Source of the DNA: Prostheceraeus crozeri
Taxonomy: Eukaryota; Platyhelminthes; Polycladida; Euryleptidae
Assembly (NCBI GenBank): GCA_907163375.1
Contig: CAJQUW010009231.1
Coordinates: forward strand, 1 to 64,000
Reading direction: 5' to 3'
DNA length: 64,000 bases
In this document: piece by piece, positions 1 through 64,000 of the stretch
Layout: the number at the start of each line of letters is the position of its first letter
Position numbering within the stretch: the stretch's first letter is position 1
Made by a program: the position numbers and the translations under genes
The notes under the pieces: model-generated
Told to the model about the DNA's origin: nothing
Seen by the model: only the letters and a program-made list of their open reading frames with translations
Databases searched by the model: none

Positions 1-12
1 AAATTGGTTTAA

Positions 13-152
13 GACGTCACCTTCTACATCCCCTCCCAACTCACTAAGCAAACAAGAGGAAGAACTCGACGTAGATCTACATCACCACTAAAACTAGTAA
101 AAGGAAAACGTAAAACAGCTCCTCCCAAGAAATACATGTTCTCAGACTATTA
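13..152 (+). CDS. 3' end of an unidentified basic protein (partial)
   Basis: An open frame runs from base 13 to the TAA at 150-152 and encodes about 45 residues rich in Arg and Lys, ending in KKYMFSDY. A TAA sits in the same frame at 10-12, so either the gene is frameshifted just upstream or this is not its real frame. The stop lies two bases before the ATG of the next ORF (155), a spacing seen again at other gene junctions in this block. Basic tails are common in capsid or core proteins, but nothing here identifies the protein. It could be the end of a gene lying mostly outside the window. Confidence 0.35.
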
Positions 153-154
153 AT

Positions 155-370
155 ATGAAGCAGATGTGTTGCTTGCCATGTAATGAGCCGCCAGAGGTGA
201 ATGTCGTTGTCACTTGCACTTGCTGCGCCAGCTCTCATAATGAAACCCCTAAGCAATGTGAACACGATCGCAAAACCGCTAAAGCTAAATGCTGCAGTTG
301 TTGTAAATGTAGAAAGGCAAGAAAACAAAAAGATGAGAAGGAGGAAAAAGAGTCAGTCGTCATCGACTGA
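155..370 (+). CDS. small cysteine-rich protein, function unknown
   Basis: This 71-codon ORF begins with ATG two bases after the preceding stop and overlaps the start of the integrase (ATG at 333) in another frame. It has Cys clusters near both ends (CCLPC near residue 5, CTCC near 21, CCSCCKC near 46), then a Lys/Glu-rich tail. Paired cysteines suggest metal binding or disulfides, but the spacing matches no zinc-finger family I can name. Position and overlap fit a compact viral-type gene block. A chance ORF is possible because it is short. Confidence 0.4.
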   Translation: MKQMCCLPCNEPPEVNVVVTCTCCASSHNETPKQCEHDRKTAKAKCCSCCKCRKARKQKDEKEEKESVVID

Positions 371-1419
371 ACGTTTGAAGTCAATCTATTATGATGTAAA
401 CATCCGGCAGGATTTGCATCTATCAAGAAATTATCAAAAGCGAGTGGTCTTCCACAATCACAAGTGAAACGATGGTTAAAGGGTCAGGCTACCTATACAC
501 TCCACAAACAAGCGAAAAAGAAGTACCGCACCCGCCATTATATTGTTCATGACATCGATGAACAGTGGCAAGCAGATTTGTGCGATGTTGCCTCCATTTC
601 AAAACATAACTCGGGCAATAATTTTATTTTAACCGTCATTGATATTTTCTCGCGTTATGCGTGGGCTCAACCTTTAAAAACTAAAGAAGGGAAAGGAGTA
701 GCAAAAGCATTCCAAACAATTTTTCGAGAAGGTCGCATTCCAAAAAGAATTCAGAGTGATCAAGGAAAAGAGTTTGAAAATCAGCATGTGACAAGATTAT
801 TTGAGAGGCATGACATTGAGGTGTTTAGTGTAAAGAGCGCTTATAAAGCTGCACTCGTTGAAACGTTTTAATCGCACATTAAAAAATCGCTTGTGGCGAC
901 ATTTTACTGCCAACTTGACACAAAATTGGACAAAGGTTCTACAAGATACACTCCATGCCTACAATCACTCTATCCATCGTTCTATTGGACTCAGACCAGT
1001 AGATGTAAATGCTGACAATGTAGATAAAGTGCGCGAATCATTCCAACGTAAACGCACTCATGTGAAAAGTGATGTGAAAATTGGCGATAAAGTTCGTATC
1101 TCAAAAGTGAAAAGTGTTTTTGCTAAAGGTACCTCCCGAATTGGACAGAGGAGGTATTTACAGTATCAAGGATTAATCAAAAAGACTCTCCGACCACCTA
1201 CAAGTTGAAAGATTACGATAATGAAGAAATTGAGGTAGCTTTTACCGCGATGAGATTGAGGTAGTCACTGAAAGTGAAACATATTTGGTAGAGAAAATCA
1301 TTCGATGTAAAAAACGGCAAGGTGAAGAATGGTGTCTTGTTAAATGGACTGGTTATCCTTCAAGTATGAACTCTTGGATGCGTCGTGCCGACATCTTTCA
1401 TCTAAGTGATCGACAGTGA
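333..1419 (+). pseudogene. Maverick/Polinton-type retroviral-like integrase with C-terminal chromodomain, frameshifted
   Basis: The integrase would insert the linear element DNA into host chromosomes. The catalytic core shows the DDE pattern: WQAD near base 575, SDQGKEFEN near 755-785, and the Glu codon beside the frameshift at about 857. A chromodomain follows near 1285-1380, with the motif VKWTGYPSS and a final stop at 1417-1419. The coding frame changes four times: near 402 (one base lost), near 859 (one gained), near 1130 (one lost) and near 1235 (one lost). Between these points I see no in-frame stop. The start at 333 is the first ATG in the N-terminal frame. As assembled it cannot make a full integrase, but the pattern also fits base-calling indels in an otherwise intact gene. 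Confidence 0.85.
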
Positions 1420-1460
1420 TTCATGCAAAGTTGTAACTAACAATGTTTAGGGTTTGAGCT

Positions 1461-1916
1461 ATGAATCCAACTGCCTCATTTTTATTCACGACCCTCCTAC
1501 GTAAGTGGTGGAGGACAAATTTACATCGGCGCTCGCCGCCAACGTGGAGGTAGCATACTTGGTGCACTGAAATCTGTTGTAGCACCTCTCATATCCAATG
1601 TCGGTAGATCTTTAAAACGAAATGTTTTAAGTAATGCCGTTGGCTTTGCTGGTGATGTTGCTAGTGATCTTTCCAGAGGTAGAAGTTTTAAGAGCAGTTT
1701 GTTGAATCGTGGGAAGGAACGCGGTTTAAAAACATTGAAGCAGACCTTTGCTGGTGTTACTCAAGGAAAGAAATCACCTAAACGAATGAAAAAGGAAGGA
1801 GGAAACATCGCGGAGCTGGTAAGGTGCGATCTTCAGTCAAAAGGCATTCACGCAAACGTCGCAGAGGCTCTAATCATTCATCAGGCGCTAAACGACGACG
1901 CTGCTATAACTTCTAA
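1461..1916 (+). pseudogene. pX/pVI-like basic core or cement protein, frameshifted
   Basis: After a degenerate N-terminus (ATG at 1461, frame lost within a few codons) the frame is open from about 1471. It shows a Gly-rich segment followed by ARRQRGGS, then Ala/Leu helices and Arg/Lys-rich stretches. This organisation is typical of the short adenovirus pX/pVI-like proteins found beside Polinton capsid genes. A second frame change lies in the purine run near 1795-1805. The frame beyond it encodes an Arg/Lys-rich tail ending in RRRCYNF with TAA at 1914-1916, two bases before the capsid ATG at 1919. Such proteins are thought to bind DNA or the inner capsid surface; that role is inferred from family resemblance. 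Confidence 0.55.
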
Positions 1917-1918
1917 TC

Positions 1919-3196
1919 ATGGAGTGTAAAACTTCCGGTTTTTGTTTATTCGATCAACAAGCCATACAGACAGATATTCTTAGTTCAAGTATTGTAGATT
2001 ATCATCCTCGAACAGCTGAGAATGCTGGCCCCATTGAATTTGTTATTCCTGGTGGTAGTGATGACTACATAGATTTGAGTTATGCGATGCTTGATTTGAG
2101 GTTTAGAATTCAGCAAGCAGATGGAACTGCTATTGACGATACACATAAAGTTGGACTGAACAATTTACCATTGACTACATTACTTCGTGATGTTTCTCTA
2201 ACGATTGGAGAGCAGCAGGTGGAAGGTGTTCAAAGCGATTATCCCTATAAATCATATTTCAATCATGTATCACAGTTTCATCCAGCAGCACAAAAAAGTC
2301 ATATGGAAGCCATGGGATGGTACAGAGATGAAGCAGGAAAATTTGATGTTGAAACAAACAGTGGCTTTGTAAAGCGATCTGCTATGATTAAAGATAGTAG
2401 AGTATGTCAGCTATATGGTCCGCTGAATTTAGACTTCTTTAGACAGTCAAAGTTTTTACTGTGTAATACCAGCATGCGACTCAAGCTGACATTGAATAAG
2501 CCTGAATTTGCGCTAAATGCATTTGCTAAAGTTGACAATTTTAGAATTCATGTGGAAGATATTGCACTTTACATTCGTCGAGTAGTACCGAATCCAAGTG
2601 TCATTAGAGGGCATGCTGAAGGCCTTAACCGCCAAAATGCCATTTACCCCGTTCAGCATACAAAGCTTCTCACCTTTACAATTCCGAAAGATCAAAAGAG
2701 TTTCATGAAAGATGGCCTCTTTCCATCGGAAGCACCGAAGCTCCTCATGGTGGCAATGGTTGAAAATGATGCATTTAATGGTAATATAAAGAAGAATCCT
2801 TTCAATTTTAAACACAATCAGTTAAGTGAAATTGCTTTACGTGTAAATGGTGTGAGTCATCCTGGTCCACCCTACAAACCAGATTTTGCTTCGGATCAAT
2901 TTATGCGCAGTTATGTTGATTTTATGGATGTTTTTGGCTTTTACAATACGGATGACACCAACGGACTGACTATGAAAGAGTTTAAGAGTGGATATACTAT
3001 TTATGCATTTGATTTGACTGCTGACAGCGATATTAGTGCACCCTATCGTCAAGCGAACGTGCCTCATAATATTCGTTTGGATTTGACGTTCAAAAGAACA
3101 CTACCTGAGACGATCAATGTATTAATTTATGCAGTCTTCGATTCAAATATTGAAATTACAAAGTATCGTGACGTGATTCTTCAGTATAATCGTTAA
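1919..3196 (+). CDS. Polinton major capsid protein (double jelly-roll, F54H12.2-like family)
   Basis: This intact 425-residue protein starts at an ATG in good context (atcATGG). It resembles the widespread invertebrate 'F54H12.2-like' proteins of Polintons, regarded as the major capsid protein of the double jelly-roll (hexon) class. Visible are alternating beta-rich segments in two halves, including an N-terminal EFVIPGGSDDYIDLS stretch, a middle RLKLTLN strand, and a C-terminal RLDLTFKRTLP strand before the closing strands. It is the longest undamaged plus-strand gene in this block. Its TAA overlaps the ATG of the protease gene (TAATG), which suggests the two are translated from one transcript. 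A penton-type role is the alternative, but its length and central position favour the major capsid protein. Confidence 0.75.
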   Translation: MECKTSGFCLFDQQAIQTDILSSSIVDYHPRTAENAGPIEFVIPGGSDDYIDLSYAMLDLRFRIQQADGTAIDDTHKVGLNNLPLTTLLRDVSLTIGEQQVEGVQSDYPYKSYFNHVSQFHPAAQKSHMEAMGWYRDEAGKFDVETNSGFVKRSAMIKDSRVCQLYGPLNLDFFRQSKFLLCNTSMRLKLTLNKPEFALNAFAKVDNFRIHVEDIALYIRRVVPNPSVIRGHAEGLNRQNAIYPVQHTKLLTFTIPKDQKSFMKDGLFPSEAPKLLMVAMVENDAFNGNIKKNPFNFKHNQLSEIALRVNGVSHPGPPYKPDFASDQFMRSYVDFMDVFGFYNTDDTNGLTMKEFKSGYTIYAFDLTADSDISAPYRQANVPHNIRLDLTFKRTLPETINVLIYAVFDSNIEITKYRDVILQYNR

Positions 3197-3657
3197 TGAG
3201 TTGGCTGACTGCTGACGATATTAAGACTAAAGTGCAGCGTAATGCAGACGAAGCGACGTTGAAAGCTTTCGATAATGTCTATTCACTCGATACCTTACCA
3301 CCTGCAGTAAATCACTATCCCATCTTTATTGTGCTAAACACTCATTCACAGAATTTAGGCGGTGAGCATTGGAAAGCGATCTTTATTGGAGAAGACCGAC
3401 GTGGTGAACTATTTGACTCTCTTGCTCAACCTCCAAATATACCAACACAGCAGTGGTTGAGAAAACATACGCGTCAATATCAGCGAAATGAACGCATACT
3501 ACAACATCCACTTTCATCAACGTGTGGTGCTTTTGTACTGTACTTCATCTTAAGACGTTTACATGTATCTCGATTTGCATCTGTTATTCAAAACTTTTCA
3601 TGTAATCCATCCTCTAATGAAAAAATGATTTGTAAGTTCTATCATGATTTGAAATAA
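3196..3657 (+). CDS. adenain-like cysteine protease (capsid maturation protease)
   Basis: This 153-residue protein matches the adenovirus-type (C5/Ulp1-like) cysteine proteases of Polintons. The catalytic set is readable: His58 in GEHWK, Asp74 in LFDSL, Gln103 in LQHP and Cys110 in STCGAF. The Gln-to-Cys spacing of seven matches adenain. Family members cleave capsid precursors during virion maturation, and the gene lies directly behind the capsid gene, sharing one base with it. It is intact. A TAA ends it 26 bases before the convergent minus-strand TBP-like gene. Confidence 0.85.
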   Translation: MSWLTADDIKTKVQRNADEATLKAFDNVYSLDTLPPAVNHYPIFIVLNTHSQNLGGEHWKAIFIGEDRRGELFDSLAQPPNIPTQQWLRKHTRQYQRNERILQHPLSSTCGAFVLYFILRRLHVSRFASVIQNFSCNPSSNEKMICKFYHDLK

Positions 3658-3683
3658 AAACATCATGTTGGAAAAATTGTTTT

Positions 3684-4229
3684 TTATTTTACAATCCGCT
3701 GGGTACGTACATACTCAATGAGATAGTCTAGGATCATATTTGCTTGTACATGAGATTTTAGTCCAGTAATGATCACTTTACTATTATGAAAGATTGCCAC
3801 ATGCACAGGTAACCAACAACTAATGAGAGCTGCAGGAAAAAGTTCGGGTTCATAACACAAACTGTAACTGCTGGTACGAATCTTCAAAAATGATAGACTG
3901 TCACTCAATTGAGTAGAGATCACCATATTGTCCACAGTCAGATTCGACATCACACACCTCTCCCTCTTCCATATCCGACGTAGTAGTCTTTGTAGCTCTA
4001 AGCGCATTGACTGCGCCGATGAATGAGAAAGGGCGCCGAGAATCTGTACAGTCCCATTTGGGAAGAGTTGAAGATTCCGTGAATTGTTCATCTTCACCAC
4101 TAACATTTGAGGACGACCCGGGTAATACTTGCTGTTTGGAAGCTGTTGGTGTAATGTTGTGAGATCGATTTTGGTGTAGAGTCTGAAGCGACGGAGAATG
4201 TTGACGATGGTGTAGCGATGGCGCTTCAT
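3684..4229 (-). CDS. TATA-binding-protein-like protein (TBP core only)
   Basis: Starting at the ATG at 4229 the product is 181 residues, about the length of a TBP core, with both TBP repeats. Repeat 1 has Asn10, the KIDLTTL segment, a K-YYPGRP turn and LQLFPNGT. Repeat 2 has DNMV (Asn101), SYSLCYEPELFP, VAIFHNSKVIITG and a final helix. Three of the four DNA-kinking Phe positions of TBP appear kept (Phe56, Phe131, Phe148); the first-repeat one is Pro40. The two minor-groove Asn positions are kept. It should bind TATA-like DNA and recruit TFIIB-type factors; this is inferred from the fold. The same frame is open upstream to 4550, but that part encodes the neighbour's N-terminus. It sits on the minus strand between the protease and the small paralogues. 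Confidence 0.8.
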   Translation of the reverse strand: MKRHRYTIVNILRRFRLYTKIDLTTLHQQLPNSKYYPGRPQMLVVKMNNSRNLQLFPNGTVQILGALSHSSAQSMRLELQRLLRRIWKRERCVMSNLTVDNMVISTQLSDSLSFLKIRTSSYSLCYEPELFPAALISCWLPVHVAIFHNSKVIITGLKSHVQANMILDYLIEYVRTQRIVK

Positions 4230-4550
4230 GATGAAAGAATGAGTAAATTGAGCGATGTACCTTCCTTTTATACTTTTCCCAACTACCTTGATGAAATGTG
4301 AAGTTAGTATGAAGTTGGGAATGATAGAGTTGAATTCGCCGATTGTTGACGCGCAACCAGATGCGATTCCAATACGTGAATGTCTTTTCATATAGAAGTA
4401 TTTTAAATCCTTCATGATATGATGTAGAGATTGAAAATGGCGATAAGATAAAGCAAACTCTCTTCTCACATTTCCAGTTGAATCTTTGAAATAGACGTTT
4501 CGATCATGATCCGTTTCAATACGTTGTAGGGAATCTAATTTCCAACTCAT
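3901..4550 (-). pseudogene. small paralogous protein, copy 1, frameshifted and overlapping the TBP-like gene
   Basis: The N-terminus (ATG at 4550) is a clear paralogue of the next gene: SWKLDSLQ against TWILDSLQ, then a shared pattern ending in IMxDLxYF. At about 4385 the homology moves to another frame (RIQLYHSQ, then WEKYKRKVHRSI) that stays open to a stop near 3901. The conserved part ends near 4230, where the TBP-like gene starts in a different frame. The remaining 100 or so codons run antiphase through the TBP-like gene and encode a Ser/Thr-rich, then acidic tail ending GDLYSIE. That tail may be a true overlapping reading frame or chance. The function is unknown. One single-base indel splits the gene. 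Confidence 0.5.
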
Positions 4551-4572
4551 GGTGCGTGATAGTCATGTCTGA

Positions 4573-4929
4573 TTAAGATTTGCATAGTAGGGCGATGAAC
4601 TCACGACGAATAAATGTCATGATGGAGCGATGTATGTATCTTCTATACTTCTCCCAATTGTATTTGCGAAATGAGAAACAGTTTGCGGAATGAGAATGGT
4701 AGATTTGAATTTCATTTCTGTAATGTTGAAGCCAAACTTGATCACCCAGGGAGATGAATCTTAATGTTTCAAAATATTCCAAATCCCTCATGATATCATT
4801 GAGGTTGACAAATTGTCGCCATGTTAATGTAATTCCTCTTGATGTATGACCATGAGAATTTTTGAAATGTACGTTTCCATCACGATCAACTCTGATATAT
4901 TGTAGAGAGTCCAAAATCCAAGTCTTCAT
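4573..4929 (-). CDS. small paralogous protein, copy 2
   Basis: An intact 118-residue product from the ATG at 4929 (MKTWILDSLQ), chosen because it aligns with the start of copy 1. It is rich in aromatic and basic residues, with RQFVNLNDIM and WEKYRRYIHRSI shared with copy 1. No signal peptide, membrane segment or known domain is visible. The ATG lies 35 bases from the ATG of the divergent 466-residue gene (4965), so the two must share a very short control region. Tandem duplication of this gene beside the TBP-like gene suggests a related role, which is inference. Confidence 0.6.
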   Translation of the reverse strand: MKTWILDSLQYIRVDRDGNVHFKNSHGHTSRGITLTWRQFVNLNDIMRDLEYFETLRFISLGDQVWLQHYRNEIQIYHSHSANCFSFRKYNWEKYRRYIHRSIMTFIRREFIALLCKS

Positions 4930-4964
4930 GATGTTATGCAAAGTTGCAGATTAGCAATATAAAA

Positions 4965-6362
4965 ATGTCGTTTTATCATATTTTGCTTAGCAATGCGGCT
5001 ACAAAGAGATTTACTAGTAATCGAGCCGCACTCTTTTCTACTCCCATTGATCATGCACAACAGCTAAATGGGAATTGGGAAGTGGGTGTCACTCAACTTG
5101 TTTATAGCAACTGTGTCTATACTTTTGATCATGAGGTGATGACTATTAATATGAGACGTACAGCTGCTTACCAATGTGAAAAGGGCTGCCGAGTATACAT
5201 TCCACAGTGGCCAAAGAAAGATCTCTTATCATGTAAAAAGTTTATATATGATTTCTTGAATAAAGCGTGTAAACATATTGCCCAATTTACTCCACACAAT
5301 GATGATTATACTTATATACATCATGTAGTTGAGAAAGATTGGATTGTTGGTTTAAGTCCAAGTTTAAGAAATGATTTAGGTTACCTCGCTAGCGCCTTGA
5401 CAAGCTATGATAATTTTAACGTTAATTACCACATAAGTGCTCATAAACAGTTAATATATCGAGAGGAAGCTTATTATGTAGATCTTATTCCAAAAAATGA
5501 GAAGACGTTGGTGAAGAAGATTGTGATTAATCCAAGAAAGACAAACATGACTCCTGAAACATTATTGAAGAAATTTAATTATCTCCTTCGAGTTGATGGT
5601 AAACAAGTGGCAACATTGACTTATATTAAATCATCTAATCATATTGCAATAAGTAAATTAAATGATGATGATCTAGTATTAATTTGTTCAAAAGATTTTC
5701 ATCAGTTCTTGCGACATCATTCTGCAGCTGTTCATGGAAAATTTAATATGCAACATTTACCATGTGAAAGGTCAAATCAATTTGATACAGAATGGAGCGT
5801 ATCTTTATACAGAAAGTGTGTAGAGCCTTTCGGTGGTATCTTACATGAAACAAGAGTGCTGATGCCTCGCATCATTACTTCAGTTAAATTGGTTGTAGAT
5901 TATTTAAATGAAGTGATTAATGACCAACATATTTCATTTTCTGAAAAAGAAGGTACTTTGTCTCTCACTATAAGTGGAAAAGGTATTGAACTAATTATGG
6001 ATAAAACTCTAATGGACATTTTGGGTTTTGACCAAAATATCTTTAAAAGTGGTACTGTAACCAAAGCTAGCGCAGACATGTCGCTATCGCGTCGTATTAA
6101 CTATTTTCAGATATATTCCAATATTGGTGAAGATGTACGTGTGGGAGATGTTGAAGCTCCATTGCTAGCAATGATACCATACCAGCCAAAGAGCTGCAGT
6201 ATTTTATCTGAGCATACTTTCAAGAAAGTGCATTATACAAAGCTGAAATCAAACTACATCCCACAAATTGATATTGCCATTTATGACGATGCTGGTGCGT
6301 TGATTCCTTTTCATAAAGATGCTGTGACAAGTATCACACTCCATTTCCGAATGAAGAGTTAA
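4965..6362 (+). CDS. Polinton 'WEVG' structural protein, copy 1 (candidate minor capsid/penton-class)
   Basis: A 466-residue intact product starting at ATG 4965 (MSFYHILLSNAAT), preferred over the upstream frame because it aligns with the SFxxxLPSNA start of its paralogue. The N-terminal motif (xLxSNA..., then NWEVGVTQLVY) belongs to a conserved protein of invertebrate Polintons that I recognise by pattern. A virion (minor capsid or penton-like) role is usual for that gene slot, but I cannot confirm a jelly-roll by eye. About 40 bases separate its stop from the start of copy 2. No frame damage is seen. Confidence 0.6.
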   Translation: MSFYHILLSNAATKRFTSNRAALFSTPIDHAQQLNGNWEVGVTQLVYSNCVYTFDHEVMTINMRRTAAYQCEKGCRVYIPQWPKKDLLSCKKFIYDFLNKACKHIAQFTPHNDDYTYIHHVVEKDWIVGLSPSLRNDLGYLASALTSYDNFNVNYHISAHKQLIYREEAYYVDLIPKNEKTLVKKIVINPRKTNMTPETLLKKFNYLLRVDGKQVATLTYIKSSNHIAISKLNDDDLVLICSKDFHQFLRHHSAAVHGKFNMQHLPCERSNQFDTEWSVSLYRKCVEPFGGILHETRVLMPRIITSVKLVVDYLNEVINDQHISFSEKEGTLSLTISGKGIELIMDKTLMDILGFDQNIFKSGTVTKASADMSLSRRINYFQIYSNIGEDVRVGDVEAPLLAMIPYQPKSCSILSEHTFKKVHYTKLKSNYIPQIDIAIYDDAGALIPFHKDAVTSITLHFRMKS

Positions 6363-6401
6363 TGCAAACGTATGCTAATATATTTTTCCAATGTGAATAA
6401 T

Positions 6402-7922
6402 ATGGAAAGTGAAAATAAGGACTCGTTTCTAATCTACTTGCCCAGTAATGCTTCTATGAATAAATTTCCCAAAAATAAACCATCAGACTATCGAGTAGAA
6501 TTAAATCGCCCACTGCATTTAGAAGGTGAATGGGAGGTTGGCGTTTCTAGTATTTGCTATGATAGCAATATTCAGAATGTGAATGATTTGGAAGAAATGA
6601 TATTGACTCCTCGCACCCATGATGGAATAACGATGAATAATGCATTTCAGTTCCCATACAATTTAACATCAGATGGAAAGTGGAACTATGAATGGATTCA
6701 GATAAAATCAGATTCTTATGAGCCATTTGGGAATGAGAAAATTATTAAGGCATTCAACAGTGGTAATACTTCCATCATGAAGAATAAAAATCAGAAAGCT
6801 TATGAGTTTACTATCTATCATTGGAGTGGGAGACAGTTCCTCCGCTTTCATTCTTTTACTAAAGGTCTTACGCTGAGGTTGGATAGTGAATTCTATCCGC
6901 ATCTCGGTTTTGGTCATGGACTACATCTAACGTCAATTGCTACTGCAAATGTTAGAAAAGTTTATTCAAATCGAATCAACAAATTTCATTATAGATTTAA
7001 AATATTTGATGAAGATGTTGTAGAATGCGAAGAACGCATCATTTTGAAAAAGCGTGGTGTTCAACCTTTATCACTTATTGAGTTAGTAAAACGATGGAAT
7101 GAGACTGTGGGTAAGAAGTATGGAGAGAAAATTATGGCGGACAAAAATAAGTTGGTTATTCAGAAATATAATGACAAACTTACAGTTTATTTCTCTCCAA
7201 CCTTGCGTCATTTTGTAAGACATTATACACCTATTATTGGAAGCGGTGTGGTATATGCTTCTCATGAATATCACACTAAAGCTGATTCAGTTAATGATGA
7301 ATGGTGGGTGGACATCTATGGCGATCGCATCAAGAAAATTTACCAGTCTTATGAAGAATCTAAAGTTGCTATCAATATAATGCCGCGTCTATATCATACA
7401 GTTGAAAGCTTCATTCATGTAGTAAATCCTTATATACAACAGAAGTTGAAGCATGTGATGAAAAGTAAATATGATGTAAAGACACACCACATTTCGTTTT
7501 CAATTGAAAATCAACGCGTTGTTCTGAGACTGGGTGATGACATTCAATGTCAATTGAGTAAAAATTTGAAAAAACTCTTTGGTTTTTCAATGCTACAAAC
7601 TGTGTTTGCTGCTGCGCATACGATTGGTATAGAAACACCAATGACACTTGATAAACATGAACAGCACCTTTACATTCAAAGTGATTTGATTCTACCTATT
7701 TCTGTTGGTGAGAAAAAAGAATACATTTTACGTGATTTCATTCATGATAAAGACGCTTCATATGGAATAGTCGAGAAGATGTTTGAATCTATTTTCTATC
7801 ATCCCGTCGTCAAACAAACTATACCCTCTATTGCTATCAAAATTACCAATGGTTTACAAGAGTGCATCCATGTGAAAGATACTAAATCCCTCATAACGTT
7901 AGTGTTTCGGAAAACAAAGTGA
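6402..7922 (+). CDS. Polinton 'WEVG' structural protein, copy 2 (candidate minor capsid/penton-class)
   Basis: A 507-residue product from the ATG at 6402 (MESENKDSF); an upstream in-frame ATG at 6372 would give 516. It has the family N-terminus LPSNASMNKFPKNKPS followed by EWEVGVSSICY. It is a diverged paralogue of the preceding gene with the same layout: N-terminal WEVG block, a middle RHxTPI / RHHSAA segment and a C-terminal 'LLxxxFGF' like region (LKKLFGFS here, LMDILGFD in copy 1). Both copies are intact, suggesting both are used, perhaps as two capsid vertex or minor components. The role is inferred. Confidence 0.6.
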   Translation: MESENKDSFLIYLPSNASMNKFPKNKPSDYRVELNRPLHLEGEWEVGVSSICYDSNIQNVNDLEEMILTPRTHDGITMNNAFQFPYNLTSDGKWNYEWIQIKSDSYEPFGNEKIIKAFNSGNTSIMKNKNQKAYEFTIYHWSGRQFLRFHSFTKGLTLRLDSEFYPHLGFGHGLHLTSIATANVRKVYSNRINKFHYRFKIFDEDVVECEERIILKKRGVQPLSLIELVKRWNETVGKKYGEKIMADKNKLVIQKYNDKLTVYFSPTLRHFVRHYTPIIGSGVVYASHEYHTKADSVNDEWWVDIYGDRIKKIYQSYEESKVAINIMPRLYHTVESFIHVVNPYIQQKLKHVMKSKYDVKTHHISFSIENQRVVLRLGDDIQCQLSKNLKKLFGFSMLQTVFAAAHTIGIETPMTLDKHEQHLYIQSDLILPISVGEKKEYILRDFIHDKDASYGIVEKMFESIFYHPVVKQTIPSIAIKITNGLQECIHVKDTKSLITLVFRKTK

Positions 7923-8227
7923 AGTCATTATACAACATTTATTGAAATATGTACATGAATGTGAAGGAATAGACTTTATACAACATCCACTGAAAATATA
8001 TACATGAGCGCACTTCAATAAACATTGTTATATACAAAAAGTCTTTTTACTTCGTGAAGGGTGGAAATATACAGGGATAGGAAAAATGTCTTTCAGTGGA
8101 AAAGTCATCACATGGGGAATGTACAGATGTGGACACATATTCACAAGGAAAAAACAATCTCATGCGATACATAAAACAACAATGTTTATCTACAGAAATC
8201 AACATCAAAATACTAAGTTAAGGATGA
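7923..8227. other. convergent 3' region with two degenerate 45-50 bp repeats
   Basis: This gap separates the plus-strand structural genes from the minus-strand polymerase. It holds two similar units beginning TTATACAACAT (near 7930 and 7978). AATAAA near 8018 could serve the plus-strand gene, and TTTATT near 7938 (AATAAA on the minus strand) the polymerase transcript. No open reading frame is convincing here. Confidence 0.45.
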
Positions 8228-11200
8228 TTATGCTAAGACGTCTCCTGAATGTGGTAGTGTGAGTTTAATTCTTTTGGGTGGTGGTATGTTTGTGTCAGGA
8301 TGTCCATGTGGAAGAGATATGTTGTGTTCTAGCCAGCACCTCTTATCCTCCCATGCTGAAAGCGCCCGTTTCATAAAAGTATGAGTTTTGATCTCATGCG
8401 ACTTAGATTTTAAGATTGTCATATTGACAAACGTTATATTTTTATTTCTATAGGCTTTCCTGAAATTCTTATGTTTCATGTTAGAGACCAATGATCTTGA
8501 TATGCCTTTAGCGCGCTTAATGCTATCATCACTATCCTTTAATTTCATAGAATACATTTTAGGGCGGAGGAGAATCATTTCAGCTATCTCCTTCCCTGCT
8601 GTCTCATCCTTAAAGCAGCCAAGTTTTGCCTTATTTTTGATGGAGTATAGTGGATGATTAGCAGGATAATTTGATGTATCAAAATATCTTTCTAAAGATT
8701 TTCCTACTTCATTAAAATTTAAATCTTTTTGAGTGGTAATACCTAAAAAGAAACTATCTGTGTCACCACCCAACAAACGAACCTCTTTTACGAGAGGACA
8801 CGGTTTTAGTATTTTATAGAAGAGTTGATACATTTCAAGCTTGGAGTAATCTAGAACAGCTTGACCAATATAGATGGGTTTGCACAACTCAACTTCAGAT
8901 TTTATCATTTTAATACCTACAAGATCCTCATCGATTATGTCTCTATCGATGAATAGAGGTGATGAGATCAATTTGTGATACTTTTGATCATCATTAACTA
9001 GTTTGTAGTTTACGCGCTTTCTAACATCCTCCATCGTCTTACCAAATAGACTGTTGTTCTTATATTTATAAAAATCTTTTTCAAAATTATTTTGGGCTAG
9101 TGCACGTTTCTGACTGTTACTATCTATGTAGGGTTTGAGGAAGGCTTTCTGTCTAAATTTAATAATGCGGTGAACTCTTTTTAAAATCATGCCCATTTCT
9201 AAATAAAATTTTAAGATGCTAAAGTGGACTAGATAGTTTTCCTTATCATATTGAGTGAGTAAAAGTTTGCGGCAAGGCTTATACTTGGGTTGTCCACATG
9301 ATTCTAAATCTTTATGAAATTGTTTCATAAAGTCGGAAAACATATCTTTACTCACTTCACCTGATTCGGTGCGAGTGGAAAATCTACGGTTTTATGTTTA
9401 ATATTATTTGGATAGATTAGATCTATCTCAAAATAATATCCCCAATCACCTTCATCTGGAATTGCTAGTATGTTGGAAGGGTTGGAGAAATGTTGAATTT
9501 CACTATCATCTAACCAGCTAAACTCAGAGTGAGGTAGCGGTTTGGATAATGAACTACCATACAAATTATTTTGGTCATAATACTTCAGATGAGTCTGGTC
9601 ATTACCTACTATTTTTGATTTTAACCTATGTTTATTTACAAATGTGAGACCACCGCGAATTCCTCGCTCAAATAAATTATACATCTCTGGATCTTGTAAG
9701 AGATGAATGGTCTCACCAGTCATTTTAAAAGCAGACTTAAATGACATGGCTGGCAGACTGACAAAGTGGACGGGATCTAACTTATCTTCTTCTAATGCCA
9801 CTCGTCGAAACTCCTGAAATACATCAGCCAGCAAAAATACATCTAACTTAAGGTAGGCAATCATATATTCACCAAATGTATGGCAGTCAAATTTTATCCA
9901 TGCATCTTGTGCATGATCATAATCTTCGGTCTTACATTCTGCGCCGGTCAAATCATTTTTAAATTTATCTATGGGCGGAAGAGAAGTCTCGCCGAGTTTA
10001 CTAATTGCATCAAAATATGCATATGGAAAGACTCCTTTCCGCGTGATGACTTCATCGGTTAGATTTGGATATTGTTTCTTAAGATTTTGTGTTAGTGGAA
10101 GAGACTTTAGATTTTGCACGAGAGAGGCCAGTGATGCAGTCATAAATTGGTAGGAATCTAAAAATTTTATATCAAAATAGACCGTCTTATTTTCTTTAGT
10201 TTTATCGACAGGCACTTTTGCTGTCATGGCCATAAACTTCTCTCTCGTTTGTGCTATTACATCAAGCTTCCACTCTTTCATTTGACCTAAACCTCCTTTT
10301 ATTATCATATGGCTGTCGTAGCCCTTGAAATTATGGAAAATGACGGGTAATGTACGCCGCTTCATCCTCAGCGAAAAATTACATTTTGAACAGAGTGCGT
10401 TTCTAAATTTACCAGTGATGTGGTCATGGTCGCGCACTTTCTTAATCTTATCATCGTCAAATGTTTTCCTACATTTGGGGCAAACGTTGCAACTATCAAA
10501 TTTTGCTTGATCATCTGCTGTCATATGCAATGATCTGCGATAGAGTTCACCATCATACTTTTGTTGAAATTTTACAGCCTGTTCGAGGAATTGTAGGAAT
10601 TGGTAAATACAATCCTCACCTTGCCAGACGTGCATTTTATTTTTTCTATTTTGGAAATGGTCATGCCATACTTCATAGCAGGAAATGGCTGCTGGTCGAT
10701 GGATGTTATCATCGATATAACATTCGATGTCAGCATAGATGACACGAAGAGGACTTAGTTCATCGCCATTCTCTCTATATGAAAACTCCTTATCTTTGGG
10801 CATGCGTTCCATTTGCAGTTTACCTCGCTTACACCACTCATAATGAGTTTCAAATTTGTTTTTACTCCTAAAGTTCCGAATGCATCTGTCACAGTAATAA
10901 ATCTCTGATGAGGTAGAATTTCTTAAGTGGTGGTATAAGCGAGAGATTTTGGGAATGCCGCAGTAGTGCCATTCCTCACTATCATCCTGTCTTACTAATA
11001 AAAGGTTGACAACATGATCATAACAACTCGAACGCGAGTTGTAGCGCACACCCTTCAATCCCTTTTCCCAAACATGGAGAACTATTTTAATGTTGTTCAA
11101 TTTTTCAAATTTTTCTATATCTTTAATTTTCATATCGTCACTATTACAGTCATCGAAGTTTAATTCATTCTCCCACTGCCTATAGCTATATGTACGATTT

Positions 11201-12201
11201 CGATTCGCATTGATGTCATTATAGTGGAGAATGGAGAGGACAGCATATTTAAAACATTGCGATTCGCAATCGACATTGATGACTGCTGTTTTGTTTTTTA
11301 AATTTTTTGGAAGTTTAAAGGAGCCTCGACCACTATGATTTCCTAATAAACTGATTTTGAATAAGGCGGACTCAATGCCGTCAAAAATGAGACCGCTATC
11401 GCGCTCGTTAAATTTATCAATATTTAATTTTAATCCTTGGATGTGAAAATTTATCCAAGACTCATAGTCTACAACCTCGGTTGCAGGAGAGGAGGGTATG
11501 TGAAACTCCAACCTCTCTATTATTTGTCCAGTATGGTGGTCGATTTTTACATATTTTATTTTAAGATAGATGAGCGCCTTCATCCTAAAATTGTCTAAAT
11601 TGTTGAAGAGCGCTTCTATCAATGATGAATTTTGATGAAACCATTCCTCAAAGTTAGCAATGGTTTCTGAGGAGTCCATCTGGTAGTTCCTCACTAAATT
11701 ATTTATGGACACTTCAGTGAGTCGGATAGAGGAGGTACCGTTGGTGTAGCTATCGTTCGTGTGTGTATGTTGAAGTCTGTGCGAAGATAGTTCAAAACGT
11801 GTCTCGAAAGACTGAGCGCACAAGTCGCAAGAAAAGGAGACGACGTTAACAGAATCATCCCCACCTCCGGAGATTGATGCCGGCTTAGGTCGACAAACAC
11901 CTCGCTTGATGTGTCGGGTGAGATCCCATTTCCTCGTGAAGATGTGCCCACAGTCAGCACATTCCCACTCGTTACCATGTCGCGACAGTTCTGAGCTGGA
12001 ACTCACATCACCTGAAAGAGAAATCATTCTATCATCTCTGTTCAAGCCTCAGTGTATTGTTGCAACCTACCTTGACTCAATAACTCTAAACTTTCCTCGA
12101 GAAGGGAGGGCGTTGGTGATGAAGTTGATGCCTGAAATTGAGGAAGATGCTATGAACCACACGTTTGAGGGAGATGAGAGAGGAAATCTTCAACTTACCA
12201 T
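8228..12201 (-). pseudogene. protein-primed family B DNA polymerase of a Polinton, two 5' introns, one frameshift
   Basis: Reading from the right: ATG at 12201-12199 alone on exon 1 (donor GTAAGT), exon 2 at 12131-12071, exon 3 from 12011, all joining in frame. Positions below count in the exon-3 open frame. Two C2H2 fingers (29-51, 73-95), a region near 253-370 with SQCFKYAV and WHYCGI resembling the OTU-like cysteine-protease domain often seen in invertebrate Maverick polymerases, a CxxC...H...C finger (385-405), Exo I (YADIECY, 437), an endonuclease VII-type CxxC/DHDH/CxxC block (522-555), Exo II (FHNFKGYDSHM, 570), Exo III (YLKLDVFLLADVF, 731) and Pol motif A (YYDQNNLYG, 822). After a one-base loss near 9357 the next frame carries motif B (NNSLFGKTM) and motif C (GGDTDSF). 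It replicates the element. The single indel may be real decay or an assembly error. Confidence 0.88.
12012..12070 (-). other. predicted 59-nt intron in the polymerase gene
   Basis: The minus strand reads CAAG|GTAGGT at the donor and TTTCTCTTTCAG|GTGATG at the acceptor. The join restores codon G|GT and continues in frame into the zinc fingers. The pyrimidine-rich tract before the AG is good. A second intron, 12132-12198 (67 nt), reads ATG|GTAAGT to CAATTTCAG|GCA. Confidence 0.6.
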
Positions 12202-12494
12202 TTCAATGAAATCAAGTTTAAGGTTGATACTTCTACAAGATAGAGACTTCACTCAATTAATATGTCTCAAATTTGGAATTCACTTGTACACCTCAAATAA
12301 TAGCAGAATTCGCTAGAGAATACTTCACTTATACGTCTCAAAGACAGAGTGAAATGACACGGATGTCACTTTGCTTATATCCTTTCATGCTCATCATTCA
12401 TTGGCTGTTCATTCTGATTGGTTGCTTGTTGATACTTAAGAATTAGAAAAATGTTAAAGTTATCATTATTCAAAGTCAGCATTTCAAAGACAAC
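12202..12494. promoter_or_regulatory. divergent intergenic region between polymerase and 145-residue gene
   Basis: This region must contain the 5' leader of the polymerase (minus) and the promoter of the plus-strand gene at 12495. A GATTGGTTGC box (CCAAT on the opposite strand) lies near 12416-12425 and an AT-rich stretch near 12430-12470. No clean TATA box is seen for either gene. Confidence 0.35.
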
Positions 12495-12932
12495 ATGACA
12501 AGTCCTCCAACAACACCAAATACCGCATTGGAGTTCTCCTCTCCATGCACATCAGCAAAGGTGCTCGTTATACCAAATGCACCAAGAAAGGCGAAGGTGG
12601 AGAAGACATACAATCTCGACAATATACGAAAGTTATCATTATCGGAGGAGGATGAAGAGGAGTTGCCCGACCTAACAGGCATACGGTGGAAATATTTACA
12701 ATATGATGTCGAAGGGGTGATGGAGATGACCAGCAAGTCGCAGTTGCATCAAATATGGGAGTGGTACACCCCTAACTCCCAACCGCGAACCGTGGCGGAG
12801 TGGGCGTACATTGACAACGTGAGGGACGCTGCAGAAGAACGTTTAAAGCAGCTCAACTGTTTTTGTGATCTATGTGAAGTCAGACTCTGGGACGATATTG
12901 ACGATGAAGACCTTTTAAAATACATGCCATAA
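12495..12932 (+). CDS. 145-residue acidic protein, function unknown
   Basis: An intact ORF from ATG (aacATGAC) to TAA at 12930-12932, followed at once by AATAAA (12932-12937 region), a good poly(A) signal. The N-terminal 35 residues are Pro/Thr/Ser-rich, followed by an acidic run (SLSEEDEEELPDL), a Trp-rich middle (IRWKYLQY, QIWEWYTP) and a C-terminal NCFCDLCEVRLW with CxCxxC cysteines. I do not recognise the family. It lies divergent from the polymerase and appears to belong to the element. Confidence 0.6.
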   Translation: MTSPPTTPNTALEFSSPCTSAKVLVIPNAPRKAKVEKTYNLDNIRKLSLSEEDEEELPDLTGIRWKYLQYDVEGVMEMTSKSQLHQIWEWYTPNSQPRTVAEWAYIDNVRDAAEERLKQLNCFCDLCEVRLWDDIDDEDLLKYMP

Positions 12933-13132
12933 TAAATGTTTATTTCGTATTATCTTTGCTTTCATACTGACTTACTTGAATGGGGCTTTAGTGAATAATT
13001 TAACCATGTATACTTCTTCATTTGGAAATAGTAGCACGCTTAGTTTAACTTGCAAATCTTATAACATTTCATATGGGTGATAATGGTAGATGAAATAGTG
13101 TTAAATAAAATTAAGATAGCTTACATGATTCT

Positions 13133-13663
13133 GGGATAGCAATCGACTGCGATCCATGTGTAAAGAGCTTGTTAGACTACGGAAGAGAGAAGTGTGTTAT
13201 GTTGCGTGTGGCGCGTGAGTGTCCTCCCTTTCATTCCATTCATCAATTCGTCTCATTGATAGAGACAGGTAGAACTCATGGCTCTCATAACGTATGCAAT
13301 GGAAAGTTTTAGGCAACCTTCGACAGTTGGCTAAATGTCGCCCTGGCGCGAATGCATACTACGTTGAGACAGAGGCAATCACTTGCAAACATGACGCAGA
13401 GAGGTTTAACAAGATTGACCATTGCCGAATGTCCCTTGCGGTATACATAGCTACGGGTTTCACCGCCGCCCTTTACAGGAACGCCCGTCGAAAGGAAGTA
13501 TTACACCGAACTTCATTTGCAACGTTCAAGTTGACTGATAGCAGATTCAACTTAATGATAGTATTCGCCAGTCCGAAGACTGCCCAGGGCAAACCGCGTG
13601 GAGGTTCTATCATGTCTTGCCCCATGGTGGCCCTTAAGAGAGCCGATGGTTCATTCTCGGGAT
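13133..13663 (+). repeat. 531-bp tandem duplicate, copy 1 (5'-truncated gene copy)
   Basis: Bases 13133-13663 repeat at 14017-14547 with an offset of 884. I saw two substitutions (near 13211 and 13410 in this copy), so the duplication is recent. This copy lacks the start codon and first residues present upstream of copy 2, and carries the same ORF (ATG 13294) ending just past the repeat. It is probably a non-functional partial copy. Confidence 0.85.
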
Positions 13664-13671
13664 TAGGTTGA

Positions 13672-13923
13672 CTATTGGCTTGAATAGTCAAGGGGTATGA
13701 CGGTTAGGTTGTCATAAACCCTATACCGCCTAAGCCGTGCTGGTGCATCTGGCACCTTTCGGATGCGAGTGGTATTCGGAGTCCACACCTCATCCGTCCA
13801 AATGATCCTCTTGATCTTCCCCTTCTTCTCATCCTCATCCCACTCGTCGAGGATGACGAACTCGGGAATGGCGTTGTCTTCATCGATGAAGACGGGAATG
13901 TTGTCGGCAGATGTGGCTTCCAT
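13672..13923 (-). CDS. 83-residue acidic protein, function unknown
   Basis: The ORF lies in the unique spacer between the two 531-bp copies. ATG at 13923 is in strong context (acgATGG), and TATATAAG lies about 42-49 bases upstream on the minus strand, placing a start site near 13940. The protein begins MEATSADNIPVFIDED, is acidic in its first half and basic in the second (TRIRKVPDAPARLRRYRVYD). No known domain is visible. The promoter context makes it more credible than its length alone. Confidence 0.5.
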   Translation of the reverse strand: MEATSADNIPVFIDEDNAIPEFVILDEWDEDEKKGKIKRIIWTDEVWTPNTTRIRKVPDAPARLRRYRVYDNLTVIPLDYSSQ

Positions 13924-13964
13924 CGTGACTTCAAATTGAATGAGAAGCGCTACAATCTTCTGGC

Positions 13965-13972
13965 TTATATAG
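13965..13972 (-). promoter_or_regulatory. TATA box of the 83-residue gene
   Basis: The minus strand reads CCCTATATAAGCC. Its position relative to the ATG at 13923 fits a TATA box with a short leader. On the plus strand the same bases read TTATATAG and lie too close to ATG 13984 to serve that gene in the usual way. Confidence 0.5.
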
Positions 13973-13983
13973 GGTTTTCAACA

Positions 13984-14549
13984 ATGAATTGCTCAACAGC
14001 GAATCAGAATGCTTCAGGGATAGCAATCGACTGCGATCCATGTGTAAAGAGCTTGTTAGACTACGGAAGAGAGAAGTGTGTTATGTTGCGTGTGGCGCGT
14101 GAGTATCCTCCCTTTCATTCCATTCATCAATTCGTCTCATTGATAGAGACAGGTAGAACTCATGGCTCTCATAACGTATGCAATGGAAAGTTTTAGGCAA
14201 CCTTCGACAGTTGGCTAAATGTCGCCCTGGCGCGAATGCATACTACGTTGAGACAGAGGCAATCACTTGCAAACATGACGCAGAGAGGTTTAATAAGATT
14301 GACCATTGCCGAATGTCCCTTGCGGTATACATAGCTACGGGTTTCACCGCCGCCCTTTACAGGAACGCCCGTCGAAAGGAAGTATTACACCGAACTTCAT
14401 TTGCAACGTTCAAGTTGACTGATAGCAGATTCAACTTAATGATAGTATTCGCCAGTCCGAAGACTGCCCAGGGCAAACCGCGTGGAGGTTCTATCATGTC
14501 TTGCCCCATGGTGGCCCTTAAGAGAGCCGATGGTTCATTCTCGGGATAA
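13984..14549 (+). pseudogene. unknown Cys-containing protein, split by a frame change (contains duplicate copy 2)
   Basis: The ATG at 13984 opens a 70-codon frame (MNCSTANQNASGIAIDCDPC...) ending with TAG at 14194-14196. A second frame from ATG 14178 encodes 123 residues (QWKVLGNLRQLAKC ... GGSIMSCPMVALKR). The two overlap by 19 bases in different frames. The same arrangement is present in copy 1, so the break predates the duplication or is functional. No standard slippery heptamer is seen at the join. I do not recognise either part. They may be one decayed gene or two overlapping genes. Confidence 0.45.
14017..14547 (+). repeat. 531-bp tandem duplicate, copy 2
   Basis: Partner of 13133-13663, starting at GGGATAGCAATCG and ending at TCTCGGGAT in both copies. 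Only this copy keeps the upstream coding sequence. Confidence 0.85.
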
Positions 14550-14566
14550 TTCAAGGACTATGGGAC

Positions 14567-15901
14567 TCAAGCTTGCCGCTTCGCCTCCGGCTCGTTGACG
14601 GAAGCAGGTGGGCGCTTCTCTTTGATATCTGTAAAGAAAGAAGTTGTTAGTTATTATCTTGAACTCTAAGTTACTTGTTTTAACTTACAGATCTTCTCAG
14701 GACGTGGCTCGAACAGGAATCCTGTGATCGCCTCCTTGTGGTCGAATGTAAAGTGAAGGCATTCGATACCTTTTTTAGCCCTGCTATAACACATCTCGTC
14801 TCTGCCACGTTCACAGAGGAGCGGTCTTGCGGGCACACGTCCTTTCTTGTCAAGGGGAATGTGGAGGCGACTTGATCGTCGAGTACTGCTACTCATCACT
14901 TGCTGGTGCAGCTCCTGATTAGTCGCCACCACCTTCCCCAACTGCTTTCGCAGCCCTTCCACCTCCTCCCTCATCTTTCTTAACTCCTTCTCCTGACTCT
15001 CTCTCTCGATGAGTAGCTGCTCTTCTTTAGCCTTACTAGCGAGGTGCGAGAACCTCTCGCGATCGAGCTCTCCTTCTTTCTCAAAAAGACTAGCTTGAGT
15101 CTTCTTGAGCTCCTGAGTGACTCGCGAGAGGTTCTCGGAACTCGCTTTATAGAAGAAACAGTCCCTCTTCCACACCTCCAACTCATTCTTCAGCTTGTCA
15201 TAGTTATCAACCAGTGGTGGGCGCATAATGAAGTTGCGACATTGAGCCGCAATCCCACCACTGGTTGATAACTTAGCCGGCTGCACCTCGCTATCGAGGT
15301 CAACGTCCCTCACCGCCTCTACCTCGCTATCGAGGTAGACACTCTCGACTAGGTCAACCTTCGTCGAGCCTTTATCCTCCTCCTCTTCCTCACTGTCGCT
15401 GCTACTTGTAGCCGACTCATCGCTAGAGGAGGAGGAGGAGGATTTACTCGACTTCGGAGAAGACTCAATCGGAGTGGGTGAGAGAGCCTTTGCTGGCACG
15501 CTAGAAGATGGAGCCTCTGCTGACGTGATAGACTCGACAGCAGACTGAGTCTCTAGAATCGGGGTGGGCGAGAGAGCCTTTGCTGGTGCACAAGATGAGG
15601 GAGGCTTTGCTGACGTGATAGCCTCGATAGCACACTGAGTCTCCAGAGCTTTCAACTCTGAGCTGAAGAGACTTTGCTTCGCCTCCTCAGTCAGCTCTGG
15701 TTGACTGCAGCTGCTGTGCTTCGCATGCCACTCCGGTAGCGTCTCGACAAGGCGAGATGCATTATGGCTGCTACAAAAGTATCGAATGCCCCCTACCATT
15801 CGCTTATGTGCACAAGAATGCTTCTTAAAGGCATCGCTACGAAAAATCTTTGAACAGACGCAAAGCTTAAAAGCCGTCTTTGCATTGTTGTAGTTAACCA
15901 T
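14567..15901 (-). CDS. coiled-coil, Ser/acid-rich protein with N-terminal Cys/His motif, spliced
   Basis: The CDS reads complement(join(14567-14628, 14689-15901)), with a 60-nt intron from donor CT|GTAAGT to acceptor TTTCTTTACAG. Splicing replaces a short tail with a basic, Pro-rich C-terminus (KEKRPPASVNEPEAKR). ATG 15901 is in strong context and follows an acceptor-like TTTTCACTTCAG, implying a 5' UTR intron. About 425 residues: an N-terminal CxC...HSC...C/H segment (a possible zinc fold), a 30-residue tandem repeat containing PAKALSPTP, a long Ser run then an EEEEED run, a heptad-rich coiled coil in the C-terminal half, and a basic tail. No family is recognised. A structural or DNA-organising role is possible. 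Confidence 0.65.
15047..15137. repeat. inverted repeat, 16-bp perfect arms, inside coding sequence
   Basis: The arm CGAGAACCTCTCGCGA (15047-15062) is the exact reverse complement of 15122-15137, with a 59-base loop. It lies in the coiled-coil part of the 14567-15901 gene. Confidence 0.8.
15202..15273. repeat. inverted repeat, 20-bp perfect arms, inside coding sequence
   Basis: The arm AGTTATCAACCAGTGGTGGG (15202-15221) is the exact reverse complement of 15254-15273, with a 32-base loop. The mRNA would form a stable hairpin in the middle of the reading frame. Confidence 0.85.
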
Positions 15902-15904
15902 TTT

Positions 15905-16546
15905 CTGAAGTGAAAAGGGGAAAACAATGATTATAATTCCGTAGACGTTTGATAGCAAACGATTGATTCCTAGTTTATAAAAACGGAAAAGAATGATTTT
16001 ACACTTAGTGAGGAATGATAGATTTGAGTGTAGTGAGTGGCACTAGATCCCGTCGACAGCCCGAAGGCCTTGTACTGATCACTAGGGAAGTGAGAGATCT
16101 TCCCCGATACCCGCTCTTTACAGCTGAAGACATCATTGTCACTGCCCCGAAGTGGTAACAGGAACGCCGAGTCAAAGGTAGTGATCAGTAGCTGGGATCC
16201 AACCCCTCAAAGCTGCCTTAGACTTAGTTACATTTCAAATCTGATAGCAGATTTGAACTCAGCATACTTGAAAACCTTAGTCTACATGTTAAAACTTTGA
16301 AAAAACTGAAAATTAAGAATTTTTAAAAAATTCCGCATTTTACTACTCATACTACTTTTAAAAAATTTTATCAGTAGTAAAGACACTATCAAACTCTATC
16401 ACACAAACTTTGAAGTAAGAAGATAGCTTGCCTACTTCAAAAGATAGAGTCCTTTGCAACCCGATATCGGGAGCTCAGAGCGACGACCGTCGCTTACCTC
16501 GTCTTTCGATGAAGTGATCAGACTTGCGTTGTCGGGGGTTTATATA
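15905..16546 (-). promoter_or_regulatory. probable 5' UTR intron and TATA promoter of the coiled-coil gene
   Basis: On the minus strand TATATAAAC (16546-16538) is followed about 40 bases later by GAG|GTAAGCG (donor, exon end 16498). An acceptor TTTTCACTTCAG ends at 15905, just before aaaATGG. This gives a short non-coding first exon and a 592-nt intron. The intervening plus-strand sequence also has the paired motifs TACTGATCACTA (about 16053) and TAGTGATCAGTA (about 16181), which are near reverse complements. No ORF of note lies here. Confidence 0.45.
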
Positions 16547-16823
16547 TGCTCGGAAGAAAACTTAAAATGGCTCTATCTCCGAAAGTATTCATCGTAGCGA
16601 CATGCGGTTTGTTGCAAACGATTTGTCTCATCATTCTCTATCATATGACACCTCAACCATTCTCATATGACCACGGGAAGTTGGTGTGTCAGCACATGAC
16701 CATGTAACATGCCACAAGTGAAAAAATTCCTAAGTGTGGGAGCTCCAGTGTGGTGAAAATTTTGAAAAATTTAAAACTTCCGAATTTTGACCTGGGACCT
16801 TTACCAAAACATTTTTCATCAAA

Positions 16824-17776
16824 TTTCGCTGACGTCCCCCCCCCTCTGGACAGCTTGCTTCGATCTTGGCTTCTAGTGGACGGATTTTGTCGAGTGAGGT
16901 GTCATTTGAAAGCTAAGAGTGAGACAAATTCACTGAAACAAACGGCTTGTTCCTATCTGTCTTCGTTTACATGTGAGACGCCATTTAAGATTTTAGGTCG
17001 GAGCTCACCTGAAAAAATCCTAAGTGTCAGAGTGATTTTGTATGGGAAAAATTAAAAATTTTCCAAAGTGTGGAATTTCGACCTGGGACCTTTACCAAAG
17101 TTTGTTTCATCAAATTTCGCTGACCCCCCCCCCTTTGTTCTAACTTTGGTTCTAGTGGACGGATTTTGTTCGTTCGAGTTGCATTGGAAAGAGGATGAAA
17201 CACTGCTCGACCGCATTTTTCGTTGCGAGTCAATCGGAGCAGCCGTTCAAAAGTTAGAGCGGTTACAAGATTTTAGGTCGGAGCTCACTCTGACACTTAG
17301 GATTTTTTCAGGTGAGCTCCGACCTAAAATCTTGTAACCGCTCTAACTTTTGAACGGCTGCTCCGATTGACTCGCAACGAAAAATGCGGTCGAGCAGTGT
17401 TTCATCCTCTTTCCAATGCAACTCGAACGAACAAAATCCGTCCACTAGAACCAAAGTTAGAACAAAGGGGGGGGGGTCAGCGAAATTTGATGAAACAAAC
17501 TTTGGTAAAGGTCCCAGGTCGAAATTCCACACTTTGGAAAATTTTTAATTTTTCCCATACAAAGTCACTCTGACACTTAGGATTTTTTCAGGTGAGCTCC
17601 GACCTAAAATCTTAAATGGCGTCTCACATGTAAACGAAGACAGATAGGAACAAGCCGTTTGTTTCAGTGAATTTGTCTCACTCTTAGCTTTCAAATGACA
17701 CCTCACTCGACAAAATCCGTCCACTAGAAGCCAAGATCGAAGCAAGCTGTCCAGAGGGGGGGGGACGTCAGCGAAA
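16824..17776. repeat. large palindrome: 465-bp arms around a 23-base loop
   Basis: The left arm 16824-17288 and right arm 17312-17776 are reverse complements in exact register (coordinate sums are 34600 throughout), with few mismatches seen. The loop is 17289-17311. Each arm holds two related units of about 280 bp sharing GACCTGGGACCTTTACCAAA and a run of 8-9 C (G in the right arm). Apparent ORFs in the two arms are mirror images and are not genes. It is probably a foldback repeat or rearranged satellite; an assembly inversion artefact is possible. Confidence 0.9.
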
Positions 17777-18090
17777 AATTTTTATCTCCGATTGCTTTCA
17801 AATTCACCATACAGATGCAGAATTTCACGCTGAATCCGAATCTGGCCTCCGTTTTCACATCCGAGGCTTCGTTTGGACACTACACACCAAAACATCCCAC
17901 AGTTTAACCAAGACAACCTAGACGGTCGCCCAGGTCAACCTAGACGGTCGCCCAAGTCCACCAGGCGGTCGGACACAGACACCCGAGACTCACACACTGC
18001 CGGTTCAGAGGGGGGGGGACGTCAGCGGAACCTCGCCGGTACATCACGACACTGGCGGACCAGAGGGGGGGGGGACTCAGCCACGACGGC
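17750..18090. repeat. three G-run motifs (AGAGGGGGGGG) in a degenerate repeat
   Basis: AGAGGGGGGGG...ACGTCAGCG recurs near 17753, 18007 and (without the exact tail) 18062, continuing the motif of the palindrome's right arm. A duplicated TAGACGGTCGCCCA...GGTC element lies near 17918-17955. The runs of 8-9 G are rare elsewhere in this AT-rich window and could form G-quadruplexes only if clustered in trans or over long loops. Confidence 0.6.
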
Positions 18091-18120
18091 GGCCATCTTG
18101 CGCTATCTGGTGTTCGCCGT

Positions 18121-18875
18121 TTTCTTACTACTCGCGGTGACTTGACGAAATCCTTCGGAAATTCATTGACGTAAGACAAAACTTTAGAAAGCGGCGATTG
18201 AGCTGACTTAGGCATGTTGAAAGTGATGAAGTGACGACACCATCGTCGAATTGTATCGATCTTTCATCCGTATCCGTACACGAGAAGAATAATTTTCCCT
18301 ATCTCTCCGCGACCAACCAGTGTTCACCCGAATTGAGAGCGCATGCAGGCGACTGCTGATGCGTCTACACCATACTCTTTGGTCTACACAGAAAGCTTCA
18401 CATCACTAAGAACTCTGGATAAAACAGAAGTTAATCCATGATTGCTCGCAAAATCGCGGAGTTTGACTATATTTTGACCCATAATGCGTTTTTTGACATT
18501 ATTGACTTAAAAACATTTTTTTGACTTTTTATTGACCTTCATTGACTTTATTGACTTTTGGTCACCCTAGTTATCATACTGTTTCTCAATCGCTTCAAAA
18601 TATTTGCATTAGGTTTGTAGAAACAAAGTCGAATGCTTTACAAATTTCGTGATACATGTCTTATCAGCTTCTGAGGTGAATCCCCACCAGCTCTGAACCG
18701 CGTAGACTTGGCATGCATCTTTTCTGCTGGTACCTTGACTTCGTATGATTTTCATAGCATAAAGACTACTATTACAGATTAAAATCTTCGAGTTTTTCTG
18801 TTACAGATCTGAGGTTCGCATAGCGGCCGAGGCTGTAAGGATCATTGATGCTTGAAAAAGCTATAGGCATGATTA
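18121..18875. other. non-coding; TTGACTT-rich stretch
   Basis: No supported gene. Near 18460-18565 the sequence repeats TTGACTTT/ATTGACTT in loose tandem. The remainder shows no recognised feature. Confidence 0.4.
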
Positions 18876-19404
18876 CTATTGTAGTGAATGCGTGCTATGA
18901 TTCATACACATGTAGAAGTATGAAAGTTTCTGGAGTGTTTTTGTTTTTAGTAGCCGACAACAACGACGATTGTTGCCGGCCCTGGGCAGGCATCAATGTA
19001 GGAATACCATATGAGATTTCAAGGTAAGTAATGTACAAATCAGATGCCGCGTTAGCGGCCGACGATCTATTCATTACTTACCGAAAAAAATCTCGTGGTA
19101 TTTCCATTGTCTACTTATATACATCTACATCTATCCATAGACTTCCTGTAACAGAACATTCTTCTACAATTTAGAAGTCTATGATCTTAGCAGTAACTTC
19201 TATAGTGAATAATTTTCTTTCATCATAATATTTCATTGATATCAATCATTTTGCCTATCTTTTCTTGCCAGACCCTACTAGAATTAAGTTAAACTATGTT
19301 TTATGTTTGAATTGCTCACATAACACTACTAACCCTTTATTGAATTTCTTTCTTTTTTACCTGAAGATGGTCTGTGGATGCTGACCGAAAAATTTTGTAT
19401 ACTA

Positions 19405-20814
19405 CAGGGTGCCTGGTAAAAAACCGGTAAATTTAGTTAAGCACGTTATATTATCAAAAGTATTAACGCACAAGAAAAATGAGCATTATTTACATTGATT
19501 CAAAAATGTTCAAAATGTCCTCCTTCAGCACGGGTACATTGATCCAAGCGATCCGGCCATTTTCGAATTGCGTGCCGTATGGTATTCACTGGTATGTCAT
19601 TCCATGCATTCGTCAGTGTAGTTTTCAGATCTTTGATGGTAAGTATCTCATTCCTTTGCAATTGCACTCTGTGTAAAAGCAAGCTCCAAATACAATAGTC
19701 AAGCACGTTTAAATCAGGACTTTTTGAAGGCCATTGATCTGGTTCGATCAAATCAGGCGCATTTTGTCTCAACCAACTCACAGTTTCTCTGGCAGTATGA
19801 GCTTTTGCTCCGTCCTGTTGCCACGTCCAAGTGTGCTGTCCCACTTGTGCAAGTATGTCATTAAACATATTGGGGCACATTTTATTTCGATAAACATCCT
19901 GATTGACGGTCTTCTTTCTTTTGCGATAGTGAGGGACATTTTCCTGACCTGCTGCGTAGCCTTCCACAAAATAGAGATTAGTTTTCCCAAACCACGAAAC
20001 ACTTCCGTAGCACATGATTGATGGAGTCTGTTTGTCAATCTGCACCACGAGGTCATCCTTCGGAATTTCAGTCTTGCATGTTACTCTGCGAAAAACACGT
20101 TCGTTTTGTTTGTTTAATGGTGGATGGATAGAAAATGACGATTCATCAGAAAACCAAATGTCCATCCATTTCTCGTTTTGAAAACGTTCAATCATAGCCT
20201 CGCATTTCCTTTTTCGAGCAGCTTTATGTGTGTCTGTCAGAAATTGACATTTCACTTTTCGGTAGCATTTCAAACCAACCTGTTTTTGAATATTATACAC
20301 AGACCATTTCGAAATCCCAAGTTCTCGAGAAATTTCGCGTTGACTACTGTGTCGCCGACCTTTGTCAACAGGAGACATGGACAGATCCAGTACAGCTTCC
20401 TTAATGGAAGAATCAATACGTGTGGCAGTTCCCGTACCTGGTTTACGCTTTTCAGCAGCAACAGCTCCGTGAATTTTTAACGAGGCAGCAACTGCAGAGA
20501 ATTGGTGTCGGGTAATTTCTCCAAAGAAATTGGGAAGGATCTCCTGACACCTCTTTAATCCCCATGTTGAGTTTTCAGTCTTAAACAAAACAATCACAGC
20601 TCGTTGGAAATCCGACAACTGCGGCATCTTGAGATGAATAGATGAGTCAGCAGCAGCCCACACCGATCGTTTATGCTACAGCGTGATTTCTAACAGCAAA
20701 TTAGCTTTCATTCTGATCTCATTGGCTGACGACATTCAATGGACAACTAAGTCGAGATTGCATGAATAAATCTGCTGTATAATGAAAATTACCGGTTTTT
20801 TACCAGGCACCCTG
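19405..20814 (-). mobile_element. Tc1/mariner-superfamily transposon, DD37D (maT-like), intact
   Basis: Terminal inverted repeats start CAGGGTGCCTGGTAAAAAAC and match perfectly over about 26 bases at both ends. TA dinucleotides flank each side (19403-19404 and 20815-20816), as expected for this superfamily. The 1410-bp element carries one intact transposase gene, which suggests recent insertion. Confidence 0.93.
19500..20627 (-). CDS. DD37D mariner/maT-like transposase
   Basis: A 375-residue product from the ATG at 20627 (MPQLSDFQRAV); the open frame extends 12 codons upstream without another ATG. An N-terminal helix-turn-helix region is followed by a second HTH-like part (REISRELGISKWSVYNIQKQ). 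Catalytic residues are readable: Asp in WFSDESSF, Asp in TWQQDGAKAH and Asp in SPDLNVLDY, with 37 residues between the last two. This spacing is that of the maT/DD37D group rather than DD34D mariner or DD34E Tc1. The gene would cut and paste its own element at TA sites. There are no stops or frameshifts, so it may be active. Confidence 0.9.
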   Translation of the reverse strand: MPQLSDFQRAVIVLFKTENSTWGLKRCQEILPNFFGEITRHQFSAVAASLKIHGAVAAEKRKPGTGTATRIDSSIKEAVLDLSMSPVDKGRRHSSQREISRELGISKWSVYNIQKQVGLKCYRKVKCQFLTDTHKAARKRKCEAMIERFQNEKWMDIWFSDESSFSIHPPLNKQNERVFRRVTCKTEIPKDDLVVQIDKQTPSIMCYGSVSWFGKTNLYFVEGYAAGQENVPHYRKRKKTVNQDVYRNKMCPNMFNDILAQVGQHTWTWQQDGAKAHTARETVSWLRQNAPDLIEPDQWPSKSPDLNVLDYCIWSLLLHRVQLQRNEILTIKDLKTTLTNAWNDIPVNTIRHAIRKWPDRLDQCTRAEGGHFEHF

Positions 20815-20816
20815 TA

Positions 20817-22224
20817 TATCAATTATAGAATGGTCTAACATCAAAATATTCCTGATTCTTTCCAACATCATATAAAAGTAACTTCTATGTTAGAAGTACT
20901 GAAAAATGACGGCAGGGTAATGCCATTATTCCTATATTATTGCACCATAGATTTAGAAATATAAATAGACAATGAAATAATACCGCATAGCATTCACTAC
21001 AATATATCTTCTGTGTCGCTGTCCGTATCAACCCTGTGAGAAGCAGTTAAACTGGATGAAGTCCAGGGATCTGGGTGGAAATTTGCAAAAATATTCTCAT
21101 CTAATCCAACTATGTGGCAATTCTGAGCCTATAAACTGCCGAATTCTTCTGTCATTATAGAATCGAGCATTTTCAATAGTGAACAATTCTTTGCATTGTC
21201 AATAAGCATTGTTGGATACCTCCATAAATTTATTACATTAAAGTTCCTTTAATTCTCTCAAACTCGAAAACTCCGCTGCGTAATATCCCAACCCAAGCAC
21301 ATACTGGGCGGGTTTTGCAGGTTTTTACATACAGCTGAAGGACTTTCATTGCCGTAAAAAAGTTGTGGGAGTTTACGGTCCAAGGCGTGAAAGTTGGCGT
21401 CTTCATTCAAGGCCAGATTTGCTACAATCAAAAGGGAATCGCTGCAGCACTCTTTGAAAAATTTGAACTCCTCGGTTACACTTACACATATATGCAAGCA
21501 ACTCACACAGGTGCATAACTTTATGAACGAAGGATCTGTGTACTGGTTGCGTTTAATAGGTCAGTGGACAGATGTTCGGATATTTTCATTAACTTTCTCA
21601 ATCATCTATATAAGCTGATGTTTCTGCTTATAAGCATACGGCATCGTTAGAAATAATTGCAATGAATTGTTTCGATTGTCATTGGCGATCGGTTTTACGA
21701 TCAGGATTAGTAGAAAATTGTTATATTGTAAGAAATAGTCTGGAACGACTTTATGCAGGAAATGAGACTTTTATAGAACGATGCAGTGCATTGCAGTTTT
21801 TGATGAAAGTCTCCCACTGTTCTATCCATTTTTTATTCAAAAATATGATTTAAAGGTTAAATTAAGTTATATGTACAAAGACAGGCGATTCGTGACTCTT
21901 CCATTGTGAATTCAATCTCGAGATTGCAGTGCCGAGATTTTTTTATTCTGCACACACTCAACAAATGAAAACTAATGTTGCATAAAATACTTGTTGGGAC
22001 ATTAATCAGCTGTTATTAGCGTCAAATGTAAGTAGGCTAGTATCACCATACCCACATATTATTTGCCATCTGGTATAGGCAAAGCTCTGTTCTTGAAGAT
22101 GCACAATGTTAAACAAGCACAGCTATGAATCTCTGACTACCACATGCAATTATTCAAACACTGACACTTTTATCATGAGGAAAAATCTAATGTAAAAATG
22201 ATCGACTGAAAAATAAAGCGTACG
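20817..22224. other. non-coding
   Basis: AT-rich sequence with only short ORFs that show no recognisable motif. Apart from the right arm of the older inverted repeat (to about 21007) I see no feature. Confidence 0.4.
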
Positions 22225-22977
22225 TCAAAAAATAGCCGAGCATTCACAAAGGAAAGGCCATGCAGCTTTTAAATAATCGAAGAACACTTGAGAACCAACA
22301 TACCAGACAACGAATATTTCATCATTGCTATTATGATCGTTTGGCTCGCCGGTTTTCCACATGAATCCTGGTGTTGGAATACTTATTTTTGACATGTACC
22401 AATACCATCCCTCTTTGACATTCATTCCCTTTTCTTGTGTGCCCCCGACGTAAAGGCCTTTAACATTCCATTTAAACGGTACATAAGATCTTACAAAATT
22501 CCTTACGGCCTGCAACTCCTCTTTTGTTGTCAATTCAGCTAGTTTTGCACCATCTTCACGGCAGCTCCTTTCCGCTTCCGACCAGTTCACCGCAGTAAGA
22601 TTTAACTTGTACTGCGAGCTTCGCCATTTAAAAGAATATTCTGAAGGACATTTATTGATTGTTGATATTTTGGTGTGGATCCAGATCTCCGCTGTGGGTA
22701 TTGCAGGTCTGATGATTTCTAGTTGGAACATCGGGAGAGGCGGCAATAAATCGCAATAGAGATTCACATGAATGGTGGCATGTTGAGGCTCAAGCATGCA
22801 AAGTTGAGCGCAATCTTCAGCTTCATGGACATCAGAGATGTGAGCAAGCGGTTGAATGGAGTCAAGATACGACTCTGCGACATGAACCTTCTCGAAACAG
22901 TTATCAAGCTGACAATTTATTACATGAAAGAATATGAAAAATGAGCATGCGACAGAGTATACAACAATGTGCACCAT
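22225..22977 (-). CDS. secreted C-type lectin-domain protein with N-terminal PAN/apple-like segment
   Basis: A 250-residue single-exon ORF. Residues 1-22 form a hydrophobic signal peptide (VVYSVACSFFIFFHVINC). Residues 27-65 have a Cys pattern (NCFEKVHV ... DCAQLCML) like the start of a PAN/apple domain. From about 110 (CPSEYSF) to the end is a C-type lectin domain with SEAERSCREDGAKLAELTT, a GLYVGG strand, GWYWYMS, W-TGEPND and FLCE. The EPN triplet usually marks mannose-type, calcium-dependent sugar binding. The inner disulfide cysteine expected near DEIFVVW is absent (Phe instead). A role in secreted immune recognition or adhesion is inferred. Missing introns could mean the gene model is incomplete or a retrocopy. 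Confidence 0.75.
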   Translation of the reverse strand: MVHIVVYSVACSFFIFFHVINCQLDNCFEKVHVAESYLDSIQPLAHISDVHEAEDCAQLCMLEPQHATIHVNLYCDLLPPLPMFQLEIIRPAIPTAEIWIHTKISTINKCPSEYSFKWRSSQYKLNLTAVNWSEAERSCREDGAKLAELTTKEELQAVRNFVRSYVPFKWNVKGLYVGGTQEKGMNVKEGWYWYMSKISIPTPGFMWKTGEPNDHNSNDEIFVVWYVGSQVFFDYLKAAWPFLCECSAIF

Positions 22978-23750
22978 ATTGGAAGCAGGAATGATACAAT
23001 TTTGATTGTTAGATAATAAAGCCAGAAATTAGGATCAAAACTGAATAATGTATGCAATCTCTTATAAATACGGTATTCCGTCATATGAGGAGCGATGTCT
23101 CAAATTTGTCATATACTTTGTTAGAAAATTCCATTGACAGGTAAACAACAGTGACTAAACATTCATCCAGTACTACTGAAGTAGAAGCTGTTTGGCAATA
23201 ATTAATTTTATTTATGTCAATTTGACTGATGAAAAGCAGTGATCTGACAGTGAGAAGCAAAATATGAAAACTCACAATTAATTGATTTCTAATGATGTGC
23301 AACATTGCAAAATATATGCAAATATTTTAGAAGTTAATATAATTATAGAAATTTAGGTAGTCCTTAAGGGAACTGACGAGCGAAAGTCAAAATTTTCTAT
23401 CAAAGCACAAAAATTGAGAGCTATCATAAAACGATAGGCGAACGAAAATTATCTACTATCACACACAGATCTCGACACCAGTGAGTCACATTTTAGGTTC
23501 GTCATCAGGAAGGCAAGTCAGCTTTGCATTTCGGGTCCTTTAATTTTCTGTGTGTTTTGGTTGGCGAATGCTCGGAACGGCGGACGCTGTGACACCTACT
23601 ACACACAACGACCGAAAAACTCTTTACATGAAAAAATTCCAAAATATTGTAAAAAGTTCATATGTCTGCATAGGATATGTGTGGCACGACGACATGAATC
23701 TTGAACAAAATGACCTCTGTTGACAAGAATATTAGCAATCTTTAAGGACT
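22978..23750. other. non-coding
   Basis: No supported ORF or repeat was found upstream of the lectin gene. Confidence 0.35.
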
Positions 23751-23751
23751 A

Positions 23752-24125
23752 TAAAGGCGTGCGCGCACTAGGCAGCCAGGTCGTGGCGGGCAAGTCTAGG
23801 TGGTCAGCAAGAATACCTAGTCATCGTTGCCATGATGGGAAGCTGTCACTTTTCCGCTGCGACCAATTGGTCGTGGCGGCCAGCAAGAATTGCAGCGACG
23901 CACAGGCGGCGAAGATGTCGCAGCGACCAGTAAAATCCATTGCAGCCAATGACAGAGCGCGCACTTGGCGTCCCTTACCGCAACAAATAGATAAACTGCT
24001 GCAACCTCTTCCTCATTCACTTTTTCCTCAACAAATGGCGTCAATTGGTCGCTGTCGCAGCCGCTTTCATGGTCGTACATGTTTTTGGCCGCGGCGGCCA
24101 TGGTCGCCGCGACCTGGTCGCTTAA
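23752..24125. mobile_element. GC-rich repeat fragment, possibly a PIF/Harbinger relic
   Basis: A GC-rich island with recurring GGTCGTGGCGGCCAGCAAG. The left end (CAGCCAGGTCGTGGCGG, near 23771) and right end (CGCCGCGACCTGGTCGC, near 24104-24120) are imperfect inverted repeats. On the minus strand an exon-like ORF (ATG 24101 to donor GTAAGG after 23979, 41 codons, MAAAAKNMYDHESG...EEEVAAVYLFVA) resembles the N-terminal acidic helix exon found in Harbinger-associated proteins. The rest of such a gene is missing. Confidence 0.35.
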
Positions 24126-24293
24126 CGCATTCCCTAAAAACCTACCATATGCTTTAATATATGCTCAAGCTCATAACTTTTGCACGTCTAATTAATTTCA
24201 ATTTCGAGATGCAGATGATTCAGGCGATCCATCCATCTATTACGTAAATGTAGACAGCGCACGAAACCCTGTCAGTCGATAGAAAAGCCCCAG

Positions 24294-24510
24294 TGTGATG
24301 TTCGACGCATTTAATAATGACGTAATTCGTGCCTTTATTGTCCATCCATTCTATCGCTGACTCGCATGTGAACTGTTCTCCTTTAATCAAGTGTTCTGCG
24401 TGTATAGACAGCATTTCATTTACATTCTGATTGTCATTGCCATCCTACGTTTTTAGTTCCGTTGATTATTGAATAAACCCTAAGTTCTACTTCACGGTAT
24501 TTTCATTACA
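24294..24510 (+). repeat. 5' LTR
   Basis: Identical to the 3' LTR except one base. Contains the likely transcript start near TTAGTTCCG (24453-24461), the AATAAA signal and the CATTACA end. Confidence 0.93.
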
Positions 24511-24511
24511 T

Positions 24512-24524
24512 TCAACGGAACTAA
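24512..24524 (+). promoter_or_regulatory. primer-binding site complementary to the element's own LTR
   Basis: TCAACGGAACTAA, one base after the 5' LTR, is the perfect reverse complement of 24453-24465 in the LTR. No tRNA-type TGG... start is present. This geometry matches the self-priming mechanism of the Tf1/sushi group. Confidence 0.6.
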
Positions 24525-24531
24525 TTCAACG

Positions 24532-27500
24532 ATGGATAAATTTCTGCGACCTCAAACTTTAGACATTGATCCAAACGCTGCAGACGCAACAAATTCATGG
24601 AGACATTGGAAACGAACATTTTCAAATTTCTTGAATTCATGTGATAATCCAACCTCACCTTTATCTGACAAAGATAAACTCAATCTTCTTATCAACTTCG
24701 TATCGCCGAATATCTACACTTACTTCTGTGAATGTGCTTCCTATTCCGACGCTATTAAATATCTCGACGACGCTTTCATAAAGAACAGAAGCACCATATT
24801 TGCCCGCCATGAATTAGCGACTCGGAAGCAAGCAGAAAGTGAGAACTTGGATCAATTTTTCCACGCACTAAAGAATTTAGCTTCGTTTTGTGACTTTCAA
24901 AGTGTGTCAGCCTCTGAATATCAAGATGAATATACTCGTGACGCATTTATCAATGGACTTCGCAACTCTTATATCCGACAGAGGTTACTTGAGAGCAAAA
25001 ATCTGAACCTAAAAGTTGCTTATGAAACTGCTAGATCATTAGAACTTGCAGAAGAACAAGCTAATGTCTATTCATCTCAACAAAAGCTTGAAGGAGCGAC
25101 CAGTAATGCTGCTGCTATACTGAATGACTCGTCTGTAACCACTACAAAGCCTGATGTTTCGAATCATCTCTTACTTGACGACCCTTCAGCTGCATCAATC
25201 TTCAAACAAAGACAATCTACAAGTTGTTTCTGGTGTGGTGGTCCTAAACACACTCGGCGTTCTTGTCCCGCGAAAAACGATCATTGTCTAAAGTGCAATA
25301 CCCTCGGACACTGGGCTAAAGTATGCCGTGGTGGTCAGCGAACCTTTGCCTCAAAGTCTAAAATGACCGCTTCTTCGAACTCACTCAGTCTCTGCTCAAT
25401 TTCGTCAGCCGCCCCATCCTGTCTGAAAGCATCTCTCATGCCAATCAAGATCCATGGAAAGGTATTAGATGCTCTCATCGACACTGGGAGTTCTCATTCC
25501 TTCATAAAAGCATCTGTTGCTCGACATCTTCATCTCCAAATCCAAAAATCAAGTGAGCAAATCTCATTGGCCTCCAATTCGTGCACGGTCAATACTCAAG
25601 GCTCTACTGCGGTTGATATATTTATACAAGGCGAAGTCTACCCGAAAGTTCAATTTGGAATCATGGAAGAACTATGCGCCGACGTACTTATTGGTATAGA
25701 CTTTATGATAGCTCATGGATTGAATAATATCATCATCGGAGACAACATCGTTGATCATGCTTCTTTACAACATTTGACATCGAAATACATCAATGCCTCA
25801 TCTGTCCATAATAAAGACAGTTGCCTTTTTCAATTTTTAAAACCAAATTGCAGACCTATAGCCACGAGATCAAGAAATTACTGTTCTGAAGATCGGAAAT
25901 TCATAACTTCTGAAATTAATCGGCTTTTGAGCAAAGGTGTGATAGAGAAAAGTTCTTCACCGTGGCGTGCTCAAGTCATCGTAACCAAGGAAGAGAGACA
26001 CAAACGCCGTATGGTTATTGACTACAGTCGTACCATAAATATTTACACCGAATTAGATTCCTATCCTCTACCAAAGATTCAAACCATGATCAATGATCTA
26101 ACAAATTATACATTCTTCAGTACTTTGGATTTGGAAGATGCATATTATCAAGAAGAAATTCCTGATTGCGATCGACCGTACACAGCTTTCGAGGCTAACG
26201 GTAGACTATTCCAATTTACAAGAATTCCGTTCGGAGTAACGAATGGCGTGGCGGCCTTCCAGAGGAAAGTAGACCAATTCATCGATGAAAACAAACTTGA
26301 AGGAGTTTATGCATACGTGGATAATTGGACTATTGGTGGTAGAACTCGTGAAGAACACGATATCAATCTCAATCGATTATTAGAGGCTGCAAGGACTCGG
26401 GGATACAAACTCAATGAAAATAAATGTATTTATGCTGTCAAAGAAATAAATCTCCTTGGATATACCATTTCCCACGATTGCATGAAACCAGATACGGATC
26501 GTCTTCAGCCACTTCGTGAAATGCCACTTCCTCAAAATCTGGCCTCACTTAGACGATTGATAGGCCTCTTCAGTTACTATTCCCAATGGATAAAGAACTT
26601 CTCTTGCTTAATACGTCCTCTTGTTCAGAGCAATTCATTTCCTTTATCCGACGATGCCAAAACAGCGTTTGAAAAACTGAAGTCTGAAATTGAGGCCGCA
26701 GTATTGCATCATATCGACGAAGATAAACCCTTTGTCATCGAGACTGATGCTTCTGACTATGCTATAGCAGCAACACTCAATCAAAGCGGCAGGCCCGTAG
26801 CATTCTTCTCCAGAACCCTCAATCATTGTGAGCAAAAACAAGCTGCCGTGGAAAAGGAAGCGCTCGCTATCGTAGAGGCTGTCCGAAAGTGGAGGCACTA
26901 CTTATATCACAAACATTTTACATTAATAACAGACCAACGCTCAGTATCGTTCATGTTTGATACGACCAGGAGATCAAAGATAAAAAACGACAAAATTGAA
27001 CGTTGGAGGTTAGAACTTGCATGCTTCTCCTATGACATCGTTTACAGAGAAGGCAATCTGAATATTCCTCCTGATGTCCTCAGTCGTGCCATATGCTCCA
27101 CAATCTTCGCTTCGAATCGTACAATATCAAGTATGTCATGCGCTCCCCTGCAAGAATACCACGATAAACTGTGTCATCCAGGAGTCAGGAGATTTCATCA
27201 TTTTATCAGAAGTCGAAACTTACCATTCTCATTGGAAGACGTGAAACGAGTCTGTAAAGATTGTCCTGTCTGCTGTAAAATCAAACCGCGTTTTGTCCAG
27301 AGGCCAACAACTCATTTGATCAAGGCGACGCAACCATGGGAGCGTCTAAGTATAGATTTCAAAGGACCCATACCTTCTAATACACAAAATAATTACATCT
27401 TAACAATCGTGGATGAGTTCAGTCGTTTTCCCTTCGCATTTCCTTGCCGAAAAACGGACTCAGAAACTGTTATTCAATGCCTGACTACATTATTCTCTAT

Positions 27501-28185
27501 CTTTGGAATGCCTATGTTCATCCATTCAGACCGAGGAACCGCTTTCATCAGTCAAGAAATTCGAAATTGGCTACATACTCAAGGTGTCGCTACGAGCAAC
27601 TCCTCTCCATATCATCCTACGGGAAATTCGCAGGTAGAGCGATTTAATGGCACTATATGGAAACACGTCCAATTAGCTCTGGAATCACACAACTTGCATC
27701 CTAAAGCCTGGGAATCTGTTCTTACCGAAGCTCTCCATTCGGTGCGAACTTTATTGTGTGTCTCAACAAACGCCACTCCACATGAGCGCCTATTCTCTCA
27801 TTCTCGTCGTGGATCTTCCGGCTCTACATTACCTCTATGGCTATGCTCACCAGGGAAAGTATTTCTCAGACGGCATGTCAAGAACAATAAATATGAACCA
27901 TCAGTTACGGAGGTTGATCTTCTTGAGGCTAATTCTCAGTACGCCACTGTAAAGCTATCCGATGGACGTGAGTCTACTGTTTCGGTTGAGGATTTGGCTC
28001 CTGTTGGGAAGTCTCATGTTATAAACCTGCGTAGCGACGGAAATATTGAACATGAATCCTTGGATAGCTCCGTGGATTTGCCTACAGCTCCAGACAATGA
28101 ACCGCGGCGATCTTCCAGGCCATCAAAGCCACCTCAACGTTTGAATTATGGTCCCTATTTTGAAATCGACGAGGGGAGAATGTGA
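24532..28185 (+). CDS. Gag-Pol polyprotein of a Ty3/gypsy retrotransposon
   Basis: A single intact 1217-residue ORF. Order: capsid-like Gag (1-200), two CCHC knuckles (232-245, 252-265), aspartic protease with DTGS (Asp317), reverse transcriptase with motif A TLDLEDAYY and RIPFGVTNG, catalytic box YVDN (595-598), RNase H (ETDASDYA and TDQRSVSF), integrase zinc region H-x4-H and C-x2-C (about residues 880-925) and DDE core (SIDF, HSDRGTAF, VERFNG). No chromodomain is seen at the C-terminus. The usual second Asp of the RT box is Asn. All frames are open, so Gag and Pol would be made as one chain. There is no envelope gene. Confidence 0.95.
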   Translation: MDKFLRPQTLDIDPNAADATNSWRHWKRTFSNFLNSCDNPTSPLSDKDKLNLLINFVSPNIYTYFCECASYSDAIKYLDDAFIKNRSTIFARHELATRKQAESENLDQFFHALKNLASFCDFQSVSASEYQDEYTRDAFINGLRNSYIRQRLLESKNLNLKVAYETARSLELAEEQANVYSSQQKLEGATSNAAAILNDSSVTTTKPDVSNHLLLDDPSAASIFKQRQSTSCFWCGGPKHTRRSCPAKNDHCLKCNTLGHWAKVCRGGQRTFASKSKMTASSNSLSLCSISSAAPSCLKASLMPIKIHGKVLDALIDTGSSHSFIKASVARHLHLQIQKSSEQISLASNSCTVNTQGSTAVDIFIQGEVYPKVQFGIMEELCADVLIGIDFMIAHGLNNIIIGDNIVDHASLQHLTSKYINASSVHNKDSCLFQFLKPNCRPIATRSRNYCSEDRKFITSEINRLLSKGVIEKSSSPWRAQVIVTKEERHKRRMVIDYSRTINIYTELDSYPLPKIQTMINDLTNYTFFSTLDLEDAYYQEEIPDCDRPYTAFEANGRLFQFTRIPFGVTNGVAAFQRKVDQFIDENKLEGVYAYVDNWTIGGRTREEHDINLNRLLEAARTRGYKLNENKCIYAVKEINLLGYTISHDCMKPDTDRLQPLREMPLPQNLASLRRLIGLFSYYSQWIKNFSCLIRPLVQSNSFPLSDDAKTAFEKLKSEIEAAVLHHIDEDKPFVIETDASDYAIAATLNQSGRPVAFFSRTLNHCEQKQAAVEKEALAIVEAVRKWRHYLYHKHFTLITDQRSVSFMFDTTRRSKIKNDKIERWRLELACFSYDIVYREGNLNIPPDVLSRAICSTIFASNRTISSMSCAPLQEYHDKLCHPGVRRFHHFIRSRNLPFSLEDVKRVCKDCPVCCKIKPRFVQRPTTHLIKATQPWERLSIDFKGPIPSNTQNNYILTIVDEFSRFPFAFPCRKTDSETVIQCLTTLFSIFGMPMFIHSDRGTAFISQEIRNWLHTQGVATSNSSPYHPTGNSQVERFNGTIWKHVQLALESHNLHPKAWESVLTEALHSVRTLLCVSTNATPHERLFSHSRRGSSGSTLPLWLCSPGKVFLRRHVKNNKYEPSVTEVDLLEANSQYATVKLSDGRESTVSVEDLAPVGKSHVINLRSDGNIEHESLDSSVDLPTAPDNEPRRSSRPSKPPQRLNYGPYFEIDEGRM

Positions 28186-28397
28186 TGTTCGACGCATTTA
28201 ATAATGACGTAATTCGTGCCTTTATTGTCCATCCATTCTATCGCTGACTCGCATGTGAACTGTTCTCCTTTAATCAAGTGTTCTGCGTGTATAGACAGCA
28301 TTTCATTTACATTCTGATTGTCATTGCCATGCTACGTTTTTAGTTCCGTTGATTATTGAATAAACCCTAAGTTCTACTTCACGGTATTTTCATTACA
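28181..28397 (+). repeat. 3' LTR
   Basis: Starts inside the stop region of the polyprotein, straight after the polypurine tract, and ends CATTACA before the CCCAG target duplication. Confidence 0.93.
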
Positions 28398-30569
28398 CCC
28401 AGATTCTATTGTTTTAAGTGATAAAGTCTGCTGATAAATGAATAAACAGATGTGGGCGCGATTTGAAAATTTAGAAGTCCAATTAGCCGATTCGCCAGCT
28501 CAAAACTTCGATTTGACTATGCGATTGGAAAACAAAAGAATTGCACTTCGATTTCGAGTATCATAACTTCCGAAGTGTGAACTTTTGATCACCAATTTTC
28601 AAACCGGTTCAATTATCATTGAAAAATGGAATGCCTGCAAATGAAACAGTAAGAAGTCGTCAAGTGGATAATGTCATGTATTATCAATGAAAAAGATTGC
28701 AGAATATTAAAGCTATGCTATGTTATTGTTTGAACTTTTGCAAAAAAAGTAATAAATAGTAAAAAGTAAAAGTATAGATATAATATAAAAAGCAATTCTA
28801 CAGAAATCGTTAAATCATATGAAATTCCCATGCTGCACAAGAATTAGAAGTGTTAAAAGTTTTATTGATATATTTGCAAATGATTCTCATCTTCTTTTAA
28901 ACTTACGTTTGCATGCTAGATTTAATGGAGCTATTTAAAAATAAATGAAAACAGAAATTATGAAATATGTACCCATACTGCAAATCATAAAGTCCTACTT
29001 AAGTTACAATCTGAGCACTGAATGAAGAACACAAAAAAATTACCGAACTTAAATTCACAGAAGTCATAGAATACGTACTAAGTACTAATATGATGAAACA
29101 TCAATATAGCAATGACTCACTGAGAGGGAAGGACATTCATGCGTAGCACAATAGCGATACATCTATCGGGGTGCGTCACTGCGTTGCCATACAGATTTAT
29201 CACACTTCCCAGCGCAGTCTCCATCGTTCCTGCTCGTGTTGGCTTGTTCGATGTGCTTTGCTTCTACAGTCAGCGCGCTTACCATTCTCTCTGACAGTGC
29301 TTTGAGTCCTGCAAGTGTCTTCCATTCACTCCGACAGTGCTTTGAGTCATGGAAATTGCCATCCTCCCCAACTGCGCTTTGAATCATGCCAGCGTTTAAC
29401 CACTTTACCGACTGCGCTTGAGTCTTGTGCATATTTGTTTGATCCAAATGCATTTGAGTTTAAATGTCAAAGCAGTTCTTAGATAGATGTGCACATGGGA
29501 TATAGCGGGTTAGATACCGGGTATTCCGCATGTCATTCTTCGATTTAGTAGAGATGCTTGTCCCATGCAACTCACTAAATGAGTACGACATGTGCAATGA
29601 GTACGTATTAAGTACTGTACTTTCGAACCCAAAGAGTTCTAAAATGAGTACTGATATATTCACACTCAAGGAGCACTAGATTTTGGGACTAATTTCTTGG
29701 TCGTAGTTAGCACTCAGGTTCAGTACTCTTTCTAGCACTCATTTGGGGCTTTGTGAATAACAGTGCAGTTAACAACAAAAGATTGTAAAGTTATAAAACC
29801 TGAAAATATCAAGAAATAACACGGATATATTATGAAACAACCGTGATTTAATGATCTAGAAATAAAAAGTTAAATTTAAGTTAAAAATTAAAAGTCTGGT
29901 GCTAGCAAGTAGCTCAATATTGAAAAGTAGTCTCTTCGTTGGATTGATTCTATTCTATGCTTATCATCTTTTTCTCTTTTCTCTTCTCACATCCTTTGAC
30001 TAAGATATAAGATAGATTGAATTTATTATACTAGTGATTGAAAGAATACAGAAAAATATTAGATTCACACATTTCGATGCACCGCACAGCCCTATGGAGA
30101 ACATGTCTATCTACCTGCCTATAAGTGATGCCCTGATATCCGATGATCAATTTTTTCGAACAAAGGAATGAACGTGTTAGCAAAATAGACGACAGAATTT
30201 TACGTATGAGTTGTTGTACTCATCTTGTTGAACAATTGAACGTTTCTCACGTGTCGGGTAAAGACCGAGAATTGAGTTACAAGCGATTCATCGGAAAATG
30301 TCATTCGGCGTCAGTCTTCCTTGACGACTACCTCTCACTTTTTCTAGATATCGATGCTACGCTCTTGGAAGATAGAAGTGGTCTCCTTTGTGAGTCGGAG
30401 GGATTTCAAAGTAACATCCGTAAGTCTCCTGCACACTGTTAACTTGACAAGAATCTATAATGCGCCTGTCGAGAAACTTGCTCGGATAGCAGCTTTACTA
30501 TTAATGTACTTTGGAATTCGGATGTGTTATTATTGCTTTAATGCTCAGCCTCATGAACAAGACTATTTT
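28398..30569. other. non-coding with a degenerate minisatellite
   Basis: Between about 29280 and 29420, four loose units of 45-55 bp share ACAGTGCTTTGAGTC / ACTGCGCTTTGA. Elsewhere only short ORFs without motifs are seen. Confidence 0.45.
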
Positions 30570-31920
30570 CTTAAACGTGATCATGTCGCAAGTTACAATA
30601 CCTACCACTGAAAGAGCAAAATATTATAATCAAAGACAATGATCACAATTAACTCAAAAATATGTAAATTGGTCTAAATTGCTATTCAGATTCAAGAAAT
30701 GAGGCATGAATTTAGTGAGTCATAAGATCATGCCGATGAAAATCGAATTAAAAATTTCAAACTTCAGCTTGGAAGCACAATAAGATCTCGACTTATCCGT
30801 GGAAACTTGCGTTATAATGCAATTCATGAAATTTCCTTGATAATCAGCTTTATTTCTTCTTAATAAAGGTGTCTTTTAGTAAATGTTCCTTCCTTTTGAT
30901 ATTCAATTCTAAATTACTTATGCTGTACGTGGGTTCACGTTGCTATTAGGTAAACACAGGAATAATTCGCAAAAATTTAGCTTCTCAAAACGTGATCAAA
31001 ATGTTATTGGATATCAAAAGGAGTGAACATTTACTAGAAAGCAGCTTATTACAGTAAGAGGAAATAAAGCTGATGATCAAATGAATTTCATGAACCGCAT
31101 TATAATGAAGTCTTCATGGAAAAGTCGAGATCTTATTTTGCTTTCTTCGCTGAAATTTTAAGTTTTTAATTCAATTTTCATCGATATGATTTTATGAGTC
31201 AATAGATTCGAGTTTCATTTCTTGAATCTGAATAGTAATGTGGACCCATTTGCATCTTTTAAAGTTAACATGATCATTGCCTTTGATTGTTATTTTTCTC
31301 TACCAGTGGAAAATAGCTTGCGATATGATCACGCTTTAGAAAATACTCTAAGAAGGTTGAGCATGTAAATACCCAATTGTGTTCAATTTATGATCATTTA
31401 ATAAAATCGAAACTGGATACACATTGGGGATTTAATTAATGCTGAGTTGCTACTCTACCTAATATACCTACTCTATTTGTTCGCACTTTCAATGTGTTGC
31501 TGAAAGGACACAAAAGTTAGTTAAATTAGCAATTCCATTAACCATCACTAAAAGTTCAGGTTCATCTTAATATGATTATCTTCTTAAGTGTGGATCATAT
31601 CGCAAACTGCCACTGAAAGAGAAAAACATTACAATCAAAGAAAATGATCACAATGAACTTTAAAATATATAAATGGGTCTTCATCACTATTCAAATTAAA
31701 GAAATGACGCCTTGTGAGTCATAACATCATGCCACTGAAAATTGAATTAAAAACATGACATCTCAGCCAAGAAGCTCTGAATAAGATTTCAACTTTTCCT
31801 TGAAGACTTGCAGGAACTTGTTATATATTGCAGTTCATGAAATTTCCTAGATCATCAGCTCAATTTCCGCTTCATTAAGATGCTTGTTAGCAAATATTCA
31901 TTCGTTTTGATATCCATCTT
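30570..31920. repeat. three-copy repeat, 335-345 bp, orientations + - +
   Basis: Copies lie at about 30570-30915 (+), 31010-31345 (-) and 31580-31920 (+). All share GTGATCATGTCGCAA-like starts, a CCACTGAAAGAG segment, ATGATCACAAT and a TTTTGATAT end. The first two form a foldback with a loop of about 95 bases. Divergence is moderate (small indels). No coding capacity is seen, so this is probably a non-autonomous foldback element. Confidence 0.8.
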
Positions 31921-32158
31921 GTTTCATGCTACTTATAAAGTGGCTTCATGTCGGCAGTATATAAACACATGAAGATGCAATCGTGGTTTTCCCTCCGTTG
32001 CTTGAAGAATAAACACATGAATAATTTGCAAAAATTTAGCCTTTTAAAAACTGATCAAATAATTTTTTTGACCACAGGAACGTAATCTCCGCAAAAAACT
32101 AAATCTTTTGATATAAAAGTTTCACTGCATACAGATACTTTTTTGAGTCGACACTATA

Positions 32159-33942
32159 CAGGGTGAGCGGAAAGTCTCTCCCTGATTTCGAAAGCCTGTA
32201 GTTAAATATATTTTTAAGTCTAATTTTTCGCCTCATAATTAACAATGCATCAAAGTTTTATGCCAAAACAAGCATTTTGATCCACTACAATCTATTTAGT
32301 CACAGTAGTTGCTCAAAATGACCTCCATCAACTGACACACAAAGATCAAGTCTTTTCTCGAACGACTGAAAAGCAGAGTCAAGATGCGATGGCAAAAGTT
32401 GATTAAACGCTTCTCGAATCGCACAATTCAGACCCGTAATGCTGGTAGGCTCTCGTTTTTGAAACAAAGATTTAACATGACTCAAAAAAATTAGAGTCCA
32501 TCGGGGTCAAATCTGGACTTCGTGGAGCCCAATGGAATGGGCCATTGTTACCGATCCAGCGGTTGCCGAAGTTAGAATAAAGGAAAGAATTCGTCGTGTT
32601 CGCCCAATGACATGGTGCACCATCATGCATGAAGATGGTTTTTGAAAAACATCTCATCCTCTTCATCGCAGGAATGGCAAATTCTAGCAGCATTTCGAGG
32701 TAGTCCTTGGCCTTGACCGTCGATTCAAATAGGAATGGTCCTATCACTCGATCGCGATACATCCCTGCCCAAACACAAACTGATGGAGATTTTATTGGAA
32801 CTTCGTGAATTTCATGAGGATTGTTTTTTCCCCAGATAATGCAGTTATGCGATTGATGCGGCCATTCAGATGAAATGTCGCCTCGTCGGAAAAAATACGT
32901 TGTTAAGATAGGCGTCATCCTCCACTATTCTGGTAAGAAACTCGGTGCACATCAAGTCTGGCGGCTTTGTCAGATGGGTACAGGTTTTGAACCGCTGTAC
33001 TGTGAAAGGGCTTCATTCCTATATCCCTCTTCAAGTGATCTCGGATAGTTCAGTAAGGCATGCTCAATTGATTAGATTCTGAACGAAGTGACGTTGATGG
33101 ATGATCACTGAACAGCTGCTCGATCATATCATCACTATCATTTAGAGATGGTCGACTACTTCTGTCACGGTCGTGAACAGATCCAGTCTCTTTAAATTTT
33201 TTGAAGCACTCTCGAATGGTCTTTTCTGCTGGTGGTTTGCTATCATGCAGAGAATGCCACTTCCTCTGGACAGATGTCACAGATTTCAATTCTGCCATTA
33301 GCAGGACAATGGAGATGCGTTCTTCGGTTGATAGCATCGCGAAGTGAAATGAAAATGAATTTCTGTTCTCTTGATTTCATATCATATTTTTCAGCACTAA
33401 CACACATCTGAGTGAATCGTATTAATCAAAAGCAGACAATATGAATCCAACTATTCGATTTATTTTGACAATAGATATTTGATCACAATGGTTTCACACA
33501 TAGCACAGAAGCATTTAAAAGCATAGATATCTGGACGACATTGGTGTCGTTAGTCTAGGCACATGCATTTCAATCTGGTCGCCTTGAAGCCGGTCAGCTA
33601 TGTTCTCTATCGCATTGACACATTAGAATCATCAAAAGCTTACAACACCTGGTTGCTTCCAAGAAATAGAATCCAAAAGGACATTCACTTCAGCATAAAC
33701 TTAGACAGTGTTTGCAAGTTTTTAGCTCATTCATTTATATTTTCGTATTTCATTTGCTTAATTTTGTACGAAGGCATCTCTAACCCTTAAGCGATTGAAT
33801 AGATTGTAGTAGATCAAAATGCTTGTTTTGATATAAAACTTTGGTACATTCTTAATTATGAGACGAAGAATTGGACTTAAAAATATATTTGCTTTGAAAC
33901 TACAGGCTTTCGAAATCAGGGAGAGACTTTTCGCTCACCCTG
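32159..33942 (-). mobile_element. mariner-like transposon, DD41D type, decayed
   Basis: Ends start CAGGGTGAGCGGAAAGTCTC on the left and the matching complement on the right, with flanking TA on both sides. The inverted repeats extend about 150 bases with some mismatches (shared AAACAAGCATTTTGAT). About 450 bases on the right between gene and TIR are not explained by the transposase. Confidence 0.85.
32300..33337 (-). pseudogene. DD41D mariner transposase remnant
   Basis: The reading frame is broken into at least three pieces: 33337-33050 (ATG start, HTH with TIRECFKKFKETGSV and RDRSSRPS), 32918-32472 (MHDGAPCHWA and APRSPDLTPMD), and 32485-32300 (HVKSLFQKREPTS, C-terminal). Two catalytic Asp codons are visible with 41 residues between them. 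The first Asp region (near 32885-32905) is shifted out of frame. Multiple frameshifts make it inactive. Confidence 0.85.
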
Positions 33943-33944
33943 TA

Positions 33945-36849
33945 TATACACACCTACTACATACTTACTCTTTTTACACACGAATTTGAAAAAATGTAAA
34001 TAACATGCATAGTTCACATCCCCAAGCATCAACACAGTTCCTCCGTTCAATATGTAGTCACACATGAATGTAAACTACTTTGGAGCCCTTTCTTCTATTG
34101 CTAAAATCTCAGTAGTGCATTCAAAATGGAATTTATGAATGCCCTAGAGTAATAGAATAGTCTCTTGGCGTAATATCGTTTCGGGACTTCGAGGTCACTG
34201 CGATTTCATGAAGAGAAAATCACAAGCAACAATCAAAGGCATGCTTCCATAGGTGATGCTCTTCTAATAAGCGCTTGAAATTCGGCAGGTAGATACATTT
34301 TCATCTTTCAAAGCTGTTGAAGACTGTTCAATGCATTTGAGGCTGACGTTGTCGTTATTTGATGGCAAAACTCTCACACTTGCAGAAATCTTCATAAGTC
34401 TACATTTGCAGATGCAGCTACAGTATTTTGAACCAGTGGCTGAGAAATCTAGCCGCTTGGAAAGGACATAACACAGAAAGCACACCTGGCATTGGTGAGA
34501 GCTATGTGAAAGATAAACGCAGTAAGTGCGACAAAACCGCAACGCTCCACTATTGGCTGTTGCGATCTGTAGGCTATCTGCGATTTCATTGGAGCAAGCG
34601 TGATTTTATATTTCGAAAAGACCCTTGACTTCATGTAGAAATTTCAGCGTGTTTCACTAGCGAGACTTTCATAGACTTAAATGTTAATAAGGGATGTTTT
34701 TTCTACATGATGAACCCACTCATGGAACTATTGCAATTTGTGACAGGTTTATAAACATTGGCTGGACTACAATGCAAGATTGTAAGTTCTTATTCAATTC
34801 GACTTCTTATTTCTTTCGTATTCCGATAAGACGGTTTACCTATCACCTGCGTGTGATGCATTTCAGTCAATCTTGTTTTTTTTTATTTCTAGCATTTCAT
34901 TTCATTTCGTTAGATCAAAGCTAATTATGATCTTCTACGAATCGGTTCAGCATATAGTTCAACCGACAGACCTATTCATAGAAATCCGACTTTTCACTTT
35001 GCGCTAGTTAGTGGGAGTGCAATAATGGACAATGGCTGCTTGTTGATGGCAATTTCAACTGCTCGGTCAGACACCGATCTGGGAGATGTTACTAGACCTT
35101 AAGACGAATTGAAATTGAAACATGTTGCACCTATGATAAATTCTGTGAATATCATTTTGTGATCAGAACAGTTTGTATGTTTATTTGCAACAATAACACT
35201 GGTTGTCATGACGTTTTCATTATCTTAAACGGCAAATCGGTCAAGCTGCCGGTTACGAGGAATGTCGTATTTCTGCCTGCTGTTGGAGAATTCTGCCCGA
35301 AGACTTTCATGTGCCATAGCATGTTGTGCTTCCATCTTCAGGTGTATGCACTGGGAGGAGGTTCACGAAGACAATCTTCAAGTGAACTTCGTTGCCGGAT
35401 TTCAGAACATTTATACGTGCACCTACATCTGGGAACATCTCTAATTCTGTCGCATATCACTCTGCTTGACTGACTGTGTTCTCCCGAGCATTTTCTATTT
35501 GTTGCCATGGATAGACGTTTCGACAAGAAAGAGAGTCGCTCTGATCGGCCCCAAGGCCTTCGCCGTAACTCAGGCAGCACTAATCCTACAGTGAATCCTA
35601 CAGTGAGCTGTTGACTTATAGAGTGAGCGACACGTACTCCTCAAATGGTTTACCCAGATATCTACTATACTACCTCGAGAGATGACGTGATGGTCTCAGA
35701 TGCTCCACATGCCCCTTGCCTTGGGAACAATCAACAGCTCGTGTATTTTTTCCTATCCGCTAGTTCGATCTGTGCAGCAGCTCATACTATCTGCGTCACT
35801 GAATGTCAACAGTGTCGAATTCGTCTGTTGAGTAGTCATCTTATCATGTAACATAGCAGTAGCGAAGCATTTCCGTGCCGTTAGTGACACTTCATCACCT
35901 TTGTTCCTGTATATTTCTGAGATCCACACAATCGATGATCTGAAATTCTTCCCATTCCATCACTGTTTCATCGACTCAAACAGACTGCAAAAAGAGTCAA
36001 AGTGGATTAAAATGTTAGGGACGAGTTGAGGATGATATTGATACATCAGACTGACTGACGGATTAATTTCCACATGACTGGAAATAAAAAGTATTACTTA
36101 TTACATGAACATAGGTTTATTTCAATAACAAAAACGAAGTGTTTTGAATCATATAGACAGTATGATTGCCAGAGAGGCGAAATTTTATTGTTAATACATG
36201 GAATAAAAGTGATTACACATCATATATTCATCCAACCTTTTACAGAAGACAATAGCTTCAATCATTATCTAGACTAAATAACGCTCTCTGTTTACATACC
36301 AAATTGCTAATGGATAATTGAAAAGCAAGTTACGTTATGGGCATTGCCAATTGCAGAATTATCAAACACAGACCACGCAGAACACAAAATGTCAGTGGTA
36401 TAAAATTGCAAAAATTCATAGTGCTGAGTTTCAAAATGTCGAGAAGTTTTTGATAAATCAATATTCAGTTAAGTGGGTGTTCAACCGGTCTTTGTATTGT
36501 ACACAACTGTGTAGTTTTGCAGGTATCTAGTTTTCAACAAATGTCACAATTTATCATTATACTTCTGTCAATTTTTTCGTGAATATTGAAATATAGAAAA
36601 CATACAACATGATGTATTCATTTATGCGATCAACCTTCAACCAGATTTCAAAGTGTTCTGGATGAAACTGTATTAATAAAATCAATAGTGATAATAAAAT
36701 AATAGAAATTAATAGGAAATACATAGCTAAAGTATATTTCTGATTAAGTAACATTAGGTTTTTTCTTTCGGTAGGTGGTTAAAATTAGGGCATAAAGTGA
36801 AGGTAAATTAAATGGCACTCATGAAAAATAATGCGTTACCACAGCGACC
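33945..36849. other. non-coding
   Basis: Intergenic sequence to the right of the mariner. Several ORFs of 60-105 codons occur on both strands but none shows a domain, splice context or repeat support. Confidence 0.4.
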
Positions 36850-37604
36850 TCATGAAGTGAGTGTGCGTTCCTCTAGATGGGTGCGTTCATGCCTCAACAT
36901 TATTCCTCTTCTACAGAAAGATTTCCCACAAAGTCCGCATGAAAATAGCTTATTGACCGAATGTTCTCGCATATGTTTATCCATATTATGTTTTTGTGAA
37001 AAAATCTTCCCGCACATGCATGAAAATGGTCTGTCACCTATGTGAAGAAGAACATGCATATCCAAATTTCCTTTCGTAGAAAATGACTTTCCACAAATGT
37101 CACACGAAAAGTAGTTCTCCTTTGAATGAACTCTCATATGCTTTTTCAAGTCACTAGTCTGCCAAAATGTCTTTCCACAAATCATGCATGTAAAAGGTTT
37201 TTCTCCTGAGTGTTCTCGTTGATGTCGCACGAAGTTGCCACTCGAACGAAATGATTTGCCACAAACGCTGCAAGAAAATAGTCTCTCCTCCGAATGTGTT
37301 CGCATGTGATTGATCAAATTACATTTTTTTAAAAAGGATTTACCACAATTATCACATGGAAATGGTCTATCACTTGATGTACTCTTTATCAAGTCTTCGC
37401 TCTGACTGATTGACTTTTCACATGTATTGTATGGAGGATCATTTGCACAAACCAGTTTTCGCACATATAAATCGCTGATTTGTTTCTCAGATAATGATTT
37501 TTCATAAACTCGGTGCTGCATTTCATTGTAGCTCGGAAGTGGCACATCAATCAGATTCATTTGCTTCGCCGCTTCATTTGTTGCATCAGTTCCGATCGAC
37601 GATT
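36850..37604 (-). CDS. terminal exon of a C2H2 zinc-finger protein (six fingers)
   Basis: An acceptor TTTTCTTTTCAG lies just before 37604 and the exon begins in phase 1. The first 90 residues are a linker, followed by six tandem C2H2 fingers with TGEKP-like joins (CxNCGKSF, CSVCGKSF, CMICGKTF, CDICGKSF, CMCGKIF, CGLCGKSF) ending with a short tail LEERTLTS. Finger 5 has only one residue between its two Cys (SCMCGK), which should weaken zinc binding. Such arrays bind DNA as transcription factors in the nucleus. Upstream exons at 39.5 kb and beyond match in phase. Confidence 0.85.
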
Positions 37605-39494
37605 CTGAAAAGAAAATATAGAGCAAAAATTTTAACATCGGTAAACAAAAAACCAATTATTTATACATTTATTTGGCTGTATTTATACAGCGATGTACCC
37701 AAAAGAGGCTCACAGCGCACAACGTATGCAAAAATGCCAGTCACAAGAAAAATAAAGTTAAAAGTCACGAGAAAACTTTGCTTATCAGAATCTTCCTTCA
37801 GCAGCGCTTGAAAGTCAAGAAACTGTTTGCATTTCGAATATCTCGAGGGATGCGATCTCATATTGTAGGGCCATTGAAGCTGAACGCTCGATCACCTCGA
37901 GATATTGACTTAATGGAAGGCACTTCAAATATGCAGCTATCTTCAGATGAATGTATAGATAGCGTGAAGGACGACGGACATGTAGCAACTTATACATATA
38001 CTGGGATAATATAATACAACAAGCGCAACATATAATTATGCAGTGCGCTTTCAGAGGACAGATCAAAGTCCAGTCTGAACCTTAGTTTGACGCAACAAAC
38101 ATTTCTCTGTGCTTCTTAATATCCAAAATCATACAAGTACTTGGAAAAACCCTTCAACTGTTAAGGTTTATGGTCGCTCTACAAGTTTAAAGAATATGTT
38201 ACCATTGCTCTTTCGACGTAGTGCACAAACACAGTTACACCGCCAGATGATGATGACTACTATCGCTCAAATAACACAGGTGTCCCTCAATGAAGCACAT
38301 TTAATTGCATGGACACAAAGGAGGAAAAATGGATTGATAATAACTTTGTCAGCGATGGAGAAGGCTTAACCCCATTAGGAACGGGGGTGAACCCTTTATC
38401 AGCTTCTTTTTATATCTCCTGAAATAAGTCAGATAGAAGTTTATTTTTTTGTGACTTTTAGTTTGTATGTATGTTGAAGTTTCAGTAAAAATGTGACCAA
38501 AATTGACGCACAATAAGGTCAGTTTTAAAGGTCATATAAAAGTACCTTTTAGAAAATTGACGACTTTCATTTAGAGTAGCATTGATTATTGATATAAATG
38601 TTTCAGTATCATATTTACATGATATTTATGCATGTGCAATTCAAGATTGTTAACATACACATTCATCTTATCTCCCAAAGTGAGTACATGTATATGAAAT
38701 ATACACATATAGTGTAGGCCTACATGTACATGAACTTTGATGTGAATTTTTAGATATGAAACCCACAGAATAATGCAAAATACATATCACCATTCGAAAT
38801 ATTGCATTCGGAATGCACTTGTATCATGACCTCTCTTTATAACAAATGAGTCATTAGAACGAGACATTTGTAAAGATAGAAAAATGCGATAATACATGAA
38901 AAGACATTATTTGCGTTTAAATCTCAAATTGCTATTCATAGTACTAAAATTAACGTAGAATTTTATGCTTATAACACCATATAGATATGCCTGAGTAAAA
39001 GTTTGTAGAAATACTTCAGTCATAATGAACAATTTTTGAAGAGTCAAAAAATATACATGGATTCATAAAAAAATGAAAAAATTTAAAAATTCAAATTTTA
39101 AATGCAAATTTTCGGTATGAAGGTATTCGAATCATGGAAAATAGGCCATACCATTCGAAAGAGGAGACTCAAAATCTGTAATATTCTTATTTTTAATAAT
39201 TTATCCACCGGAACATGGAACATTTGAGGAATGCCCCCCTACTGTCTTACGACACTAAAAATCTTCCAGTCCTGATAGGGTTCACACAAGATTGATGTCA
39301 CATTATCATGGTATTTTCGAAATGAAATCATTTTTATCAACTTGAACACATCAAGATCTGAAGAAAAAAATTGCACTCCTCAACATCGTTGAAATAATTA
39401 TTGTCCTAGAGAATCATGTCATTCTAAATCACTAACTTATAATGCTTTATTGAGCAATGTGGATTTTCGTTTAAACTTTGTCTAATGATCTCAC
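37605..39494 (-). other. intron of the zinc-finger gene
   Basis: Bounded by the donor GTGAGATC after 39495 and the acceptor before 37604. It holds no supported gene; the ORFs at 37.6-38.4 kb lack motifs. Confidence 0.45.
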
Positions 39495-39698
39495 CCATCT
39501 CTTGCTGATATAAACTTCCATCACATTCCATTTGACATTCTGATTTCTCTTCCGTCGCCTCTTGATGTTGTAAGTCACTTGTATCCGTCATTGTGGTGTT
39601 ATTTTCTTGTTTAATCACATCAGTAACATTTCTGGCCATCTGGTCAGAGGAAGATGCAATTTCATACAAGCTCATAAAGTCGGCCGTCGGTCGGTTTT
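39495..39698 (-). CDS. zinc-finger gene internal exon, type A1
   Basis: 204 nt, acceptor TTTGTTGCAG, donor ATGG|GTGAGA, phase 1-1. Encodes NRPTADFMSLYEIASSSDQ, then VIKQEN (a psi-K-x-E sumoylation-type motif), then DLQHQEATEEKSECQME. It is the exon of this type nearest the finger exon and joins it in frame (G|AA). Confidence 0.75.
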
Positions 39699-41140
39699 CT
39701 GCAACAAATGTGCGAATGTCAAGATAATCAAGATAAAGAAATTTGACTATGACAGTCGGTCCAAAGATCATTTTCTTCGATGTGTTTAGATGAATGCCTG
39801 AAACACTTCATCTCTACCTTCTCCATATTGACCCCTTCCTTCTTCAAAGCATTGCTCCGTATCAGATGATAATCACGGCACTACATGTTCAGAGAATGAA
39901 CTTTCTAATGATAGTATTCATTTCAATAACCCGCTCATCTTTGCAATTCATAACTAGCAATCTAAAATCATCGATTTTAACAAATTTTTTTGAAGCGTTT
40001 AGAGTTTTCAAGTATTACCTATGAGTAAACTTAATGATTGCTGTTTATGATACCCTGATGGGCTACATGCTATTATGTTACTTATAAGCGCCAAATGAGA
40101 TTGATGAATTTGATTAGTGCAAGAAATACAACTGAAATAAGCATACATTAAGTGTGAAACATTCTCCTAAAAAATGAACACTCCCATTTAACTGCGAAAT
40201 GGTATTCTACGGTTACAAACAACCTAAAGCGTCTTTATAGAGAAGACGACTTGCAGAAACGCAAAGAATTCAAATGGCTAGAAAAAGAAACAAAAATGAC
40301 TTCTTAGATACGCTATCACTACTTAAAAAATTCTAGGATGTAGTACTTAATATGCATTTGAATTTCAGATAGTGCAAATACTGTCTATAGTACAATAGAT
40401 TATCATGATGTGACTCAAAGACTTATATTTACAAAATGCTGCCCCCACATTGAAAATCGAGACGTTTCGAAATGTTTCAAAAGCACTTCGAATAGCGCTT
40501 CGCAAAATTTTGGACTTTGGAAAAAACTACTTTTCAAAATATCTCATCAATTTACCCTTCCAGTCGAAGCAATGCAACAATCTTTGGTGAGGAGTTTGAA
40601 AATACTGTAAAACTAAAGGCCACAAAAAAGTAGGTCGGTCGGCCTAGTTTTAGAAGGAGCTCGACAAAAAACGCGACAGGTGAGTCGAGTTTCACCCGCG
40701 GTATGGATGGGGAGACTGTAGTGAGAAGTTTACATGAAACCTTTTCACTCGTGCTTAATCGATCTATACATCGCGTACGCCTACAATTCTCAATCTTGAG
40801 AGACCCAGATTGTGCACAAGCTTTTTCCATGCATTCACGACGTGCTTTACTTTCCTTACGTACCTACTTGCGGCGTGCTTTTTCACAGGACCCAGATTCT
40901 GTGAAAGTGTCCGTTGTAGCTATTCTATAGTCATTATATTCATACTCTACAACTTGTTATCAAGGAACAATGATTTTGTGAGTTTATCATGTGATCATCC
41001 AGCGCCATGCTTCCTATCCTACAATAGAAATGATCTCATCGCAGTGGACGGGCTTCGGAAGGTCTTACACAAGATGGGAGTTGAAAATATCTGAAAGCAT
41101 TGAACTATCTCTTAAATTAATGTGACAATTAGTTTCTTAC

Positions 41141-41269
41141 TTGACTCCTTATTTGATTCAGATCTGAAGACGTCCATTCTCCACAATTCTGGTTCCTGCT
41201 TTGCTTGCAATTCACATTCCTCTGCTGCTGAGTTGCCAGCATCGTGGTTGGTGACGTCAGCGTTGTTTA
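41141..41269 (-). CDS. zinc-finger gene internal exon, type C
   Basis: 129 nt, acceptor TTTCTTTTCACAG, donor CAA|GTAAGA, phase 1-1. Encodes NNADVTNHDAGNSAAEEC, then AKQEPE, and ends SESNKES. The phases allow it to splice with any of the type A exons or the finger exon. Confidence 0.65.
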
Positions 41270-42907
41270 CTGTGAAAAGAAATCATCCCATTAAGCTGTT
41301 GAAACAAATGAAAATAGAAAAGAGATGAAATAAATATTAGCTGCAGCAAGTGCCTTCAGGCGACCTTTGAAAATCGATGAAACACTTCAATGCCTCTGGC
41401 TTTTACACGGCCGAATAGACATCTTAATCTGCCTTGCTCTTGGAACAACTGCAATTGATGACTCGCAGGATAAGAATCGAACCAAGTGATCGAAATGCCT
41501 TTGCGACACGACAGCCATCGACGAGCATCGGCCAACCAAAAGCATCAAACTAGCATAAAAATGAATATTTCTTAGATTTTGGTGGCCATATTGGGGGCCA
41601 TTTTGCATTTGATTGACTATGAGATGGTTGAATTGGCTTGCACATAGTCTCAATAGATTCCTTGACCCTGATAACCTAGGATTAGACTCCATTATCACTA
41701 TGCTTTGTGACTTCTATGCTCTGTTATTATGACAGTAATGACGTGGCGGCCATCTTGGACGCCATTTTGATTTTAGGGGTCAAGGTCCTCGATCTGAAAT
41801 GTCTACCCAAGTTTTCTTTATCATCCTAGGGGTCCTTTACAAGAATCAAGAGTCAAAATGCGGGGACATATTTTTGCACACTCAACCCCCCTCAGCCCCC
41901 GGACTAATGGTCATTGTCTTCAGAATGACATTTGAATCAAATTGTCTGTTGTTTTCAGCCAACCTGTTCGCTGATTTTCGCTTAGTTTTCACGATTTCAT
42001 GTTTGAAATTTTGGAGAACGTTTCAAAATGCGTGATTCCAGAATGGCTGTACTTATTCATGAAACAACTGGTAATACAATGTTCGAATACAATGTGATGT
42101 AACCTATTCGTATATTATCTAGTATGTAGTGAGGCTTTGAGACGTCTTCTTCTTTGGAGGTCTTGTGTGATATTTCAGTGATTGTCTTGCTCTGACAGAA
42201 ACAAGTGAATTTATATACAATTTTCAGATAATATACGAATAGTTCTAACGGCAACACTAAACCTATCCCTGCGTAAATTTGGTCGTCTTGTCGTCCAGCC
42301 TAAGAAATGAAAATTTGCCGCGTAGGATCACGGCTCCACAAAACTAAGCTACAGTCTATAGTAGACTTGTGATATGTTTGAAACATATGATGAATACCAA
42401 AGTTGACTAAATGAAATATTCGACTAGTACTTTAAAAATGGTTTAAAATACTTGAATTTTAATCATTTTCGCAAGTGCACTCTTTTAAACCAATCAAATT
42501 TTCGGTACAATTTTGAGCAGTACCTATTTAATCAAAATCCTTTCGTATCAATTTAGCCGGTTAAACATTCTGTAGATTTTTCATTTACACCAGAGAAGTG
42601 GGATTGCAAATGCTGAGAGCCTGCCACGGCTAAAACAGCGGACCAAATACAGATGTCTATGAAAAAGTGGAATGAATATTATTACCGTCACACTTCCCCA
42701 ACGGCATTCGATAGTAGATCTATGATTGTGCCCAGGAAGTTCCATGATTTAAAGCTTCCAGCTGCTTCCACGGCCTAATCACTGGATTACTTGAAACAAA
42801 TGCACTTTCAAATAAACAAATAATGTTTTCTTTTTCTTAAGCTAAAGAAATGACGATGTCAGTTTTTGCTTCATATGTATGAAAATTTATCTTTACTACT
42901 TTTACAG

Positions 42908-42987
42908 AATCCGTGGCCTTCAGGGGAATCCTCCTCCTTATTGTTCGTCTGAAAGGAGATCCGGACGCTTTCTTCAGCTTAGCCTAG
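42908..42987 (+). CDS. possible alternative terminal exon of a plus-strand gene
   Basis: A good acceptor (CTACTTTTACAG) precedes a 26-codon frame in phase 1 (SVAFRGILLLIVRLKGDPD) ending at TAG 42985-42987. No donor is seen before the stop. It may be an alternative end, or a decayed exon, of the gene whose last exon is at 43689. Confidence 0.3.
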
Positions 42988-43688
42988 ATGCGTCATAGAA
43001 AACAAATAAGGATAGAAAATTCATACTAAGAAAGAACGTTTGATATGAGCAGGTAAATGCTTTCTACCATTTTATTGGAGTTCGTTGGTTTTACAGTTTG
43101 ATTGATTAAAAAAATCAATCAAGATTAAGTTAACATGTGATCAAGCTGATAGAAAATCTTTGTGACTTCTATTATTAAAAACTATTCAGATAAATCATCG
43201 TAATGAACAAAATGAAATTCTACATATATTATCTGATATATAACGTTAAATCACATAAAAATTCATAATTTCTAGTTATTTCTTTCATTATTGATCGCAG
43301 GCTTCTCTTTAATATTGTTATTGATCATTCCGGTTGAGATATAATTCTGATGATGACTAAAACATAGGCAATGCTCTGATTGATTTTATGATCTTCCAAA
43401 AGTCTAATACGATATAAAGTTGTATATACTTTTTCTCTACGCATTCCCTCAATTCATTTTTTCTAAATTAATGACTACCAACAAGTATAAATAGCTTTCG
43501 TTTTTGATAAACTCATCAAACAAAATAGCATCGAAATAGAATGATGACAGATTTATCCTTGATGTGAACAGCCCCATTGATATTAATTTGAATAAGTTAC
43601 ACATAAATTACAAAATAAGTATCAGCAATAGCCTATATTCGCACTAGCCTGATAAAATGTCAAAATAACCATTGTATTTGCTTTTCAG

Positions 43689-43934
43689 GAAGCAATTTTC
43701 ATCGGCGGAGCACCTGCCGCTCCGGAATCCATTGTCAATGTCAACGGGGCCAAAATCAGAACAAGAGATTCGATTGAAACCCTTGCAGTGTTTATTACAA
43801 GCTACATAACTTTCAATTTAGACCATGCAAAGTGCCAGGAACCTGTTCTAGAAGTGCTAGAGTACATTCTAGGATTTCGCAAACATTTTGAGACCAAGTC
43901 GGCCAAAATGTTTGCGAAACCTTTACTATTTTAA
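43689..43934 (+). CDS. terminal exon of an unidentified plus-strand gene
   Basis: An acceptor (TTGCTTTTCAG) precedes an 81-codon frame in phase 0 ending TAA at 43934. AATAAA follows at 44082. The peptide (IFIGGAPAAPESIVNVNG...YITFNLDHAK...LGFRKHF) has well-spaced hydrophobics and looks like a compact C-terminal domain, but I do not recognise a named family. Upstream exons are not found in the window with confidence. It lies on the opposite strand inside an intron of the zinc-finger gene. Confidence 0.55.
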   Translation, partial: EAIFIGGAPAAPESIVNVNGAKIRTRDSIETLAVFITSYITFNLDHAKCQEPVLEVLEYILGFRKHFETKSAKMFAKPLLF

Positions 43935-46900
43935 ATCACATTAGCTTTTCACATAAGTTTACCTTAATCAATCTTTCCTTCTTCATTCATGCTGCAGTGA
44001 CATTGTATCATAAAATCGTGATGTCTAAATTATATAGATACACAAAATGTATTTGAAAAGACTTTTTGTTGAAACTTAACCAATAAAGTGCATCTTCGAT
44101 GCCCATTTTAATGATTTCAGTTATGATTTTAAGCAAAATATTGTCACTGCAGGACTTGATTTTACATGTATGTTGAAGTGCGAATTAGATATTTCATCAT
44201 TTATTTTACCTCTTTTTAAGACTTTTTTGTTATCGTCACCTTTAGAGCATCCGAAATTTAACATTTTTGTTGAATTACAAATTATGTGATAATTTTACAG
44301 AACTGTGATTGAAAGTGCCTCTAGCTTATCGGGAATTAATTTATCATCCAAGCCCACCATTAATTGATTGTTCAAAGCCAAAGTGGCAGCCTGATTTTTT
44401 GATTTTCATATCAATTCTGTACATTTTGATACTATTGTTATCATATATTGTTCACATTGTTTTGCATACCTGCAGTAATTTTGCAATTTTACATGATTTC
44501 TTATCAATTACAGTAATATATTTTGCAAAAAACGAATTTTCAATATTCTTCTACCTGAATTATGAAATTTAATTCCGAGATTGCATAAAATTGAGCAAAA
44601 GTACCCTATAAAAAATCGGATATCAATCTTCACAAACTATTAAGAAAATTATGATATAAATAAAATGATAATCGGCAAAAACCTACAGAATTCCGTCAGT
44701 GGAGAATCTACAAATTCGTCGGATATCGATGGATATTGGAGTTGACAATCGTCGGTTGACTTTGTTAGTAATTTTGTAGGATAATTGTCGGTCTACGGCT
44801 TACATTTTAGCAGGATTGGAACCGGCCGGTTATTCTAGAAAGGCTTATGTCGACGACTGACGACATTCCTTCTTGAATTAGTTGTCTAAAGTCAGTTAAA
44901 GCAGAGTTGCAACATTGTAGGGGGAAGATAGCATAAATTTCATGGCGCAAACATTGCAAACTGGTTCTTGAAAATCATTATTCAAATCAAAGCGGCTGAC
45001 AGAACCGTACAATATTACTGAAAATTGGCAATGAGAAAGAAGTTTAGGAACTTGGAACAACCGTTGCAGCGCATTAATAAAATTTGGTTGTTGCTTTCCG
45101 ATTTGTAGGGAATAATGTTCAAAGACACAACTAGTTCAAGTAATAAGTCTATTCATCACTGAATTCATGATTGCATTTGCTCGATGATTCAAACTGTGTA
45201 GCTTTAGTTTGGTTCTTCGTAATAAGCGGTGCGTGGTTTTCATGACTTGACGGCAGTGAGGACACGTCGATGCTGATTAAGTAGTAATCCATAAATAATT
45301 ATTTACCCTTGCATCTAGTTTTAAGCCGTACTCGATCTCAAATAGAGTTTCCGGAATCGCATGCTCTAGAACAAATGAATTTTTGCCAGAATCAGGTGCA
45401 TATCAATCAAGTGCAAATCATTCAATAGCCTATCTATCGAAAAATTTCACCATATATTGAATAAACTAGGTATTACGCGTATTACTGCTCAATCTTTTTC
45501 ATACGCGTACAAAATATATTATCAAAGCACGAATATTTTTCTAATTACCTGATAAAAGATCAATTTGGATATAATTTGGTGAAAATCAGTATCGTTGCCT
45601 TTCATCGGGAACTCTTGCTTATTCGGAGTGCCGCATTTCGTAAAATCGAAATTATGTCTAGCGCTCTAAGCTTAAAGTCTTAATTAGCAGGTTGCAGAGA
45701 CGCCGGCTTATTTCCCCCCCGGCTTTGACTACACCGGCTGCCGGCCCCGTCCAGTTCCAACCCTGATTTATATTAGGAAAGCAAGAGATGCGGCAACTTG
45801 CATGAAATCGGCCATGTGATCACTGATAGCACCGGATCGAAATTGTGTATGTGCAAAATTTCCAAAATCAATTCATCAATTTGCTTCTCACCACGACCAA
45901 GAAGTGAAGGATGTTTAATCATGATCAAATCTCCAAGGGGACCATGGAGACCATGGTCCCCTATCCATGACCAATGGCAAAGGGGATGGTCCTGATCTTG
46001 GTGATATCGGATAGTCCACGGCGAGAGCCTTTGAATGAGTGTTCTCCCGTGATGCTACGTGACCTGGAAGTCTCCCAAAACCTTATCTATTTCTGCACCA
46101 TTTCTACTCATACGTAAAGTAAGAGTCAAAAAATAGAAATTACCAATTGTTTCCAAACAAATAAGTTGTGCTGTGTAATATATCAGGCATCACACATAGC
46201 ATTGGTTGAGAAAGCTTAAAGCGATCGCATCTGATGAAAATGTGTGTCGAATATAATGATGATCAGTGCCTCTTTGTAGACGAAGCTTTCCAAGAAATAT
46301 CATGCTACAGAAAGATTTCATCGGCCAGGAAATTTTGTTCAGCATTTCAATGTCTGTAGCTCGCCGCATTGGTAATCATGTTTTCCCTACCGATGTCACA
46401 ACTTCTAGCCATTTCCATGGAGCCACTTTCAACGCGTCATGGCTCGCAAAGCCAGTCATGAAAATTCTCCCCTTTTTAGGGGATTTATGTAATTCTCTGA
46501 CTTAGTTCCCTACATCATCGAGAACAGAGATCACTTGTCATTATCGTTCATAGCGCTACATTAGAAGCGAGCAGTTAATAAGTCGCAATTAATTGATGTG
46601 TATCAACTGATAATTGCAATTAATTGATTAGTAAAATTCAATAATTGCAATTAATTGATAGAATAATTTGTATTACAAAACAATTCAAGTCAATAGATTC
46701 GTTAGTTTACTCACTCAAATATCCATAGTTCCATAGTTGAACCGTGGAATTGGATGTTTATGAACACATTTGGCAAATGTGCGTGCGTGCGTCACGATAT
46801 TATTTCACAAACCAATAAGACCCTGGGTACAATGACGTCACCATCGTAGAGAAAACATCACACCCTTAATGAGCGAGTTAACGTTTTCATCGATCACCTT

Positions 46901-47798
46901 AAAGACCGATCGTCTTAAGGGGATCCAGACTGCCACTTGCGGGCGTGTGTGGTGGGTGTGTGCAGCACTCGGGATGATGTGATCGTTTATTCCGTTAAGA
47001 TGGTAGTTATAATGAGAGATTTTCATACAACGTCCATCAGCAGGATTGAGTTTTGAATATTTCCTATTTAAAGCTACTACTTGTATAACTTTCAATTGGC
47101 TTAAAGCAGGAACTAACTGTGGTAGTAAGTATATCGTTGTGCATATATACATGTATGTACGTTATGTGAGCATTTAAAGAACGTTGAACTTAATGCCTAA
47201 TGCCTGTACATGTTGATTTAGTCACTATTCATTTCCATGGTTAGCAATACATAATATTAACATGCAGAGGCAGACTAACGTACCGAGCTGGAAAATGAAA
47301 ATAACCAATGAAAAAACAACTATAATTTCGCGACCAATGCGTGCAGAACACGTCATACATCGATTGTTCAAAGTCACCACAATTGGGAGGATATCAATAT
47401 AGCATATTTGAATTGCGCGTGCAGAGCACGTCATGGTGACTTCGAACAATGTAATGAATTGCTTTTTGGTTGCGAAAGGGATAAGCGCAGCACTTGTAGG
47501 TTCTAATGACAAATAATTGAAATTAATTGACTGCTTTCCGATGCATTTAAAATTAATTGATTGCTCAGCTCAATTTAATTGCAATAATTTTTGTTACCCT
47601 TGACCAATTCTACTATACAAATATGACCTGAAGAAACTATCGGGATAAAACACTATTCAAATAGATATTTAAAATTCTAATAATTGTTCATGTTTTTTGG
47701 TGCTACGTGCATACACGTAGTTCACGGTCATCAAAATGCATTGTTCTAAACAGCTAATTGGATATGAATATCTTTAAAAAATATATCTCAAAGCTCAC
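43935..47798. other. intron sequence of the zinc-finger gene, with repeat near its end
   Basis: No coding exon was identified. AATAAA at 44082 serves the nested plus-strand exon. Poly-C and CCGGC-rich bits lie near 45710-45750. Confidence 0.35.
46560..47590. repeat. segment bounded by AATTAATTGATT-type subterminal repeats
   Basis: The left boundary (46585-46662) has three copies of GCAATTAATTGAT-like units. The right boundary (47515-47585) has units such as AAATTAATTGA and ATTTAATTGCAATAA, partly inverted relative to the left. This layout resembles subterminal repeats of a non-autonomous DNA transposon. No transposase is inside. Confidence 0.3.
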
Positions 47799-48002
47799 AT
47801 GTCTCGGGCTGATATAAACTTCCATCATATTCCTGTTGACGTTCTGATCTCTCTTCGTTCGCCTCTTGATGTTGGAAGTCTCCTGCATTCGGCATTGTGT
47901 TGATCTCTTCCTGTTTAATCACATCAGTAACATTTCCGATCAGCTGATCGGATGAAGATGTATTTTCATACAAGCTCATAGCATCGGCTGTCGGTTGGTT
48001 TT
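47799..48002 (-). CDS. zinc-finger gene internal exon, type A2
   Basis: 204 nt, acceptor TTTGCTACAG, donor ACAT|GTGAGC, phase 1-1. Encodes NQPTADAMSLYENTSSSDQ, then VIKQEE and DFQHQEANEERSERQ. It is closely similar to A1 and A4. Its 5' flank (to about 48135) is nearly identical to the flank of A4. Confidence 0.7.
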
Positions 48003-48654
48003 CTGTAGCAAATGAGTGAATGACAAAATAGAGACTTTAATTTCAATTGCATGAACTCGACATTTCAGGCAACTGTTAGGAAAATATAAGTTAATCACGC
48101 TCAGAGACGATGTTTGCACTCGTGCATGGGAAGGTTTGAAATTAATCAATCATGAAATTAATCATAAAATGATTTTCTTCCATATATTTACAGAACTTAC
48201 ATGTAGAACAGAAGACATGTCTTAGCAGCTGTATATTTGCATGATGACACCTACGTAGAATTCCTCAAAATACAGATGATAAGGCAGCAAGAGCGCCACA
48301 GGCAAATTTTAGGGATGAATTCCTCTTGTTAAAAGGACACTTCTTGTGAAACTTCCCGTGCTTTCTATGTTGACCAAGGCCTTTCATGATTGACGGATAG
48401 AAGGAAGTCTCTCATAGGATGACAGCAAAGAAAAACTAAAAATTCTTAATATTATCAAAGCTTCAGATATACAGTGCAGAACTGATCACTTTTTAACACG
48501 CTTTTAGCATTTGAGAGGTCCCTTGAATACTGGATGTTTTTTTATGAAAATTGAGATAAGAATGTACCAGAATCATTCAGAGCATGAAGCAACATCAAAA
48601 CTGCATATTAACATTACCATTCATATGTATCAATATTATGCGTATGCATCTCAC

Positions 48655-48876
48655 CCAGCTCCTGCTGATCCAAACTTCCATCACATTCCATTTGACATTC
48701 TGATCTCTCCTCCTTTACCGCTTGATGTTGAAAGTCACTTGTATCCGGCCATTGAGCATCAGGCATTTCACTGTTCTCTTCCTGTTTGACCACAAATCTT
48801 GTTACATTTCTCACCAGCTGATCGGATGAAGAAGCATTTTCATGAAATCTCATAAAATCAGCCATTGTGAGGTTTT
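48655..48876 (-). CDS. zinc-finger gene internal exon, type A3
   Basis: 222 nt, acceptor TGTGTTGCAG, donor CTGG|GTGAGA, phase 1-1. Encodes NLTMADFMRFHENASSSDQ, VVKQEE and an extra six residues (AQWPDT) before DFQHQAVKEERSECQME. The insertion is a multiple of three, so the frame is kept. Confidence 0.7.
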
Positions 48877-49551
48877 CTGCAACACATGTGTGAATGACAC
48901 GATAAAAAATAAAAATTTTGAACCATGAAATTGATTGAGGGATTCTTCTCTCCATAAATTAGCAAAAGTGTTCGCCGTTCGGCATACAGATAATCGCCTG
49001 TATACCTTCCTTATACTTCCCGCAAGAATTAATACTTCCATGGAAGAAGAAGAAGAAGAACGAAGTCTCTTATTTGATGATTGAAAACCCGTAAATTCTG
49101 AAGACTGTGCTTCTTCGAATAATTTCCGCCCTCGACTGATAAGTGTAGTCGCACCTTTTGTCAGGAGCTTGTAATAGCCTGGACTTGGACTTGTAGCCGA
49201 CGGGCTATTAGAAATTATGAATCTAGACACCTGAGCTAGATAATGACGTTTGTTTCCAAATTGGCTTTTGCTATTTGCATTTGCATCATGTTGTCGCATG
49301 ATAGACACAAGCACAGTATGCATACCACATTCCTGCGGCGTCTGTCAAGGTCTAAGACCGAATACGGGTACTCTTATTTTTGATAAATTTGGTTTGTGAT
49401 TTTATAGAAATGATACATAAGGCTATTCACTTGTTTCGCAATGATTCTCTGTGCTGTAGTCCTCAAAGCACCAAGCAATTTTTTGGCCATAACGTTCGCA
49501 TTGACAGACATTTGTTCTACGTTGTCGCATATCTATGTGCAGTATATGGAA

Positions 49552-49925
49552 GGATGCGAATGCTGAGGTGGATGTGTGGTGTCAGACTATCGGACAGGAA
49601 ATAGAATGACAGCATTAGAAAAGCAATGGGTCTTGAGAGCACCACAGACGTCGCGAGAAGGCAAAGACTACGTTGGTTTGGCCACGCGGTAAGAAGGGAT
49701 GAGACAGAGTGGATCAGAAAAGTTATATGGATGGAAGTAGATGGCAATAGAGGAGCAGGAAGATAAAAGAAGACGTGGGAACAAGTGGTGAAAGAAGACC
49801 TCAAACGTGTTTGAACCCAGCAAGCGGACACCCGCGATCGACCGAAATGGAAGTCCATACTCAAGCAGCAAACGTCTAATCCAGCATCTTCTGGAAGAAA
49901 AGGACGCAAAAAGGGATGAGTGAGT
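49552..49925 (+). mobile_element. 3' fragment of a LINE (non-LTR) retrotransposon ORF, dead
   Basis: In one frame the sequence reads MRMLRWMCGVRLSDRK, then RKAMGLESTTDVARRQRLRWFGH and KKTWEQVVKEDLKRV. These are typical of the C-terminal tail of animal LINE reverse-transcriptase ORFs. At least three in-frame stops occur (near 49605, 49765 and 49813). A GAGT-rich simple repeat (49918-49935) follows, as is common at such 3' ends. Confidence 0.75.
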
Positions 49926-50591
49926 GAGTAAGTGATGGAAAATGATGCCGGGCCAAAAGAATCCATCAGTTTTATATTGCACACACTGTACTTTGCACGA
50001 AAAATAATCAGTTTCGACTAAAACCAATGCTTCGTTTGACTTTCCACTGGTGCTTGGTCATCTTTCTTCAACGAACCTGTAATTTTCTGCATATATCATT
50101 TTTAGTTTACATGTATGATATTTAATAATTCTTAGAATATAATTATACAGTCCTATTTCACTATTTGCGGAAGCATCACTGATGACCGCTTCACCCAAAA
50201 CTTTTCCCTTCAGTCGTCGACCGATCGCAAAACAACTTATATTTAGGAATATGTTGCTAAACTGCACAGCTGACATCTATATGTGCTGTGCTCACTAATA
50301 TAGGAGTTAAATCAATGACTACTCAATTACTCGTTGATGTAAGACCGTAAAATTCGAATAACTTGACAAGTATGTAACAGCAGCCACCTTGCATTGGATT
50401 TTTGTCAGGCAGCGTCACTGTCCAATCAATTCACCTGTTCCCCGAAACCTTGTCCACACCGCCTTGTTCTTTCGTTTTCAATTTTACCCAAAAATTTGCC
50501 TTTAAAATTAAAGGTTAGCCAGCCTTTTACTGATAGGAGGTACAAATTGTCGGCTTATAGGCCTAATCAATATATAAAATGTACATCTCAC

Positions 50592-50795
50592 CCATTTCTT
50601 GCTCATATAAACTTTCATCATATTCCTGTTGACATCCTGATCTCTCTTCATTCGCCTCTTGATGTTGGAAGTCTCCTGTATTCGGCATTGTGTTGTTCTC
50701 TTCCTGTTTAACCACGTCAGCAGCATTTCTGATCAGCTGATCGGATGAAGATGCATTTTCATACAAGCTCATAGCATCGGCTGTCGGTTGGTTTT
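50592..50795 (-). CDS. zinc-finger gene internal exon, type A4
   Basis: 204 nt, acceptor TGCTACAG, donor ATGG|GTGAGA, phase 1-1. Encodes NQPTADAMSLYENASSSDQ, VVKQEE and DFQHQEANEERSGCQ. This exon and its flank to about 50925 duplicate the A2 region. Confidence 0.7.
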
Positions 50796-52719
50796 CTGTA
50801 GCATATGAGTGAATGACAAAATAGAGACTTTAATTTCAATTGCATGAACTCGACATTTCAGGCAACTGTTAGGGAAATATAGATTAATCACGCTCAGAGA
50901 CAATGTTTGCACTCGTGCATGAGATAGCCCATACTTAATTATGAACGTGATAAACGGATGACTTAACTCTGTATCACCCGGGATGTGTTGAACTTTGAAA
51001 ACCCGGGAAGGTGGATCATAGATGATGTTCCAATAATTCAATCATTTAAAAAATTACATGCAGTACAATTGGTGAATACTCACTTCAATGTTGACACTAG
51101 TTTTTACCAACTCGGTCAGCTTGTTGCTATAAACAGCAGTTTAAAATTCGAATTCCACATTTTTCAAAAGACTGATTTTTGAGTATCTGTTGTTTGGAAT
51201 TCATGGTAGATGGCCTTGGCAAGCGACCTGATTTGATCAATTATTGCATGAAGATCAGTAGCGTCTTCTACGTACCTGCGAGGCCTTGGCGCATCCTCAA
51301 AAATAATTTTCCAACAATCATAAAAATGAAAAGTGTCATCATTCATTTAAATTCGATAGCTTCTCGTGACAACTGTGCACAGCTTTCCGTCTCAAAATCA
51401 GACGCTTAATCTCAGAGCTAACAGTTTTGCGGCACATGCTCGAATCACAGCTGTTTTCTTCGAACAATTAGACACACTAGCTAGTCGTGTGTCCAGACGG
51501 AGCACTGATGTTCAGACAGTGAAAGAGAGTTGTATGTGTGTATGAGGCAGTAAGCGCACGCGCCCGCGACAATAATGGCTTTCCCGATAATGCTTTGCCT
51601 TCTCCAATTTTTGCAAAAAAATTCTACGCAATTCTTAATCAAGGCGCGGTATCTAAATATAGTAAGGGAAGTGCAACCCAATTGTTCCTGGATTCGCTTA
51701 ATGTCAGAGAGGCACTACGTCGACAGTAGCATGGCTGACGTTCAGACAAGACTGTGATCAGATGATGAGCGTTCTCCAATGAATGCAGAGTAATGCATCT
51801 GACTCGAACATCCAGATTCGGTAGAATTCCATTATTTGTTTTTACGTGATTGATGTGACGCTATGTTGAGTACTGCAGATGAGATCATAACCACGCCTTC
51901 GTCCCAACGGAATATACTGAAAAGATGACAGTCGTCAAGCAAAGTAGGCCAACACCTGATATAAAATGAAAGTACTCACAGAGAAAGAAATAAGAAGCAC
52001 TACACAAGACATTTTAATGCATCAAAATTTCAAACATGTGAGTGGCTGACCAGCCGTGAGAAATCGTAAATTGCCTCCTTTTTTGTCGAGAAAATGTGGT
52101 CTGGACAGAGAGGGGATATAGTGATCTCAGCTCCTTGAGTAAAACGGTTAAGCGACATGAGCAATCACTTCTCATGTGTACTTTCACTTGACCTTAAAAA
52201 ATGTTCGGGAAATTGTCTTTAAAAATTCATTTAAATTCATGAAAATTAATGTTGTAACATAAAAGTGTTTGGTATAGAAATAGTATTCCAATGCCGAGTG
52301 AAGGCCTATGGTCAGGGAGCACGCGACGCCACTGATGAAGATGTCTAATGACAATGTTCGAAGCATGTTCGATTATATTGGATTTTGTTCGGAAAATGTT
52401 AATGGAGGAAAAGTCAGGAGATGAGAAATGGGAGGCAAATTCTCTACTAATCGACTCAGCTGCCTCTTGACCTGAAGAATAAGAATTTATAGACTATGTT
52501 AAGGGATTATTGCTTGACTTGCTCATCAGAACATTAATCATCTTCCAAAGAACATTCTTTCAATTTCTGGCTGCAGAGGAATCATCAATTAAAGGTCAAT
52601 TTTCTCTGTGCAACACCGATACAGAACAAATTACCTGAGTGCCAATAGGCTCACTTGAGAAGTTATTCAAATCAACCGTTATTATCAGCCTCGCACAATT
52701 TAAAAATGCATCATTTAAA

Positions 52720-53250
52720 AATTGCTTTGTTATACGCACAGAATTAAATATTTTGTTTATCTGCTTCGGTTTGCTAGAAGTGTGATTAATACAAAATTGA
52801 CGGCACATCGAGGAACTTATTAAGTGGGCAAAAAGGAATTCCTAATACCTTGCAGAGGTAGGAAAGTCGTGCGTCGCTTGCGGATTAATGTGAGTTCCAG
52901 CAAAGTGCTTCGATTGACAAAATTCCTTCAGATTCGAAGAATTCAGATCATTGCGCACAAGTTTTCTCAATAATGTTGGCCCTTCCGATCATTATTTAGA
53001 AAAGTAGCAGGCGCACGAAAATTAGTTCACTTGATGATTTCACATCCTCTCCTCGGCATTGCTCACTGTATAGTGCATGCGCTGAATCGAAGCCAGGCAT
53101 CGATGTGTGATTTGGTGTGTGGGAAGTGATATCACAGAACGCCCACATCTCTTACTGGCTCTGGTGTCCTCTGCTGACAGCTTATTGTTTGTCGTTTCCA
53201 ATAGCAAGCGATACACGAATTATCCATTCGAGAAGGAGCAAGTTGTCTAA
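52720..53250 (-). repeat. dispersed repeat, copy 1 (minus orientation)
   Basis: Matches the reverse complement of 55800-56310 with about 75-80% identity by eye. Landmarks are GTGCCGTCAATTTTG / GTGCCATCATTTTG, CAATGATCTGA, GCGACGCA and TATCACTTC. A third copy is at 63755. Confidence 0.65.
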
Positions 53251-55121
53251 TTCTGTGATGTGCCATTTCGATATTAAGGCTACAAACAATTCTTCCTTTC
53301 TAGGAAACCGAAGCGCGCAGATGAATCTAATTCGGCTGCTAATTGTGTAGGAATATGGATAACGATGAGCAAAAGTTCGGAGATGGAAAAACAATCCAAG
53401 CATCCTATCCTAATATCCTCAAGAGGAACTTCACATTGATTGTCCAAAGATAATCGGAGCATTGAATGCTGTTTTGCACATAGATGCCAAATGCCCCTGA
53501 TTTGCTCTCGTCATAATGATCACAGCGGTATATGGAATATCGTAACCAGGTAGAAGGATAAGATGATTGTCGACATTATCTCTCAGTCTCAAACAAGACT
53601 TGCAGATGACTATCAGATTCGGATAAATGACTGATGAAATCGCTGACAACTCAATAGTTCGTCAATTTTTGGGGAATACCGACCGAGCATTCGCTAAGTA
53701 ATTTGACAGTTGAGAAACGCGATCAGTTTAGAAGATTTGATGAAAGCTGAACAGTTAATTTCACAGTTATTTTATCGCGATATGTAACCACATCCTCACC
53801 ATCATTGCGTCTTTCTCGAGGCTCAGATAAAAGTTCTTTTCTCTTTTTTTGTTGATAAATAGTAAGGCCACGATTTGTATATGCAGACGGAAAGGCTGGA
53901 TTGTAGTGCAACACTTTGGAGCTTTTCAGAATCATCTTCAATCATGAATTGAGTACAATTTTACTTGCCTTAGACTCCTTCCATCACCACATGATCTTAT
54001 CAAACGGTGTGTCTCAATAGCTACAACAGGTTGATCACTTCCAGTTGATGCGGACAGCTTCCTAAATTGCTGAAGATCATGACAAGGGCAATCCAAATTT
54101 TACCTATAAATATCAGAATTCTGACCTAATATTTTAAAATTTTTATCTTTGTTTAACCTAACGAAAATGTCACTCTACAGAATTCAAAAACTCTGTTTTT
54201 TACTGTCATCAGTTTTAAATCGCCACTCACACACAAAATCAACTTCATTAAAATAAATTTATTGAAAGAATTAAATCCGTGATAAAACTAATAGCATTTT
54301 CTAATTCTGTCTCTATATCTCTAAAGGTAAAACAAAGACTATTGCTATAGACGAAATTACATGTTTCAAGCGACTTTAACAATGAAACTTAATAATTATT
54401 GGAAGACGAACAGACAACGAAATATAATTTCCGTATGTTAGGATGAGGCAGAGTTGATGTAAAGAATAGCATAATTCATCACATTTTTCGGAAGAAAATG
54501 CCGATCATTTGCTTACATTTAGTTGAGCATGCTAAAACTCCCCTCAACCGACTCTGACGTCGGCTGTGCTCCAAGAAGTTTCGCGCAAACATTCGGTGCA
54601 ATCGAAACACGAGGAGAATTTATTATGTCCATTAACTTACTTCGCACACGGCTTGCGACTGGATATACGTTTTCAGTCCGCATACATCATATCCGAAAGA
54701 AAATTTATTCAAGTCCTGGAAGGCTTCGTTCACAGTATAAGATATTCTTTCCATCTTTTCCATTAAAGTAATCAACTGTGAGTAACAAGTTTAAATTGTT
54801 CTGTCGAGGGGAGCAGCACATAAAGTTGATTTGGAGACGGGTGCCTTGGCATTTCTCATTGTAATCCCACTATCTTCGAAGCTTACAAAAATCCTACAGA
54901 TTCGAGGTATGTAATGCCGCTTGCAGCCAAGTATTCCATCTTGCTGGTACTGGTTGTGCGGTGGAGAACCGAGGGGATAAATGAGAGGATAGTCATTAGC
55001 CGGGCTACATAAGTTATTTATTTCTCCACATCTTTTTGAATTAATATAAAGCTTAACATAATTGTGATATCTATCCCCAATTCCCAAAATATCAACTTTA
55101 TAAAACTTTATTTAACTATTT

Positions 55122-55407
55122 TTAAAATTGTTTCACTTGGGTTGTCCTAATCATGACAAAGCGAGCATCAACATTACCATCCAGCTGGTCATATAAACTT
55201 GAAATTATCAAGTTACATGTTCTGTTACGATTTTGCATTAATTCCTTCAGAATATCATCCGACATTATTTCAATAACTGGCATTAGCTTTGAGCTCCTTC
55301 AATTCAGCTCGAAGAGAGTCGTGTTTTTTCATAAGAGAACGTCGTTTTGTAGTAATAGCCAATATGCTGTCGAACACAGGTCTCAATTTGTCAGTTAAAT
55401 TCGCATC
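55122..55407 (-). pseudogene. possible coiled-coil gene fragment
   Basis: From an acceptor-like site (ATTTAG) at 55407 the frame encodes NLTDKLRPVFDSILAITTK, then MKKHDSLRAELKELKANA. Homogeneous coding-like sequence continues in the next frame (MSDDILKELMQNRNRTCN...SLYDQLDGNVDAR) to a stop at 55122. One frame change near 55270 joins the two. The composition looks protein-coding, but I recognise no family and it may be an old exon or retrocopy. Confidence 0.35.
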
Positions 55408-55799
55408 CTAAATTGTGGGAAATTTCCTAAGAGATGAATCGACGTTTATAGGCGAGTACAGCTGATCGCGTGAATGAATCAGGGCCTTCATCAAATCAAG
55501 TTCAGTACTACTGTTCTTGCGGTTCTGTAAAGCAGACTCAGTCATCGTAATAACGTCGGTGACAAAACTCGGACTGCACTAGTAATGTACTTTGTCATAC
55601 GGTCAGAAATTAATGCGAACAACCCTGACCTCGAAGCTTACAGCCTACCACGACTTAAATAGCTCAAGCACAATGCCACACAACCAGTCCAGCGGAAGGT
55701 TTGGAGGTGATTCTCCTACTGATGTTTTAAAGTCTGTGATATTTTAGAGCAGTAGCACACAGCGATGAAATCACATAATTATACAACTTGCTCGTTCAA

Positions 55800-56310
55800 C
55801 GTTCCTAGACGAGATGACTCGTACATCGCATACTATTGGAAATGGCACACACTCTCTCAAACAAAAAGTTTTTGGACATCAGCCAGTGACTGAGTGGCGT
55901 GCGTGTTGTTATATCACTTCGGACACACCAAAATACACATCGCTGTCTAGCTACATTCAGTCTATGCATTGAGAAATGCTGAGCAGAGGATGGTGAAATC
56001 ATCTGGTGAAGTAATTAACGTGAGCCTGTCATCTTCCTTCATAATGATCGGAAGGACCAACGTCACCGAGAAAACTTGTGCGCAATGATCTGAGCTATTT
56101 GAATCTGAAGGAATCGTGGCAATCGAAGCACTCTGATGGAATTCACAACAATCCGCTCAAGCGACGCATGTCCTCTTTCCTATCTCTGTATGATATTTGA
56201 AATTTCTTTTTTGCCCACTTACTAAGGTCCAGCATGTGCCATCATTTTGAATTATTCTTCACTTCTACTAAACTGAAAGAGTTAAATAACCTAATTCTGT
56301 GGATAAAATG
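55800..56310 (+). repeat. dispersed repeat, copy 2 (plus orientation)
   Basis: Inverted partner of copy 1. Together they could fold back across about 2.5 kb. Ends near GTTAAATAACCTAATTCTGTGG. Confidence 0.65.
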
Positions 56311-56670
56311 ATTGTTCGGTTGACACAGCTGTGGCGGACTATACAGTAATCAAGCAAGAGGAAGTACAAATCACTAAAACAGAATGTTCAATGCACGAAA
56401 AGCAAAGATAATGCCACAGTCATACTGCCAAGACCACGATGAAAGCAATGATATAATTGTTATTAAGACCCGACTGATATTGACCACCGTATTCCATCAA
56501 ACAGAAGTTCTTTGCGAGAGACAGCATAAGCACCGGCGCTACGACCGATGATTGTCATGATTCAGTTGATTATGTGTCTTAAAGGACATTTTAGAGCAGA
56601 CAGGTACTGAATATGGTTTTATACACAGAAAGGCATATAAGTTTGATAATTCAATTTATCATTATCTCAC

Positions 56671-56796
56671 CTGACTCGTCATTCGATTCCAATTGGCAGA
56701 CGCCTCCACATGTTATTTCCACTTCCTCCTTAACAGGAAATTTCGATTCGTCTGTCAATGAGTTGTTTTCGTGTTGGTTCACTTCACTGTCACTCA
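56671..56796 (-). CDS. zinc-finger gene internal exon, type B1
   Basis: 126 nt, acceptor GGGTTTTCAG, donor CAG|GTGAGA, phase 1-1. Encodes SDSEVNQHENNSLTDES, then PVKEEVE (psi-K-x-E) and CQLESNDES. It is paralogous to the exon at 57940. Confidence 0.65.
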
Positions 56797-57939
56797 CTGA
56801 AAACCCAAAATTTTCTTTTTTAAATTAAGCGAAACAACAAACACAGGAAGGACAACGGACATAATTGAACAGCTTCAGATATACTGTATAAGTTCGGATA
56901 ATTCTGCCATTTTGTTCTAGCTTAACGATTGATTGATTTATAATCAGTGCTACAATCGAATATAAGAATAAATTCGACTATGGTAGCAAATGATGAATCG
57001 ACATGTCAAAGGGAAGAAGTCGAAGCGAAAAGTAGAGAAACATTGACGGACACGTCGAGACACAATATTTACAGAGGTAAAACAAGAAGCTTATCTTGGG
57101 TGACGTTACATTATTGATCATTTTGTCTCTATTTATCGCTTGATGTCGATTTTTAAGACTATGAGTTGAGTTCTTATCGATTCTGTCATTTCTTTTTGAT
57201 AAAAAGTTCAATCCTTTTTAAAAATAAAAAATCAGTAGTATTTTACCATCATCATGATCTGCATATATAAAGGTCATCTTCATGCAAGCCTATTATCTAC
57301 ATGCATGTCATGTCGATTATTTATAATTCAATGACTTATGGTTAGGTCAACTGCTAAGCAAAAAGAATTATTGACAGCTACTGTTAGATAATATAAAAAA
57401 ATCGACTCATGAGGATATGTAGTCACACCAATGGCAATGGTCTCATAATAAAATTCGCGATTGTCTCAAATTATAATTTAGGTGCGGGTTCTATTTGAGG
57501 GTAGGTTGCGTGATGATTTTCTTCAATTCATATGCCGATTCTGCTTAAGGGCGTGTTCTATTCGAAAAAGTGCATTTACGGTACATGCTTATATTTTAGT
57601 TAATTTTCTCATGCCAATGTGTTTTAAAAGACTTCTACCAATGTCTTTATACATGCGTAAAGCTATCACACAATTCCAGGTAAGCCGTGTGACCTGTCAG
57701 TCCATGTACGTGGCAATAAACCTTCACAAAAAAGAACTGAGGGAAGGCCGTTTGCAAAGCTACACCAATGCCAACAAGTTGGCCAGGAATACCTTAGAGA
57801 TACATATGAGGTTTAAGCAGTAGGCCTGTGGATACCTGGCCTCGTAGAAAAAGGACATTTTAGAACAGACTGGTTATGAATAAGTTTTTATCCACAGAAA
57901 GGCATTTACGTTTAATAATTTAATTTATCAATTTCTCAT

Positions 57940-58071
57940 CTGACTCTCTATTCGGATTCGATTCCAGTTGGTAAGCGTCCGTGTTTGGTATTTTCACTTC
58001 CTCCTTAACTTGAAGTTCCGATTCATCTGTCAATGAGTTGCTTTCGTATTGGTTCACTTCACCGTCACTCA
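57940..58071 (-). pseudogene. zinc-finger gene exon, type B2, with broken donor
   Basis: 132 nt, acceptor GGTTTTCAG, phase 1-1. Encodes SDGEVNQYESNSLTDES, then QVKEEVK and YQLESNPNRES. The donor reads G|ATGAGA where B1 has G|GTGAGA, so normal splicing should fail. It is probably a skipped or dead copy. Confidence 0.6.
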
Positions 58072-58649
58072 CTGAAAACCATAAACTCATTTCTATTTGA
58101 AAGAAATGACAAATGCAATGTCCTGATGATCGTTTTGACGATTGATAGGCACATTGTCAATTATTGACAATTGACAAAATGTTCAATTACCCATCATAAA
58201 ATAATAATTTTGAGAGCCATAACATTGAGAATCATGACTCTACAAAATTATCGATATCAGTTATAAAAGAGAATGGATACCTTTCATCATTGCAATCACT
58301 TAAACAATATTGAAAAATATAAAAATGCAGAATAATCTGAATACTTAGAAATGCATTCAAGACCATTTAAATATGAAAGCACCTTTCCAATTGTCAGATC
58401 GAGTTCAAATTGATAATCAAAGACGCATTTTCATAAATTGCGTGGGTATATTACTCAGTAAACTATCTGAGTCTATTTTTCCTGAATATTAATTGTTGGA
58501 ATGCACTCACAAAAATTCCACGCTTTTGCACATACTTTATCCAACATTATATTCAGGAAATTGCTGATAATCGAATGAGATTATTTATAGAATAATTTAC
58601 CTTGCTTCAATTTCATCAAAAACTTATTTGCTAATGCAGATTTGATTTT

Positions 58650-58740
58650 ACAATTCAAATAGCTATAATATAACTTACATATATACATATATATCATAGG
58701 CTATACAAATGTAATATATGTAATATATTATATTTGTCTC
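58650..58740. repeat. TA-rich microsatellite
   Basis: Alternating ACATATATACATATATATC and GTAATATATGTAATATATTA sequence. Confidence 0.7.
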
Positions 58741-59456
58741 ATTACAGTTCTGTTGATTTGAAAATACTGATTTTAGTAGCTATTTCAGAGCAGCTTGACA
58801 ATAGCTTTATTGATAGTACCACACTATCTGCTACAGAGTAAACTGATTATAACATAGGTTATCATAAAAACTTACAGGCAAGTTCTTTTGCATGATGAAT
58901 TCTTTAGTTTTGTTTTCATCAACGAGACAATAAACAGTCCGGAAGTTAGATGATTTTAAAATACATGTATCATAAAACAATTATAAAATTAACACTAAAT
59001 TCCAAGTATCGGAGCCATAGAAGTCCGACACTATCACAATAAAGGACTAAAGCGGACATGCGCATGACGACGACACCTAAACATTGGTGGCTTTCAGTAG
59101 TTGACGAAGTTGCCGGTATATTGTCAGTACACTTTGCTAAGACTCGCTGTTGCTGTGACGAAGTCCTTTTGATAAAATGACTTTAAATGGAGATATCGCC
59201 TAACCGCAAGAATTTGTAAAAGTTGATGTTTCACTCATCAGATTCTTCTTAATTAAGATCTAGCAACATAAGATCGGTGACTGACCGAACAGCTGAAATG
59301 ACTATCAGCAAACAGCTATTGTCCTTTCCAGTCACACTTAAACAAAACGAAAAGTCGAATTTCTATTATCGGAACTGTTAAGCGAAAATTAGGTACGTGG
59401 CGAAATGAATTTTCAACTAAATATTAGTTATTGAAAACAGCACCTTGCTAGATTAC

Positions 59457-59508
59457 CTTTCTTGCCTTCGAGCTCAGAAATTTCTGAAGTAATGCTCTCC
59501 TTGATATC
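59457..59508 (-). CDS. 5' exon of the zinc-finger gene, coiled-coil like
   Basis: 52 nt, acceptor TTGCTTCCAG, donor AAAG|GTAATC. In phase 0 it encodes DIKESITSEISELEGKK and ends in phase 1, which fits all type A, B and C exons downstream. It joins in phase 0 to the exon at 59574. Confidence 0.55.
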
Positions 59509-59573
59509 CTGGAAGCAAAAAAACTTACTTTTATTATATTTCATTATGTATTTATTTAGTCAATAAAACTCAC

Positions 59574-59619
59574 GTCAATTTTTACTTCCAATATTTCATT
59601 TGCGACAGGAAGGCTGCTT
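59574..59619 (-). CDS. 5' exon of the zinc-finger gene
   Basis: 46 nt, acceptor GCCATTGCAG, donor GAC|GTGAGT. Starts in phase 2 and ends in phase 0, encoding SSLPVANEILEVKID. This phase exactly bridges the exons at 59685 and 59457. Confidence 0.5.
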
Positions 59620-59684
59620 CTGCAATGGCATGGCAATCAATATAAATACCTTCCACGACTACTGACTACATGTATAATTCTTAC

Positions 59685-59815
59685 ATTCGAGTATTGTGAT
59701 GAGTAGTCAAGATATCCAGCAAGACTGGTCTCCAATCAGACCATCCTTTAAATTCATTGAACTCTCCAATATACGACAGCAGCATCTCTAACATTCCAAT
59801 TTCGTCTTGCCACAT
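59685..59815 (-). CDS. 5' exon of the zinc-finger gene, Trp-rich domain
   Basis: 131 nt, acceptor CCATTTTTTAG, donor CGAAT|GTAAGA. Only phase 0 is open: MWQDEIGMLEMLLSYIGEF, then KGWSDWRPVLLDILTTHH. The amphipathic, Trp-containing sequence looks like a small folded domain, unrecognised. It ends in phase 2. Confidence 0.6.
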
Positions 59816-62122
59816 CTAAAAAATGGAAGCAATGGAGGCACTTTCATATACATGTACTTTGGCTTTCTTGCCCAATTCATTAAATATCAATATGCAATAT
59901 AGTTCATGTTTTAACAGCTATTGCTTCCCACAAATAGCTATTTACTCACATTACAGCCACACCATCTGACTGAAGCTTGTAGCAATAGTAGCCATTCGAA
60001 GCCGCGAATTAAGGGTAGAAGGTTTGGGAATGCATATACCTGCATGCATGTGCACTAGACTTGTAAATTGACCTGAATTTTAAAACCCGGTCCCGGTCCT
60101 GACCAGTTTCATCTTGATATTGCAGGCCCAGGCTCGGTTCACTCATTTGGGCCCACTCAGACCATTATTAATGCTTATCAAGCGATGCATAGGCTATGCC
60201 GCATTACATGTACAAGAACATACTGTTCATTTATGGTCAACTTATCTCAGTAGGCCTATCTTAGCTAATAGATCTGGCATATTTTGGCCATGATTTTAGC
60301 GATAGACATATAGGAGGTGTACGTATTAAACTTAAGAATGAAGTTGACTCGATATAGACCTACCTCTCTAAACTTAGTTTCCGTCATCGATGACTAGAAT
60401 CTTTAGACTATATCCTAAAGTCCTTCTTGTATTAACTGGCTCAATTAGTAAATTCGAATTCTATAATATACGTTTATTATGCGGTTGCAAAATTTAATCG
60501 AATTATTTCTACAGCAGATCATGATGAGGAATGCTTTTGATGCGTGTGGGAATCCCACGTGGACGATGTGTTATATGGAGGGCTGAGAATTTCTTTTTCA
60601 AATGATCATCGTTAGACGGAGAAAAATAAATTGGGCATATGTCTGAGATGCCCGAAAGACTTCTTTTGACAATACAAGTCCGGCAGCCAGAGTTACTTTC
60701 TGCAGGGAACGAAGCTGAAATTGCGTCTTTCATAGAATGGTGTACACCCGATAGCTGCTACGAATCTGCATGTGTGTCGAGTTCTACCCGTTTCCTCTTC
60801 TTTGCAAACAGAACCAAAGAAAATGGAAGTTCTAGGTGAAAGTGAGAATTCCTATGTTTCTCTGATCAGGTGAAAAGTTCTAAGTCTGAAGGCACAAATG
60901 TTTGACATTTGAATGTCTTTATGTCTTTTCCTATGTGTTTGTGCTGATTATCATGATTGTGATCGATGCAGTAGTGTAGTTACCTGCGGTCAAAATTGAA
61001 CACAAAAATGTGCTTGACGACTTTATGAGGCTTCCTAAATTTCAATCAGTTTAGCTTCATAGACAAAAGTATGCGAACATGATGAGAAAATGAACTGAAG
61101 ACTTTTCATTACAAAAGTTGTGAATCTATGCTGAGTATTTTTCTCTTGATCAAAGAAAGCATCGAAAATATTATTTTAAACGAAGATCTCAATCTGTTTT
61201 ACATTGGATTAAAATGTGTTTTTCTTTGATCCTATCTGACAAGAAGAGGAGCCAGTTTGAACTCGGCAGACGCGCAGGTTTGTAGTAGGCATAGGGTGTA
61301 GTACATCATTCTGTGAAAGTCTCATTTTCGGCCTCGTTGCCCTGCAGAAATTAGTTCTAGCTCAATGTAAATTTATATTATCAGAGGCTCTTCCTTTTGG
61401 GCTTATCGCATTGATAGAAAAAGCTAAATATAAATAAGCTTAGAATAAAAAATCCGAAAATGAAGTTTCTATGGATATGAGGACTATGAAAACCATTCAA
61501 CTTGATTTTTAGCATTACAAAATGTCTAACAAGGATTTAAATATAGACTACCATGGCCAAGACATAAGTATTTAGCAATGGATAATATACAGTAAGCAAC
61601 AAGTCAAGCGCAGCCTACATGTCGCATGCTTTGATAACAAACATAGAAGGTTAGAATCAAAATATAGACTGTATTCGGTCAGTTTTGAAGTCATAACATC
61701 TACAAAATCTCGGCCGAATATTAAACCAGTAATTTTTCTGCCAACTTGTATTCAGGATGCACACGGCCGAGAAAAATCACTTACTTTGCAAAAGTCGGAA
61801 TCTTAAAAAACATTATATTCAAGTAAACTTACATGAACATGCAAGAAGATGAAAACTTTCAGAATTCAATTTTGATCTGAAACACCATTTATTCAAAACT
61901 AATTATTTGATTTTAGTGGCTTATGTAAAGAGCTCATCAAGACAGGTCAGAACAATGTCATTATCGCCTTATTGAAAATTATCTGCAAGTTCAAGCGCCA
62001 GTCATGAGTCAATCATGTTTAATTTCCTTGATTAACACAAAATCTAAAGTGCGAAGTAAGCAAGTCGGGAACTAAAAAACAATTTGCTCAGCGCGCTTCA
62101 GAATAGCACCATGATAACTTAC
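59816..62122 (-). other. intron
   Basis: No further exon was recognised. Short ORFs near 60.5-60.8 kb on both strands have no support. Confidence 0.35.
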
Positions 62123-62235
62123 AGTACCATCTGTGAGGTAAAAAAGAACCCGATGCTGATTTTGCACAACTAGGGAGCATTCAAGTTCAAAAGTCCTGCA
62201 TTTGTGGTTGAAATCAAAGGCCACTTCAGTTTTTT
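62123..62235 (-). CDS. 5' exon of the zinc-finger gene
   Basis: 113 nt, acceptor TCTTTTTGCAG, donor ACT|GTAAGT. Starts in phase 1 and ends in phase 0, encoding KTEVAFDFNHKCRTFELEC and VVQNQHRVLFYLTDGT. It joins in frame with the exon at 59815. Confidence 0.6.
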
Positions 62236-63023
62236 CTGCAAAAAGACGCTAAATAACTTAAGTACTTGAAAGTGGCTACTTGTTCACTGGGTAATTCCTT
62301 CGGTTATTTAGCAAATTCGATGCGAGGGCGAGTTGATAACAAGTCGACTACTTAATAATGATAATTCACATTATTAACTTTCAGCTACATTCTAAATTTT
62401 ACAAATGAATAAAGGCACTGAATTCATTTTGATAAAATTAAAAACTAATTCTTGCAAAATGCATTTCGTCCACTCTTATTCAAGTGCAAACATGGACTGA
62501 ATACGAGTATAAAATACAAAATCTGAAATCATAAAATCTACGAATAAAATTGAGAGCATGCAAACCTATGATCTATCAGACTTAAGAGATGTGAACTAAT
62601 AGCAATTGAATAAGCAGCCTAGATATTAAAAAGAAGCATAACAGAGATAAAGCTACCAAGGTAAGTAAAGGGTGGAAATGAAATCCTTTTGCGAAGATAA
62701 GTAGGGATTCTCGCGCAAAATAACGAGAGACTCTGTGATTCCTAATGTGTGTTTGCTGTGTGTTAGCTAATGCTAAAATTGTTCACAGCAGCTGGTAAAT
62801 GTCTTGTGATGCTGCTAGTGGACCTTGGTGAATGTTTAGTTTTTTTAAGTTTATCAAGATGAATTTAGTGGCTTTATTTATTTATAAACTAAGTAAAAGG
62901 GAATCATTTTTTAAAAAATACATTCTACGTATATGCAGATCTACGATCTTGCAAATGTTCTGGCGTTGAGTGGATGAAATTGTTGATGTGGATGGAGAGA
63001 TGACGAATAGAATTATCACTTAC

Positions 63024-63310
63024 GGTCCTCGTTCTTCAACCTTGAATTCTATGCCTGTAGCTTCGTGAATACAAACGCTCCTTTGGGCGGACGTCCGAGT
63101 CTGTCTTTGAAGTTCAGATTTGTGAATGCTAAGCCACAGAATTGAACAAATTGCGATATCATCGGATGATGAGAAGGGAAATGCTTCGTTGTAATGCAAT
63201 GCAAATGGAATAGCGCGTTCTGATGAACATGTACCGTAGATATCGATCAATAGACGGTTAGCTTCACACATATCGACTGGACAGGAAAATGCTGCACCTG
63301 CAGGTCGCAT
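63024..63310 (-). CDS. probable first coding exon (ATG 63310), unknown N-terminal domain
   Basis: The frame from ATG 63310 (MRPAGAAFSCPVDMC) runs to a strong donor ACC|GTAAGT after 63024. It encodes about 95 residues including LIDIYGTCSSERAIPFALHY and AFPFSSSDDIAICSILWLS. It ends in phase 2, whereas the next seen exon (62235) needs phase 1. Either a small exon in between was missed or this exon belongs to another transcript. Confidence 0.5.
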
Positions 63311-63754
63311 AGATATCCACAATGCAGGTTTTATTGTATCGGACAGCAGCGGCGCCTACCAACGGCAATTCCAGTTCAACAGTGGCAGTCGAGGTTCTAC
63401 GGAGGTAGTCATTTTGGAAGTTTACAAATAAACAACGACAATGCTATTCGATTAGCGACATCACAGAATTAGACAGGTCGTCTCTTCTTCCGTTTGACTA
63501 GAAGAGAAACATTGGAACATGTAACGTAAATGAAATGGCACAATCTTCTGACATAATACCATAGCAATCGAACAATATGCAGCCAGTTCGACATTAAACA
63601 CGCCAAATTGTGCGAAGTTTCAGTAACTGTTATCAACCGGATCACACAGCAAAGAGACACAGACGATGTCAAGTTCTACAGAGAAGTTTGTGAGCGTTTT
63701 TTCATGCGGCCTAACTTTTAAAAAATATAGTTTAAAAAATATATATTAAAAAAT

Positions 63755-64000
63755 TTTAAAAATGATAGGAGGACCCAACATTATCGAGAAAACTTTTGCT
63801 CAATGATCTGAATTCTTCGAATCTGAAGGAGTCGTGGCGATCGGAGCATTTTGAAGGAACTCACAGCAATCCGCAAGCGACGCACGACTATTTTTCCTAT
63901 CTCTGCAAGGTATTAAAAATTTCTTTTTGCCCACTTATTAAGTTCTTGGATGTGCCATCTGTTTGAATCAGTTTGCACTTCTAGCAAAGTGATACGATTA
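63755..64000 (+). repeat. dispersed repeat, copy 3, cut by the window end
   Basis: Same family as 52720-53250 and 55800-56310. Shared landmarks are GAGAAAACTT, CAATGATCTGA, GAAGGA-TCGTGGC, CGACGCA and TTTGCCCACTTA. Confidence 0.7.

Follow-up and report, generated by a model that had tools for sequence, protein, structure and literature searches.

Does a virus-like transposon in the genome of Prostheceraeus crozeri carry its own TATA-binding protein (TBP), and if so, which promoters might that protein serve? The question is raised by an open reading frame (ORF) in the window, the whole stretch analyzed here, which comprises the first 64 kb of contig C7663. An earlier note, made from the sequence, had read this ORF as a TBP encoded by a Polinton and had suggested that it could redirect transcription to the element's promoters. 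We compared the ORF with protein, profile, and structure databases and searched the genome (2.05 Gb, 14,165 contigs) for further copies of the element.

A TBP gene within a Polinton

Profile searches confirm the predicted 181-residue, minus-strand protein as a two-repeat TBP. Its coordinates (Table 1) were correct in the earlier note; its strand, absent from that note, is minus, reading from 4229 to 3684. Both TBP repeats are present: hmmscan matched Pfam TBP (PF00352) over two stretches at E = 2.6e-19, with a score of 69.3 bits vs. a curated cut-off of 22.9. As a single phmmer query, the protein recovered 35 distinct PDB sequences at E ≤ 0.01, named as TBPs or TBP fusions (top E = 1.2e-11), and a 12-row family profile matched PDB TBPs with a best E of 3.1e-28. 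Three of the four DNA-kinking Phe residues and both minor-groove Asn residues were found, as the earlier note had described; which residues kink DNA or touch the minor groove, and what each does, we assume from cellular TBP. A single-sequence search of the protein database matched 13 proteins, 11 of them TBPs, and the TBP profile matched 744 at E ≤ 1e-3.

By its genes and ends, the surrounding element is a Polinton, with AGT-start repeats, a target duplication at one of the two copies checked, an integrase, a predicted protease, and an ATPase-like gene. Terminal inverted repeats of the C315 and C347 copies begin AGTAGTAAG, as does the repeat at the right end in the window. The C315 copy is flanked on both sides by GATATT, a 6-bp target duplication, and the flanks of the C347 copy differ; the ends of the C3467 copy were not located in the pieces examined. 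An inverted-repeat search confined to the window did not give the element ends, the left end lying outside it, ~5.3 kb left of position 1; the element length, reckoned from coordinates of separate pieces, is ~23.4 kb. The left part was examined in the C315 copy (L021). One ORF there is ATPase-like, having a P-loop-like motif and weakly matching Pox_A32 (E = 0.019, under cut-off), and another is core-like, weakly matching adenovirus protein X (E = 0.0024, under cut-off).

Table 1. Element features by window position
Feature	Position	Strand	Remarks
Integrase, two frames in the window copy (395–868, 834–1208)	395..1208	+	rve E = 2.7e-11 in first piece; none in second
ATGCAAA box	1423..1429	+	−37 of pVI-like start (placed by eye)
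Small glycine/basic-rich ORF, called pVI-like by eye	1465..1929	+	no Pfam family above cut-off; homologue in L035
Conserved 425-aa protein, putative capsid	1919..3196	+	242 relatives
Ulp1/adenain-type protease	3196..3657	+	convergent with TBP; Pfam C48 E = 0.001, just under cut-off
Element TBP gene, 181 aa + stop	3684..4229	−	Pfam TBP, PDB TBPs, genomic copies, dN/dS
Overlapping ORF, 216 aa in other copies	3901..4550	−	3′ half covers first ~109 TBP codons in another frame
TATAAAAG box	4265..4272	−	43 nt upstream of TBP ATG; within overlapping ORF
Paralogue (118 aa) of overlapping ORF's N-terminal half	4573..4929	−	44% identity; outside TBP
ATGCAAA box	4579..4585	−	−35 of overlapping ORF
ATGCAAA box	4936..4942	+	−29 of ORF 4965
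Large ORF, presumed virion protein	4965..6362	+	31% homologue in L065
ATGCAAA box	6362..6368	+	−40 of ATG at 6402 (−10 of first ATG, 6372)
Large ORF, presumed virion protein	6372..7922	+	32% homologue in L065
Presumed type B polymerase, two frames (12048–9352, 9391–8228)	8228..12048	−	zinc fingers + endonuclease VII
Right terminal inverted repeat	16719..18132	.	element end at 18132

Several gene labels carry assumptions of ours. The capsid label is presumed from usual Polinton gene sets, and the 425-aa protein has no sequence match in the PDB. The type B label of the presumed polymerase is one we assign from known motifs; its ORFs contain an Endonuclease_7 match (E = 1.5e-6) and no Pfam polymerase match, and the second piece has no PDB match. 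The protease aligns with the ASFV protease S273R at E = 0.014. The integrase frame is open across 355 aa in a divergent relative, L035, with a chromodomain-like C terminus.

The TBP ORF sits between the protease and further element genes, as had been claimed, and this arrangement recurs outside the window. A search with a relative of the capsid protein (57% identity to the window version) gave 99 matches, from which we took 30 loci; TBP adjoins the protease in all 30. It spans residues 1–181 in 24 of them and is nearly complete in L035 with a different TBP query, and it is partial or decayed at five (L036, L038, L041 at a contig end, L059, and L061). L035 and L036 are divergent from the window (capsid 54–55%, protease 39–41% identity), and the L035 TBP is 42% identical to the window TBP and 46% to P0005. 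These 30 loci and the 744 profile matches bear out the reading of the ORF as a TBP that belongs to a Polinton and has homologues in related elements.

Within the genome, the TBP protein is identical over all 181 residues and stop-free in 150 of 150 scored matches; the matches scored were the top 150 among 11,899 first-look candidates and thus represent at least 150 intact copies, with decayed copies outside the count. TBP DNA in 20 of these copies differs from the window at 0–2 of 543 positions, but because the copies were selected by protein identity they are no test of selection. One locus (G000:C4467:147444-151509) holds two intact TBP copies in opposite orientation ~3 kb apart, the first covered by L002, pointing to nested or rearranged elements.

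Other features of the element include a 539-bp direct duplication (13125–13663 and 14009–14547; 99% identical), a near-perfect 465-nt inverted repeat with a 23-nt loop within the terminal repeat region (16824–17776), and, between the presumed polymerase and the right end, a minus-strand 411-aa serine/acid-rich ORF (14666–15901) with no Pfam match above cut-off. One database relative of the capsid-like protein (P0016, 86%) is filed under a "Pseudomonadota bacterium" MAG and is probably eukaryotic contamination. Elsewhere in the window are a recently inserted Gypsy-type retrotransposon (24294–28397), in which a 1217-aa polyprotein is open and the 217-bp direct repeats share 99.5% identity; a minus-strand Mariner/Tc1-type transposase ORF (19500–20627; DDE_3 E = 8.6e-5, under cut-off); and a minus-strand ORF with a C-type lectin domain (22225–22977; E = 2.8e-5). 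Rfam and tRNA scans of the window gave nothing useful, nor did scans of viral contigs (TBP, capsid, and polymerase queries), genome contigs, and plasmids.

The overlapping gene and the upstream boxes

The N-terminal half of the TBP gene is shared with a second ORF, represented in the database by protein P0009, which continues across it in a different frame. Of 20 other genomic copies, 19 have this 216-aa ORF open and one, L013, has it truncated, which indicates that the window copy is disturbed; a divergent-lineage ORF stands in the same relation to TBP at L035:131-733. A 288-aa model of the TBP gene (4550–3684) was rejected: its first ~61 residues are the start of P0009, which goes on in another frame. 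Among the 24 relatives that extend 25 residues or more upstream of the first-repeat Asn, 13 have a Met at the corresponding point, which supports the 181-aa start; this pattern was picked post hoc. Upstream of that Met, the TBP frame keeps an apparent imprint of the overlapping gene in 13 of these 24 (residue shuffles of this post hoc pattern: mean 0.05, maximum 2), and the TBP gene is possibly a case of overprinting on a second gene. A PC4 coactivator label for the overlapping ORF, a by-eye likeness, was dropped, there being no PC4 match in Pfam up to E = 10.

Codon comparisons of the window with sister copies L030–L033 (83–85% identical) indicate that the element TBP is under purifying selection, with dN/dS of 0.18–0.29. 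For codons 112–181, dN/dS was 0.26, 0.29, 0.19, and 0.18, respectively, and 0.18–0.27 in the overlapped part; part of the change in L030 and L033 is decay, because both have a stop in TBP. TBP dS was 0.24–0.33 in the overlapped part vs. 0.45–0.48 elsewhere, the lower value being expected if both frames are in use.

Two kinds of box lie upstream of the element genes. The first, TATAAAAG, precedes TBP in 20 of 20 copies and also in L030 and L032–L034, and among the genes examined TBP alone has it upstream. L031 has TGTAAAA at this position, L035 has TATAAAAGG at −46, and L036 has TATATAAC despite changed overlapping residues. Because the TATAAA falls in coding sequence of the overlapping gene, the box could be preserved by constraint on that gene's protein.

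The second kind is found at other genes. Upstream of 17 gene starts (window plus L021), ATGCAAA was the top 7-mer, present at six starts that account for six of its nine occurrences (binomial 9e-9, uncorrected) and absent at 11, including the presumed polymerase. For the divergent lineage on C12605 (12 starts), the top 6-mer was AAGCAA, and five genes have TAAGC[A/T] at −34 to −38: pVI-like, ORF 4965, ORF 6372/6402, core-like, and ATPase-like. They are orthologues of five of the six ATGCAAA genes. A joint motif, A[A/T]GC[A/T], occurs at −26 to −48 in both lineages for five of 10 gene pairs (background ~0.11 per lineage) and in one lineage only for four more; TBP has it in neither, and the L036 pVI-like gene is without the box. 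A permutation under looser rules, in which picks could overlap and repeats were permitted, did equally well in 31 and 16 of 1,000 trials, and a stricter one, with non-overlapping picks and the first family minus its repeat-rich right part, in 0 and 1 of 2,000, for a motif defined post hoc with two starts set by eye (the pVI-like start is one base off an ATG, and 6402 was used instead of 6372) and one second-lineage start that is a match start rather than an ATG. New here, as read from these upstream regions, are a TATA box conserved at the TBP gene and a distinct candidate A[A/T]GC box common to five other genes.

A candidate promoter switch

We aligned the TBP family from 120 of the 744 profile matches (123 rows including the window; 107 after dropping 16 rows shorter than 150 aa). 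The first-repeat stirrup Phe is replaced by Pro in 105 of 107 rows, and the remaining three kinking Phe are retained in 107, 106, and 107. Minor-groove Asn is present in 96 of the 96 rows with a letter at the first site (11 gaps) and in 104 of 107 at the second. At the second stirrup, Glu is kept in 106 and 107 rows, followed by Leu in 91, Ile in 15, and Val in 1; this Glu/Glu/Leu stirrup we take to correspond to the TFIIB-contacting positions of cellular TBP.

We judge it moderately probable that the element runs an early-to-late switch in which host TBP leads to production of element TBP, which in turn, through host TFIIB and Pol II, serves the A[A/T]GC promoters. Initially, the element TBP would be transcribed from TATAAAAG by host TBP and RNA polymerase II. 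The product, with its first stirrup altered from Phe to Pro and its Glu/Glu/Leu stirrup kept, would then nucleate host TFIIB and Pol II at promoters that carry the A[A/T]GC box, those of the presumed virion and packaging genes, and element transcription would pass from early to late. L036 lends this reading further support, as the TATA box is kept there although the overlapping residues have changed. More tentatively, a private TBP with changed DNA preference (A[A/T]GC over TATA), one host-TBP-driven gene alongside a private-TBP set, and a TBP overprinted on a second conserved protein might together constitute a minimal self-bootstrapping switch.

The protein might instead be an ordinary working TBP of no new specificity, an extra TBP for TATA or TATA-less promoters, with the ATGCAAA/TAAGC box recognized by a host protein, for example one of the POU class. 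The three kinking Phe and both Asn that it retains would suit this role, and the exact box form at some starts, ATGCAAAT, is, as we assume from general knowledge, a POU/octamer site. However, TAAGC[A/T] of the divergent lineage is not a POU site, the boxes lie at TATA distance, and the first stirrup is altered in those 105 rows; we regard this explanation as unlikely.

Less probable still is a decoy or inhibitor that occupies TATA boxes or TFIIB unproductively and so damps host transcription. Strong divergence from cellular TBP would be compatible with such a role, and loss of a kinking Phe could yield abortive complexes, but the putative TFIIB-contact Glu residues are kept almost throughout the alignment (106 and 107 rows), and a decoy leaves the box common to the other genes unexplained.

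Origin and wider setting

The window TBP is 21–23% identical to three eukaryotic TBPs, vs. 80–86% among those three, and 28% and 22% identical to two archaeal TBPs. A 50-row tree comprising 45 element-type and five cellular TBPs (TRF/TLF, nimavirus, mirusvirus, and giant-virus TBPs were left out) places all 45 element-type rows on one side of a branch of length 3.15 with support 100/100; the M. jannaschii TBP is oddly placed in it. Searching the same genome with a plant TBP query revealed a canonical spliced host TBP in two exons (79% and 75%), a TLF/TRF2-like host stretch (44% identical, one internal stop), and 147 additional places at 23–26% that are element-type TBP (eight loci read). The TLF name of the 44% stretch is our assignment from known TLF features.

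A recent retrocopy of the host TBP captured by a single element, the outcome that the earlier note had set beforehand against its own reading, has virtually no likelihood: the element gene is without an intron, as a retrocopy would be, but the low identity, the fully supported separation from the five cellular TBPs, the canonical TBP also in the host genome, and hundreds of element-type homologues in the database speak against it. On these comparisons, the predicted TBP gene is a long-standing member of the Polinton lineage and no host retrocopy.

The element resembles Polinton/Maverick and adintovirus-type relatives in its AGT-start inverted repeats, 6-bp duplication (one copy), rve integrase, predicted protease, ATPase-like gene, and adenovirus-X-like core; compared with known Polintons, it adds a TBP and an overlapping second gene. 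Our searches of open-licence PMC papers turned up no account of a Polinton-borne TBP, and the main texts of two surveys contain no occurrence of TATA or TBP (PMC11071296, PMC11071308). Nimaviruses (wsv303 of WSSV) and mirusviruses have a TBP gene, an instance likewise of a eukaryotic DNA virus carrying the gene (PMC10871703, PMC4506587, PMC10132985). Both are large viruses, and WSSV-like TBP ORFs measure 818–891 aa vs. 181 aa here. Poxvirus VITF-3/VETF likewise represents virus-owned, TBP/TFIIB-like promoter choice but differs in having a viral polymerase partner and minimal sequence similarity (PMC12917281). The parts of the element that were read showed no gene for a multisubunit polymerase.

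Together with these poxvirus factors, the herpesvirus late-promoter TBP mimics are the closest functioning analogues of the proposed switch: KSHV ORF24 is reported to be a comparable viral factor that chooses non-canonical late boxes for host Pol II. EBV BcRF1 is another such mimic, with the late box TATTWAA. Unlike these mimics, the element protein is clearly a TBP by sequence. Animal TLF/TRF2 is also a divergent TBP with altered stirrup Phe; the host TLF-like stretch is 44% identical to plant TBP, whereas the element TBP is ~22% identical to eukaryotic TBPs.

Thousands of promoters depend on cellular TBP, which is why its sequence hardly varies. The elements described here offer a large family of naturally diverged TBPs that no longer carry this load, each beside the few promoters it probably serves, and TBP specificity is thus open to study by comparing TBP/promoter pairs. 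If the proposed switch is true, small virus-like transposons would use a basal factor to govern when their genes are transcribed, which has so far been known from viruses of much greater size.
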